Source: Haematococcus lacustris
Taxonomy: Eukaryota; Chlorophyta; Chlorophyceae; Chlamydomonadales; Haematococcaceae
Direction: 5' to 3'
DNA length: 64,000 nucleotides
Assembly: GCA_030144725.1 (NCBI GenBank)
Contig: JASKMD010000030.1
Location: 6,310,502 to 6,374,501 of the forward strand
Shown: positions 1-64,000 of the stretch, piece after piece
Layout: every line of letters starts with the position of its first letter
Position numbering within the stretch: position 1 is the stretch's first letter
Translations under genes and position numbers: made by a program
The notes under the pieces: generated by a model
What the model saw: the letters and a program-made list of their open reading frames with translations, nothing else
What the model was told of the DNA's origin: nothing
Database searches by the model: none

Positions 1-567
1 TGTGGTGTGCTATGGGTTGTGCTGTGTGTGTGAGCAGCCTTCTGGCTGGATGGTTGCATTCTTGCACCTGAGCTATCATGCTCCTGGCTATCATGTGTGT
101 TAACCAATCATGGTTCACACTAGCCCCCATAAGCAGTATTGGCTGCGAGTCCTTGGATCTCCTGGGGCGGAACGGACCTCTTCTGGGGGGGGTGAATGTA
201 ACGGCGAGCCTCGAGCGACACCGTTCCCCTTTGCCCGCGACACCTGGTGTACTGCCTATGGCGGGCGCAGGTGGGCGCATTACTTTTACCGAGTGAGTAG
301 GGCAGGTTAAAGCCTAGCAGCTCTGCTGTGAGGACAACTGGTTCGATTCCAGGGGGCCCCGTTCTAAGCCCTAGCCCTCTCACGAGGTTCGCTGTAACTC
401 CGCTCCATGGCAGTTTCTTCGCAGTCACACGCCAGACGATCGCTCGGCATATAGCGTGGTTCAGCACGTTACAGTGTGGTGCTGCCAGCCCCCCATGTGA
501 AGCGTGGCCATGTGTGAAGCTAACATCCTTGCAATGGCATGCCATGCCATGCCATGCCCCCTACCCC
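1..567. other. No gene recognised
   Basis: I see no convincing gene here. A short run of CATGC units lies near 535-558. A stretch near 330-355 resembles a tRNA T-arm but has no matching acceptor or anticodon arms. Confidence 0.4.
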
Positions 568-1419
568 TTACCAACCTGTGTGGGCCTCGTGTATGTAGGT
601 CTGGAGCAAGTCATGGTTGCGCCGGTGGGTGGTGGCGCTGGCCTGCCGGCCTGGATCAGCTCCAGGGAAAACAGCGCCAACGACAGGAGTGCACAGGGTG
701 CCCAACTGTTCTGCTGAGACGCCTGGGAGGCTGAGCAAGCGCTCACGGCTCAGGATGTACTCAGCTGTGTACCCCCCCGTGTGCGTGTCACACTCCTGGT
801 TGCGGGAGCGGGCCAGGCTGCTGGACTGGGTGGCTGGGTGGCAGGCTGGCTGCGTGGCTGGCTTGGTGCTTTGGTTGCTGAGCATGCCTCGCAAGAAGGG
901 CAGTGACACCCTGGAGCGCAACAGGAGATTCCACTTGTCCTTCTGGTCCTTGGTGAAGCCCTTGTTGGCTGCGGCCACCTGTGCCCGCAGCTGCTCTAGC
1001 TTGATGCTGGTGGTGGTTAGCTGCCTCTTGGTGTGAGCCAGCTCCGTGCGGGCCGCTGCCAGGTCTTTTTGGGCGGCCTCCAGGGCAGCCGCTGTGTCAG
1101 TGAGTTGGGCTTGTGTGCCCTGCAGCTGCTGCTGGAATGCCTCCTCTAGCTGGTCGACCTGCTGCATAAACCCCAGCAGGTCTAACTCCCACTGCTGGTC
1201 ACGCTGAAGAGCCAAGGCCGACAGGCTGCAGTGCCGCTCCCTCAGCTGGCGGTACAGCTCCTGAGAGCAGAGAAGCTCAACATTGAGGGCTGCATGCGCA
1301 GCGGTGAGGGCTGCATGCGCAGCGGTGAGCTGCTCCATGCTCTTGGCTGCGTTATGCCTAGCCTGGGTTTTTGCCCCATTGGCTCTGTTTGCTCTAGTTT
1401 GTTTTTTGACGGGTGGCAT
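568..1419 (-). CDS. Coiled-coil protein, repetitive algal family (hypothetical)
   Basis: This is an open frame of 283 codons starting at an ATG at 1419. The N-terminus is lysine/arginine-rich (MPPVKKQTRANRANG). Residues about 28-160 are rich in A, Q, L and E and form a long predicted coiled coil, including an in-frame duplicated TAAHAAL unit. The last 100 residues are S/T/P-rich and end in a segment beginning YTAEYILSRERLL. No enzyme motif is visible. The style resembles multi-copy proteins I recall from volvocalean algae, possibly carried by mobile elements; that is inference. Part of the 3' end may be intron, because a splice-like site follows the LLLRSR segment, so the true C-terminus is uncertain. 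Confidence 0.45.
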   Translation of the reverse strand: MPPVKKQTRANRANGAKTQARHNAAKSMEQLTAAHAALTAAHAALNVELLCSQELYRQLRERHCSLSALALQRDQQWELDLLGFMQQVDQLEEAFQQQLQGTQAQLTDTAAALEAAQKDLAAARTELAHTKRQLTTTSIKLEQLRAQVAAANKGFTKDQKDKWNLLLRSRVSLPFLRGMLSNQSTKPATQPACHPATQSSSLARSRNQECDTHTGGYTAEYILSRERLLSLPGVSAEQLGTLCTPVVGAVFPGADPGRQASATTHRRNHDLLQTYIHEAHTGW

Positions 1420-4400
1420 GTCAGGCAGAAGGGCAGTGAGGCGGTGCTGGGAGGTGGTGGTAGGCAGCTGGGCCTGCTAGGGTGGGCTGCTGGCAGGTAC
1501 TGGCAGGAAGGGTCAATGGTGCTTGGGCTCCTGCAATTGACAATCCATGGCTCACTGAGCTTTTTGAGTAATATTGCTTCTTCTGACACAGCTGGGCATA
1601 TGAGTATAGTAGTCTTTGAAAGTGCGGTCAGCACAAAAATATGACATCTCTCTGAGTTTTGGCTGGATTTGGTGCTTAGGCTGCAAATCCAACCTGCTCA
1701 GCGGAGCCGCAGCTGAAGCTTGGATTAGCCATTTACGTATGCTGTGGTGTACTCGGAAACTCCTGCATCATCAGATGTTCGTCGGGTAACCTGTGCTGGC
1801 GCAGGATAGGTGGCAACTGCTGCGTGCACCTCACCTCGCGGGCTGGCAGCAGCGCCTATGCGTAGAGCACCAAGAGCACGCCTGCACTGCGCGATGTCTT
1901 GAGGGTGGCCGGCGGATCCCAACCACCCTGCCGACCACAATCGAAGCAGCTGCCGGTTGCTGCCAAAACTAGAGTCCGCGTTTATGCCATGCCGCGCGGG
2001 GCTAAAGCCATAGGCCTGCTCCCGGAGCAATCGGTTGCATGTGACGGTCTTACATGCCAAAACATCAGAGTTGGGATTGTTGATGCTGTTCCATTCCATG
2101 GCCCTGATTCAGAGGGATGACGAAGAGTGTTATGGATTGTTGATGCTGTTCCATTCCGATTTGCTGCATGATGAGGTGTGTTTTGGCAAACTGACCAACA
2201 AACACTGTGAGCGATATCGCATGCACATGGGGTGGAAGAGGGAAGAGAAACGTTTGGTGCTGAGAGAGCTGCAAAGTGAGCAGCTGGAGGCTGAATATGA
2301 GGCGGACAATTGTTGTGGCTGGGTGGAAGGTTCACGGGGATTCAAGCAGAAGAAGCAAAAACGGCCCACACTAATCGGCAGCGAACTAGCGGCCAAAACT
2401 GTGACAAGGTGCAAGGTGCATGATAGTCAACTTTACAGTAGCATAGACCACCCACAATGGAGAGCATCGCGTTTCTAATCAGGGGACATGGTGACAGTTG
2501 ATTGGACGACAAAAAGTCCCATGTTTAGGGAAATTTGGCATGGGGTGACGTATCACGAGTTGCACCCTGTTCTTGTGCAGGGACAGGCCACAAGCACGAT
2601 CCGCACTCTCAAACATGTCATCAGCACACTAGATCACATGTCAGGGGGGTCCAGCGCCCGAACAAAAAATACAAAGAATTCAGCTCGTCCATGCCGCTGA
2701 GCCCGGCACAGGCGCGCACCAGCCCGAGCAGCCCGCTAGCTTCGCGCTGGTGAGCTGCACCGCCCTGCGCAAGAGTCGTGGTAAAACTCTTAAAGATTAG
2801 TGGGAGGTTATCAGGGGTGCCGCCAATGGCGGGGGTGACCTAATGGTTGAGCCTGCAACCACCCACAGGGCCTAGTAGCTAGGCAGGTTCTTAGCATTTC
2901 CCGCATCAAGCTGTCAGTTCTGCTGAGTATCCCAATGGTCTTTGGAGGGGACGTGCCACCGGTGTGAGGTTTGTAGTCATTGAGGAAACGGCTAATGAAA
3001 CTACAACTGCATTGTAGCTGAGCGAGATGACCCACATGCAGCACCTTGTTCCATGTTGAATCAGGGATGTTGTGCTGACCAGGGTGGTGCTGTACCAACT
3101 TTTCAGCCCACACAGCCCTCAGGCCACCCACCTGCCCCAGCCCGCGCCTGCACTGTTGTACGGCAATGCGCTGTATAATCTGCTCCAGAGTGATGGCAAA
3201 TGGTTATTGTGATGTGTTCGCGGAGATGTGAAGGTAGGACAAAATCAATGTTACACAGCCGAAGCAAAAGCGCAAAACTGCCATGGGAGGTAACCTTTTA
3301 CTACACCGCGTACGGGTAGTTCTGAAGCCACATCAGCTACGCCTACGAGCCGGTCGAATCACAAGAGGAATGCTGTGCAACACGGTGGCCAAGCCATTTG
3401 CTGCAGCAGGTGACAGGGCGGGTGCCAGGTCTAGCGAGGATGAGGGCAATACAATGACTACGCAGGCTCCCGTTGTTGCCACGCAGGCTCCCGTCCTCCA
3501 GTTAGGTTGTCGCGCCTGCAAGTCAGGGCAGCGGAGCCAGAGTTTGCTGCTGAGCCAGTTGACGATCGCAGCTACGGCAGGCGTGACAGGGAGGACCGGC
3601 TGCCAGAGTTCAAGCAGTTTCTGCCGCTGCCCAAGCCTGCCCACCTCATATTTGTCAAGCCAACAGTCGCGGTGGTGGCAGGCATGGCCTCGCGCAGCTC
3701 TGTTGGGCTAAGGATGACGGCTGGAGACCAGCAACTTGAGCGCTATGTGATTGAGGTGCGTCCAAACAGGGTCCTGGCTGCAGTCCTGTATTCATACCGC
3801 ACTGCTTAATTGTACTACTTGGGTATGTCTATTCCTGTGTCTGCAGTTCTACTCCAAGAGCGTCAAGTAGGCAGATGTGCATTGCTAGATGATGGTTTTA
3901 CATGATGTCAACTGTCATCCTCGTATGGATGCTTGGCCTTGCAACCATTGCTTGTGTAATGATGTGTCTAGGCTGGCATTTTTAGACCGGCAAACACACA
4001 CACGGTGCGGAAGGGCCAGGGCGCTTGCGTTTCTTGTTCGGGGACATCTCAGGAACTCAGCAACACTATTCAAGCGGAGTGACCGTGCTGCGGTGTGCAC
4101 CAGGTCCCCATCCAACTGTGGTTGTGATGGTGTACCTACACTATGGACCCTGATGAACCATTAGGGATGAGGGTACTTGGGTGAAAAAATCACAGATGTC
4201 TTATGGGGGATAGTTGTGTAGAGTACAGGCATATCAAACAATGTAGACCAGGCAGCTTCTCCCACTGATGCTAGCCCAGCCCAGTCATCAACACCAGCTT
4301 GCCTTGTGCATCTCATGTGCATTGCGGTTTGTGCATTGTGGTCAGCCCATCCAGCCCCAGCCACATTATCGAGGTGTACCTTAAGTCTTTGAGATTCTTG

Positions 4401-4690
4401 AACCAGTGAGCTGTGCTTTCCTTGCTGACATTCTCGAGCCTCTGAGATTCTTGAGCTTCTGAGGCGTGCTTGAGGTAAGGAGCAAAGGGATCACGATACA
4501 GGGCCCTGGCATGCCACAAAGGGCCCCAATAGTAAGCAAATAGGTTGGCACTGCCCTGAAAGTTGTAGTTCTCTCCTCAGTCTTTTACCTTTGGGGTTGG
4601 CTTGTATCCACATAAGCCATTCCTCCTGAGTGTATCAACTACTACTACTACCCACACCACATGGCCTGGCCTTAATGGAGCATTGAAGTC
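1420..4690. other. Intergenic stretch with only weak ORFs
   Basis: Several short open frames occur on both strands but none shows a recognisable domain. A 22-bp sequence at 2077 is repeated exactly 60 bp further on, at 2137. An open plus-strand frame ending at 3809 has an acidic/basic patch followed by a hydrophobic stretch, but it has no convincing start. I cannot assign a function to anything here. Confidence 0.35.
2083..2478 (+). CDS. Short hypothetical ORF with an in-frame 60-bp duplication
   Basis: This ATG-initiated frame of 131 codons contains a 20-residue direct repeat beginning MLFHS, caused by a 60-bp tandem duplication. The middle is rich in E, R and K and looks helical. Nothing is recognised and no splice context supports it. 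It may be a chance ORF or an exon fragment. Confidence 0.15.
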   Translation: MLFHSMALIQRDDEECYGLLMLFHSDLLHDEVCFGKLTNKHCERYRMHMGWKREEKRLVLRELQSEQLEAEYEADNCCGWVEGSRGFKQKKQKRPTLIGSELAAKTVTRCKVHDSQLYSSIDHPQWRASRF

Positions 4691-4800
4691 TGTGCTGTGC
4701 CATACCCTCACTGTCAACACCTTAAAACCCATATAAAACCTATATAACGTGGACCACTACAAAACGGTGTTCCCATGCACATGACATACACATGGCATAC

Positions 4801-4925
4801 ACATGGGCATGGTCGCCTACCACCTACACTTATGCCTGACCCCTGAGGGCTATGATCTAGAGTTGGCATGACAAACGTGCACTTATTGTAAGCTAATGAC
4901 AGCTCAAGAGAGGGAGGGAGGCACA
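4801..4925 (-). ncRNA. Conserved Fanzor 3' end, candidate guide-RNA scaffold
   Basis: This lies just downstream of the minus-strand Fanzor-like pseudogene ending at 4939. It shares GAGCTGTCATTAGCTT, then CATGCCAACTCTAGA, then a CCCT-CA-GGGG hairpin followed by GTCAGGC, with copies near 32.7, 34.9 and 62.3 kb. It is non-coding, so its conservation implies element function or recent shared ancestry. Guide-RNA identity is inference from TnpB/Fanzor biology. Confidence 0.4.
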
Positions 4926-4938
4926 CATTACTGTCACA

Positions 4939-6412
4939 TCAGGGCTGCTGCTGCTGGGCCATGGGTGGCTTGTCTCGCACCTGCTTGTAGCCCAGCCCTG
5001 GGTACTCCTTGCCCTTGGCTGGCAAAGCTGGCTGGTTTGGCCACCAGCACAGCTCCAGTGGGCGCCACATGCTCTCCCCAATACGCTGCATGTTCAATGC
5101 TGTATTTCACTCCCTGTCCAGCCACCTGCCTCGCCGTGGTGCTGGCTTTGCCTTGGCAGCCTTGCCCTGGGCCTTGTCTTTGCCCTTGGTGGGCTGGCTG
5201 GGCTGGCTGGGCTCAGCTAACGGCTCATCCTTGGCGCGCTTGCTGCGCTTGGCTGGCGGGGGAGTGCTGGGCCCTGGCTCTGAGGCTGCTGGCTGTGTGG
5301 CTGCTGGCTGTGTGGCTGCCTGGCTGCTGCATGGGGGCTGTGGGGGGCTTGCGGGGGGCCACTACTGGGCACCACATTATGCCCCACACAGGCTGGTCAC
5401 GCTGCTGGCTCCAGGCTGGGCGCAGCAGGCACAGGTCCACCTGCCCTGCTGGGGGCTTCCAGTCTGCACGCCTGGTGGCCCTGCGTTTGTTCAGCTGGCT
5501 CTCACAGGGCTGCTGGCCATTCACTGCTGAGCTGACCCGGCTGGTGCGGTGCTCATCCACTAGCACCACCCTGCCCCGCCGCTGGTCTGTGCCCCTGGGC
5601 CTGCACACCACCTTGCAGCAGGCACGCAACACCGCGTCAGCACCCCAGCCTCCCTCAGTACCAATGCCAGCGGCGCCAAAGAAGACCACCAGCTGCTTGG
5701 CATGGCATGGCGCCTCCGCCATGACCTCCAACTGCAGCCATGCGCACCACGCACACAGGGTGGCTGGCATGGTGGCACCAGGTTAGGCATGGCACAGTCA
5801 ACCACTCTTTCACTTCATGCCATCCCACCACTTTCAAATACACATTCCACCCACCCACCCACCCCCACCTTCTTGGGGTCCAGGTACACCTCCCACACCG
5901 CATCCCAGGTGACGAGGGTGACGTTGCCTTGCTTCAGGTTGGCCTCTAACGAGGTGCCGGCTGAGCTGGCTGCTGCCAGGTGCTGGAGGTTGGGCTTGTT
6001 CAGTGCCAGCCACTGCTGGGTGTCGCAACGGGAATTGTTCAGGCCACTGGCCTGCTTTGCTTGGCCCTTGGTCAGCCTCCACCGACGGAGCTGGTCTGCC
6101 ACCAGGCCTGACTGCCACACCCCTGATGCTGCACTGACTGCCTGGGTGACGCTGGGGTTGATGCCCACCCCAACCTGTGTAGCTGGGTCAAAAACAAACG
6201 CACGTGTCTCAGCTAGGGCCTTGCTGATGCGGGGGAGTCCCAGCACATGGGCCGCTGCTGCTGCTGCATTTATGGGCTGCCGCCAAGCAAAACCAGCACA
6301 TTAATGTCTTGATCAAGGAAGTATGCGACCCCGTACATACCTGGCGTCGCTGCGTTTTCCATTCCTCCCTCCGATCCTCTCGTTGCTTGGCGGTGTTCTT
6401 CCGCTTCTTTAG
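4939..6412 (-). pseudogene. Fanzor-like RNA-guided nuclease, copy A (broken)
   Basis: Fanzors are eukaryotic homologues of TnpB, a RuvC nuclease guided by an RNA from its own element. Reading leftward, the remnant of the basic N-terminus is KKRKNTAKQREDRR (about 6345-6400). Then come a RuvC-I segment GVGINPSVTQAV near 6150, an intron starting GTGGG with four GGGT units near 5870, and the segment [13 protein letters not shown]...[13 protein letters not shown]. The C-terminal RuvC-III region reads [18 protein letters not shown], followed by GKEYPGLGY. Lesions: the start ATG is replaced by AGG, the RuvC-I aspartate is changed to asparagine (near 6157), a frameshift follows the proline-rich linker, and a TGA sits inside RuvC-III (5107-5109). 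The family call rests on motif order; the individual copy is clearly dead. Confidence 0.72.
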
Positions 6413-6458
6413 AGGCCTAGTGCTACTGGTAGGCCCTCAGTGGTCCCTAGTGTCTTGA

Positions 6459-6484
6459 CTCAAATGGAGGCCCTAGTGAGGGAC
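6459..6484. repeat. Left terminal inverted repeat of Fanzor element (copy A)
   Basis: Read outward on the minus strand it begins GTCCCTCACTAGGGC and continues TCCATTTGAG. It matches, at 25 of 26 positions and in inverted orientation, the sequence at 32924-32949 beyond the 3' end of copy B. A second GGCCCCTCACTAGGGG sequence lies at about 6538-6553. Confidence 0.6.
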
Positions 6485-7097
6485 GAGGGGGGCTGGTAGA
6501 GCACCTCACAGCCCAGCGAGCACCAACAACCAAGGCAAAGGCCCCTCACTAGGGGTTCCGTTTTGTCTGCATGGAGTAAATCTTCCAACCACATGGCATG
6601 GACGCCTTGCACCTACATTACTGTGCTCCCAGGCAGAAGCCAGCAACTTATCATATGGCCATGCGGCCCACACTTCCCCCGAGATTCCTGCATGACACTG
6701 CACCTCACTGACGCACTGACATGGCTCCCCCCTCAGCATCACACAAGTGCTGCGTGTTCAACAGCAATGAAAGCAAGTGAGGGCGCATGCTGCAGCCCTG
6801 TAACAAGGGTCAAGTACAATGATCACAATACAGAAACAACTCCCCTGTTCAACTTGAATATGCGGATGCCTGTGGGCAGTCTCCCTAGACTACAGCCTGC
6901 ATGACTTGGCTGCACCCTTGATGACTACAAATCCCATTCCTGGTGGCACTACACAGGGCCCTGGCATGGCTGGCAGGATGCCTATTGCTGAAGCATAGAG
7001 GCTGGGGATGAGATGGTCCTTGAGCAGGTGTGTGACTTTGCTTCCATGCTTCTTGGCATGCCAGCCATGCCTGACTGTGACCTATTTGCTGCTACGC
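6485..7097. other. No gene recognised
   Basis: The left edge belongs to the Fanzor element terminus (see 6459-6484). The rest shows only short frames. The right side is presumably the 3' untranslated region of the minus-strand cyclase gene that ends at 7098. Confidence 0.4.
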
Positions 7098-10000
7098 TCA
7101 TGCACCAATGTCCGCCAGGAACGCAGTCTGCATCCAGCCCTTGCCCTTCACCTCCACTCCTTGTGTCTCCTGCCAGGCCTCATGGGGCAGATGAGACATG
7201 AAAGCCTGGCTGACGTGGATGCGGCCAACCTGGCCAGTGGACTCCATCCTGCAGTGCACAGCACCAAGGGGTATGCAGGCTGCAGCCTAGTGGAATGGTG
7301 TGTGGGTGTGGGTGTGAGTGTGTTTGCGGCCGTAAGGAGCAGTAGTAGGAGAGTGTGGGCCGCAAGCCAGTGGTGCCCGCTGCCAGGTCGCACCTGGACG
7401 CGGTGTTGACAGTGTCACCAAACAGGCAGAAGCGGGGCATGCGCCGCCCGACCACTCCGCTCATGACGGGGCCGCAGTGCAGGCCCACACGCATCCGTAC
7501 GGGCTCTCCCAGCGGGTTCGTCACACGCGAGGCAGTGCGCACCATGGCCTTGCCAAAGCTCAGCAGCTTCTGCGCGTGTGCTGGGTCATGGCCGCCCAGC
7601 GTGCCACCGTTCTGCGGATACTTAACTGTAGAACGCCGCTGGGCCGGCCGGGGTTTAGGTGTGCTCTCAAAGGCAGAGGGTCCACCAAGGAGCAGCTCTG
7701 GACTGCCTTGGTCAAGGCTGTCGTCAAGGCACGCCTGCGTCGACACAGGAGTGAGCTGGGCCCTAGGGGTAGCCCTGCGACAGGGCAGGGTGGGGTGCGT
7801 GTCTAGTGCTGGGACCTTGATACCCTCACCCAGGGGCAGCGCACCCCTTTGCCCACTCACCCTGGCAGCTAGACCGTTCTTACGGTTGCCACTAGTCCGC
7901 TCAGACCGGTCAAACAGGCCAGCACACACCATGTAGCAGTCCTGCGGCAACATGGAGACAGCTGTAGGTCTGCAGTGGCCATGCTGGCATGTGAGTTGCC
8001 AAATTGCCTGTTTGCACAAAATGTTTTACTATACCGGCAGACTGCTTGAGGCATGAGAGTGAAGTGGAGGAGTGACACTGGTATAAGCAGGTATGAGTTG
8101 GTAGCAGGTGTAAGCCTTGTGTCGTTATGCCTCCGAAGAAGCGGAAGAACACCGTTACGCAAAAGCCGCATCCGAAGAAACGCCCGCAATGGCAAGGTTT
8201 GTCGTGGTGTTCTCCACCCCAGCTGTGTGTGCTCCGCGCTGTGTGAGCACACATTGCTGCTGTTGGTGCCAGCGCGAGTGCTCGCTCGTCTTAAGGCAAG
8301 AAACGGCAGGATCGGAGGGAGGGGATGGAAGACGGAGCGGCGCCAGCAATGTACGGGGCTGCATACTCAGATATCCAACTTGTGTCTTATCCTTAACCAA
8401 GATATTAATGTGCTGATTTTGCTTGGCGGCAGCCCAAGATGCAGCAGCAGCAGTGGCCCATGTGCTGGGGCTCCCCCACTCCCCCGCATGAAGGTCCCGG
8501 GTGGCGCAGTGCTGTGTGGCTGCAAGAAGGAAGCGAAAGCTCATGGTGCACCTCCAGCTCAGGGTGGAAATCCACTCCCAGCTGCGGGTCATTGCCTCCC
8601 TGCCAAGAAGCTGGTGGTCTTCTTCGGTGCAGCTGGCATTGGCATTGGGGGAGGCTGGGGTGCTGACGCGGTGTTGCGCGTCTGCTGCAAGGTGGTGTGC
8701 AGGCCCAGGGGCGTAGGCCAGCGGCGGGGCAGGGTGGTGCTTGTGGATGAGCACCGCACTAGCAGGGCCAGCTCAGCAGTGCATGGCCGGCAGCCCTGTG
8801 AGAGCCAGCTGAACAAGCGCAGGGCCACCAGGCGTGCAGGCTGGAAGCCCCCAGCAGGGCAGGTGGACCTGTGCCTGCTGCGCCCAGCCTGGAGCCAGCA
8901 GCGTGACCAGCCTGTGTGGGGCATAATGTGGTGCCCAGTAGTGCCCCCCCGCAAGCCCCCCACAGCCCCCATGCAGCAGCCAGGCAGCCACACAGCCAGC
9001 AGCCACACAGCCAGCAGCCTCAGAGCCAGGGCCCAGCACTCCCCCGCCAGCTAAGCGCAGCAAGTGCACCAAGGCTGAGCCAGCAGCTGAGCCCAGCCAG
9101 CCCAGCCAGCCCACCAAGGGCAAAGACAAGGCCCAGGGCAAGGCTGCCAAGGCGAAGCCAGCACCACAGCCAGGCAGGTGGGTAGACAGGGACTGCAATG
9201 CAAACGCTGAACATGCAGCGTATTGGGGAGAGCATGTGGCGCCCACTGGAGCTGTGCTGGTGGCCAAACCAGCCAGCTTTGCCAGCCAAGGGCAAGGAGT
9301 ACCCAGGGCTGGGCTACAAGCAGGTGCGAGACAAGCCACCCATGGCCCAGCAGCAGCAGCCCTGATGTGACACAGTAATGTGTGCCTCCCTCCCTCTCTT
9401 GAGCTGTCATCAGCTTATAATTAGTGCATGTTTGTCATGATGATTCTAGACTATAGCCTTGATGTCCTGTGAATGGAGCCTCAGGGTCTGTGTTGTGCCA
9501 AACCCTCTCTGTCAACACCAAACTATACACCAAGAACCAGCAAGTGCTTTAGAAATAAACACTCACTCCAATGGTTTCCACTTTGTAGCAGTCCTGCAGC
9601 AGCACACACAGCAGCAAAGTGTGGCAAGTAATGGTAGACAAGGCAGCAGGTGGCGGCACAAAGAGCTGTAAGGTGTTGCGCTCAAACAGGCAGAGGTGTG
9701 GGCAGCATTGGTTGCCTTACATGGTCTTCCAGCAGGTCATCAAAGAGCGAGAAGATGTGGTTGAGGAACAGCATGACCTGCCCGGGGTGCAGCTGCTGGC
9801 TCATGGCGGTAAAATTCTGCAGGCAGGCAGGGCAGCAGGGCAGCTGAGCCAGCTGCAGCCAGCAGTAAGTACGCAGGCAGGCAGGGTAGGAGGGCCGTTG
9901 AGGCAGCTGCAGCCAGCAGCCCCGCAGGCACTGTGCAGGGTGCCGTGGAGGCTGGTAGCTGTGTGACTGCAGTGGAGGCTGCCTGTACTGCCTAAACCTG

Positions 10001-13000
10001 CCAGCAGCCGGCCCTACCTGGATGTCAGTGAAGAGGATGGAGACCTCCTCGTGCATGGTTGCCAGCTCCATCACGTCACGCCGGGTCAGCTGGGGCAGGC
10101 CGTCCAGGCTGAGGCGGTCCAGAGACAGTTTAGCTTCAAAGCCAGGCAGCTGAGCCTTTGCAGCTGTGCTGGTGGTGCAGTAGCTGGCCATGATGGGGCA
10201 GCGGCAGAGGTGGTCAAAAGCATCAGGCAGGTCTGGGATGTCTGCTCCAGCCTCTGCCCCTCCGGGAAGGGCAGTAGAACCTGGCATGCAGGATTCGTGC
10301 TGGCCATGCTCCACGACGGTAACATTGGACAAGGTCTTCTGCATGCTTGCTGGGTAGCAAAAGCACAACAAAAGACACAGCTTGGTGATAGGCGCAGTGA
10401 AAGGAGCATGCCCATGCACCCAGCTGACCTGTATGGACGAGGTCTTGCAGACAAGGAGTACCCACCTGACATTGTGTGAGGCCCACTTCCTCCTTGGGCA
10501 GGACTAGCCACGAAGGAGGTGGGAAGGGATACAGAAGCACCCAGCTGTGCCCCTTGCTGCTGCTGCTCAGGCGGAGGCTCTGCCCAGGAAGGCCTTGACA
10601 ACCGCTGCTGCATTGACAATTGGGCTTTGGCAGCCTGCATTGCGCTGTGCTTGCCATCAAAGTCCAAGAGCTTGCTGATGACCTGGTAAGGGGTGACATC
10701 GCGAGAGTGAGAGTCACACATCAGAGCATGTGTTTCATGCCGACATCTATCGCACCACCCTCGTAAGGGGGTGGGGGGTGGAAATTAGGTATTAGTGCCA
10801 AAATAGGTATTAGTATTGGTACCGACAGGTCAGATTACAGATCTCCAAGTTGTAGGGGAACTATGCGCTGGTAACCTGCAGCAGACTCCAAAGCTGATAA
10901 TCTTCAATGTGCAACGTCATTGCTGCACATTGTGCAGAATAGTGTCCTCAAAATAGCAGTCAGGGGGTGGTAGTTGCTGTGTGAGCATTCTTTGAGATCT
11001 ATGCCCTGTTGTCAACACCGTCTAAGCCTCGAAACCTTTTAGACCAACGATAGTGGGTTGCAGTGCAAAACATCAGGACCATCACGTGGTAGGGATATCT
11101 CGTTCGACACCATTACATGTCAGCCTGGCCTCAGGGCACTGCTGCTCAGGCGGCCAATACAGCTCCACAACTCAAAAGGTCATCAGTAGCAGTGCTATAT
11201 GCCAAATACCAGGTGCATGCAGAATTCAGCCACTTTCATTGCTTGCACATTGCTTGCACATTGCTTGCACATTGCTTGCTCAGAGGTGTTATTACAGTGC
11301 CATTGCAGTAGCCAAGGGCAAGGAATACCCAGAGCTGGGTTACAAGCGGCAGCGAGGCTGCCTACCCGAGGCCCAGCAGTAGCAGTGTGATCCCCCTTGG
11401 AGCTGCTACTAGCATGCTTCGGTGCATGCTCGTTATGCTCAATCTAGGCTACAGCTCTGTCGCAGGGGTCTGTAGGTGGAACGTGTCCCAGGACTGCGTC
11501 TATACTCTTACCTGGACAGGGGCCAAGATCCATTGAACTGCACCTGTCAGTACCTCTCCTTACCTGGTGTGGCAAGATCTGCTGCAGGAGCGCCTCCTGC
11601 TGCTCCTGCAGTGCTGCCACCTGCTGCTCAGCAAGCACAGCATCAGTCACGTCCACCTGCAGGGCATGACAGCCAATGGTTCAGCCACCTCACCCTATAC
11701 ACCATGCAGGCACAGCCGGTCTGAACCAAAGGAGTGCAGCAGCCAGCAGCAGGGCGGTGAGTCCGGTTCATCAATGGGTGGGCGGTGTGTCTGACTTGCC
11801 TGGGCCACGGTGTAATGGGTTGCCAGGGAGTGAGGGTCCCGCATGGCTGTGATGTGCACCTCAAAGAAGGCCTGCTGGCCGGCAGCCAGGTTCATCATCT
11901 GGCGCAGCCGCCAGTGCACCACTTCCAGGCGGACTCGGAAGCAATGACCAGTGACCACCTGGCTATGCATGTCCTCCAGCTCAGCCTGCAGCATACACAG
12001 GGTCCCAAGCCGTGGCTGCTAGCCCTGTCGAATTCTCAGCCAGAGCATTGTCAGCACCCGGCCTGAGCCTGGCAAGGGGTGGCAACACTGGCAGCACCAG
12101 TGTGATGTGGTGGCCAGCAGCACTAACAGCAGCACCTAAGCTTGGTGGCTGCTGGCAACGAAGCTGCAGAGGGTATCAGCCAGAGCCTTGCCAGCACCTG
12201 GTCTGACAGGCCTGCAACCACGGGCTGCAACCTTGTGATGGGGTGGTCAGCCAGGCTTGCAGCAGCTGGACTAACCTGGCGGCCAAAGAACAGCATGCCC
12301 AGGAAGTCCATTGGGCTACTGCCAGCATCGCTCTCCCCAGGAGGAATTAACAGATTGTACTTGGCACAACAGCCTGTGCATAAGGCAGCACACATCCGCT
12401 CCAGCTGCATTGCACAGTGCCCCACTAGGTTGTGCTCAAGGTTGTCCCTACGTCCCAGAGTACCTCAATGCTGCCCCCTTCCTCAATGCACGCAGAAAGG
12501 CAGGAAGAGCGTAGTATTTCTTCCTTTCTTCAGGATGCAGGCTTGCACATTATGTTATAAATCTAAAGCGGACTGCTGAAGGTGCCTTTACCCAGTCAAA
12601 TGTGGACTGGGACATGTGCCACAACCCTCCATCTCACCAATCGAGGCCATGCTGGCTGCATTCTGCCACAGGGGCTGGCCGGAGGTCGGGTCCACGATGG
12701 TCAAGCACGCTGGGGTGTACTTCACTGCCAGCAGGTTTAGCAAGCCCCAAGCCGAGGGAAGAGGATCACCCGCAGGGCAGGGTATGCCCTGGCGGACCAT
12801 GCCCCACCACCTCCTCCTCACTGGGACTGGCGGTGTCGGGATGTCACCTGGCACATGCATGGCATTGCAATGAGCATCTCCATGCCGCATAGCTGACCTC
12901 CACATGTATGGCATCATCCTCATGAGCACAATGCCACCCAATGCACTCATTCAAAATACAGCAGGACCTCTCGCTCAACAGCCCACTAGCTTGCTGGACC

Positions 13001-13358
13001 ATGCACATGGCGATGGGTGTTGCAAACTCAAACGGCCCACACCATGACAGCCGGTAGGAAGTATGCTGTCCTCCTCTATGACTGAAGGAAACGTCAGAAC
13101 CACCACCATGATGCTTTTTGAGGCAAAGCGCACGCCGTGGGTGACCACTGGACTGTACTGACCCCCTCGCAGGTTCTTCACAACTGCCTGCACAAACAGA
13201 CAAGGCAAGCTTGGCAGGCGTCGAACAGCGGTACACAGGCTGCGTTCACAGACACCCACAGCACCTACCTCCCATTCGTTCCGAAATGCTTGGTTCGTTC
13301 TCCACTGCTTACCAGACCAACGAGCTGCTGCTTCAATGTCTTTGACTTCAAACTCCCT
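7098..13358 (-). CDS. PAS-linked class III guanylyl cyclase (N-terminus unresolved)
   Basis: Makes cyclic GMP from GTP. Exons deduced right to left are: possible N-terminal exons 13269-13358 and one starting 13187; a PAS half ending 12638 (LTIVDP...WQNAAS); an exon ending 12276; 11800-11985 (rest of PAS); 11564-11656 (helix ending QQILPHQ); 10466-10682; 10018-10349 ([12 protein letters not shown]); 9721-9816; a 27-nt exon 9567-9593 (DCYKVETIG); 7394-7941 ([11 protein letters not shown], then [13 protein letters not shown]), possibly with a further intron; and 7098-7248 (MESTG to VKGKGWMQT, stop). The metal-binding aspartates (FTDI, TIGD) and transition-state N and R (NTASR) are present. The base-selecting pair E (VETIG) and C (FCLFG) points to GTP rather than ATP. 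The intron after 11800 appears to be GC-AG. Fanzor remnants lie in two introns on the opposite strand. The N-terminal exons above 12.65 kb are uncertain. Confidence 0.75.
8127..9365 (+). pseudogene. Fanzor-like gene, internally deleted copy
   Basis: It starts at ATG 8127 with [16 protein letters not shown], a strong nuclear localisation signal, and then passes almost directly from the KVPGGAVL segment to [13 protein letters not shown] and [13 protein letters not shown]. The whole central part, including RuvC-I, is missing relative to copies A and B. A proline/glutamine linker leads to WVDRDCNA, where a one-base insertion after the RuvC-III aspartate destroys the frame; GLGY and the usual C-terminus can still be read in another frame. 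It lies inside a cyclase intron, antisense to that gene. This is a non-autonomous deletion derivative or decayed copy. Confidence 0.7.
9396..9470 (+). ncRNA. Conserved Fanzor 3' end (truncated)
   Basis: The sequence GAGCTGTCATCAGCTT follows the Fanzor stop, then TTTGTCATGATG and TCTAGACTATAGCC. The hairpin part is lost, unlike in the copies near 4.8 and 34.9 kb. It is probably a decayed scaffold. Confidence 0.3.
11238..11281. repeat. Short tandem repeat, 11-bp unit x4
   Basis: Four near-perfect units of CACATTGCTTG lie in a cyclase intron. Confidence 0.8.
11296..11490 (+). mobile_element. Fanzor C-terminal/3' fragment
   Basis: The frame [16 protein letters not shown], ending PEAQQ-stop, matches the extreme C-terminus of the Fanzor-like copies elsewhere. 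It is followed by a degenerate form of the shared 3' end (CTCTGTCGCAGGGGTC). It sits in the cyclase intron between exons 10466-10682 and 11564-11656, antisense to the gene. Confidence 0.6.
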
Positions 13359-15089
13359 CTGAAGCAGCAGGCAGTCTGAGTTAACAACGCCAACGCCCCG
13401 GAGGCCTTCCAATGTGTGTCAACGGACCTACCACCATAAGGGGAGACATGTACTGAAGTGCGGTCTGCGGCAAGAAGGCAGCACAGCAAGACAGACTTGG
13501 CACAAGGTGCATGTTGGGCCTGGGTGTATCTGTCGGTTGTGTCTGTACGATCTCTTTCTCCTTTGATGTCGTAGTGTTAGTCCAACCCGAGACACCTAAG
13601 ATCTGAGGCTGTGTGCCTCAGCAAATATGTCTGCCCCTAGTGCAACGATGTGTAAGAAGGGGAAACAGCCCCCATGCGCCATGCTCACATCATCCATACC
13701 TGCCTCATTAGTAGAGTATTGTATCTAAAAAATATATGGTTTGAGGGGCGATTGGGAGTCCCGAGGGGGGTGGAGTATTTGTTGAGACAAACAAATCTCA
13801 TTCAACATGGAACAACATGTTTGACTGTGGGTAATCTCACTCAGCTACTTCAATCAAGTTGAAGCGTCCTCGGTCGCACCCTTGATGACCACAAGCCCCA
13901 CACCCACACCTGTGACACTTCCTACTAGACTACTGGGCACCCCATCAAAACTAACAGCTTGATGCCTCTAAGGCTATCAGCCTGTCCAAAAGAAACAACC
14001 AAACCTAGAGCAAGGCTGGAGTATTTATTCAAAACCTTAGTGAGAGTCCTATTGCGGATTGCCTCTTGCCTTCTCTCCTATTGCGGATTGTCTCTTGCCT
14101 TCCTTCCTTGCCCTATTGCCCTCCACCTTGCAGTCATGCCTACCTATGCCATTGCTTTCGAGTGCTGCCTTTGCTGCACGGCTTGGGCCATGCAGGCCAT
14201 GATCCATGCACGTATGAGGGTGTGTGCTGACCGCCTGAGCAGCTCCCTGGACCTACGCGGCACCCAGCCCCTGCCCCTGGACATCAGTGCCCGCCAGCCA
14301 GTTGCCCTGACCCAGGCAAACCATCCCGCAGGCTGGAAGCCGGTGCAGCCCTGATGATAATTAACACTGCCCGACAGTGAAACTGGCAGCCATTAGGCCA
14401 ATGTAAGGCTGGCCATCAGCATGACAGCCAGCACCCTCCTGCCACCAGGGACCCCCACACAACAAGGCTGAGCAGTCCACCCATCACAGTCCTGTGCTGG
14501 TGGTCAGGCACTGCTGACAAGCTGGTCCGCCTCTACCTGAACTGAAGGCTACTGCAATGTGCCGCCAAGGGTGCGGCTGTCTTCATGAGGCCAAGATGGT
14601 GAGGGGGAGGGGAGTGAGTAGGTGGAGGAGGAGCAGGGGCAGGAGCAGGGCACCTGTTCACTGCCCTCATGTCATAGCCAAGTCCCCATGAGCATGCTTT
14701 CTACTGCACATTGCATGGGTGCATGCCTGAAATGCATAAACCCAGCTTTGTAATGATCTACGTCTAAAGTCGTTGACGCCCTCTCTATTCTCACTAAGTC
14801 ACTGCATGACACCACTATGCACACCAAGTCTGCTAACACTGCATGACAACGATTGTCATTTTGCAGAGAGCTTGTACTAGCGAGCTTGTACCATGGCATG
14901 TCATGAGTATGTGTGTTGCAGTGAGAGGGGGAGGGCGACCAAGCAGCCTAACGGATTACGGTTGACGCGATGTAAACCATCATCTTCATCACCAATGGTC
15001 TAAAATGTCATGAACTGTCACTGTCAAGACATGGTCTAGATGACCAATGGTCTAAACTGTCATGAACTGTCACTGTCAAGGGGAAACTG
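13359..15089. other. Intergenic, two dispersed repeats
   Basis: At about 13788-13975 is a dispersed repeat (CATTCAACATGGAACAACAT ... TCGGTCGCACCCTTGATGA), also found at 41428-41615 and 61391-61580. At about 14100-14430 lies a second repeat whose inverted copy is at 42060-42390; it contains an open frame of about 72 codons (MPTYAIA...). From 14.4 to 15.09 kb I see no gene, only short tandem fragments such as repeated TGTCACTGTCAAG near 15020-15100. Confidence 0.5.
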
Positions 15090-15780
15090 TCACTGTCAAG
15101 ACTCCGCACAGCATCCCATCATCGTCACACGGGCAACAAACCCTCTGTCAGCAAGCCTGCTGCAGGTAGTAGTAGTGGGGTGCCCAGGATGTGCTGCAGA
15201 CCTGCTGCAGGTGGTGGGGAGGCCCAGGGGCACGGCCAGGCAAGGGGGTATGCTGGTACTGGTGGATGGCTTCCGCCCCAGCCAGATCAGCTCAGCTGTG
15301 CATGTCCCCAGCCCTGGGAGCTGCACTTAGACCGCGGCCAGTCCAGGCCAGTGGGCTGGGATCCCCCAGAGGAGGAGGTGAACCAGTGGCTGCTGTAGCC
15401 GGCTTGAAGCCAGCGGCATGGCAAGACAGTGGAGGCCCTGATGTGCTGCCACCCGCACCACTCAGCAGCCCTGCAGGTCAAGACCTCACAGACGGCCTCA
15501 CACCCAGCGCTCTGCCAACCCCATCCACCCCCACAGCCAGGCAAGTAGCTGAACCGGGGCAGCAACTCAGCGCTGAACCTGCAGCGTATAGGCGCCTAAG
15601 GGTGTGGAGCGGCCCCTGGAGCTGTGCTACTGGCCTGGCCAGCCTCCATGGTGTACGAGACGAGCAGTGAGCCACTGAAGCACTGGCTGCGCAAGGTCTG
15701 AAAGGAGCAGCTCTTATGGAAGAAGCAGAGGCAGGCTCCAGCTGAAGCACGATACGAGCTAAGCTAGGCCCCTGCTGATC
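15090..15780 (+). pseudogene. Fanzor-like fragment, diverged
   Basis: The frame GTARQGGMLVLVDGFRPSQ, then ISSAV, corresponds to [19 protein letters not shown] of the other copies, but the conserved glutamate is glycine. The RuvC-III equivalent near 15555-15600 reads LNRGSNSALNLQRIG, so both aspartates are gone. An inverted copy of the first 250 bp lies at 40428-40700. This is a degenerate, catalytically dead remnant. Confidence 0.55.
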
Positions 15781-17107
15781 ATGATGCGTTGACTCTCACT
15801 TACTACTGGACTGTGCTTTGCAGTCAACCCCTAGCCGCCCAAACATCTGCCCTGTGGGTCAGGCAGCTGCCACAGGAGAAGTATCAGGCTGGGGTGACCA
15901 CCCTGGAGCTAACCACCCATGGCTGACAGGGCACAGCTGCAGGCATACAGTGGACTGGACGCAGCTTTTAACGCTCCCCCTCATGCAAGACTTCCCCTGT
16001 GGTAGTTTCTATTATTATCGCTTGCTGGGGTATTAGCTTGTGACGGGTAATCTCCCCACTGTGAAAACGTATGGCAAGAATGGCAAGGGCCAGGGTAGTA
16101 CTGTGGCTGCAGAGGCAGGTGGCTGAACTGACATGTGCACTCCATGCATTGTGCCATCATGCATTGAGTGTGTCACATGAGAAGGAATGGGCTGACACGA
16201 GCCACTCACCACTAAGAAGGGCCCGGTTGCCATCTGTTGTGCATCACAATGTTGCACATGTTGCTGGAGCGTCTCACCTGGCAGACACCACCGTTTGCAC
16301 TCGTCAGCCAATATGCTCAGTTCCAGGCTTTGCTAGTGTACAACAAAAGAAGTGCACTACCTTGCTGCATTTCGGTAAACCTGTATACACTTAGCGCAGC
16401 GTCTGGTGTCGCGCTTTTCTCCAGCTCTGACATGGTGAACAGCATTGGAGCTCCCATGACGGCATCTGCGCAGCGCCTGGGTAGCAGGGAGCTGATGGGC
16501 TGTGCTCCTGTTGGTAAATGTGGTAAACCAGAGGTGCCGGACCTGCACGCACAGCTTGCACATAACCTTGCGGTCGCTTGCAAGGCTCAGTGACCGAGTA
16601 TTGCCCAGTTCCTCCCCTCCGGTGGCTGCGGCAGCTGCTACTAGTTTAGACCGCTTGAGCTCACCCCATGGCCCAGCCTGGCACCAATACAGCGGCGCTT
16701 CCTTGCTTTTCCTCGCAGAGTTATACAGACATTTCCGGAGCAATTTACAAGATGGACGCGAATAATGTGCACACTCCGCGTTTTTCACTAATTGCCAATA
16801 ATTGCAGCTATAGATAGCAATAACAAAACAGAATGTAGCAGATAGCAACAACGAAAATGCCTGTGTGTAATCTCCCTCCGCTACAGCTTTATCACTCGCC
16901 TTACATACGCCATGCCGCAGCTCCTTCACCGAACAGGCATGTTTATGGCCACAAACCAGCACATGCAAGTGTATAGTACAAGATGCCGTTTGTGATCTTT
17001 TCAGCGTGATTGCCTCATTGCCAAGGCCTTGAACACGTCTGCAAATGAGGCTCGCTGCACGCAGACATTAATAGTATGCCATACTCCTGTTCATGTTCAT
17101 GCCATGT
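15781..17107. other. Intergenic; one long minus-strand frame unassigned
   Basis: A minus-strand frame of about 200 codons (16357-16968) has a CKLC motif and a hydrophobic stretch, but no family I recognise and no convincing start. The right-hand part should contain the 3' untranslated region of the gene at 17108. Possible TGTAA polyadenylation signals on the minus strand lie near 16745 and 16895. Confidence 0.3.
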
Positions 17108-18532
17108 TCATAGAAGACCTTGCATAGACACTCTCTCGGCGTGGACTCTGACGGCATCAAGGTTCTTGAACACCTCCTTTTCAATGCGGCTCTGGATGAG
17201 TCCCACTGGCAGCCATGTCTGGGGCTGCACATACAAAGAGTAACAGAGCAGGGTGTTAGTGTGTGGGCTGCTTGCCCATTGGGACTGTGCCGGTCCACCC
17301 TGCCCCTTTTCTGAACCGTTGATGTCATTGCTAGGCGAGCCAGAGTTGACCGCGCCACTGCTGCCTGCATCAGCTTTAGCAGGACTGCCATTGTCCACTG
17401 GTTGCATGCGCCAGATGCCCCTGAATGCCTGCAACCAAAGGGATCACAGTAAGGTGACAATGGGACAGACACAGCTGACAAGCTCAGATGTATTGAGCAC
17501 AACACTACAGCGAGTGCCATATGTGCTGCATCACACTGCTCCTGCCTCACACTGCTCCTGCCTCACACTGCTGCTGCTGCGTCAAACTGCTGCTGCTGCT
17601 GCTGTGTTGCACTGCTGCTGATGATGATGATGGTCAGCGTCTCATGGAGTTTTGCATGCTAGCACTGCGAGACAGTCAGAGCAGGCCTTGTGCATTACAA
17701 GTGATATGCGGTGGGGAGGCAGGTGGCGCACTTTGAAGTCTCCCTCCACCAGCCGGAAGGTAATGTCATGGCAGGGACAGCCAGCGAGGCTGGTGCGTGG
17801 GTGAGGCAGGAGCCCATCCGAGCCATCGCCATCAAAGCTGCACAAGTTGGCAGGCACCCCTTGAGGGTACTCAGTGCAGTCCAGGGTGCATGCAGCACTG
17901 AACTTCACACCCATAGCCACGTCCTGGGCTCCGACCTAAAGCAGGCATCAGCAGCAGTTGCAGCAGCAGCAATTGATACATGGAGGTTACATGGAGTTTC
18001 TAGTCATTTTACATGCCTGTGCAATATGAGTCTAGCAAGCATGCACTGTTGGGCACAGCATGTGATGGACTCACCACGCAGGACAAGGCCAGCAGCATAC
18101 CTGTAGCAGCACTGCACCGTCTGGTTTCCGTCTCAAGCATCTGTTCTCTACAAGGGAGGGGATGAAGTTGCCAAGGCCATCGTAATCAGTGAGGCTGGCC
18201 CACACGGTTGACACGGGTGCGTTGATGGTAATGCTGGCATGTAGCTTTCGGCTGTTCCATGACGTCTTCTCCACAACTGCTGTCACTTGAGGTTGGAAAG
18301 AGGTGCGCAACTCAGACTCAACTGCAAGGACACACGGGGTTGGGTCTAAACCGCCCATTGTGCTAGACCCGCTCTGACTCATGCGATGCCGTACAAAGCC
18401 CACGGAGCGCTCACCTTGACTGGCTGCACTCCGAGACCAGGTTGAACGCCTGACTGGACGAAGTAATGGCCCAGAGAGAGGCACGTGTAGGACTGTAGCA
18501 GCAGCGCCAGTTCTGGGCATTGCTCCTAGCAT
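17108..18532 (-). CDS. Plastid START/COQ10-like (polyketide cyclase-fold) protein
   Basis: This is a predicted lipid- or quinone-binding protein of the SRPBCC/START fold. Four exons are deduced: 18415-18532, 18101-18321, 17732-17935 and 17108-17428. Together they give 287 residues with consistent phases. The N-terminus is rich in A, R, S and T and lacks acids, as in plastid transit peptides. The fold begins at HASITINAPVSTVWASLTDY (about residue 70), followed by FIPSLVENR, then CHDITFRLVEGDFK, then FRGIWRM. The end LPVGLIQSRIEKEVFKNL matches the C-terminal helix of plant plastid cyclase/dehydrase-like proteins. A loop of about 30 residues rich in G, S and N interrupts the C-terminal half. It is divergent from RPN5 with 179 bp between starts. 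The ligand is unknown. Confidence 0.75.
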
Positions 18533-18711
18533 TTGTGTTGTTGCGTTGGGGCAGTGTAGGGGTGCGCAAAGGCCCCAATACTTCTGTTTGAAAATCATCG
18601 TATGGGTGTTGAGTCCAAGCACTAACGGGTCGCCCGGAGCTGCACCTGCCGCTCGCTGTATCGAGGCAGGCGACCAGATCATCAGATCATTTCCTCACCG
18701 CGGACGCTCCG
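18533..18711. promoter_or_regulatory. Bidirectional promoter region (START-like / RPN5)
   Basis: 179 bp separate two divergent ATGs, so both promoters and 5' untranslated regions must fit in or overlap this interval, unless non-coding upstream exons exist. No core motif is clear. Confidence 0.45.
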
Positions 18712-21700
18712 ATGGCTCTCTCCGAGTTCACCGCGGCAAACATTCATCTTGACGCCGACAAGCAGGAGGAAGCGAGCAAGAAAAGCACAGTGGACATCAC
18801 CAAGTTGAAAGCGGACATCGCGGTGCAGCTTGATGTGGGCAAACAGGTAAGAGCACGCCCACCAGCTGTTACAAGAGTGCGCACCACGTGAAGGGCGGGA
18901 GGACATCACCCAAGTCACTGCGAACAGGGCAAGGTGCATGAGGCACTAGAGGCGCTCCTGAACCTGGAGAAGATGAGCCGGCTGGCAGAGGACATCACAG
19001 CCACCCGCTTATCATGCACAGCAGTTCTGGAACTGTGCTTTGAGGCCAAACAGTGGAAGCTGCTTGAGGAGCAGATCCTTGTGCTCGTCAAGCGCAGGTC
19101 CCAGCTTAAGCAGGTCAGCGTCAAGCATATCAGGCGCACAGATCAGCCGTCTGTTGTGCTGAACAGGGGTTGTGGCAAGTCAGCTAGGAGTGTTCCGTTA
19201 ACATCTGTGATTCAGTTGGTGACACTTGGGTCTGCATCTGCAGGCCATCCAGGCACTAGTGCGACAAGCCATGGGCTACTTGGATCAGGCACCAGACAAG
19301 GACACCAAGGTATCCCTCATCAAGACATTACAAGCAGTGACAGAAGGCAAGGTGAGGTTCCCTCTGCACCCCTGCCTCTTCACACTTTGCATCACTCCAG
19401 ACTATGGCGCTAAGAGCGGCTGCATACAGTAGTTGGCAGCGTACTGTGCAGCTTGGAACTGACAAGTAAAGACATCCAGTTTCACTCGACCAGGGCAGCC
19501 ATCAACCCTGTAACCCACTCCTTGACAACATCATAGACCATGGCAGCTGCAACTTACCCAAAGGCTGCTTCACGACTTGCCCACAGCTTCACAGCTCCAC
19601 AGCTTACCCAAGGCTGCTTCACAGCTTGCTCGCACCCTGTGCCTAACATGTGTTGCACTGCCTGGCATATCTGTCATCATCAGATCTATGTGGAGATTGA
19701 GCGTGCGCGACTCACCCGGCGGCTAGCCATAATGAAAGAGGCAGAGGGCAATGTGGCTGAAGCAGCTGACATCTTGCAGGAAGTACCAGTGGTGAGTCCG
19801 CTTGGGCTGCTAGTCTAGCCAAAGGTGACCAATGAAGGTTAAGTTGATCGTGAACGAATTGTGAATGCACCAGCTTGGAAGGAGCGATGTCAGCCGCTGT
19901 TGTCAGCGCACAGTGCTAGAGCCATGCACACCCATGTCTAGCTGTGTTGGGCAGGGCAGGGCAGGGCAGCGGATGCGGTGGCCCTTGTGAGTGCAGGAGA
20001 CATTTGGGGCGATGGCCAAGACCGAGAAGATCGCCTACATTTTGGAGCAGGTGTGGGCCTGATCTTAGCTTCTTTAGCTCAGTGTGCATCATGATAATGG
20101 GTTGACGCCCTGCACTTATCGCCTGTACAATCGGCAATTAGGAACAGGATCCAGCAGCAGGCTATCAGCAGGTCTTATCTGATGCAATCTTATACGGACG
20201 GGGCAGGTAGAGAAGGCAGAGACAGTCAGTCATCTCTGCTACCGTGGACGTACTGGAGCATGGCAAAGGCACCCAACAGGTTTATGTCTTTATGTGCGCA
20301 TTTCCAGCCGATTTCTACAGTCGCCCATTACTATTTGCTCCCTTGCATTGCCCAGGTCCGACTGTGCTTGGACAAGCAGGACTTCGTCCGAGCGCAGATT
20401 CTCAGCCGCAAGATCAGCCCACGCGCGTTTGTGGAGAAGAAGGGTGAAGCCAAGGGAGAGATTGGCATTGAAGGCACAGCCATCGAGGCCCCAGAGGAGG
20501 TGTGAGTTGTGTTGGGGAAGGCAGGGACGCGGGTGAGGCAGGTGGGAAGAAGGCTAGTGTTAGCCGCTGAAGAGCCAGTGGGCGCAGCGCAGCACGTCCT
20601 TGCAACCTGCAAGGCTGCCTGCTGCGCCCTTCTGCTGATTGTTGCATTGTGGATCTTCACAGGGCGTCCCTGGCCTGCAAGCACTGAAGCTCATCTACTA
20701 CCAGCACATGCTGCGCTTCCATGCCCATGCCAATAACTACCTTGAGATGACCCGATGCCATCGAGCTATCTACGAGATGGAGAGCACCCAGGCAGACCCA
20801 GCTCAGTGGGCAGCGGTGGGTGCAGACTGTGCCCCAAGCAGACTGAGCTGCAGTGTGACAGCAACTGTGTGATATCAGCTGTGGGACATCCAAAGTGTGT
20901 GTGTTCTCAGACAGCTCAAGCTGTGGCAGGGAACTGGCTTGCTCACTAGCTCCACTGGCTGAGGTCACTAGGCCGCCGCACAGCTGGTCACCAGGTGTTG
21001 TGTCCTGTGCCTGTGCAGGAGTTGAAGCAGATCTGCTGGTTTGTGGTGCTGTCCCCTGCTTTCAGCACTGAGCAAGGCAGCAGCAGTGACCATACCACGC
21101 TGCTGACCACCACATTTCAGGTGCTGCAGGCAGCAGGCGACACCCATGGGTGTGTAGCAAGGTTAAAGGAGCATGAGAGTCAGATGCTGCCTGAATTAGC
21201 TGTCATGTGGCAAACTCTCAAGAAGACTCGAGTGGAGGGGCTAGTTGAGATGACCCAGACTCAGCAGCTCTTAGCCTTTGGCTTGCCATGCCCTCCATGC
21301 CCATTCCCATGCTGCCATGCGGGTGTTTGCAGGATAAGAAGCTGAGTGACCTGCCCACCTACAAGGCCTTGTTGAACACCTTCATCAACAAGGAGATTAT
21401 CCGCTGGCCGCAGTTCCAGCAACAGTTCAGCGCAGAGGTGGCTGAACATCCTGACATCTTCTCAGGCAAGTGCTGCCCAGGCACCAGGGGTAAATACAAA
21501 CACAAGAGTGGGAGAATTGACAGACTGTGTCCTCTCACGCTAGCTAATGGTAACGTTGAAAGGGTGATGGAAAAGGTGATATGCCTTTGGGGGTGGCTGG
21601 TGCTTTTGCCCCTGGCCTGGTCTGTAGCTCCTGTTGTGGCAACTGTCCATCCTTGCATGTCTGTACAACATGCTGCCATGCATGGCACGCTATGTGCCAT

Positions 21701-22632
21701 AGCCAGCGTATTGCTATCGTACCCTTGCACATGAGCTTACCATGTTCATTACATCTTTTATCAGCACAGCAAGCCACCATGGCTAGTGGTGTTGTTGCTC
21801 ATAGCAGCACAGCATGATGTGTTCACTGGTGTGGGGTGCCTGTGCAGACAGCAAGCGCTTGGCAGACCTGCAGCTCAGGGTGGTGGAGCACAACGTCATG
21901 GTGATTGCCAAATACTACACACGCATCACAACAGCGCGGCTATCGCAGCTCCTGGACCTGTCTGCAGCTGAGGTAGGCAAAGGCGAGGGCAAGGGCAAGG
22001 GCAAGGGCAAGGGCTGAGCCACCTTCTACAGAACATGCTTGGCCTGTTTCACGCGGAGCAGTATCTGGAGCATCATGCCTTGCTACAGTATGAACATGGT
22101 ATGGCATGTAGTGCCGCAGCAATGTTGCATGGAGACAATGGTGCCGACGGACTGCATGCATAGTGCAAGCCACACTTCATGAGAAGAACGCTCAATGCAG
22201 AGAACTGTGAAGTTCACTGCCAGTAGCGCCCCCCCTGTGTTGCCCTGCTGCTGGCAACTGAGCTTGGTACCGCAACAGAGGGTGGCGTAGGGTAAGGTTG
22301 CTATTCCATGAGGCATGTGCAGCAGTGGAGTGGTGTTCACCACCGTGGCTCGTGCCACTGCACCAACTGCTATTGGGCATCCACCTATATCGCCCTTGCT
22401 GCTGTTGTTGCAGGCGGAGCGCCACCTCAGCGAATTGGTCGTGTCCAAGGCAGTGTCTGCAAAGATTGACCGGCCAGCTGGGTTGGTGCGGTTTGGTGCT
22501 CGGCAGGCCCCTGAGGATCAGCTGAATGCCTGGGCCAACAACATTGGCAAGCTGCTGGGCCTGGTGGAGAAGAGCTGCCAGCAGATCAGCAAGGAGTGCA
22601 TGATCTACAAGGTGCAGCTGAGCAGCAGCTAA
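18712..22632 (+). CDS. 26S proteasome regulatory subunit RPN5 (PSMD12)
   Basis: RPN5 is a PCI-domain subunit of the proteasome lid. Eleven exons: 18712-18846, 18928-19113, 19244-19351, 19684-19791, 19997-20050, 20356-20499, 20663-20815, 21019-21120, 21333-21465, 21848-21972 and 22414-22632. All phases agree and give 488 residues, slightly longer than the usual 440-460. Diagnostic segments include [45 protein letters not shown] and, in the PCI region, [20 protein letters not shown]. The C-terminal helix is [17 protein letters not shown]. The intron after 21465 starts with GC (CAG|GCAAGT); only this choice keeps the frame into exon 10. It is divergent from the START-like gene and convergent with the uS10 gene. 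Confidence 0.95.
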
Positions 22633-23607
22633 GCTGGGATTGAGCAGCAGCTGGGGAGCAGCAGTGACTTTGGAGGCATCATTAGCTCACTTGCAGGCTC
22701 CACCATCAGCCACGGATCAAATCCTGGCGGCTAGAGCAGGCGAGAATGCGGAGTAGCAAGTTCACTCTGTGGTATGCATTGAACAGCTACGTACTTCGTG
22801 AATTATCCCTAGCATCCTTGGCTGGGTTGTAGTTGCAGTGACACGGCTGCATGATACGGAGGCTTCGATTCTATCATGCCTCCTTGTCCTGTTTTATACT
22901 CATCCTTTATAAACCGACAGAGTAGGACGTCAATCACCGGCCCGTAATCAAGCAGCATCGAGTCTACAAGACGTGATCTTGGGATGGGAACATACCACCG
23001 AGATACGATTTGTAGCTGACGGTTTGGGGTAAGAGGGAATCCTCTGCTCCTGCTCTTTCATGTGAACTATTATTGATTTTTCCTACTATGTATTTTGATG
23101 GTGATGGCTTCACATTTTTCGTCCTTCAGCTTGGTGACATCCTAAAACTTCAATTCTCATACCACGGGCCTGGGAATTGATACATGCACGTTCACAACAA
23201 GTGATTGCAGAGCAGTGAGTGCACACAGCTGTCATGCTCTCATAACTGTGTCAAGAGCAGATGCCTAACAATCACAGGCGCTGACAGCCTTAACAAGGTA
23301 GTAAGTGCACTCATTGTCTCCATGCCTGACAGCCATGCCTGGTTGACCAGCGATGTGCGCATTGAGGATAATAGGGGTGGCATCCACCCACCACAGCACA
23401 GTCTGCTTCCTGCATAGTCACATCTGTGCTGCTGGGAAGGCTCATGCTGCGGTGGTGAAACAAACACCACAAAACCTACACAACAGCACGCTCTTTGCTG
23501 CCTGACTCCTGTTCGCAACAGACGACTTGGTCCATCGCTGCGCTTGTGCCTGGATTTGCGTGGACACCAACACCAAGGGGGTGTAGCTGGTAATCTATGG
23601 ACCCCGC
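22633..23607. other. Intergenic between convergent RPN5 and uS10
   Basis: This must contain the 3' untranslated regions of both genes. Otherwise I see no ORF with recognisable content and no repeats of note. Confidence 0.5.
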
Positions 23608-24218
23608 TCAGACAATGCTGGCTTCCACTTCCAATCCTGGAGGAGGGACCCACTGCATCATTGCCTCCACAGTTTGAGAGGACAGATTCTTGAGGTCGAT
23701 TAGCCTGCGGGATGTGCGCGTACCATGCAATGGCCTAAGTTAACCAGAGTAAAAGCCACACGCAACCACTGCTGCTTGCTGGCTACGTACCTGTGGTGTG
23801 TGCGCACTTCAAAGTGCTCGCGGGCGTCCTTGTTTACGTGGGGAGACCGCAGCACACAGTATAGCTTTCTGCGTGTGGGCAACATGACTGGTCCCTTGAA
23901 CATTGAGCCAGTGGCATCCGCGATGAGGCGGATTTGGTCCACCGCCTCCGCCAGCAGGCCGACGTCGTAGCCCCGCATCCGGACACGCAGCCGAATGTTC
24001 TCATTGGCCATCGGCAGGTTTACAGAAGCCGAAGACATGACGCTCAGGTCCACATCGTCAGCCACGTCTGGAGACAGCTCGAACGCAGCAGAGTCGGCAC
24101 GGACGACTATGCTGTTGCGCAGCACGCGAGTCGCAGAACAGGATGGCCTTGGTGCAACTGAGCACCTAGCCGCGATGAATGGCTGCGGGCTCCGCAAGCG
24201 CTGGGCAAGAGAATGCAT
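23608..24218 (-). CDS. Plastid 30S ribosomal protein uS10
   Basis: Component of the small subunit of plastid ribosomes. Exon 1 is 23791-24218 and exon 2 is 23608-23704, giving 174 residues. The first 50 residues ([14 protein letters not shown] onward) are rich in R, S and A and act as a transit peptide. The S10 fold starts at [20 protein letters not shown], continues [20 protein letters not shown] and [11 protein letters not shown], and finishes in exon 2 with [13 protein letters not shown]. The tail [15 protein letters not shown] extends beyond bacterial S10, as in plant plastid forms. Divergent from the threonyl-tRNA synthetase gene. Confidence 0.93.
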
Positions 24219-24510
24219 CGTGCAAATAATGCACTGAAGCTTAGCTGGGAAAGCTAGTCAAAACTTTTCAGCTTGTACATGGCATGGCCGATGCATGGAC
24301 CTCAGGCTAAGGTCCTCAACACATCCCTGGCTTTGTTCATTGCATGTGACAGGAGCTGGCGCAGCTGCTGAGCTGCACTGTTCTATAGCATGAAGAGAAC
24401 CACAGATTTGGGCTGAGACGGACAGCGAGAAAGGTGGTTAGCGAAGCCAACCGAATAGGGCCATCTCCCTTGGAGGTTTAGGTGCCTGGTGGCGGGGGGT
24501 GTGCAGCCCG
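24219..24510. promoter_or_regulatory. Bidirectional promoter region (uS10 / ThrRS)
   Basis: 292 bp lie between two divergent start codons. Both products act in organelle translation, which makes co-regulation plausible. No motif was identified. Confidence 0.4.
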
Positions 24511-27500
24511 ATGCAGTCCAAGCAGCAAATGCACGCCAGCAGTCGCTCTGTCCGGCTGTTGGGACGGGGCGGGAGATGTTTACTAATGCGTGTGCTGAGA
24601 CCCAGCGATGTGGCTTTGACTTTAACACGCCCACAGCTCCTGAACTCAGCATGTGGTCGGTCAGCGCAGTCCGTATGTTTGCAGCCAAACCCAGTGTTTT
24701 ACGCTGCCTCGCCAACAGCAGGCTACAGCTCACGCGCGCTGGCTGGCAGAAACATTTTCCAGCTAAGAGCAGCGGTGGGCACAGCCCAGCTGGCACCAGT
24801 CGAAGTGACGCCAGCGATTGAGCTGCCCACCAGCGATGAGTCGGACAAGCTGCTGCGCATTCGTCACAGCGTGAGAGCCTCCTTCGCGCAGCCTGGCACA
24901 CATGCACCACACACGTCGGCAGGTCATCACCACTTACCTGTGACTGTGCTATTTGCAGTGTGCCCACATCATGGCCATGGCTGTTCAGCGGTTGTACAAA
25001 GATGCACAAGTGACCATTGGCCCATGGATTGAGCGGGGCTTCTACTACGATTTTGACCTGACAGCGCCCCTGACTGACAAGGAGCTGAAGGCGATCAAGA
25101 AGGAGATGGCAGCCATTGCAAGGGCAAAGCTGCCTTTCGTCAAGGAGGAGGTACTGATCGCTTGCTTGCAGCATGGGTGTAGCTGGCTCATGGCCTATTT
25201 CATGCAGCCCTGCCTGTCACAGCTTGCAGCCTGATACTGCAATGCTGTGGTGTTGGGAGCATGCAGTTGAGTGCCTCTGAGGCAGAGGAGCGTATCAAGG
25301 CAGCTGGTGAACCATACAAGCTGGAGATCCTCCAGGGCATTCTTGCCAGAGACCCATCCGCAGCCATCACCATTTACCACGTGGGGGAGACTTCGCATCC
25401 CATGCATTGGTACGGCAGCTGGGCATGACATGTTTAGCTACCCTTGCCGCGCCTTGCACCTACCAATGTCAATGGTGTGACTGCCACGGTCCTCCCAGCT
25501 TTTGTGTGTTGTGTCAAGATACCGTGGCCCAGTGAGCCACATGTGCTTTGCATTACTCACATGTGCCTGCAGGTGGGATCTGTGCGCTGGCCCTCATGTG
25601 GCTAACACAGGGGACATCAACATGGACGCAGTGGCGCTGGAGTCTGTGGCCGGTGCGTACTGGCGAGGCGATGAGAGCAAGGCCAAACTGCAGCGGGTGT
25701 ATGGCACAGCCTGGGAGACCCCTGCGCAGCTCAAGGCGTACACAGCGCTGAAGGAGGAGGCGGCTCGCCGCGACCACCGCAAGCTTGGCCAGGAGCTGGA
25801 CTTGTTCAGCATTCAGGAGTCAGCAGGTGGGGGTAGCAGCGTAGGATGCAGGTGGGGCAAGCCGTTCTTACACAGGCAAATGATTTGTTCAGCATTGAGC
25901 ACAGTGGGAGGGCCTGCACAGCGGTGTTGTGGCTGGGTAGACAGCTGGGTATGGAACGCAGTGCACTCTTCAATCCGCTGTTCCCCCCTTGCTCTCATGG
26001 CTGAAGAGGACTACTACCGATTGACCCGGCCCCCCTGAGCCCTCTCTCCTCCCAGAGTGGCCTGATATGGCTGTGTTGAGTGCAGGTGGGGGGCTGGTTT
26101 TCTGGCACCCAGCTGGCGGCCAGGTCCGGCACCAGATAGAGAGCTTCTGGAAGGAGCTGCACTTGCAGCGCGGCTACCAGATGGTCTTCTCCCCCCATGT
26201 TGCCCGGGTGGGGCTCTGGAAGACCAGCGGGCACTTCGACTTCTACAAAGAGTCCATGTTTGACCAGATGCAAGTGGAGAATGATGAGTACCAGCTGAAG
26301 CCCATGAATTGCCCATTCCACGTCGGCATCTTCAAGCAGGGCTACTACTCATACAAGGACCTGCCAGTGCGCATGGCTGAGCTGGGGACTGTGTACAGGT
26401 GGGTGGGGAGCGGGGTAGGGCATGCTAGGCAGAGGGACTTGGTGCAGTGTCTCCTACTGGATGTGCTATCCGGCTTGTGGGCAAACACCTTCAGTTTCTC
26501 AGTAGTGCTACATGGTGGTGTTGTCTGGGGAAGGTCCAGCATGCAAGGCGTGTAGCACGTCAGGCAGCAGCAATGTCAACAATAACAGCCAACAGGCTAG
26601 TATACAACAACTGCATGGCAGTTAGGTCCGTGCTTTTGCCAGATACCTGAGGGTTTGAACGTCATGGTCGTATGGCCTTGCATGGCTGCATGCAGATATG
26701 AGCGGTCAGGCACCATGCATGGGCTGTTCCGCGTTCGTGGCTTCACCCAGGACGATGCTCACATCTTCTGCTTGCCGTCACAAGTGGCAGGTGTGCCACA
26801 CATGCTGGAGACAGGCAGAACTCACTCCCAGGCCCAGCCCCTACCCTCACCTCTCAAAGCATCAAGCCCCTGTGTGCAGCTCTTTGAAGCAGGCTAGAAA
26901 GTGGCCCTCATGCTCAACACCCAACCTTACCTCTCACCTCACCCCTGCAACAAGCACTGGGTGCCCCTTAGCCCTCCTGGCAGCTGTGAGGACTCAGTAT
27001 TTAACGCCCATCTGCCTGGCTGATGCCACTGTTTTGCTGCAGAGGAGATTCGTGGCGTGCTAGACCTGGTAGAAGAAGTGCTGTCTACCTTTGGCTTCAC
27101 CAAGTATGAGGTCAACCTGAGCACTCGGCCTGAGAAGTCTGTGGGTGGGTGCATGTCGGGCGCGCATAGGGCAGTCATGCTGGTCATGCGAAGGCAGTGC
27201 AACCTAGGTTTGTGTGTAAGGGTTGAAATTGCCTGGTACCCTGCATGCACAGTGAATGTCCCCAAGTTAGGGGACTTAGCAGCTAGCGTGGGCATGATGA
27301 GCATGCACTAGGTTGAGCTGGCACAGGTGGGGTAGGTCCTGGTGTACATGAATGAGTCAGCTGATGTTAGCCCCTGCATTTGTATCACTGCAGCCATGAG
27401 GAAGCTGGTGGGAAGTGGTGGCTGTTGCTGAGCTGATGCCCCTCTGGTGCAGGCGATGACAAATTCTGGCAGCTCTCTGAGGACTCCTTGAAAGAGGCGC

Positions 27501-29481
27501 TGCAGTCCAAGGGCTGGGATTACAAGGTAGATGCCGGTGGCGGCGCCTTCTATGGCCCCAAGATTGACATCAAGATCCAGGACGCTATTGGCCGCAAGTG
27601 GCAATGCTCCACTGTGCAGCTGGACTACAACCTGCCAGACAGGTGCTGGGCTGGGCTGGCCTGGGGTGGGCTGGGCTGGCCTGGGGTGCAAGGGTGCACA
27701 GAGTTTACGTGAGCATCTGGGTTGGGCTGAGGTTGGGAGTCAGCCAGCAGGGGTGGGGTAGGGCGAGATGTGCAGGAGTGGTTGACCGGGGAGCCAGGGA
27801 GCTTGAAAGGCTCCTAGGGGCAGGGCTATGGCAGTCTGGTCCAGGACTCCCTGGCAGCAGGATGTCAGGTGCAGGTAGGGAACAAGGGAGCTGCCCAAGG
27901 CTCCCTCCTTGTCCCTGACTGCACTGCTGAGAGCATGATGACATCAGCTGCTCCTAGGCTCAGAGCCCACAAAAGGCCTGTTCCCTATGCAGTCCCTGTG
28001 CTCTTCTTCAATTACAGGAAAGGGCAGTAGAAGAAAGGTCAGCAGGCTAGACTCCTCCCGCTGGTCCATGCCACAAGACGATGCAACAAAGCAGGGTTTG
28101 GCACAAGAGCTGTTGTATATACACCTGACCATTCTCAACCGCCTGCGTTTACGGCATTGCTGCATAGCTCTTGCCATGTTGTACGTCACCAGGTTTGACA
28201 TCGCCTACGTCGACGAGCACAACAACAAGCTACGGCCCATCATGATCCACCGCGCCATCTTTGGCTCTGTGGAGCGTTTCTTCGGCATCTTGATTGAGAA
28301 CTACGCCGGTGCCTTCCCCCTGTGGCTGGCACCTATGCAGGCAAGCAGGCTGGCCACCTGAACAGCAGCCTGCTTTGATACCCTCTGCTTGTTCCGCCAG
28401 GGCCGCTGCGATTGTGTCCAGTTCCTTTGTGTGGGGAGATGGACGCAATTGCTTTGTGTGGGGAGAAGGACGCAACTGCTGTCTGGTAAGAGTGCTGCGT
28501 GTTGTACTGGCGCTCAGGTGCGCTTGCTGACAGTCAATGATGAGGTGCTGCCTTACGCCAGCAAGGTTCTGGCGGAGATGAGGCGGTTTGGAATCCGAGC
28601 AGAGATCAACGGCGGGGCCTCCATCTCCAAGCTGGTGCGCACAGCCACCAAGGCCAAGACACCGGTCACCTGCATCATTGGCAAGCAGGTGGGTCGGGTC
28701 AGCCATCTTGCTGTGGCAGCCCAAGGTGCAGTGTGAAGGTGATGGACGGCATATGCATACGCTGGCCATGCATGGGTGCTGTGGTAGCAGGAACCATGTG
28801 TTGCTGGGTGAGTGGTGCGGGTTGCGGTGGCATGGCATCCTTGCCGCTACACGTGCTACGGGATGACCACTAGATGATGGCCACACCAAGTAATCAAAGG
28901 AGCATCAGTTAACACGTGTGTGGGCAAAGGCAAAGGCAGCTTGGATGCGGGCTGTTCTGCTACGGCTATGCTGCCCAGCCAGGCCAGGCAATCCTGCTAG
29001 GCTATTCTGACCTTGCCTGGTGTTGACAATGAGCATGTCAAGCAAGTTGGCTACACCTGAGCATACACATGTGCGTTGTCCTAAGCTGGCAGGCACTGCT
29101 ACCACACAGGCAAGGTGCTGATCTACCACAGATAGCACACAGCATAGCAGTAACTCAGAATGGCAATGCTCTGGCCACATAGTAAGCAGTGTACATCAGC
29201 GAAGAAGGTGTCATGACCTAACAGCGTGCTGCCTTCTATTGCCTCGCTCACGACCTTCATCCTCCATGGCTGCCCTGCACTTGCAGGAGGTGCTGGACGG
29301 GACCCTGAGCGTGCGCTTGTATCAAGGCAACAAGGAGATCGGTGCGCTGCCACAGAGTGAGGTCATTGCGCGGGTGCTGCAAGCCGTAGCTGCCAAGGGC
29401 GACTTCAAGAGTGACCCAGCCAGCCAGGCCAGAGAAGCAGCGCCCGCACGCGCCCTGCACCTCGAGGCCAGCGTGGAGTGA
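24511..29481 (+). CDS. Threonyl-tRNA synthetase, organellar type
   Basis: Charges tRNA-Thr; class II synthetase. Eleven exons: 24511-24870, 24959-25150, 25267-25409, 25573-25826, 26086-26398, 26696-26790, 27043-27144, 27453-27642, 28193-28340, 28518-28688 and 29287-29481; 720 residues. The first 80 residues are a basic targeting peptide. The editing domain keeps its zinc-type motif HSCAH, split across the exon 1/2 junction, and CAGPH in exon 4. The catalytic core shows [35 protein letters not shown] and the motif 3 region [16 protein letters not shown]. The anticodon-binding domain begins [13 protein letters not shown]. The intron after 28340 starts with GC (CAG|GCAAGC). The MNCPFH variant is typical of plastid/cyanobacterial forms. 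Plastid, mitochondrial or dual location is inferred from the presequence. Confidence 0.94.
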
Positions 29482-29636
29482 AAGGAGCCAGGGGGGTGTG
29501 CTCAACTGTCCCGACTGTCGATAGCCGCCAAGGGCTCGACCAGGGCGCGTGGTCGGGCGTTTGCTCGTTACCTTAATACTTGCACTGACTGACGCGCAAG
29601 AGCCCTGTGGACGCATGATGGTTGACGCTGGTGTAG

Positions 29637-29641
29637 TGTAA
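29637..29641 (+). terminator. Candidate TGTAA polyadenylation signal for ThrRS
   Basis: TGTAA is the known green-algal poly(A) signal. This one lies 156 nt after the ThrRS stop codon. Confidence 0.35.
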
Positions 29642-29659
29642 GCATGCCCTGGCTTATGA

Positions 29660-29705
29660 TGGCCAGGAGTGACTGTACGTTCGTGACAAGGCCCTGTTGC
29701 GCAAT
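29660..29705 (+). mobile_element. Short Fanzor C-terminal remnant (33.7-kb lineage)
   Basis: GGCCAGGAGTG ... CGTGACAAGGCCCTGTTGCG matches the end of the Fanzor-like frame at 33796-33836 (QEWVYLRDKALLR). Only about 45 bp survive. Confidence 0.45.
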
Positions 29706-29828
29706 GATGGGGTGCATATGATGTGCATGATGTGGTGATGTGGTGTGCACGATGGTTGTGACATCACTCCATGAAGCGCCCGGGGAACCCAAGTTGCTTA
29801 TGAAAATGACATCATAACATATTGCGTG

Positions 29829-32692
29829 ATGGCTAAGAAGAAGCGGAAGGGCACCGCCAAGCAAAAGAAGGGCCCGGCAAAGAAACCGAAAGGTGCGTGA
29901 CCCTAGCCGACTGTGAGCTACGTGAGTTACGCGCTGTGTAATGAGCCGTCGTTCCTGTTAGTACCATCGCAGCATCTCGCTCGCCTCAAGGGAGACAACG
30001 ACAAGAGCGCCGGAACGGCTGGGAAACAAAGAGACGCCAGGTAAAAGGCCGCACCCGCTATGTGTGTCCCCGCACTGTTTGTGTCCCCGCATTAGTCTTT
30101 GCCTGTCAAAGTGGCATGTTAAAGTGTTGATTGTGCTTGGCCGCAGGTCATCAAGGTCCCGGGTGGGGCTGTGCTGCGCGGGTGCAAAAAGACGAAGCGC
30201 AAGCTACAGGCGCACCTCCAGCTGCAAGCTGAGGTGCACTCCCAGCTCCGCGTAATTGCCTCGCTCTTTGTGCACAGGATCTTCCTAACGTGCCTGGTGG
30301 GCTACCCCACCACGGGGCATGCCAGTGCAACTGATCCTCCAGCCGTGCAGCCCCCCCAAGCCCCTGATGCACCCCCCCAACCCCCACCCCACCCGCGTGC
30401 CCCTGCCCAGCCAGCCAACATGCAGTGGGACTGTGGGCCAGAGCCTGATCCAGAGCCTGATCCAGAGCCAGTACCTGAGCCTGAGCCAGAGGTAGAGCCT
30501 GAGCCTGAGCCAGAGCCTGAGCCAGTCACGCAGCCAGGGCTCGGTTGAACTGGAGCGGCGAGGAGGCTCAACTGTTCATCAGGAGGGCGTGTGCAAGCAG
30601 ATGGGCCTAACCAAGGAGACCAGGGCAGCCTTCACCTCAGAGCCAGCACTGAGCCACCTCTGGGCCAGGTGGTTCAACATGGGCAAGCTTCGCAACAAGG
30701 GGGAGAGTTTGAGAGGACAGACGGTGTCAGCGTGTGTGCGGCCAGCAGCAACAGCCCCCCAAGTGCAGCAGCAGCAGCGGCCCATGCAGTGGGACTCCCA
30801 TACAAAGGCAAGGCCCTAGATGAGGAGCGTTAGTTTGTGTTTATCCCAGCCACACAAATCGAAGTGGGCATTGACCCCGGCGTCACCCAGGCAGTCAGTG
30901 CAACCACAGACGTGTGGCAGTCAGGCCACCTGGTAGCAGACCAGTTGAACCGGTGGAAGCTAACCAAGGGCCAAGTGAAGCAGGTCAGTGGCCTTAACAA
31001 TGCCCGTCGCGACACCCAGCGGTGGCTGGCTCCAATCAAGCCCCACCTCCAGCACCTGGCAGCAGCAAGCTCAGCCGGTACCTCCCTGGAGGCCAACTTG
31101 AAGCACATCACCGTCACCCTGGCCACCTGGGACGCAGTGTGGGAGGTGTACCTGGATTTCAAGTGGGCATGGCAGCGGCTAAGGTCACGGAGCCCAGGGA
31201 CGGGCGCTGGAGCAGTTCTTGAAGAAGGTGAGGGTGGGTGGGTGGGTGGGTGGGTGGGTGGGTGGGTGGGTGGGTGGGTGGGTGGGTGGGTGGGTGGGTG
31301 GGTGGGTGGGTGGGTGGGTGGGTGGGTGGGTGGGTGGGTGGGTGGGTGGGTGGGTGGGTGGGTGGGTGGGTGGGTGGGTGGGTGGGTGGGTGGGTGGGTG
31401 GGTGGGTGGGTGGGTGGGTGGGTGGGTGGGTGGGTGGGTGGGTGGGTGGGTGGGTGGGTGGGTGGGTGGGTGGGTGGGTGGGTGGGTGGGTGGGTGGGTG
31501 GGTGGGTGGGTGGGTGGGTGGGTGGGTGGGTGGGTGGGTGGGTGGGTGGGTGGGTGGGTGGGTGGGTGGGTGGGTGGGTGGGTGGGTGGGTGGGTGGGTG
31601 GGTGGGTGGGTGGGTGGGTGGGTGGGTGGGTGGGTGGGTGGGTGGGTGGGTGGGTGGGTGGGTGGGTGGGTGGGTGGGTGGGTGGGTGGGTGGGTGGGTG
31701 GGTGGGTGGGTGGGTGGGTGGGTGGGTGGGTGGGTGGGTGGGTGGGTGGGTGGGTGGGTGGGTGGGTGGGTGGGTGGGTGGGTGGGTGGGTGGGTGGGTG
31801 GGTGGGTGGGTGGGTGGGTGGGTGGGTGGGAGGGAGGGAGGGAGAGTAAGGGACTAAGAGGTGGTGGGTTGGGCATGGAATGAAAGAGTAGTTGACTGTG
31901 CATGGCCCCACCATGTGTGTGCCTTGTATGCATGGCTGCAGTTGGAGGAGGACATGGCAGAGGCGTCCATGGAGTGCCATGGGCGTGCCAAGCAGCTGGT
32001 GGTCGTCTTTGGCGCAGCTAGCATTGGCACCAGGGGGAGGTGGGGTGCTGACGCGGTGTTGCGTGCCTGCTGCAAGGTGGTGTGCAGGCTCAGGGGCATA
32101 GACCACCTGCGGGGCATGGTGGTGCTTGCGGATGAGCACCGCACCACCCGGGTCAGCTCAGCAGTGAATGGCCAGCAACCCTGTGAGAGCCAGCTCAACA
32201 AGTGCAGGGCCACCAGGCGTGCAGGCTGGAAGCCCCCAGCAGGGCAGGTGGACCTCCACATATTGCGCCCAGCCTGGAGCCAGCAGCGTGACCAGCGTGT
32301 GCGGGGCCTGATGTACCCGGTAGTGCCCGGTAGTGGCCCCCCGCAAGCCCCCACAGGGCCCAAGCAGCAGCCAGGAAACCACACAGCCAGCAGCCTCAGA
32401 GCCAGGGCCGAGCACTCCCCATCCAGCCAAGCGCAGCAAGCGCACCAAGGCTGCCAAAGCCAAGCCAGCACCACAGCGAGGCAGGTGGCTGGACAGGGAG
32501 TGAACTACAGCATTGAACATGCAGCGCATTGGGGAGAGCAGGTGGCGCCCGCTGGAGCTGTGCTGGTGACCAGAGCAGGGGAAGCTGCCAGCCAAGGGCA
32601 AGGAGTACCCAGGCCTGGGCTACAAGCGGCTGCGAGACAAGCCACCCAAGGCCCAGCAGCAGGAGCAGCAGCAGCCTGCTATGCCAGAGTGA
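29829..32692 (+). pseudogene. Fanzor-like RNA-guided nuclease, copy B (most complete)
   Basis: Exon 1 (29829-29892) encodes MAKKKRKGTAKQKKGPAKK, a nuclear localisation signal. Exon 2 is 29973-30040 (RQRQERRNGWETKRRQ) and exon 3 starts at 30147 ([19 protein letters not shown]). A P/E-repeat linker follows, then GKLRNKGESLRGQTVSACV near 30680-30740. RuvC-I is IEVGIDPGVTQAV (about 30855-30895) with its aspartate intact. A GGGT-filled intron (31228-31940) precedes QLVVVFGAASIG and ADEHRTTRVSSAV. RuvC-III is [20 protein letters not shown]; the end is [20 protein letters not shown]. Lesions: a TGA at 30546-30548 with a frameshift after the linker, TAG at 30831-30833, a frameshift near 31195, a frameshift in the second linker, TGA at 32501-32503, and a later TGA. 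In Fanzors the RuvC-II glutamate is replaced by an alternative one; the E of DEHRT is my candidate. Confidence 0.75.
31232..31830. repeat. (GGGT)n microsatellite, about 150 units
   Basis: Uninterrupted GGGT units for about 600 bp, ending in four GGGA units. It lies just inside the intron of Fanzor copy B, directly after the donor site. The plus strand could form G-quadruplexes. Confidence 0.97.
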
Positions 32693-32700
32693 TGTGTGCC

Positions 32701-32830
32701 CCATATCTTGAGCTGTCATCAGCTTGCATCAGTGCATGTTTTTCATGCCAACTCTACACCATAGCCCTCGCGGTCAGGCAATAGTTTAGGTGGTAGGCAC
32801 TCATGCACCATGTCCATGTGCATTGGGTAT
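32701..32830 (+). ncRNA. Conserved Fanzor 3' end, candidate guide-RNA scaffold
   Basis: GAGCTGTCATCAGCTT, CATGCCAACTCTACA and GGTCAGGCAATAGTTTAGG match copies near 4.8, 34.9 and 62.3 kb. The central hairpin is partly lost here (CCCTCGCGGT). Its role as a guide RNA is inference. Confidence 0.4.
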
Positions 32831-32923
32831 ACTCCACTAACACCACTTGAGTCGGGCGACTATTGCCCACTAGTGGTCCCTAGTATTCCCACTAGTGGCC
32901 ACTAGTGGTCCGTAGTGGTCCGG

Positions 32924-32949
32924 CTCAAATGGAAGCCCTAGTGAGGGAC
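32924..32949. repeat. Right terminal inverted repeat of Fanzor element (copy B)
   Basis: CTCAAATGGAAGCCCTAGTG plus AGGGAC is the inverse of the left end of copy A at 6459-6484. The 70 bp before it carry several ACTAGTGG/GTAGTGGTCC units, like subterminal transposase-binding arrays. Confidence 0.6.
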
Positions 32950-33478
32950 AACAGGGGTGCTCACCCATCCTGCCCCCACCAGGCAGCAGCCGGCAGCATA
33001 GGAGCAGCAGCTGCCGTGCCAGAGATGACTACCAGCTTGCCATTTAAGTGCAAAGCGAGCGCCGGGATCTTGGCACAACCTGCATTGCAACGTGGACAGG
33101 GAACCAGTATTGGGTCTTCATCACCAAGAGCACAAGCATCGCCTACCATCAGGGATCGACATCAGGAATAGTCTTTGCTATCAGTTGGGACCGGCTACTA
33201 GTAAGACAGCAGCACGGGAACCATGTTGCAGCATAATAACCACATTCTTATACCCCACACATAGACAAGGACAAGCAGCCATAGCCTGGCTAAAGATCGT
33301 GATGGGTTTTAGACCATAAACACATCAGGTATAGGCTAGACCGTATAGCTTGTCGAATTCAAGCATTACAAAATCTGTGACCCCGCCAGCTTCACTGACT
33401 GCTGTCGACTGCTAGGGTCAAGATTGGGAAGGTAAGGAACAATCTTACAAGTGTGCATTGCCCCATGTGTCCATCCAG

Positions 33479-33861
33479 GTGGATGCGGCCAGTGTACAGC
33501 TCGGCGAAGCGTTCCCAAGTCAGGGGCTTGATGTGCTCAACAAGCAACAACATCAGGTAAGCACTGGCCTGGTACTGCACATGTGCATGGCCGCAACATA
33601 TCCCACATGAAGTGACACATGACATGGCACATGACTTGACTTCATGCATCTCCAACATCCATGTGCAGGTTCTATGACCGGGACGTCTCAGCCGCGCTAA
33701 GCATCCGCCGCTGTGCAGTCGGCCCAGGCCCACGCCCTACTGAACTGTGCTACTGGGATGGCCGCCCAGCCTTGCCAAAGCCATGCCAGCCAGGCCAGGA
33801 GTGGGTGTACTTGCGTGACAAGGCCCTGCTGCGTAAGTGGCGGCGCAAGTGGCGGCGATAG
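33479..33861 (+). pseudogene. Fanzor-like C-terminal exons, second lineage
   Basis: Two exons in phase: 33479-33556 (ending RSQVRGLMCSTSNNIR) and 33669-33861 (FYDRDVSAALSIRRCA ... YLRDKALLRKWRRKWRR, stop). DRDVSAALSI is a classic TnpB/Fanzor RuvC-III motif with both aspartates, and VRGLMC precedes it as in zinc-finger regions of the family. The C-terminus is strongly basic. These exons are open and spliceable, but no upstream exons are recognisable, so I call it a fragment. Confidence 0.6.
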
Positions 33862-34202
33862 CCAGCTACAGCAATACAACCCAAGAAAATAAGATACCAA
33901 ACCCCTCACAAAGGGGATGTGTGTGAGTAAGAGCTATAGAGTAGGGTAGAGCTCTTGCTAGTAGTAGACCTGGAGGCACACACACCAGAAGGCTGAGCTG
34001 GAGTGGGCATTAGGCACATTGTCAGTAGCCTTTACAATAGCGATCTCGCAGCCTGTGTTTGATTACAACTCATGCTTTATTTTGGTGTTGCATGAGGGCT
34101 GTAGAAACGGAGAGCACTAATCGGTATGACGCGGGTGACTTGATTGGAGTGTCACGCTGTTCTCACCACCCTTGGTTTTCAAGGGGACGACCGCTGATTG
34201 AC

Positions 34203-34975
34203 ATGTCCGCTTGCTCAGCGCTTGAGCAGCAAGTCAGCGAATGGCAGCAGCGTATCAAGGCAATGGAGGGTGTACGCAATGCGGAAGTGGATGAGGAAGC
34301 GAAGACATTGGCACACCAGCGGCAGCAAATTGAACTACTCCGCAAGGAGAATGCCAGGTTGCAAGAAGAGCTTGGCCAGGGCCCACAGGTGCTGGGTACC
34401 CCTTTCTATCTATCTCACAACAGGCTATCTTTGCTGCAGCCCTGTTACATGTAAAGCACGCTGTGGTGCAGGCCATGGGATCAGCACAGCAGGAGAGGAT
34501 TGATAAGCTGCAAGACCTAATTGAGACATACAACCGTAAGGTACTCTCCACTGGGTATGAAGGCATGCCTACCGGCTTCCCATGCGCAACCTTCACCTCA
34601 GGATCGCTGCCTTGCGCCATAGATTGAAGTAGAGAGCCGGCAGGTGGAAGCCCTGAACCAGGAACTGGAGGTCACGCAAGCCAAGGTGACGCTGCACTGC
34701 TTTTAATGCTGTGCACTATAGCAACAATACAAGCTGGAGGGTGACAGTTAGGTAGAAGTCAGGACCAAACCTTGGATGATTGACGATGTCAGTCCCTTGT
34801 CCCTCACCAGGGCGTACATTAGACGGGCTTACATATTCCCATGCACATGGCAGGGGCGCCTTCCACCTATACTATTGCCTGACCCCTGTGACAGGGCTAT
34901 AGTCTGGAGTTGGCATGACGGACATGCGCTGTAAGCTAATGACGGCTTAAGTGGGGACACACACTACTGTGCCAC

Positions 34976-35060
<85 letters not shown>

Positions 35061-37951
35061 GCCTTAGGTGGCTGGTCTCGCAGCCGCTTGTAGCCCAGGT
35101 CAGGGTACTCCTTGCCCTTGGCTGGCAGCTTACTTGTCCAGGTCTAGCCACCACCACCACCACCATAGAGGATGCGAGTCCAAGGGCTCAATGATGTGAA
35201 AGGAATGCTACAGACATGGGAAAGCATAACACAGCACAACATCTGCTGGGTCCCCTGGCCTAGGCCATGGCGTTTGCAGCCTCTAGAGCTCGCATTGCTT
35301 GTGCAGGACATCCGCATTTGCAGCATACTGCTCATCGATGTGCTCAGAGCAGCATAATAGACATCAGGGGCACAGCCTGGTCCTGGGCCTTGCCTGTATT
35401 GCCTCAGCTTACCCAAGCCACTTGCCAGGCCACTGTGCCTAGTGGTCTATGATTTGCTCTGGCACCGCCATACCACAGGGCCATGGCTCAGGTTCATAGC
35501 ATGAGACAAAGCCACCGCCCCCTTCCTGGGGTCTTGAGGCTTAAGCTGGGCTCGCCACATCCCTGCTGATGCACCTGGCTGATGCATGAGCCTAAGGCGC
35601 CCCGCACCAATCCCTGCCTCCTGGTGTGCTGCTGAGCAGCTGCTGGCCCTGCATTCTGCCCCATGGGTTTGTAGCCATGGAGAGGAGGGATCCACACTTC
35701 AGGCAGGCAGCTGAGGCTGACTTGACCATCTCAGGTGCAGCTCAGATGCCTCCTGTACCAGATCTGTCAACTCCCACACCCTGATGGGCAGTAAGGCATA
35801 GATGCTTTGTCATGCTGGTGTTGGTCAAATATGGGCAGGGGCAACGTATTCCTGCCAAGAAGGAAGGGGTTATCCCAGCTCCGCTGTCAGCCCCCTGCAC
35901 AGGAGCCACCCCTGCGCCCTGACCTCAGGTGCTTGACCTGCGCCGGCTCACAGGCGGACCCCAGTCAGCTGTGGAGGCATCCCGTCAGGCTCTGAAGACG
36001 CGGCAGCTGCTAGAGAACAGGCTAGAGCAGGTTCGTTGAGAAGGCTGCAAACAAACTGTTGTGGTGGAGGAGCAGTGTTGCAGCAGAAGGGGATGGGGCA
36101 GGGCGGATAGGGATGAAGCTGTCAGAGCAGATCGAGGCAGTGTGGAGAAGATGGGTATAGGCTGTGTGACCGTGACACTTTTGCATCTAGTTGCTGGCAT
36201 GAGGTGATGCCTTGTGAGGGCAGCATGCAATGCATGGGAAGGCCCGAGCATGACCAGCTTGGCAGTCAGCTTGAGCCCGGGCACACATCAGTGCACTGAG
36301 CAATGGCAGCATCACAGGCACTTTGCCCTCGGCATGCATTGGAAGCTGTGCCTTGGAGTGCGTACCAGTGTGGGGACTGTGTGCCATGATGCCCTTAGAT
36401 GGAGAGGCGTTTCTGTGAGACACTGGCCAAGAACAACGAGCTACGGGCGGAGATTGAGTCGCACAACAAGGACAGAGAGGCATTCGAGCAGGTAAGGGCA
36501 AGTGCACTGAACATTAACCAAGGTGGCTGAGTGGGTCTGCCACCCTTATGACGCCACCGTCGTCATGTCGCCCGCGATACCCTTAACGAGCAGCGTCCCA
36601 GGGAAGACCACTATGAGTATGGGTTGATGTAGGTTGCTGCCACCTCTCTGCCGCAGCTCTGCCAGCGCCTGGAGCGCGACATCGCGTCTCGCCAGGCCGA
36701 GCTAGATACCGTGCGCGCAGCCATCGCAATCGCCGACGAGGCGCGTGTCAGCGCCCGTCGTAGCGCCACAGCGCTGCAAGTCGCCAACCAGCGAGAGGCT
36801 GGGGCAGCCGAGGAAGTGCTGAAGTCTCTAGCTGACTGCCAAGGCGCCGACAAGCAGCTGCTGCTGGTAGGCCTCAATGGTGCTTCCATGCAAATGCCAC
36901 TGCTTGACAGCCAGGTTATATAGCTGTTATGCTGCCTTCCTCTTTCTGCTTCTCCTTGCAGGTCACGAGTAGAGGGTCACTGCACTGCCAAGCGTGCGAT
37001 AAACCTCACCTTGTCCTGAGCCTGTTTGAGTTGATGCTGCAGGGTGTAGAGGCTGTGGTGTCGACCTCCTCCTGCTCTACAGGCCCAAGCCCAGCGGCTA
37101 GAAGCCATGACTGCTGCAGGCGGTGCCGACTCTTCACCTACAGCCTTTCAGCTGCCCAGTGCAGCCCAGTGTGAGCTGCTCATCAGCCAGCTGCTGGCCA
37201 TCACTGGCATTGGGGATCAACACTTGCGGCAGCCCAAGACGTCCAACTGCAAAAATCACACCTCCAGTGAACCGCTGCAGCAGCTGGTAGCATACTGCTG
37301 CCGCTTGGAAGCCCAGAACTTTGAGGTCTTCTCCAGCTGCAACCAGGCCAATGAGAAGCTGGGCGCCCTGCAACAAGAGCTTGAGCAATTGCAGGTAGGC
37401 CAGGCCAGCAAGCACCCAGGGGCTGTGGAGGGCTGCATGGCTGCACAGTAGGCTGCTGCATGGTGGCTGCATGGTGAGTTGGCAGGAGCAACGGGGTGCT
37501 GCCAACTGCGTCCGGACCTGGAGGCTGCGTCCATGCATTCCAACCACACCCCATGCTGCACCCCCTGGTGCCCACGCTGCTGATCTTCGGCGGTGCTGCA
37601 TAGGCTGAAGCTGCTGCAGCTGAGGCCCAGGGAGCGCTGGCCCAGCAGAAGGAGGTCATCCAGGCCACACTGGCCAAGAGAGACGCAGCCTGCAAGTGAG
37701 TGGAAGCTAGGCGTGCCCAAGCATGCCATGCATCAAGTCTCCTAGGAAAACACCCCCCATGGACTGTGGACATCCTGCACCAGGCACTGCCGCTGCTGCT
37801 GTGCTTGCCAGGCTGGGGACTGCAAGCAGTGCTGTGAGGATGGCAGCAAGTGGCGTCCATGCAGGGTAGCCACTGCTGCTCCTGCCGCTGCCACTGCTGA
37901 TGGCCAGGACCTGCTGCATGGCTCCATCACTGCTGCTGCACAACTTGTCCT

Positions 37952-38021
<70 letters not shown>

Positions 38022-38902
38022 ACCAGGCGCATGGAGGGTTTCCGGGACAAGCAAGTAGGCATTGAGCGGCGGCTGGCACTTGTCAGGGCAGGGGTGGCGG
38101 CTGCCCTGAAGGCGCTGGGAGTGGTGCCGGCGCAGCCAGCCAGGCCACAAGACCCAGCCTGTGTGTTTGCCACCCTCATGGAGGTAAGGGCTGATGGGAG
38201 CTGTGTGCTGCTGTTGCTCAGAAGTTCCCATCACGCAGCTGCCAGTACTGCCCTCATGTTTGTGCTGGTGCCGCTAATGCTACTCCTCGAGTGAGGAAGG
38301 AGCAGCGCCAAGTTGCAACACTGAGTCTCCATGATGAGACAAAACCAGGGCATGTTGCAGCTGGGCAGTCCAGTGCCTAGAACGTTGGTTGGGTACAGCC
38401 ACATGTCGAGCAAGTAGCTGGTGGGGTGGCTTGACAGCCTGAACTGTGGATGGGACGCTTACTCAGCACCGCTTCACACCTTCCTTTGCCCTTGGCCTGC
38501 TGCTGCGCTCAGAACCTCGGTCTCTTTGAGACGCGAGCTCGTGCCGTGGTTGCCGTGTACTCCACCATCCTGGGCAAGAGCGGCGCAGCAGCCAATGGCT
38601 TGGTGCGCTCTAATTCCGCTGCCAGTCGAGGCAACGCGCCCGTCAGCCTACCGTCCACGGGTCTCACGGCTCCAAAGCTGAGTAAAGCCAAAAGCTCCAG
38701 TGCTCGGGATGGGTTTGGCGGGCCGGTGCAGCAATCGTCACGTGTGTCTGTCATTTCCGAGGGCGTGGAAAACACCTCCAGCACCGCGACCTTTACAGTA
38801 CCCGGGCCGGATGGGGGCGGTAACTCCAGCAGCGATAGTGACAGCGATGCAGAAGTACCTCTCACTCGAGTGCAGCTTGAGGCCAAGCTGGGGTATCGAT
38901 GA
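34203..38902 (+). CDS. Outer dynein arm docking complex subunit DC2 (ODA1/CCDC114 family)
   Basis: A coiled-coil protein that anchors outer dynein arms to axonemal doublet microtubules. Ten exons: 34203-34388, 34472-34540, 34623-34685, 35929-36030, 36399-36491, 36657-36866, 37083-37394, 37604-37695, 38027-38183 and 38513-38902. They join in frame to 557 residues, close to the 552 I recall for Chlamydomonas ODA1. Family landmarks are QRIKAMEGVRNAEV near the start, RLTGG...LLENRLEQ, then NNELRAEIESHNKDREAFEQ and LCQRLERDIASRQAEL, and QNFEVFSSCNQANEKLGALQ. A low-complexity serine/acidic tail ends SSSDSDSDAEVPLTRVQLEA. Introns carry two CTG/CAG runs and an antisense Fanzor fragment. The exon 4 start is the least certain boundary. 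Confidence 0.88.
34796..35139 (-). mobile_element. Fanzor 3' end with expanded poly-Q, in DC2 intron
   Basis: On the minus strand: [18 protein letters not shown], then QPPKAQ continued by about 27 CAG codons and PVAQ-stop. Next come the conserved 3' end (CATGCCAACTCCAGACTATA, perfect hairpin CCCTG-TCA-CAGGG) and a terminus CCCTGGTGAGGGAC at 34796. The CAG run (34978-35059 on plus as CTG) therefore arose inside the Fanzor C-terminal codons. It is antisense to DC2. Confidence 0.65.
34836..34955 (-). ncRNA. Best-preserved Fanzor 3' hairpin region
   Basis: Shows GTCATTAGCTT, CATGCCAACTCC and the perfect stem CCCTG/CAGGG with a TCA loop, then GGTCAGGCAATAGTATAGG. It is the clearest copy of the shared non-coding end. 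Confidence 0.4.
37956..38020. repeat. (CTG)n, about 22 units, abutting a splice acceptor
   Basis: The run ends six bases before exon 9 of DC2 (CACCAG|G at 38021-38026), so it occupies the polypyrimidine/branch region. Confidence 0.95.
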
Positions 38903-39268
38903 TAGCAGCTGGTCACTTTGCACAGCAATGCAGCGAAGTCCCAATCCTAAGTGGCTGGAGCTCCTGTACCCGGGCTGGTTCGAGTCTGGCACACTTTGCC
39001 TGGGTTCACGAGTTCTGGCAACCACAGCCGGCAAGCTCTCAGGCGGGCACCTAGCTAGGCATCGTCAGATGTCGAACGTTGCATGATGTACATAGCAGTA
39101 CATCTGCACTTGACGTGCACCCGGCTGTACATGAGAACACATTGACAAGGCGCATGCACGTGATGATTTGTGTACTATTATTTGGGTGCACGACATGAAC
39201 ATTGATACGAATTGCCAGACCCATCTGTCTCTGACAGTCAGTGGCTGGCACAACGCGAGTCAGCGCCC

Positions 39269-40284
39269 ATGAAGAGTGCAGCAGATGAACTCGTGAGGGA
39301 GCTTCTACAAACCGAGGCAATTCTCGAGAGGGTTGCGCGGCGTCTTGAAGAGGAGTTTGCGGATCGCTACCAGTCTGCAGGGGTAAACACGTTGTGGTGC
39401 TGTCTAACCGTGACAATGTCAAGAACAACGCACACGGACTGACTGCAGGTCAACCCAATGAGCCTTGTGAAACGCATTCAAAAGTTGCAGGCGTAAGCTA
39501 TGGGACGCTGTAGGGGCTCCGTGGACTATACACACAGTACCCGATGAGTCTCACCCTACTTGCAGAGAGGTCCCAGACTTGCGGACAGATTGTGAAGCCC
39601 TAATTCAGAGAAAACAGGTAATCAGATGACACCTCAGCACTGCTGACATCTGGCCAGTACTACCGCTAGGCATATGCCCAGCTCCTTTCTGTGCAGGAGC
39701 TGGTGGATGCTGCCAAGCAGCAGCTAGTGTCCAACAGAACCCGCCTGCACCAGCTTGCATCACAGAGCGGTATAGTGCTGTCAGAGTGCCAGGACACTGT
39801 CACTGGCTTTCAGCAGGCTGTGGCAGAGTGGGACACCCAACAATCACAGCTGGTGCTGCATAGCACAGGTGTGTTGCTGGCAGCAGCAGCAGCAACACCC
39901 CCATACACACCCATGCCTATGTGGACAGCCAGTCATGCAGGCACAGTGCTTACCTCCCACCTGCTTTGACATGCTTTGTTAAGGTCGCCCTGGTGGTCAC
40001 CGGGTGGCTGACACGCATGCCTGGTCCAACTCTGTGAATGTCATCCACACCTCACTAGCCACACAACCTAATGGCTAAGTGCAGTCTGGCTAAAAGCCTG
40101 CTGCTGCTGCTCCTGCCCTCATGCATGCGATGGCGGTGTGCCTCGCATCTGACTGCCTTGCTTGTCTCATGTCAGCATTATCATGCTTACATGGAATCAT
40201 GCATGCCATGCAGGGGCAAATGGCCAAGACCAGTACAGCCGTGATGCACTAAACCGGGCACTGGCTGGATCAATGCTAGCCTGA
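39269..40284 (+). CDS. SKA2-like spindle and kinetochore protein
   Basis: SKA2 is the small coiled-coil subunit of the SKA complex, which couples kinetochores to microtubules. Exons: 39269-39382, 39449-39492, 39566-39617, 39697-39868 and a probable last exon 40214-40284; all phases agree and give about 150 residues (human 121). The N-terminal helix LVRELLQTEAILERVARRLE, the linker SAGVNPMSLVKRIQKLQA, and the second helix LRTDCEALIQRKQELVDAAK match the family's pattern of two helices around a 'NP..L...I' hinge. The last exon (GANGQDQYSRDALNRALAG) is supported only by phase. The start could also be further upstream at 39212 by a non-ATG codon, which I consider unlikely. Confidence 0.6.
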
Positions 40285-40427
40285 CCTCTACCTCCTGCAG
40301 CCCTCCACTACCTGTGGCCAGGACACAGTGCCATGCAGCAGCATAACCTGCTGCTGTGCTCTGTCGGGTGGTTAGCTTCAGGGTGTTCACCCCAGCTTGA
40401 CACTCCTTCTCACTCCCTCACCCTGTG

Positions 40428-40700
40428 GCAGCTGCGGTCTAGGTGCAGGCTGGGGCTGTGCACAGCTGAGCTGACCTGGCTGGTGCGGAACCAAAAAGTA
40501 CCACCCTGCCCCCTTGCCTAGCCGTGCCCCTCGGCCTCCCCACCACCTGCAGCAGGTCTGCAGCACATCCTGGGCACCCCACTACTATTACCTGCAGCAG
40601 GCTTGCTGAGAGAGGGTTTGTTGCCCGTGATCTCATTGATGATGGGATGCATGAAGTGCGGAGTCAGAACAGTGGTGCCAATGACAGTCTAGACCATTGA
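40428..40700 (-). pseudogene. Fanzor-like fragment, inverted copy of 15.1 kb
   Basis: On the minus strand it reads ATNPLSASLLQVIVVGCPG, then RPRGTARQGGRVVL, matching 15090-15330. The VDEHRTS-equivalent is disrupted by a deletion. It lies just after the SKA2-like gene, in the opposite orientation. Confidence 0.5.
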
Positions 40701-42689
40701 TCGGGACTTTCTGCAACGCACGCCAGAGCTAGTTGCCCCAAGAAAGGAGCCCTTGTCTCGAAGTATAACGGCTAATAGGAGGACAACGTGCAATGCATGT
40801 GGACTTGTGCGTTACACGAAGGCATGCTCTTCAACACTACTTTTGTCGTTGTTTTGGCCTCTCCCTAATGGATTTTGTGACAGTGCACTCAAGGATGAAG
40901 TGCATGGCATCATCCACTGCGCCCCTCTGTTCATCTGGTGTATATATGGTCAATAAAAGTCACCCCACACATTGGGCCTTCTCCATCCCTTGATGCTGGC
41001 TTACACCGCTTAAGCCGTCAGTCGTTAGGCTGCTTGGCCGCCCTCCCCCTCTAGGGGTTCGGGACTTTCTGCAAAGCACTTAAATGCAAGATCGTCACTC
41101 ATACATGGATAAAGTATGTATTTCTGTATCTTACAATGCATCGGGCCAGGCCTGTTCATGAGGTTTAGGCATGCAGATATGCAATCTTTCAAGCATGCAG
41201 CCATGCAAGGCACAAGGCCTAGCATACACATGGGTACTTGGCATAAGGGCAGTGGACAGCTCCTCTTGTGCCCTGCTCCTCCCCCTCCCTCTCCTCCCCC
41301 TCTGCTTCTTGGCCTCGTGCAGATTACTGCACCCTTGGCAGCACATTGCAGTAGCCTTTAGTTAAGCTAGGCCAGCTTGTCAGCAGTGCCTGGCACCTAG
41401 CACAAGTAATGGGTGGGCTGCTCAGGCAAACAAAACTCATTCAACATGGAACAACATGTTAAGCTGTGGGTAATCTTACTCAGTTACTCCAGTCAAGTTG
41501 AAGCATCCTCGGTCGCACCCTTGATGACTACAAGCCCCACACCGGTGGCACTCTCTCCCCGTAGACCACTGGGTACCTCATCAAAACCAATAACTCAATG
41601 CTTTGTAAGGCTGCAGTGCGGGGGGAGGTGCGTGTGGGAAGGCAGGGGTGAGTATAGGGAGGGCATGCTGGGTCAGGTGGGGGGAGGGGGGCCTGGGGCT
41701 GGACCTACTGCTAGGAAGCCTTGACTGGGCTGGCCTAGGAAGGAATGGAGCAGCATTGGCAGGCACAGGCATGCTGTCAGGACGCACTGCTTGCTGCCCA
41801 TGGTCATGCGCTTGTTGATCTCCGCCACAACTGCGTCAACTTGAGCTGGGCTGAGATCAGGCCGGCCGGTCTCCACAGGGCCATGGCCAACTACCTCCTT
41901 GGCGGAAGTGATGTCATTACAAAATATACCTCCAACAAATCAGGGCACTGCATCAGGCCCCGTTCTCCTTTGCCATAACATTTGCTCCATTCTGGGTGCG
42001 TCAGCCTGCTTGGCTACTAGGCCCTATGGTCCACCTGCCTTGCTAGGGGCAGCCAATCCCAAAGCCGGGGTGGGCTGCTCAGGTTGATGGCCACTGGCCA
42101 GCCTTGCATTGGCCTGATGGCTGCCAGTTTCACTGTCGGGCGGTGTTGATTATCATCAGGGCTGCACTGGCTTCCAGCCTGCGGGATGGTTTGCCTGGGT
42201 CAGGGCAACAGGCTGGCGGGCACTGATGTCCAGGGGCAGGGGCTGGGTGCCGCGTAGGTCCAGGGAGCTGCTCAGGCGGTCAGCACACACCCTCATACGT
42301 GCATGGATCATGGCCTGCATGGCCCAAGCCGTGCAGCAAAGGCAGCAAACAGAAGCAATGGCATAGGTAGGCATGACTGCAAGGTGGAGGGCAAGAGGGC
42401 AAGAAAGGGAACACCGGCATCCACATGTGACTGGTGTTCACATGTCGTGCAGATCATGAACAGACTTTTGCAATCCATGCAGCGCTTGCCTGGATGGATG
42501 CAGGGAGCTTCAGAAACTTACACTCAATTGTTTGCAACAAACAACGCGAAACTAGTCACAGTCACAATGAACGGCTGTGACGCTGCAAGTACATCATGTG
42601 TGAATGTCCTGTTCTTGTGTTTCAATGCAGTAGAGACATCACCACTACCATCATGGCTGCTCGGCTGTGGCAAAGCAGCAGTGCCTTAC
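40701..42689. other. Repeat-rich stretch, probable 3' part of ARPC2
   Basis: It holds a copy of the dispersed 190-bp repeat (41428-41615, plus) and the inverted copy of the 14.1-kb repeat (42060-42390). A minus-strand frame at 41673-41876 (GRPDLSPAQVDAVVAEINKR) looks coding but is unrecognised. The last exon of ARPC2 should lie here; near 42450-42500 there is an acceptor-like CCATCCAG, but I cannot fix the exon. Confidence 0.4.
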
Positions 42690-45600
42690 CTTGCATGATG
42701 TGATGTGAAAACCGATCAGGATGCGGAAGGTGTGCAAGCTCCACACCACCTCTTCTATGTGGGCGGCACGCACGTGCCGTTCAGTCACCGTAAAGGACAT
42801 GAAGCCCGACACGCCATCGAGCAGCGCGGCTGGTACCTGCAACACCTCGGGCGGCGGGTTCTGCGCGGAAATTGCAGCACGTAGGTCGCAGAGCTCGCGC
42901 ACGCACAGGAGGGGCTGCGAAGGTTGGGGGAGGATGACATCCCGCGGCCCGCGTGCATACGCTCACGAATGCGGAGGGCAGCGACCCGCAGGCATCGTCG
43001 CAAGTGTTGTGGACGGCGCTAAGACCACCTGTCATCAGCCTGGCTTAGCTGCCAGGGTGCGGATGGAGGGTAGCCTATCCTGGCAACCCCTGACCACCTG
43101 AACGTCTCCACCACTGTAGGAGTGACTCTCTGAGCCTGCTGGGGTCTATCACACAGCATGCAGCTATCACACAGCGTGGGAGCCAGGAGCCTGATCAGGC
43201 TTGCTTCACTTCCTACCTACCGTACTATCCTTTTTGATTCGCGAGGCCCCGAAAAATATAATTAAATACTCGTTCCCGACCCAAAAATATAATTGTTTAC
43301 TTTTTCCCGATGCAAAAGTTGTTGCAAAACACAGCTTTAACAAGGTGGGTGTGCTTATAAATATTCAAGACAGCTATACCTTGCATAACATGTCAATCCT
43401 CCGTGGTTTAAACACTTTTTGCAAAGGTCACCAAGTCAAGCCACCTGGTCACCAAGTCACAGCCTTTGTGCAAGGGCACTGTAACTGTGCACCAGGTCAA
43501 CTTCTAGACTTTGCACTAGATATGGCACTGAACCTCCCCCATGAAATCATGGTGCTCTTGTGGCTGCTTGCAGTGTCGGCATATCTCTGCATCTTCCTTT
43601 GAGCACTCAAATCTGCGTGCCCTAGCAGTCACCCATGCCGCAGCCTTCGCCAAGGCGAGCACACCAGTGGCTGACTTGGTGCGGCCAGCCTCCCGAGCTG
43701 CTGCCCCAGCTTCGCCAGCCACCCTTGCAGCTGACCTGGTGCAGCCCGCCACCCCGGCTGCTGCCCCAGCCCGGCCAATCACCCCAACAGCTGACTTCGT
43801 GGGGCCTACTACCCACCCCTCGTTGTTGGCACGACCATCTTCGTTGCTGCTGTTGTCGCCGTTGCTGTTGCTGTCGCTGCTAGTGTTGGCGTTGCTGCTG
43901 TTGGCGCTGCTGCTAGTGTCGCACACCAACCGTGGGAGGAGGAGGCGTGCTAGGCGACGCGGCGGGGTCGCGGGCAAGCAGCAGCCCGATGCTAGAGAGC
44001 TTGCGAGGTCTGCCCGGCCCACGCTTCTCGACAGCCGCATCTTGACAATCGAGTGCCCTTTGATGGAGCATTTCATCGTGTTGGTCAAGCTGGCGTAGCA
44101 GATTTTCGGCTGCATCGTCGGCACTGATGCCACGGACCACGAAGCGGTCCATCGCAGCACCATTAACGCAGGTCAAATAATTGTTTGACCACTTCGCGAT
44201 TGAGCCGAAAATCACATTGTTTACTCGTTCGCGATTTCGCGAGGCCAAAAAAACTATTCGCGAACGCGAATCAAAAGGGAGAGTACGGTACTAGGAAACC
44301 CCTTCCACCCATAGCTGTCCAGAAGAGGAAAGTTTAGCTATGCCTTCCAAATGCAGTGTTGGCTAGGGCTGGGCTGGGCCTGGCCCCACTGCCACGTACC
44401 TTATCTTCCGCAGCATGCACTTGTTAACTGGGCATCTACCCTGTCGTAGCAGACGCTGCTGCACTGCACTGTGGCCACCAAGTCATCGGCTGTAGGCTGT
44501 AGGCACCATCATGTGCATTGACAAGGGTCCCAGCCAACTGGGGAGGGAGCCTCTCATGTGCTGGTTGAACCCTTGTGGCCCTAGGGCTAGGCACCTGCTC
44601 TAGTGTACCTTTGGTTTATTTTAGGTTCATACTCACACCAAGTGAGTGACCACTCAGCTGGGGCATGGCACACAGATGGGTCAAGACCCAGCAGACCATG
44701 AGCAAGCCGCCCTACGCCTGAGTCGGCAATGATGAAGTTGCCACTGACCTTGGCTGGGAAGTAAGCACAGCTGGGAGCGTTACCCAGCGACGCCTGGCGC
44801 CTGGCATCGGCAAACTCCTGAGGATGAGCAGGAGTGTCGCAAGCAGCAGCAAGCCAGGGGTAAGGTCGTGAAGCACGCCGCAGCTGTCATAGCTCACAGG
44901 TCACACCTGTCACAGCTCGCAGGTCACACCTGGACCCCAGGCCTGCTTTCAGTGTGCCATTGGCTAAGGGAGGCTAAGTGTGCCATTGGCTGAGCTGGGG
45001 AGCGTGTTGTAGCCGCTGCAGGGTTGGGCTTGCTTAATGCGGGTGCTCGACTGCCCTGGTCGTGAGCAGTACAAATCTGGCTGTTAATCAGCAGCACGCA
45101 ACCTGGCTGCGGCCAACAGGCAGTGACCTAGACCCCCTGACCTCCCCAAGCACTACCTGCTTTTGCAGGCATGCACAGCAGCTGTGCATGCAGGTCAAGG
45201 GGCGCGGCTCATTGTCCAGCCTGCTGCTGACCTCGCCCTCCTGACCCTGAGCTCTCCCAACCCCTGGCCCTGCTCAAGAGTGATACTGTGAGTGCCAGTT
45301 GCATCCCTCTGATGTCAGCGCCTCCATCATGACGCTGGCCGGCAGTGTCTGGCGCAGCTGCCGGCCCACCACCTTAGCCACTACCTTGCCACTACCCCTA
45401 CCCCGTGGTGCTGACCTCCACCCACCCCACACCCACTTGGAGCACTGCATGACCAATGGCGGCGTCTTGCACTGTCAAGAATCGGACCGGCAAGATGACA
45501 GTGACTGACTGCGCATGAGGCTTCACAAAGTACTCCTGCACCACCAACAGCAGCAGTAGAAGCAGCAGCAGCAGCTGCAGCAGCAGGACGATGCATGATG

Positions 45601-46982
45601 TAGCAGCAAGGGTAGCAGTAGCAGCATGCCCCATGCTAGCAAGTCTCCGCCGATGCCAGCAGGTTTGCTCTGCCAAGGCCTGGACGAGATCCAGGGGCAG
45701 GGTGCTAGGGGCAGGCTGTCGGGCCAACAGGCAGACCAGGCAGCCAGACAGTGCAGGCAGGCACCTTGCCTGGCCGGCTGCAGTGCACCTCCACTGGCCC
45801 TAGAGCGCTGCGCCCCTCCCCTAACCGGCTGAAGTGATACCTGCGGCAGCATGGCCCCACGCTGACAGCTGCGGTCAGCAGGTCACCGCAGGTCTCACTA
45901 ACACATAATGTGGGTGGAGGGCTGTGGGCGGGCAGGTGGGCAGAGGGCTGTGGACAGGCAAGTGGGTGGAGGGCAGATGGCAGGCAGATGGGTGGGGGAC
46001 TGTGGGTGGGCAGGTGGGTAGAGGGCAGTGACTCCCTCCAGCCTTGCTTGCTTGCCCCATGGGGCTGGCACGCTTGAACACTCTCCCATCAGGGGCCCTG
46101 GCTGCCTAGCCCCGCTCTTGACACCCTGCAGACTCTGACCAATCCTCTTCCCCTCCTGGCCTCACTTCAGCCCTGACCACCCCTCTGCCCCTCCTAGCCT
46201 CCCCCCGCCCTGCCATGCGGCCAGACCTCAGGGGTTGGCCAGTGACCAGCTGGCGGATGGAGGCCATGAGCCTGACCCAATACGCCCGGTCTGCTGGGCT
46301 GATGCGAGTCAGGACCCTCACCTCCAGCTGTAGGCTCACCTGCACCACATGGGGGTTGGAAAGGCTTGTGATACGAGCAGGAGCACCAAAACCAGCCCCC
46401 TGCCCTTACCCCTGTCCCTGCCCAACGTCACAGCTCAGCCCCTGCCCCTGCCCCTGCCCCTGCCCCTGCCCCTGCCCCTGCCCCTGCCCCTGCCCCTGCC
46501 CCTGCCCCTGCCCCTGCCCCTGCCCCTGCCCCTGCCCCTGCCCCTGCCCCTGCCCCTGCCCCTGCCCCTGCCCCTGCCCCTGCCCCTGCCCCTGCCTCAG
46601 GACCTGGTAACCTGGCTCTGGAGGTTGCAGCACTGTAGCCATTCCCTGGTAAGCTCCTTGGATGAGCTCCAGCGTGTTCTCTGTGAGCAGCTGCTCTCGA
46701 AAACAGTCCTCCAGGCACGGCAGTGCGAAGCTAAGGCGTAGCCCACCAGCACTGTCGCCATGCACCAGATACTGGCAATCATCAAACTGCAGGTGGTCCA
46801 AGTGCTCCAGCCGTGTACTGTCAATCAAGTCAATGCTGTGTCAAAGCGTGTTTCACCTCATGAAGGTGGTGATGAGGGGGAGGGGGGCTTTTGCTCTCGA
46901 CCAAAGCAGTCAAGTAGCGCATGATCAATTCAAAAACCGCCTTGCTCTCCGGCACGATGCCGAGGGTCTCGACCTGCGCCAT
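42690..46982 (-). CDS. Arp2/3 complex subunit 2 (ARPC2, p34)
   Basis: Structural core subunit of the actin-branching Arp2/3 complex. Exons read right to left: 46857-46982 (MAQVETLGIVPESKAVFELI), 46604-46804 (FDDCQYLVHGDSAGGLRLSF ... VLQPPEPGYQ), 46227-46339 (VSLQLEVRVL), one or more short exons near 46.05 kb not resolved, 45437-45535 (EYFVKPHAQSVTVILPVRF ... GHAVLQ), 44749-44817 (EFADARRQASLGNAPSCAYF) and 42690-42860 (NPPPEVLQVPAALLDGVSGF ... VVWSLHTFRILIGFHITSCK). These follow ARPC2 order: the first barrel, then the RVT(V)VF-like strand, LQEF.EARR, APP, and WSL.TF...YH. The final exon is not located. One intron carries a CCCCTG microsatellite and another a 1.07-kb TIR transposon. Divergent from the dehydratase gene. 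Confidence 0.85.
43218..44290 (-). mobile_element. TIR DNA transposon, 1.07 kb, in ARPC2 intron
   Basis: The ends are inverted repeats: left TACCGTACTATCCTTTTTGA and right (reverse complement) TACCGTACTCTCCCTTTTGA, both followed by TTCGCG. The right end has several TCGCGA palindromes. Inside, minus-strand frames carry an AT-hook (KRGPGRPRK) after DRFVVRGISADDAAENLL, and separately a cysteine/histidine motif (CRHCKQPQEHHDF). No DDE transposase is visible, so it is probably non-autonomous or decayed. I could not define a target-site duplication. Confidence 0.7.
46437..46600. repeat. (CCCCTG)n, about 26 units
   Basis: This hexanucleotide run lies in an ARPC2 intron, immediately after the donor at 46603 on the minus strand. 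Confidence 0.95.
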
Positions 46983-47227
46983 AGCCTGACAGGCCCGGCG
47001 GGGCTCCGGCAGTCGTCCCGGCAGTCGTCCAAATGCATGGCGCAGCTAAGTGCATGGACATCACGGATAAGTTTGTGACCACCTAGCCCGAATCCGTAGC
47101 AGTAGCACAGTACTGTGGTTCAGTGTATAAATACGTTACAAGCACAAAGCCAGGCTTTCAGTGCTTCCGGTAGGTGTGACTGCTTGCGACAGTGTGGCGG
47201 GCGGGCTCGCAAAACCTCGACCCGGCG
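46983..47227. promoter_or_regulatory. Bidirectional promoter region (ARPC2 / HACD)
   Basis: 245 bp separate divergent start codons. It contains a short tandem duplication (GGCAGTCGTCC twice, near 47010-47030). Confidence 0.4.
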
Positions 47228-49848
47228 ATGGCAGGAGCTTTGCAATTGCGAGATGTTTATCTCGTGGCATATAACGCGACCCAGGCGCTCGGATGGGCAT
47301 GGTGCCTCTGGACAGTCGCCGCGAGCTACGCGGCCAATGGTGGTAACCATGTGAACGTCTTTAATACAGCTGGCGGCACTGCAAGCAAGTCGGCTGGGGT
47401 AGGGTGCAATATACCCATACCAACTACCCAACAGGGTATTGTCTGTGGCTCATCTCACTCAGCTTTACCCGGTAGACATATGGTGTTTCTGCAGTGCCCT
47501 ACCTGTCCCCCAGTATGTATGTACTGTGCCTTTGTCAAAGGTTGCAGCCAGCTTCAGTGCTGTGCTTCTCCCGCAGGGGTGTTCCAGCTTTTGTCAGGAC
47601 TAGAAGTTATCCACACTCTTCTAGGCATTGTGCGGTCCAGCCCTGCTATGGCGCTGCTGCAATGGGCTGGGCGCAGCAACATCCTGTTCTTGGTGCTTTC
47701 CAATATCCCTGACGTGAGTAGGACCATTGCTGCTTGTGGCAAGTGCGGCCAGCCCCTTGAGCTGCATGCAGCTTTGGGCCTATGGCGTGGTACAACAGCA
47801 AGGAGATGATGTCCTGCATACACTGCATTTACTAGACACATCCGCCATCACCATGCCTGGCTTGACATGCAAGCTAAACACATGTAGTCCATGAGGCTAC
47901 GTGTTCAGCAATGCCGACAGGCGAGTGCCACAATGCAATGATGATGATGATGATCATGACCATGCCAAGCCTGACTTCCAGCTCACTCTAGGCCTGCCGA
48001 CCCCACACCACATCCTCAGCCTCACGCTTCTTAAAAGCATCCCCAAGAGGTGGGGCGAAGCAAGCCATGCAATATGTTCCTGCTGGCTGCTACCCACCAC
48101 CCCGCCACCACCTGACTGCCTCACGCTGGGTTCAGCTCCCTACCCCTGGCCAAGTGTTGATGCAAAGAAAGGAAAAAGACTAGGGAGGTGAGTAGCCTAG
48201 GGGCGTGCCCTTGCTACCCTCCCACCAGAGGGTATTGATGCAAGAACCATGTTGAAGTCATGTCTCAGATCATGAGCAGACCAGGGTGTTCTGTTCCTGC
48301 CCCAGGTCCAAGCCTCCCCTGCCAGCTCGCTGCTGCTGGCAGTCTGGGCTGCATCAGAGGTGGTGCGCTACCCCTGGTATGCCCTGTCCATCCTGGACGT
48401 CTGCCCGCATGCCCTCACCTGGCTCAGGTCAGTGCCCAGCCCAGCCCAGCCCAGCCCAGCCCAGCCCAGCCCAGCCCAGCCCAGCCCAGCCCAGCCCAGC
48501 CCAGCCCAGCCCAGCCCAGCCCAGCCCAGCCCAGCCCAGCCCAGCCCAGCCCAGCCCAGCCCAGCCCAGCCCAGCCCAGCCCAGCCCAGCCCAGCCCAGC
48601 CCAGCCCAGCCCAGCCCAGCCCAGCCCAGCCCAGCCCAGCCCAGCCCAGCCCAGCCCAGCCCAGCCCAGCCCAGCCCAGCCCAGCCCAGCCCAGCCCAGC
48701 CCAGCCCAGCCCAGCCCAGCCCAGCCCAGCCCAGCCCAGCCCAGCCCAGCCCAGCCCAGCCCAGCCCAGCCCAGCCCAGCCCAGCCCAGCCCAGCCCAGC
48801 CCAGCCCAGCCCAGCCCAGCCCAGCCCAGCCCAGCCCAGCCCAGCCCAGCCCAGCCCAGCCCAGCCCAGCCCAGCCCAGCCCAGCCCAGCCCAGCCCAGC
48901 CCAGCCCAGCCCAGCCCAGCCCAGCCCAGCCCAGCCCAGCCCAGCCCAGCCCAGCCCAGCCCAGCCCAGCCCAGCCCAGCCCAGCCCAGCCCAGCCCAGC
49001 CCAGCCCAGCCCAGCCCAGCCCAGCCCAGCCCAGCCCAGCCCAGCCCAGCCCAGCCCAGCCCAGCCCAGCCCAGCCCAGCCCAGCCCAGCCCAGCCCAGC
49101 CCAGCCCAGCCCAGCCCAGCCCAGCCCAGCCCAGCCCAGCCCAGCCCAGCCCAGCCCAGCCCAGCCCAGCCCAGCCCAGCCCAGCCCAGCCCAGCCCAGC
49201 CCAGCCCAGCCCAGCCCAGCCCAGCCCAGCCCTGTTGGGACAAAGCTAGACTTGGCACAGGGCAGAGCAGGCCCGTCAGCGCCAGGCCTTAGCCAGTGAC
49301 CCCACCCTGCTTTCCATGACCATGCAGGTACACCGCTTTCATCCCTCTCTACCCGATAGGGGTTGCTTGTGAGATGTGGCTGCTGTGGTCCGCTCTGCCA
49401 GTGCTGGCTGCTCGTGACATGTACAGCTGGCACCTGCCCAACCGCCTGAACTTTGCGTTCTCGTATCACACTTTCAGCAAGGTGAGCCAGGGAGATGAGA
49501 AGGACAGGCTAGACCATTGCATAGCAGCAGAGTGTGACCTGCTGGCATCAGGTTGGTCACTGAACTCCATGGCCTGACTTGGTGCCTGGGATTGTTGACA
49601 GCGGACAGTGTCACAGCTGGTATTTGTATGAGTCCTGCATCTTTGCTACACAGCAGTGTGTGCCTGGGTGCACGCATGGGAGCCGTGATTCAGCATGGAC
49701 ATGCTTGCATGCCTTGCTGCCATTGTGATTGATTGTTCTCACGTAGGTCGGCCTGGTCGTGTATCTGCCGGTCTGGTGGCAGTTGTACGCTAGCTTGTTG
49801 AAGCAGCGGGCGAAGAAGCTTGGGACTTCACATGGCAAAACTGACTAG
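47228..49848 (+). CDS. Very-long-chain 3-hydroxyacyl-CoA dehydratase (HACD/PAS2/PHS1)
   Basis: Third step of fatty-acid elongation in the ER membrane. Exons: 47228-47384, 47577-47713, 48306-48427, 49328-49481 and 49747-49848, 223 residues, the standard family size. Conserved parts are [18 protein letters not shown] (first membrane helix), [31 protein letters not shown] and [16 protein letters not shown], the last holding the catalytic tyrosine (LYP) and glutamate (CE). Then [19 protein letters not shown] and a basic C-terminus with KKLG. Intron 1 must use a GC donor (GCAA|GCAAGT) to keep frame. Intron 3 is filled by 800 bp of CCCAG repeats. Confidence 0.93.
48434..49231. repeat. (CCCAG)n, about 159 units
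   Basis: A perfect pentanucleotide array starting six bases inside HACD intron 3 (donor at 48428) and filling about 90 percent of it. Its long apparent reading frames are artefacts. Confidence 0.97.
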
Positions 49849-50443
49849 ACCCTGCACGCGGTTCAGCTGTGACAAGCCTAATCAACTCCGGATATCTCTA
49901 TTGCACCAAGATGTCTCGCCAAGGATGAGCCTACAATACTAATGGTCACCCCGGCCATTGGTCCCGCCAATCCGTGACAGGCCTGCGCATCGCACCACGC
50001 GCTAGTGAAGGGTAGCTGAGGCTATCGCGGTAAGTCACGCGCGCTGAAACTCGCGTTTTGGACTGAAGCCTCCCAGATCACTCCGCAATGTCGCTTCGGA
50101 GCGGGAGGCGCATCCCTAGCCCTTGGTTCGAGAAGCAGCGTAGTAAGAACAAGCACGATCACAGGATCACAGTCACTGACTGTGGCACAGGATCACAGGA
50201 TCACACTGACCGGCACGTGTGTGTTAAATACGCTTTCAACTAGGTCCTTGCCGGCGCACGCCTTTGAATGCTCACACCGGAAATCCTTCGCATAGCGAGC
50301 CATGTTGTCCAGGTGGTTACAGCTGTGCAGCAGTCACTTATCTGACATCTGTGCAGGATTCACCAGGGCAAGCCAAGGTGAGGCGAACCCTCTTGCAAAC
50401 CGTTATCACGCCAGTTGTGTGACAGGTTTGATCATCACACTAG
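49849..50443. other. Intergenic between convergent HACD and PARN
   Basis: Contains the 3' untranslated regions. A 52-codon plus-strand frame (MSLRSGRRIPSPWFEKQRSK, from 50088) could be a small gene but has no other support. Repeated GGATCACA units lie near 50160-50205. Confidence 0.4.
50317..50321 (-). terminator. Candidate TGTAA polyadenylation signal for PARN
   Basis: TGTAA on the minus strand, about 125 nt after the PARN stop codon at 50444-50446. Confidence 0.4.
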
Positions 50444-53400
50444 TTATGGGTCCGCAGGCGCTGTGGCAGCAGTCTCCCCTGCAGTAGCCCCCCTCGACCT
50501 CTGGCGCTTAGAAGACCGCCCCTCCTCTCCTTCCGGCCCATTTGGTGCTACTGACTGCATGGCCTGCCTGGCAGCAGCATAGCTGGCCCACGACTGGGTG
50601 ACCCACTGCCCTTCTGCTGCTGCTGCCGCTCCCCCAGCCACATCACCATTGCCGTTGCTGGCACCATCACCTCCAGAGGTCGCAGTGGCAATGGCTATTG
50701 CCGCTTGGGCTGCCGCCGCCGCAGCGTCCACATCAGTGAGGGGGCGGGAGGGGAGCACAGGGAGCACTGCTGGCTGGGTCACAGGCGCCGCGACGGCTGG
50801 TGGACCCCCTGCGCCTGTTGGCCCCTCACTGTCCACCACCATGCTGCCAGTCCCGCTTGGCTGCGCTGCGGCAGCTGGGTCGGCGGGATGGTCACTTGAG
50901 GGGGCGGTGGGAGGAGGGGTGCCGTCTGCCTGGCCCTCAGTGGCTGAGGAAATGTCGGCGGCCGCGGCGGCCGCGGCGGCAGCATCAGCGGCGGCGGCGG
51001 CAGCGGGCACGTCACACTCCACCAAGTAGCCCCCTATGGACTGGGGCCCCGCTGCAGCAGCAGCAGCAGCAATAAGAGGACAAATGGAGCGGCAGCAGTG
51101 AAGGAGCGGTGCATCTGCAGCAACAGCCTGGCCAACAGCAGCAGCGGCAGCAGCAGCAGCAGCAGCTGCCTGGCCAACATCATCACGAACATCAGCAGCA
51201 GCACATGCGCCGCACAGACCAGAGTGGCTGAGATGGGTGGTGGACCCTGACCAGGAGGCGATTTGCTGCCATCAACCACATGGACAAGATGGACACCATG
51301 GAGCCATGCATCCACCTGCACAGCCTGCAGCCGCCTGACCTGCCCTTCAGGCTGGTCACCAAACCCACCTGGGGGCAGGGCGGTGACGCGGGGCCTGCCT
51401 GCCACGCCCATGCTCTGCAGCTTGCGCACAATGTCCATGCAGCGCATGCCAGGAGCGGGCCCATGCAGGTGAAGCACATGGGGGCGCAGCAGCAGGAGGT
51501 CTGGCCCCCCCAGCGCGATGAAGGGCATGTCAGAGCGAGACTGCAGCCATGGCCAGGCATACACATGGGGCTGAGCAAGGCTAGCACAGCCCATGCAGCA
51601 GCAAGGTTGAGAATAGATGAGTCAGCCAAGCACACCAAGGGCACCACGGTTGAGAAGGCAGCTGAGCCCATCCAGCCCACCAATAGCAAAGGCAAAGGCA
51701 AGGGTCAGTCTGTCACGCCAGAGTCAGCCAAGCACACCAAGGGCACCAAGGGCTGAGCAGGCGGCTGAGCTTGTCTAGCCTGCCAAGGGCAAAGGCAAAG
51801 GCAAGGGCAAAGCTGTTCGTCCCAGCCCACTGGCATTCCAGGCAGGTAGGTAGACAGGGACTGCAATGCAGCGCTAAACATGCAGCGTAGTGGGGAGAGC
51901 AGGTGGTGCCCGCTGGAGCAGCGCTGGTGGCCAGACCTGCAAGCTCAGCCAGCCAAGGGCAACCTGTACCCAGGCCTGGGCTACAAGTGGCTGCGAGACT
52001 GCCACAGGGGTCAGGCAACAGTTGAGGTGGACACTCCATACAGACAAATCACCGCCCCTAGTGAGGGGACCTGATCATGCCTTTGCAGTGGTACTTTTTG
52101 CCCGCTGGGCTGATGATGGGTTGCTCCTCAGCGACTCACAATGTTGAGCCTGTTTGCAAACGGCGACAGCCACTCCAACAGTTGGGGTTGCGGTGACGAC
52201 AGTGGCTGGGCCAGGTCTTGAATAGGCCCCACTGGGACCACCTGGCCAGGTGCTGACCCCTCACCCGGCTGACTGGCTGCTGTGCCCTCTGTGGGCTTTG
52301 AGGCCTCCGAGCCTGCCTGCTGCTCCTGAGGGGGAGGCTGCTGCTGCTGCTGCTGCTGCTGGTCTTGTGCAACGATGGGTTGTGGGCGGGGCGGGGGGCC
52401 GAGGGTGGCGCGAGCCAGGCCCCCCAGGAAGGCGTACACTGCGCCTGTCATGTACGCGTCATACCTGTGACACAACACGAAGCGTCACACCTGACACAAT
52501 GTGTGACCGTGGCCACAGCGCATGCTTACGACACAACGTACCCAGCTTCGTGAGCAGCAGCCCCGGCGGCAACATTTTCGTACTTGGAGCAGTGGGGATG
52601 GTGCTTGATGGTAGGCAGGCCCAAGCCTAGCTGCTGCTGCATAAGCTGGGCTGCTGCAGGGCGGGCAGATCCTCCTGTGTGCAGTCATGCAAGGCAGGGC
52701 AGCACAGGGAGTGCCTTTGCTAGGTGTGGCATGGTGGTTGGGCTGGTGCTGGTGCTGCTGGCGCTGAGTCTGCAGCAACGCCATGTTTGGCACATGCCAT
52801 GACTTGATCAGATGCATCAGGTTGTGCAACAGGGCATGGATTGGGGTCAGCTTTCAATGGGCTGCACTGACACATGGCAAGAAGGGAGGTGTTGTGGCTC
52901 TCTTATGTTGTTGCCTGTGTGTGTTGCACACCAGTCAACGCACACAGCAAGGACCAGGACTGCAGCGGTACAGGGCATGGAGTTAGGCCCCTGCGGGTAA
53001 AGTCATAAGAGGGGCGGCCCTCCTTGGTGCTGCACCCCCCAGCACTGTCACAGGAGCCTGGCATTGCGGCTGGCTCTGTAAGGAGGTGCCCTGAGGGCCC
53101 TGAATCCAGCAGGGCTGCAACCAACAAGCAATGCCAGCAAAGAAGCGATGACGACAACACGTGGTAGCTTTCATGAGCAGCGGTGGGTCCATGGAACCGG
53201 TTGGGAGCAGCATGGTGAATTTTGAACTTTTGAATTGTTTGAATTGTAGTGGGTCGGGCACAGGGCGTGAGCAGTATTGGTACGCACCTTCAGCCACCAG
53301 CTCCTGGTACAGCTGGCCCAGCCCAGTGCCCTCAGGGCGGAGGGATGCGGGGAGCTGGTAGGCGATGTGCTTGGTGTCATACAAGCCAGCAGGGAACCAG

Positions 53401-56400
53401 AAGCCACACAGCTCCTTGAACTCCCTCCAGCTTTCTGGTAGAGCGGAGGGCCCGGTGGCAAAGGAGGCCAGCACATACTGCAAGCCATGCCATGACATGC
53501 GTAGCCGGGTGTGGGAGTGACATGCAAAGGGAGTGCAAGGCAGTGGCACCACCCTCGTCCCTGGTCTCGTCCCTGGCCCCGCCCCCTGGCCCCGCCCCTG
53601 GCCCCCCCTTACCGCCAGGTCCATGAAGCAGTTGTGACCAACAGCTGGCTTGCCACTGTCCCTCATGGCCTGCAGCACTTGGCTGAAGCCAGCCGCCTGC
53701 CGCAGCACCTCCTGCCTGAGTGCTGCCTCCTCCACCTCATGAGCCACCTTGGCTGCCAGGCTGCCGCGCACCAGGCGCAGGCGCGGCCACCCATCCATGT
53801 CAACCTGGTCCAGCAACGAGGACAAGCAGGATGAGCCAGGGGCCAGGGAAGTCATCCACCACTTCCATCCGCCATGCCAAACGGTTGGTAGGCGGTTGTT
53901 GGGCGTTTGGCAGTTGGTGGTTGACGTCTGGTTGGGGATGGTGCAGACGTCCTGGTTGCCTACCTTGGTGATGTAGAAGCCCGGGTGGGTGTCGGTCACG
54001 CTTTCCAGGCCAGCAAAGTGTGAGACTTGGGCCAGGACTTGGTGGACTAAAAGGCGTTGGAAGGAGTTGTAGCGGGGCAGCAGCAGCGAGGGCAGTGCTG
54101 GCTCAGCCACCAGCCACTGTTTGACCTGTTGAGTGGTGAGCCCAGCAATATGACAAGCTGGGAGGCCGGCATTAACATGACATGGCATGCTGGCTCCTTC
54201 TTGTGTGCATGCGAGGCATGGGGTGTTTGGGCCAACAGACCCAGCAGGCACACTATGAAGCAGTGCAGCACAGCATGAGCATGCAGGTCATAGTGCACTT
54301 ACATCTGCACTGCCTTGGTGGGGGGTCAGGGTCAGGGTCAGGGTCAGGGGCAGGGCCAGAGTCAGGGTCAGGGTCAGGGTCAGGGTCGGGGTCAAGGTCA
54401 GGCTACAATGGGCCTGACCTCAGCCAACAGCGCTGCCACGAAAGCCAGGTCCTCCTCCTTCTCCAAAACCACAGGGTTGGTCTTAGAAGACTGGCGGGCC
54501 CCAGACTGCACGGCACAGGCACGGCCAGCCAGCCCCTCCGCTGATGTTGTTGCCGCTGCTACTAATCCAGCTGCCAGCTGCTCAGCCAGTCAGCATAGCC
54601 CAAACTAAGCTGTAGGCAGCTGTTACATAGCCAGGAATCAAGCATCAGTCATGATCAAGATCAGCGTTAGGGTGCACCCCTCATGCAGCCATGCAGTCGC
54701 CACCCACATTATGTGTCATGACCGGTCATTATACACACCAAGTAAACAATCAGCCTCACACCCATAGCTACCCTGTTCTACTCCCGTCAGGAGCACCTCT
54801 CACCCACCTGTTTTTTCTTGGCATGCTCGCGCAGAGCCATGTAAGGCACACCTTGTGCCACCCACTTGTTGAAGTCAAAGTGATTGGCGCTCCTGTCAGC
54901 AGAGGTAGTAGGCCAGGCGGTATGACTGCCAGGCATGCAGGGTGGGGAGGTGCAGGGCAGGGCAGGGAGGTGCAGCTGTGAGTCAGCCTGCTGAGGAGAA
55001 GCTGAGTAGAAGCTGGGTGCCCCTGAGCCCTGCCCCCCATGTGCCACCATCACATACTGGCCAGGCGTCAGGAACGTGTGCCCTAGCATGCGTGTCACAC
55101 TTGATGTGTGATGCAAGGATATGGAGTGGTGAAAGACACGGACCATGGAGGGAAGGGGGAGGTGTTGAGTGGGGCCAGGGGTTAGGGGCAACACACGAGC
55201 ATGCAGTGCAAGGGGGCAGGCACGCTGATGGGGCAGGGAAGGCGCGAGGGAAGCACACATGATGCTCACACAATGAGCATGACCGGTAGATGGGGAGCCC
55301 ATGTGATGATCACACAATGGGTGTGAAGTCGAGGTGCAAGGTGGCAGAGGTGCCAAGGAGGGCAAGCTCACAGGCTAAGAGGGCGGGGCGAGCAGAGAGG
55401 ACCCCCTTACAAGAATGACAGTGACCCAGCATCCACAAGGAAGCGACGGGCGGGAGTTGAACCCGAGACCTCCCAGGACAGCGGCTCAGGGAAGATGTAT
55501 GCGTTGAAGGTAGTGACCTGAGAAGGTGGCAGTGGCACAGCCAGCACTACATGTCATCGTTTTAAATCCCAAGACCAGCTCATGTAGGCTGCCATGAGCA
55601 CTTGTGTATTTTCACACAACCGTGTATTTTTCACGGGAAACCCAAGTTGCTTGAAAAGGCCACCGCCCGTCGCACTGCGCATCGCGTGATGGCTAAGAAG
55701 AAGCACAAGAAGGACCCGGGAAAGAAACAGAACGGTGCGTGTCCCCAGCCGTGACGTGAGCCCTAGACGTGAGTTACGCGCTGTGTGATAACCCGTCGCT
55801 CCTGTTGGTTCCATCCAGCCTGATCCTGTGGCAGGGGGCTGATTGCTGAGTATTGGCCAGTTGCTTAGGTTGGATAAGTTGACAACAACAGATTGGCATG
55901 GGCATGTGCATTACAGCACTGACAGTGGTTTGCTATGTATATATGCAACTGCATTGTTTCCACCCTGACTGCGTCTCAACACCCAGCCGGCCAGTGTGTG
56001 TGCTGCTCACCTCAAAGTGCTGCTGCTGAGCAGTGTGGGAAGCTGCAGGGCCAGCTGCTGGCTGTTGTGCAGTGACGCTTGAAGCGTCTGGTGTGGCTGC
56101 TGCTTCTGCTGCTGCTGGCACAGCGGGGGAGGGCTGAGGGGTGGGGTTGTGAGCAGCGCTGCTGCTGTTGGGGGGCCCGGAGCTGAGGGAGAAGCAGGAT
56201 AGACCAAACTGGGTGATGGTGTAGGAGGCAGCTGCATCCCTGACCCGGCTGTACCTGCAGGCAGCAACACTTGGTAGCGCCTGGGTTCTAGCCCGCGGTG
56301 CAGCAGTTGGAAGTTTTGTTAGCTGAACTTACTGCTGCTGGCTGCTGCTGCTAGGGGTTGTGCATTCCATGCTGCTGCTGCTGCTGCTGCTGCTGGGGGC

Positions 56401-58071
56401 TGGACCCAGTCCAGGCCCCTTACAGACCTCGCCCTACCCCTACCCCTTGCTTCAACCCAAGCCTACCCCGTGCCGGCTTGGCCTGCATGTGCTGCATGAC
56501 AGCAGCGAACCCCGGCCTTCACCATGCCGCACACCCTGGTCCTGCACCAGACCCTGGCTGGGTGCTGGCTGGGTGTTGGCTGGAAGTTAGCTATGGAAGT
56601 TCCCTGGGTGCTGGCTGGGCAGCATGTGCAGGCCGGCCCCAGGGGCACTGTGGCACTGCCTCCCTGCCAAGGACTCCTCCTGCTCCTGAGGCTGGGGCTT
56701 GGGATAGTGCTGGCAGGTGTCCACACCACTCTGACCCACCGGGCTTGCATGTCATCGAGGTACTCGTCACTGCCCTACAACGCAAGCATGGTGACAAAAC
56801 AATGTGTGACCTAAAAGAGTGATCGAGCTTGATGCAACCTTTGTCACATTCGCCGCATGGGGTTAAACCCCATCAACCGTGCATGCTACATGCTGGGCAC
56901 TATTGTGAACTCAGCGTTGCAATCAGAGCACCCATCCGTCCCTTGGCTGTGTCCTAGCTGAAACTGGGCTCTGCAAATGTGGTGCAGCTGAGCAACAGTT
57001 GAATACGAGCCGGGTAGGCTACTGCTGGTGCTGTAACACCAGCGGCGGTGGAGGGTGGTGCTAGTGGATGAGCTCCACACCAGCCAGTTCAGCTCAGCAG
57101 TGGATAACAAGCAGCCCTGTGAGAGCCAGCTGAACAAGCGCAGGGCCACCAGGCCAGCAGACTGTGTGAGAACTGGCATCTAGGCTGGAAGACCCCGGCA
57201 AGGCAGGTGCACCACCGGCTGCTGTGCCCTGCATGGAGCCAGCAGTATGACCAGCCAGTGCAGGGCCTGATGCAGTGCTTGGTGTTGGCCCCACTCGTCT
57301 TGCCACTGCCCCCATGCAGCCAGGCAAACTCGACAGCCAACAGCCTCAGAGCCTGGACCCAACACCCCCTCGCCAGCCTAGGTGGTTGCCAGCCAAGGGC
57401 AAGGAGTACCCTGAACTGGGCTACAAGTGGCTGTGAGACAAGCCACCCAAGGCCCAGCTGCAGCTGTAGCAGCCTGTGGCACAGTAGTGTGTGCCTCCCT
57501 CCCTTGAGCTGTCATTAGCTTACAAGCAGCGACAATGTAGGCCCTAATGAGGACCAAGGTGCTGTCACTGGGAGACATTAGGGCCTGGGGTCATTAGGCC
57601 CAGCCTACTGCCTCATGTTGCGCAGCAACCTTGTTTCCTTGCCTTGTCAGTGAATAGGCCTGTCATTTCGCAATCGAATGCATAGTAGGTGCACTCAGAC
57701 AGGGCCTTCTGTATCTTGGGTAGAGCAACATCAAAGTTGTCGCGTGTGACGTCAGTGATGTCTATGCATAGCTCCACAGCCCTGCACATAGTGCACACAA
57801 GCCTAAGTAAGCATTGTGTACTGTCTATTTCAACCACCTTGAGCAATTGGCCTGTTAGCCAGGGCGCCACAAACAAGCATCCCAATTTACCATACTTTAG
57901 CATGAACGCTCACCCGTCGCCCCCTGATCTGGCTGCCATGGTGCGGCGTGGCTCGCGGCACACTAATGTGCGCCTGGCGTAGCACGCCGCCCGCACCAGC
58001 GGCCGGAATAGAGGAGCCACCACGACAGAGAGCCAGAAGCGTACGGCTGCAGTTGCTGCAGTTTTCAACAT
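50444..58071 (-). CDS. Poly(A)-specific ribonuclease PARN
   Basis: DEDD-family 3' exonuclease that shortens poly(A) tails. Exons right to left: 57914-58071, 57643-57781 (YYAFDCEMTG), 56774 to about 56735 (SDEYLDDMQARW), unresolved exon(s), 54808-54892 (FDFNKWVAQGVPYM), 54419-54580, 53964-54125 (NSFQRLLVHQVLAQ), 53613-53804 (SGKPAVGHNCFMDLA), 53288-53477 (FKELCGFWFPAGLYDTK), 52542-52650 (AAAHEAG), 52140-52464 (YDAYMTGAVYAFLGG), 51252-51540 (SDMPFIALGGPDLL) and 50444-51051. All four catalytic acids (DCE, the D of FMD, the D of YDAY) and the histidine HEAG are present. The first 40 residues (MLKTAATAAVRFWLSVVVAP) look like a mitochondrial presequence, recalling the mitochondrial role of plant PARN. 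The C-terminus is alanine-rich. Intron 2 appears GC-AG. Three introns hold antisense Fanzor pieces. Confidence 0.88.
51600..52077 (+). pseudogene. Fanzor-like C-terminal fragment
   Basis: A linker with TKGTTVEKAAEPIQPT and lysine/glycine repeats leads to VDRDCNAALNMQRSGESRW and GNLYPGLGYKWLRD, a RuvC-III motif with both aspartates. The tryptophan before it is a TAG stop (51847-51849) and TGA stops the linker. It ends with CCCCTAGTGAGGGGAC, a version of the element terminus. It lies in a PARN intron, antisense. Confidence 0.65.
55556..55830 (+). mobile_element. Fanzor 5'-end fragment with NLS exon
   Basis: ATG at 55689 begins MAKKKHKKDPGKKQN, ending at a GTGCGTG donor (55735). It closely matches the first exon and intron of copy B (29829-29960), including CCCAAGTTGCTT upstream and GAGTTACGCGCTGTGT in the intron. 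Nothing downstream continues the gene. It lies in a PARN intron, antisense. Confidence 0.65.
57041..57600 (+). pseudogene. Fanzor-like fragment in PARN intron
   Basis: WRVVLVDELHTSQFSSAV, then [14 protein letters not shown], matches the region after RuvC-II. Frameshifts follow; the C-terminal [14 protein letters not shown] is still readable, then GAGCTGTCATTAGC and a terminus GGCCCTAATGAGGACC. It is antisense to PARN. Confidence 0.65.
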
Positions 58072-58263
58072 TTACCATTCAGCAAAAACAAAAAAGTCTG
58101 GGATATTTGATCAGGTAATGAGTCGTGCACTGAAGTTCATGTCTTGTCTCATCATGCTTATGGCTATGGTACGTTATTCATTAGAACCTGTGCTTTGCAT
58201 CACAGTCATCCTGTCAGCACTTTCAAAACACATAGCGAACATAGCCACAGCTGCACCGCTGAC
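58072..58263. promoter_or_regulatory. Bidirectional promoter region (PARN / HROB)
   Basis: 192 bp lie between divergent ATGs. I see no definite core element. Confidence 0.4.
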
Positions 58264-60779
58264 ATGGCCGAAGGCGAGCGGCTCATCCCAGGCCCAGCTG
58301 GCCTTCTGCAAGCTCTACGAGCTCGGAATGAGCCCGACGACGCAGTGTCAGCTCTTCTGGCAGACCTTCAAGCGCCACGGGGTGGCGGCAGTTGGCGACA
58401 GCTGGGAACACAGCAAAACAAGAACTTTCAATGCGCGTCGTGGGAGCTGGCTTTGAACTGTCTGGACATTGTGGAATGGGACCGTGAGTTCCTTGTAGAC
58501 CTTAGCCGCATGATGTTTGAACAGGCCTCATATCTGTTTCGTTGGCAAGCCTTGCAGCCACGCATCCACTGCTCAAGAACAATGTTGCCAGCATACGAAG
58601 GGACCCTACAACCTGCAAGGTCCCCAATGTGGGTGTTGTGCACAGTGCTGGCACTGCAGGGCACAGCTTGCATGTAAACAACTGTCCACAACAGTTGCTG
58701 TTCGCCGCATGCAGCTCCTTGCCGTCATCTGCAGCTTGGTGCACAGCGCTGCAGGAGATGCAATGGTCGTGCTGCGTGACCCCAGCGGCGAAGTGAAAGC
58801 TGCGGTGTCCCCCAAAGTACTCCAGCAGCACCCTGCTTTCTGCCCAGGAGCGACAGTGGCATTGAAGCAGGTCAGGCTCACCTAACCTTATTGCACCTGA
58901 CAATGCGCGCACCATGCGTCATCTGGAGCATGCAAGCAGCACATGAATAACATGAGCATGTGACTGATGTTCATGAGTCTCAGTTGGCAGAGGTACGTGA
59001 GTCATCTCTGGCAATGTGTTAGTGTGTGGTCGTAAGGGAGTGTGCGCCTTTGTCTGCAGGTGACCTTCATTTGCCCCATGCCTTCCATTCAGTACCTGTG
59101 CATTGTTCCTGAAAATGTCACCCAGGTGTGTCACATTTTACCCCTTGCCTGGCATAACATATCACACATGTGATGATCCCCTGAGGATGGAGAGTAGTGA
59201 AAGAGTCATCATGATCGCAGCAGTTCTGGTGTCTGGTTTTGATTGGGAATGCTGCTGCCGGCGCTGGTTGCAGGTGTGGCCAGCTCCTGTGTCCAATGCC
59301 ACCCAGGGCCCTGGCTTGCATGCTACTGGACAAATCATGGCGGGAAGGGGTGCAAGAGTGCCAGGCCTTGACAGCCGCTCGCTGGCCCTGCTGCCTCCCT
59401 CTGCTGCCACTCATGGCAATCATGCCAATGGAACGGGCTCCGTGCGGCACACACCCAACACCCAACGCCATGCAGACGAGCCAGGCGGGCCAGGAGTTGT
59501 AAAGATCATGCAGTCTGGGACACAGCCTCAGCACTTTCAACAACGGCACCAAGGGCAGGGACATGGCAGGCCAGGTACTGCAGCTGCAGGGGATGCAGCC
59601 AGCCCTCACAATGCCTACACCAGCATTGCAAACACGCAGCAACCAGGTTCAAATCACATAGCGCCGAAAGGGCCCGAAGTGCAGCAGACACAGGGTGGCG
59701 CAGCTGCTGCCCAGCAGCCGGGCCTGGCTGGCACCTGCGGACAGCAGCAGCGCATGGAGCAAGGGCCTGGCACCGGGTCGGGAGCGCAGGCCCCTGGGCT
59801 GCTGGGCCTGTTCGGACTCTTCTCCCAGCGGCCTGCCCAGCCTGCACCTGCTCAGACTTTGGAGCAGCCCAGACCCTGGGCTGGTGTCCACGCAATGCGG
59901 TTGCCGCAGCGCCCTTCTGTCAGCGCTGCCAGGAGTTTCGCAGGTGGTGATGAGGATGAGGATGACGTGTTCCTGGAGGATGATGGGGAGGGGGATGATG
60001 GGGAGGGGGACGATGGGGGCGAGATAGAGCTGGGCCAGTTTGACATTCTTGGAGTGCTCCCAGCCAAGCCTGGCCCATCTGCTCAGGCCCCTGACCCAGC
60101 TCCACCACAACCACTAGTCACTGCCTCCCCAGCCACCTGCACTGCCACAACTGCACTCCCTTTAAACACCACCGCCTGCAGCGGTTACCCCCTTGCAGTT
60201 CCCACCCACGTGAGACCAGGCACTGCAGGTACACCTCAGCACCCAGGGCCAGCCCGGGCACAGCCTGCCTCCCCTGCCATAGACCCCCCACCCCCCAGGC
60301 CCGTCAGACCCCTGCCTGGGCGGCAGCAGGCCCCTGGGGCTATGCCTCCCCAGGCTGGGCTGGACACAGCAGGCCACGCTCAGGCAGGGGCCCCGCCTGT
60401 CAAGCGTCAAAGAGCAGCATCAGGCACGTCAGGGGCGCCAGCTGCAGCTGCAGTGCCTGGCCTTGGTGTTGCACCTGTTGCCACGAAGACCCCAGTGGCT
60501 AAGCCAGTGCTGAAGCCCCTGCTGAAACCTGACACAGTGCGCAGCCTGCAGCTGATGCGGCAGCAGGCGCAGCAGCAGAGGGAGGCAGCGCAGGGGCTAG
60601 GGTTGAGTCCTGGCCAGGGCGTGGCGCAAGGGCATGGAAAGGAGCTGCAGGGGCAGCGGACACCATGGGACGTGGGCGGCAAAGCGGCAGGCCTGGGGGG
60701 CCAACTGCGTCCTAGCATCCGGCTGATGGGGGATGAGGAGGAGGAGGGTCCAGAGCTGGCAGACTTGGACTTTTCCTAA
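58264..60779 (+). CDS. HROB-like OB-fold protein (MCM8-9 cofactor, DUF4539)
   Basis: HROB recruits and activates the MCM8-MCM9 helicase in homologous recombination. Exons: 58264-58483, 58695-58870, 59060-59125 and 59274-60779; 655 residues. The N-terminus has the family signature LIPGPAGLLQAL and ASWELALNCLDI. The OB fold reads MQLLAVICSLVHSAAGDAMV, then LRDPSGEVKAAVSPKVLQQ, PGATVALKQVTFICPMPSIQ and YLCIVPENVTQVW. The remaining 480 residues are disordered (P, Q, A, G) with an acidic patch near residues 379-405 and a C-terminal acidic motif (GDEEEEGPELADLDF). In animals the OB fold is near the C-terminus; here it is N-terminal, so the order differs. Upstream exons cannot be excluded. Confidence 0.8.
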
Positions 60780-61603
60780 CACATCCTCCAGCTGCCCGGG
60801 TTGGGCAGCTCATGCCCTTGTACTAATAAAAAGTGGAATTGTGGACTTGTAGCACAGCGGCCACACATGTGATTCGTGTATCGTGGTAAGGCAGGGGAGG
60901 GTCCATGTTTTTAAACATATTGGGTTGCTACATATCAACAGCTCTGTCTACACTAGGCAAGGTCAGGGTTGACTATAGGAACTAGTAGCCAAGGCAGGCT
61001 GTCACAGTGTGAGCCTTGCAAGCATAAAGCTGTTTGATTGCAGTAGTCATCGAGGGTGCGACTGATGAAGCCACAGTTGGATCTTGAATTGTAGCTGAAA
61101 ACACCCACAGACAACACCATGTGCCATGTTTAAGTAGGGTGGCTGGGCTGAAATGACCGCTATGATTCCAAGAGTGAACGGCCCTGACACAAACGCGCCT
61201 CCTGCACCCCAGACTGCCACTGCCTGGCACAGCTTCTAACCCCTCACGCCTCAGCTGTGCCAGGAGGCCCCTCCAACACAGAGCAACTGCCCACTAAGCG
61301 CAGTGGTCACTGAGCTCCCCACTCGCCACCCTACCTCCTCTATCCTTATCCCTCACAAACTACTGCCAAAATCCATCCTTATCCCTCATAGACAAACAAA
61401 ACTCATTCAACATGGAACCACATGTTTGGCTGTGGGTAATCTCACTCAGCTACTCCATTCAAGTTGAAGCACCCTCGGTCGCACCCTTGATGATTACAGC
61501 CCCCACACCGGTGGCACTCTTTCCCCCTAGACCACTGGGCACCTCATCAAAACTAACAGCTCAACGCGTTGAAAAGCTACCAGCCTGTGTAGACTACTAG
61601 AGC
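60780..61603. other. Intergenic with dispersed repeat
   Basis: The 3' untranslated region of HROB is followed by a copy of the 190-bp dispersed repeat at 61391-61580 (plus). A diverged inverted partial copy lies at about 61040-61110. Confidence 0.5.
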
Positions 61604-61960
61604 CTATGCATTGTTGCGGGCCCGGCCATCAATGCCCCGCCAGTACTCTGCAGCCCAGTGCAGCCGCTGCCTGGCCTTGGGCAGCCGATCATTGACCCGC
61701 TTGTAGCCCTGCTGGTACTCCGTGCCAACGGTGGGCAGAGCCTCTGAGCCTTCATAGCTGCACAACTCTAAGGGGCGCTGCATGCTCTCCCCAATGCGCT
61801 GGAGGTTCAGGCACCCGTTGGTGTCCCGGTCCAGCCACCTGCCCCATGGGAGGGCCTGGGGTGGTGGGACTGGGCCAGGTGGGGCCTGGGTAGGGGGCTG
61901 GTCCTGGGCTGGGGGAGGTGGAGGGGGGTCCTGGGCTGATGGTGTTTGTGAGCCTCATCC
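61604..61960 (-). pseudogene. Fanzor-like C-terminal exon, third lineage
   Basis: The minus-strand frame is WGRWLDRDTNGCLNLQRIGE, then QRPLELC, EYQQGYKRVNDRLPKARQRL and a stop at 61604. The RuvC-III DRDTN core is intact, the frame is open and the end differs from the 'GKEYPGLGY' type (RGIDGRARNNA). I found no matching upstream exons on this strand, so it is a fragment. Confidence 0.6.
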
Positions 61961-62261
61961 CTCACAGATAATGGCACGACAGGGCTAGTGGCCCGAGGCG
62001 GCGGAGCTTGTAAGGTATGGCTTCACCGCCGGTGGGCTGCGGAAAGACATCGATGAAGTGCTTGGCGGAGGACCTTTCTTGGCCTGGGGTATCGCTATGG
62101 GCTGCATGACCAGCCGGCCAAGAAATATCTTTTCTTGCGTAGCCTGCTGTTGGGTGGCCCTAGATAAGCCGTGCGAGCCGTTCCACCTCTGCACTCAGAC
62201 GATACAAGTGGCAAGGGGGCAGACGAGCGTGGTGGTTGTTTCTGCCGGGCAAGGCCGTGTG

Positions 62262-62440
62262 CTGCTGTGAGTTTACATCAGCGCATGTTTGTCATGTCAA
62301 CTCTAGGCTGTAGCCCTGTCAAAGGGGTCAGGCAATGGTGTGGGTGACCATGCCATGTGGATGGAACTGGCTGTACAGAGCGCCAATGTAGTGGTTCGCA
62401 ACAATGCAGGTCCTAGTGAAGGCTAAGGTGCTGTAGCACA
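62262..62440 (+). ncRNA. Conserved Fanzor 3' end, solitary
   Basis: CAGCGCATGTTTGTCATG, CAACTCTAGGCTGTAG, CCCTGTCAAAGGGG and GTCAGGCAATGGTG match the other 3' ends, followed by a terminus-like GGTCCTAGTGAAGGC. The frame just upstream (62060-62150, GYRYGLHDQPAKK) is a decayed C-terminus. Confidence 0.4.
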
Positions 62441-63044
62441 TCCTTTCCCAGCCTTGATGTCAGGTGTTTGGTAGCTTGCTCCACCCTAAGGATTGTGTGC
62501 ATTGCCTGTCAGTACCCCACGTCATCACAGTCAATCGAAGCCTTTGTCACGTAGCACATGTTAGATGCGGATACAGCTGAAGGTGTTCATGCCAGCCAGG
62601 GGAACAGTTCTGCCTTTTGAGGCCTTCTGCCTGACCTCACCTTTCCTCGCTTTGTCCGGAAGTCGTGCTTGCCCCATGCGGACGCCGAGGTGTGAAGGTG
62701 CTGATGGCTACAACCAGGTGCTGGGGTGGGACATGCTACTAAGCTGTGGTCGCACAGTTCCCAGAGGGCACCTTGCAGTATAGAGGGCACCGTGCAGTAA
62801 AGCGTGGGAAGGCTGGGCAGTGATCGCGCGAAGAGCGAGGCTCGCATCAGCATGTTGATCAGGGCATGCTCGTTTAGGTCGGTACACAAAATTTGCAACC
62901 CAGGGCTTTTCTCCTCACTCTTAAGCCGCCAGGATTCCTGTCGCTGATTGCGCTGAAACTAGTGTTGTTTCACTTTGTTGTTGGCGATTTGTGACGCGCA
63001 TATCTGTGCTCCGGCCTGAAGCAAGCTTCAGCCCATCTGTTCGC
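62441..63044. other. No gene recognised
   Basis: Presumed promoter and 5' untranslated region of the next gene on the right-hand side. No other structure is evident. Confidence 0.4.
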
Positions 63045-64000
63045 ATGGTCGAGGATGCAGGCAATGGCGAGCAGGCAGCAGCGCGGTAAGAGCATCTGTG
63101 TGCAGCTTGGTGTGCTGCTGTTCTGTGCTTGCGGTGCGGGGCAGAGCTCCGCTCCTTGTCCATGGTGCATAGCTCACATCGCATGATGACGATGCTCTTC
63201 AACCTGCTACTGGCTGTGCTTCATGCTGCCTCTCATCAGGGCTGAGGCCGAGCAAGAGCAGCAAGAGCAGCAGGAGGAAGGTGGTCCCGCTGAGGATCCC
63301 ATGCTTGCTGATGAGCAACCAACAGAGCAGCAAGTGCATGTGGCCGATGAAGCGCATGAGCCAGATCAGGAGCAGCATGACCTGCAAGCATCAGATGCTG
63401 ATGCGGTGCCTGACCCAGCCTTAGCTGATGTGCATGGACCCCACGACCCTGACATGGACCTGCCTCTGCACCTCAGACAGCCGCTGACTGGCGCAGCTTC
63501 CAGCCCTTCGCACCCCAACCATCAGGAGCAGCAGGACGGAGCAGCGCTCAACCCTGCCACCCACCAAGACGCTGCCGACCCAATGGTAGTAGACGGGGCC
63601 GAGGCTGAGGAAGGCTCCACTGGGCAAGAGCCAATGGAGGAGGGCAGAGCAGAGGAGGAGGCAGAGGGAGAACTTGAGGGGGAGGGGATGGTCGAAGCAG
63701 CTGCCGCTGATCCATCTGATGCTGAGGCAGAATGCAGGGAGGGTGAGGAGGCAGGCCATGCTGAGTATGCTGATGAGGTGCAGGAGGGTGAAGAGGGGGG
63801 TGTAGAAGGCGAGCAAGCTATGGAGGCGGAGGGGGGTGGGGGGGAGAGGCAGGGGAATGGGCTGTTGAATACTGAGGATGTGGATGACAAGGGCGATGGG
63901 GAAGGTGAGGAGCAGGATGGCCAAGTGCTGCCGCCATCATCCCAGGAGGGGCTTCCTGAGGGTGAGGAGGGTGGGGAGCAGCAGGAGCGGCAGGCGCTTG
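63045..64000 (+). CDS. Acidic low-complexity protein, N-terminal part
   Basis: Exon 1 is 63045-63085 (MVEDAGNGEQAAA) and exon 2 starts at 63240, after an ATCAG acceptor, and stays open to the window edge; about 267 residues are visible. It is extremely rich in E, D, Q, G and A (AEAEQEQQEQQEEGG at the start of exon 2), with no fold visible and a calculated strong negative charge. Such regions occur in chromatin or RNA-processing proteins, but I cannot name the family. The gene continues beyond the window. Confidence 0.6.

Follow-up and report, generated by a model that had tools for sequence, protein, structure and literature searches.

Our analysis suggests that the Fanzor loci in the window, by which we mean the whole 64-kb stretch of Haematococcus lacustris DNA studied here, derive from a mobile element of high copy number and have since decayed. 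We consider it probable that this element encodes a Fanzor1-type RuvC nuclease without a zinc ribbon, that it moves in a Helitron2-like manner, and that its 3' end encodes an omega RNA with the CTG flank as guide.

Fanzor copies in the window and in the genome

A tblastn search with eight family queries gave 113 HSPs in the window versus 0 in the reversed window. The matches form 12 clusters, which become about ten loci after correction, since two clusters are halves of one copy and the match at 55736-55828 (E = 7e-4) is marginal. With masking of low complexity switched off, one extra weak locus appears at 41942-42151, amid low-complexity false matches. The original prediction had spoken of a dozen or more segments with all motifs in order. 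Some ten Fanzor loci are indeed present, but the majority are C-terminal fragments, and only three hold at least three of the four motifs: 4942-6441 (minus strand), about 8110-9362 (plus strand) and 29829-32956 (plus strand). Exact DRDCNAALNM occurs once, at 51853, and two loci belong to other subfamilies (33408-33822 to type D, 61583-62008 to type C). Rfam at the gathering threshold and ARAGORN found no matches within the window. The features are as follows.

4942..6441, minus strand: second copy, subfamily A, with PLKKRK, degenerate RuvC-I (INPSVT), VDEHRTS, DRE*NTALNM and KGKEYP
6459..6492, plus strand: isolated 3' terminus (...GTGAGGGACGAGGGGGG, then CTG)
8110..9458, plus strand: third copy, subfamily A, with MPPKKRK, VDEHRTS and, in another frame, DRDCNA
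11287..11394, plus strand: C-terminal fragment (sequence matches to the family)
15144..15642, plus strand: strongly decayed middle/C-terminal fragment (tblastn)
29829..32957, plus strand: most complete copy of the window, subfamily A, broken (motifs, tblastn; 3' terminus located with the help of 48 genomic copies)
33408..33873, plus strand: subfamily D fragment (tblastn to P0230, 81% over 57 aa, E = 1e-24)
34794..35131, minus strand: C-terminal fragment including the 3' end (...GTGAGGGACAAGGGA, then CTG)
41942..42151, minus strand: weak middle fragment, doubtful (E = 8e-6 without masking; absent from the eight-query tblastn)
51619..51999, plus strand: fragment holding the single exact DRDCNAALNM
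56954..57525, plus strand: decayed C-terminal half with the beginning of the 3' region
61583..62008, minus strand: subfamily C fragment (DRDTNGCLNLQRIGES; tblastn to a piece of P0182, 78% over 49 aa)
62261..62346, plus strand: isolated piece of the 3' non-coding region

The second and third copies are inverted-repeat partners (605 bp, 94%). A 3' non-coding match accompanies the second at 4926-4814, and RuvC-I was not found in the third. The most complete copy is made up of the following parts.

29829..29897, plus strand: first exon with a basic, nuclear-localisation-like start, MAKKKRKGTAKQKKGPAKKPKG (motif; same start in several genomic copies)
30144..31184, plus strand: middle part with RuvC-I and a stop directly before FVFIPATQ (tblastn to P0023 residues 38-379)
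31232..31842, plus strand: (GGGT)x153 array at the site where other copies have an intron (residue ~395)
31939..32319, plus strand: exon containing KQLVVVFGAASIG and ADEHRTTRVSSAVNG, which has the alternative glutamate but none of the zinc-ribbon cysteines
32324..32689, plus strand: C-terminal part in a different frame, with CPVV, a linker with PAKRSKRTK, the broken RuvC-III and a tail
32690..32957, plus strand: 3' non-coding region with terminus GTGAGGGACAACAGGGG (blastn to the 3' end of a genomic copy, 74% over 250 bp)

As had been claimed for 29829-32949, all four motifs lie here in order on the plus strand: MAKKKRK (29829), IDPGVTQAV (30870), ADEHRTT (DEHRTT from 32131) and RuvC-III, which reads DRE*TTALNM with a stop inside, at about 32490-32520. 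The end point proposed at that time, 32949, falls close to the 3' terminus of the element (about 32957), and the copy is broken, as foreseen, by two stops (before FVFIPATQ and within RuvC-III) and a frame change near 32320. The (GGGT)x153 array would represent an expansion of an intron microsatellite.

It had been proposed to look for intact copies in the genome, and less damaged ones do exist elsewhere: among 68 long loci scored, out of 41,742 first-look candidates, 47 are free of stops in the two listed stretches, so that a merged consensus is not needed. Values of dN/dS range from 0.19 to 0.50 by region (351 pairs from 27 of 30 loci, three near-duplicates having been dropped); such values, being below 1, may stem solely from selection that acts on the source copies. 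In subfamily A a linker of ~65 aa with a basic stretch precedes RuvC-III (P0023).

Element ends and mobilisation

Copies share one 3' end, ...GAGGGACAAGGGGG, and their 5' ends are ragged. Of 50 loci, 48 entered the terminus test (L015 and L016 are without a 3' end), and the triplet that follows the end is CTG in 46 of these and TTG in 2. The query for 20 further 3' ends (L031-L050; the copies measure from some 350 bp to more than 2.7 kb) itself ended in the CT of the flank and may favour CTG there, but the 28 loci from the protein search, which are free of this bias, gave CTG in 26 and TTG in 2. Exact duplications of at least 10 bp occur at 14 of the 48 termini versus 5 of 2256 exchanged pairs. 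Because some loci share flanks (L012/L013, L021/L027, L024/L025), the number of independent insertions is smaller than 48. The target duplications are 11-17 bp long and begin with CTG, and the upstream base is G at -1 in 10/13 and at -2 in 12/13. At the other 34 termini no duplication of at least 10 bp was seen; for many of them the 5' end lies beyond the stretch covered, while L002, L006, L034 and L035 have a visible 5' break yet no duplication. Two termini in the window were tested and showed none. These anchored tests took the place of an earlier one based on blast breakpoints, in which 2 of the 12 copies gave long matches.

How could such an element move? Since the proteins scanned showed no transposase domain, the element probably depends on a mover supplied in trans. 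Transposition would start from the 3' end at sites where (G)G is followed by CTG, and by analogy with what has been proposed for CRe-1, CRe-2 and CRe-3 of Chlamydomonas, the mover would most likely be a Helitron2-like, one-ended rolling-circle process. The 5' truncation, intact 3' end and variable target duplications are all traits of the Helitron2 type; insertion after TTTT or a T-rich tetranucleotide was not found, the upstream bases being mostly GG. Canonical Helitrons end in CTRR, unlike the algal element.

The strongest alternative, which we regard as possible though distinctly the less probable course, is that the same Fanzor gene follows a LINE as a non-autonomous passenger, with target-primed reverse transcription starting from the 3' end at a nick between GG and CTG and producing both the 5' truncation and the target duplications. 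Truncation at a ragged 5' end together with a fixed 3' end is what such a process would leave, duplications of 11-17 bp agree with it, and the fixed YTG at the 3' junction could reflect pairing with the RNA end. However, 26 aligned 3' ends show neither a poly(A) nor a simple-repeat tail. Moreover, the intron at residue ~395 is present in 30/30 loci examined, no match of the 68-locus scoring crosses it, and by a simple HSP-length criterion there is no spliced copy among the 30 best-scoring loci. The Chlamydomonas elements, too, show the same signs and share their ends with true Helitrons (PMC3627910). Of the two routes, we favour one-ended transposition of the Helitron2 type. The fixed 3' end and the CTG duplications bear on how eukaryotic Fanzors are mobilised.

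The 3' region and a candidate guide RNA

The conserved, hairpin-bearing 3' region would be a putative guide-RNA (omega RNA) gene. Both arms of the terminal stem were found in 22 of 30 loci, and 5 of these 22 carry a double-sided change from G-C to T-A; in three of the other eight loci (L003, L013, L014) the 3' arm has been replaced or lost. The covariation term for the 3' region is unfavourable (+0.73), with a double change in 3/59 pairs only, in an alignment of the 13 of 30 loci that are in plus orientation. The conserved 3' region is no more than suggestive of an omega RNA gene. The guide would be the flank beginning at CTG, so that each copy could target the nuclease to the empty form of its own site, the GG just upstream serving as the target-adjacent motif; repair of the break from the filled site would then keep the element in place. 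The fixed 3' end and the duplications that start with CTG turn this scheme into exact, testable predictions of guide and target-adjacent motif. H. lacustris is reported to be diploid (PMC7617258), which may allow a comparison of filled with empty alleles.

One can push the idea further, to a speculation that we think improbable. Every 3' end in the genome, including those of 5'-truncated copies that have no nuclease, would encode an omega RNA with its own flank (CTGNNN...) as guide beside a GG motif, forming a dispersed guide library. Intact zinc-ribbon-less Fanzors acting in trans would cut empty alleles and convert them to filled ones, so that solo 3' ends would drive themselves.

Loss of the zinc ribbon and retention of the catalytic residues

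All five subfamilies seen have lost the C4 zinc ribbon. No DExxT-type motif found among 338 proteins has a CxxC in the 14 residues counted from it; the type E motif HEFRT was judged by eye in 4 proteins. At the zinc-ribbon position there stand instead SSAV, SSIL, SSAM, SSAD, SSAY, SSSV, SSAR and a few odd variants. The catalytic residues D274, E459 and D588 are kept, and SSAVN or SSAVD is present, in 30/30 best-scoring loci, a choice that favours intact copies.

Might the protein then have stopped cutting? It could be a Fanzor-derived DNA- or RNA-binding protein that lost its activity with the zinc ribbon (TNB), the copies being mere passengers. In the subfamilies seen, the first zinc pair lacks both its cysteines and the second lacks one, and in known Fanzor1 structures, as PMC11423790 describes them, the first RNA stem loop is held by TNB together with RuvC. 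Against this, all three catalytic residues are retained in the 30 best loci, and dN/dS is lowest (0.19) precisely in the RuvC-III/C-terminal part. We judge a non-cutting protein unlikely; the nuclease would presumably be RNA-guided. A Fanzor lineage that reached very high copy number without a zinc ribbon would suggest that a eukaryotic RNA-guided nuclease can do without this domain.

Relationship to Fanzor1

The identity first proposed from the order of motifs is borne out by profile comparison. With a core profile of six proteins, trimmed after a mixed alignment had located the match and hence not blind, the top two matches among 177,635 PDB sequences are SpuFz1 (E = 0.006) and GtFz1 (E = 0.025). 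Their best-domain i-Evalues are modest, 0.055 and 0.21 respectively; the third match (E = 0.7) is unrelated. The SpuFz1 match spans from upstream of RuvC-I to RuvC-III, with SpuFz1 DEYKTSSVCPRC opposite algal DEFRTSRVSSAV. In the 44-row mixed alignment itself GtFz1 came sixth (E = 0.55), behind chance matches to SSO1/SSO2 and CopG, while the family-A alignment had no PDB match and one chimeric protein had a single, unrelated one. The DPG and alternative-glutamate signature of Fanzor, described in a section of PMC10711439, is present in the alga. Among the 63 proteins with one full motif set, 60 have DPG at RuvC-I and all 63 have RD at RuvC-III. Algal DE[HF]RTSRV-SSA aligns with SpuFz1 DEYKTSSV-CPRC, the alternative glutamate lying six residues before the zinc-ribbon position.

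The suggested check with standard TnpB/Fanzor profiles gave weak results. At E of at most 0.1, PF07282 (TNB) matches 18 of 44 family members, the best at 2e-4, and two chimeric proteins with type B pieces, P0007 (26.5 bits) and P0097 (27.6 bits), barely exceed the curated cut-off of 26.3 bits. These two were scanned in a set of five, in which type A P0023 and P0012 match at E = 0.077 and E = 0.031 and P0014 has no match. Across the alga's entire genome the PF07282 search found 0 matches, and nothing decisive came from comparing single proteins with Pfam, PHROGs and NCBIfam. We ascribe the weak PF07282 matches to the loss of the zinc ribbon. In protein searches H. lacustris was the sole species among the 120 matches listed of 940, 325 and 288, and none of the 12 matches in a pattern scan of viral contigs was a relative. 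That this is an unrelated repeat protein with RuvC-like motifs by chance, as the largely sub-threshold TNB scores, the poor structure model for family A (mean pLDDT 35) and the fruitless PDB searches with the family-A alignment and the chimeric protein might suggest, is very improbable, since both top PDB matches of the core profile are Fanzor1 and the SpuFz1 match covers the region from before RuvC-I to RuvC-III. Comparison at the sequence level thus supports a family related to Fanzor1.

Comparison with known systems

SpuFz1 of Spizellomyces punctatus (PDB 8gkh) and GtFz1 of Guillardia theta (PDB 9cer) have the same order as the alga, namely TDG-V-S, DP(G/N)K, DE-(Y/F/H)-(R/K)-TS and RD..N. 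Where SpuFz1 has CPRC, however, the algal proteins have SSAV and similar, and where it has a second Cys pair they have a single Cys; the linker of ~65 aa in subfamily A is a further difference. By description, the element also resembles CRe-1, CRe-2 and CRe-3 of the green alga Chlamydomonas reinhardtii, Fanzor1 elements with introns, 5' truncation, intact 3' ends and duplications of 7-19 bp (Bao and Jurka 2013, PMC3627910). These insert after TTTT, whereas the H. lacustris element inserts between GG and CTG. The same description sets the two apart in the zinc finger, which belongs to a strictly conserved motif of Fanzor1 (PMC3627910) and is lost in H. lacustris. In Auxenochlorella, also a green alga, the most abundant repeat encodes a Fanzor, which PMC12633428 leaves uncharacterised. 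Nuclease-less copies that retain element ends recall the ghost Spu-1 elements, which exist in many copies with element ends and no nuclease gene (from the part of Saito et al. 2023, PMC10432273, that treats them); there, inverted repeats mark both ends, whereas copies of the H. lacustris element have only the 3' end in common. Loss of the zinc ribbon is an unusual feature of the H. lacustris copies.

Results

Our analysis of the protein sequences indicates that the Haematococcus lacustris elements are related to Fanzor1 but lack its zinc ribbon. A core profile built from six family members of types A, C, D and E (defined below), searched against 177,635 PDB sequences, ranked two Fanzor1 structures highest, SpuFz1 (8gkh, E=0.006, matched from before RuvC-I to RuvC-III) and GtFz1 (9cer, E=0.025, matched mainly up to RuvC-I), with best-domain E-values of 0.055 and 0.21; the third hit, at E 0.7, was an unrelated protein. 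The Fanzor identity first proposed from motifs alone is thus borne out. In the profile alignment the algal glutamate lies opposite the glutamate of SpuFz1 DEYKTSSVCPRC, and SpuFz1 has CPRC where the algal family has SSAV. Standard profiles, the test first suggested, recognise the family weakly: the Pfam TNB (zinc-ribbon) model scores poorly, which the loss of the ribbon throughout the family explains.

According to passages of PMC3627910, the arrangement D-X-[TS][TS]XX-[C4 zinc finger]-X-RD is strictly conserved in Fanzor/TnpB, and a passage of PMC10711439 ascribes a zinc finger to many members. Since the 14-residue stretch counted from each DExxT-type motif found in the 338 H. lacustris family proteins is free of CxxC, and since all 30 best-scoring type A genomic loci carry SSAVN or SSAVD while keeping the catalytic D274, E459 and D588 (numbering of the type A protein P0023), the loss is family-wide, as opposed to a decay of individual copies. 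Of the second Cys pair, one Cys is left in the common forms (GLMWCPVV, GLMCSTS). Judged by sequence, the algal family is a zinc-ribbon-less variant related to Fanzor1, which we file outside standard Fanzor membership because the C4 finger, one of the defining features, is absent.

All of the best 120 of 940 significant matches come from H. lacustris, where their annotation is hypothetical or uncharacterized protein. By motif strings five subfamilies, whose labels are our own, can be told apart among the 338 proteins.

Subfamilies of the H. lacustris family and their motif strings
A: DEHRT[ST]RVSSAVNG; main type in the window
B: DEFRTSRVSSILNSPQP
C: DEFRTSRVSSSVHARQP with DRDTN[PG]CLN
D: DPGKTNMATV; DEFRTSRVSSADNTPSE or SSAYSHPSE; DRDVSAALNI
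E: CDPGKTNMATV; HEFRTSRVSSAR

In BLASTP the D protein P0223 matches E types with a best E of 0, the C protein P0182 at 7e-41, the A proteins P0012, P0023 and P0022 at 5e-36, 2e-30 and 2e-28, and the B protein P0128 at 5e-30. Unlike A-D, the subfamily E proteins P0273, P0278, P0285 and P0296 have C before DPG (CDPGKTN or CDPGNTN) and H before the alternative glutamate (VHEFRTS). Public gene models (P0132, P0136, P0145, P0182 and others) fuse Fanzor fragments with other domains, such as SLX9 in P0182 and PF00106 in P0132; these are either gene-model errors or exon capture.

The most complete copy in the window was read by translation of the three forward frames.

Features of the main copy
within 29829-32957 (+), in this order: basic start MAKKKRKGTAKQKK, IDPGVTQAV-bearing stretch and linker, from translation
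31232-31842 (+): (GGGT) array, 611 bp, at the short-intron position of other copies

As the original prediction held, this copy is broken: a stop precedes FVFIPATQ, the frame shifts near 32320, and a further stop lies inside RuvC-III. Because other copies have a short intron at that place, the array is probably an expanded intron microsatellite.

A tblastn search with masking on gave 113 HSPs in 12 clusters, against none in the reversed window, or about 10 loci once the halves of the main copy are joined and one marginal cluster is dropped. The proposed swarm of at least a dozen motif-ordered segments therefore stands as a group of about 10 loci, but at least three of the four motifs (basic start, RuvC-I, VDEHRTS, RuvC-III) occur in only three of them. 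Two copies, 4932-5705 and 8598-9372, are almost perfect inverted repeats of one another (94% over 605 bp, 100% over 165 bp), and one therefore probably derives from the other.

The window also holds pure (GCCCA)x160 (48434-49232) and (GCCCCT)x26 (46438-46596) arrays and a second repeat family (13785-14415, 41424-42408, 61390-61578), in which a 189 nt unit occurs three times, two of them 70% and 89% identical to the one used as reference, and 314 nt recur in inverted orientation with 96% identity. Open frames at 7180-8019 (-) and 9682-10419 (-) contain what we take to be nucleotide-cyclase-like stretches, and those at 25502-26555 (+) presumably resemble threonyl-tRNA synthetase.

Less broken copies, sought across the assembly (307.9 Mb, 597 contigs; the window is C176:6310502-6374501), do exist. 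A search with P0023 scored at least 68 loci, near-duplicates included (e.g. pairs on C49 and on C387/C536), from 41,742 first-look candidates, and 47 of the 68 are stop-free in both listed stretches, a row count for those stretches that covers N-terminal exons and frames only in part. Each locus gives two matches meeting near residue 395 (in a few the second starts later), usually with an intron of ~100-170 bp between them; none of the 30 best-scoring loci fetched was intron-less. In a simple Nei-Gojobori count over 27 loci (351 non-independent pairs), dN/dS was 0.50 for residues 72-235, 0.25 for 256-395, 0.47 for 396-520, 0.36 for the linker 521-584 and 0.19 for 585-632.

Homology between copies ends abruptly ~330 bp past the KGKEYP codons, after GGCCCTAGTGAGGGACAAGGGGG, and at the 5' side breaks off at many different positions. 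The last 236 bp as query gave 1839 first-look candidates, the best 40 scored being 97-100% identical; the 20 of these that were fetched belong to copies from ~350 bp to beyond the sequence examined. Half of these 40 best-matching 3' ends, 20 in all, fall on contig C100 (5.18 Mb, 1.7% of the genome) as a local amplification, though the count may be biased by the query, itself taken from C100.

Among 48 usable termini of 50 loci, the triplet after the 3' end is CTG in 46 and TTG in 2. The 28 found by protein search give CTG 26 and TTG 2; the query that retrieved the remaining 20 had the CT of its flank as its last two bases. The YTG-initial flank is repeated exactly upstream, over at least 10 bp (lengths 11-17), at 14 of the 48 termini; an exact repeat of this kind accompanies these 14, and one of at least 12 bp accompanies 12, against 5 and 3 of 2256 exchanged pairs. 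Upstream of the 5' duplication copy, G stands at -2 in 12 of 13 cases and at -1 in 10 of 13. For many of the 48 the 5' end lies outside the sequence examined; several copies with a visible 5' break (e.g. L002, L006, L034, L035) show no duplication of this length either. CTG directly follows the window termini near 6492 (+) and 34794 (-). The 3' junction of the main copy reads AGGGG/TGCTC, and no target duplication was recognisable there.

The 3' region contains an 11 bp terminal stem, TTTGAGCCGGA...TCCGGCTCAAA. In 22 copies with both arms, pairing is full in 9 (5 of them with the double change TTTTAGCCGGA...TCCGGCTAAAA), has one wobble in 10 and is imperfect in 3; in three others the 3' arm is gone. 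The small CCCT-AGTG-AGGG hairpin that follows is invariant in 13 of 13 aligned copies, over which the covariation term for the region is slightly unfavourable. The structure may belong to an omega RNA, may be a terminal hairpin of the Helitron type, or may serve as the two at once.

Discussion

Passages of two H. lacustris genome papers (PMC7617258, PMC10400597) put the repeats at 47.3% and the transposable elements at 50.8%, and a text search found the word Fanzor in neither. In Auxenochlorella, a passage of PMC12633428 states, the most abundant repeat encodes a Fanzor, and Fanzors are described there as sporadic in green algae.

How might such an element choose its target? In systems already characterised, the flank past the right end serves as guide, with the target-adjacent motif past the left end (described in part in PMC10711439). 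Given the target duplications, an empty site would read ...GG-CTGNNN, and from this we infer GG as the predicted target-adjacent motif and CTGNNN as the predicted guide.

As to mobilisation, we favour movement in trans by a Helitron2-like process. Target-primed reverse transcription, which we rank second, would have to accommodate copies that keep their introns and carry no tail; both make it less likely. The Helitron2-like process comes first because of these retained introns, the missing tail and a pattern like that of CRe-1/2/3. These Chlamydomonas Fanzor1 elements contain introns, are truncated at the 5' side and intact at the 3' end, and come with duplications of 7-19 bp; they have been read as products of one-ended Helitron2 transposition (PMC3627910). 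Compared by description, the H. lacustris element shows similar introns, 5' truncation, 3' ends and duplications; however, the target of CRe-1/2/3 is TTTT, while that of the H. lacustris element is GG/CTG.
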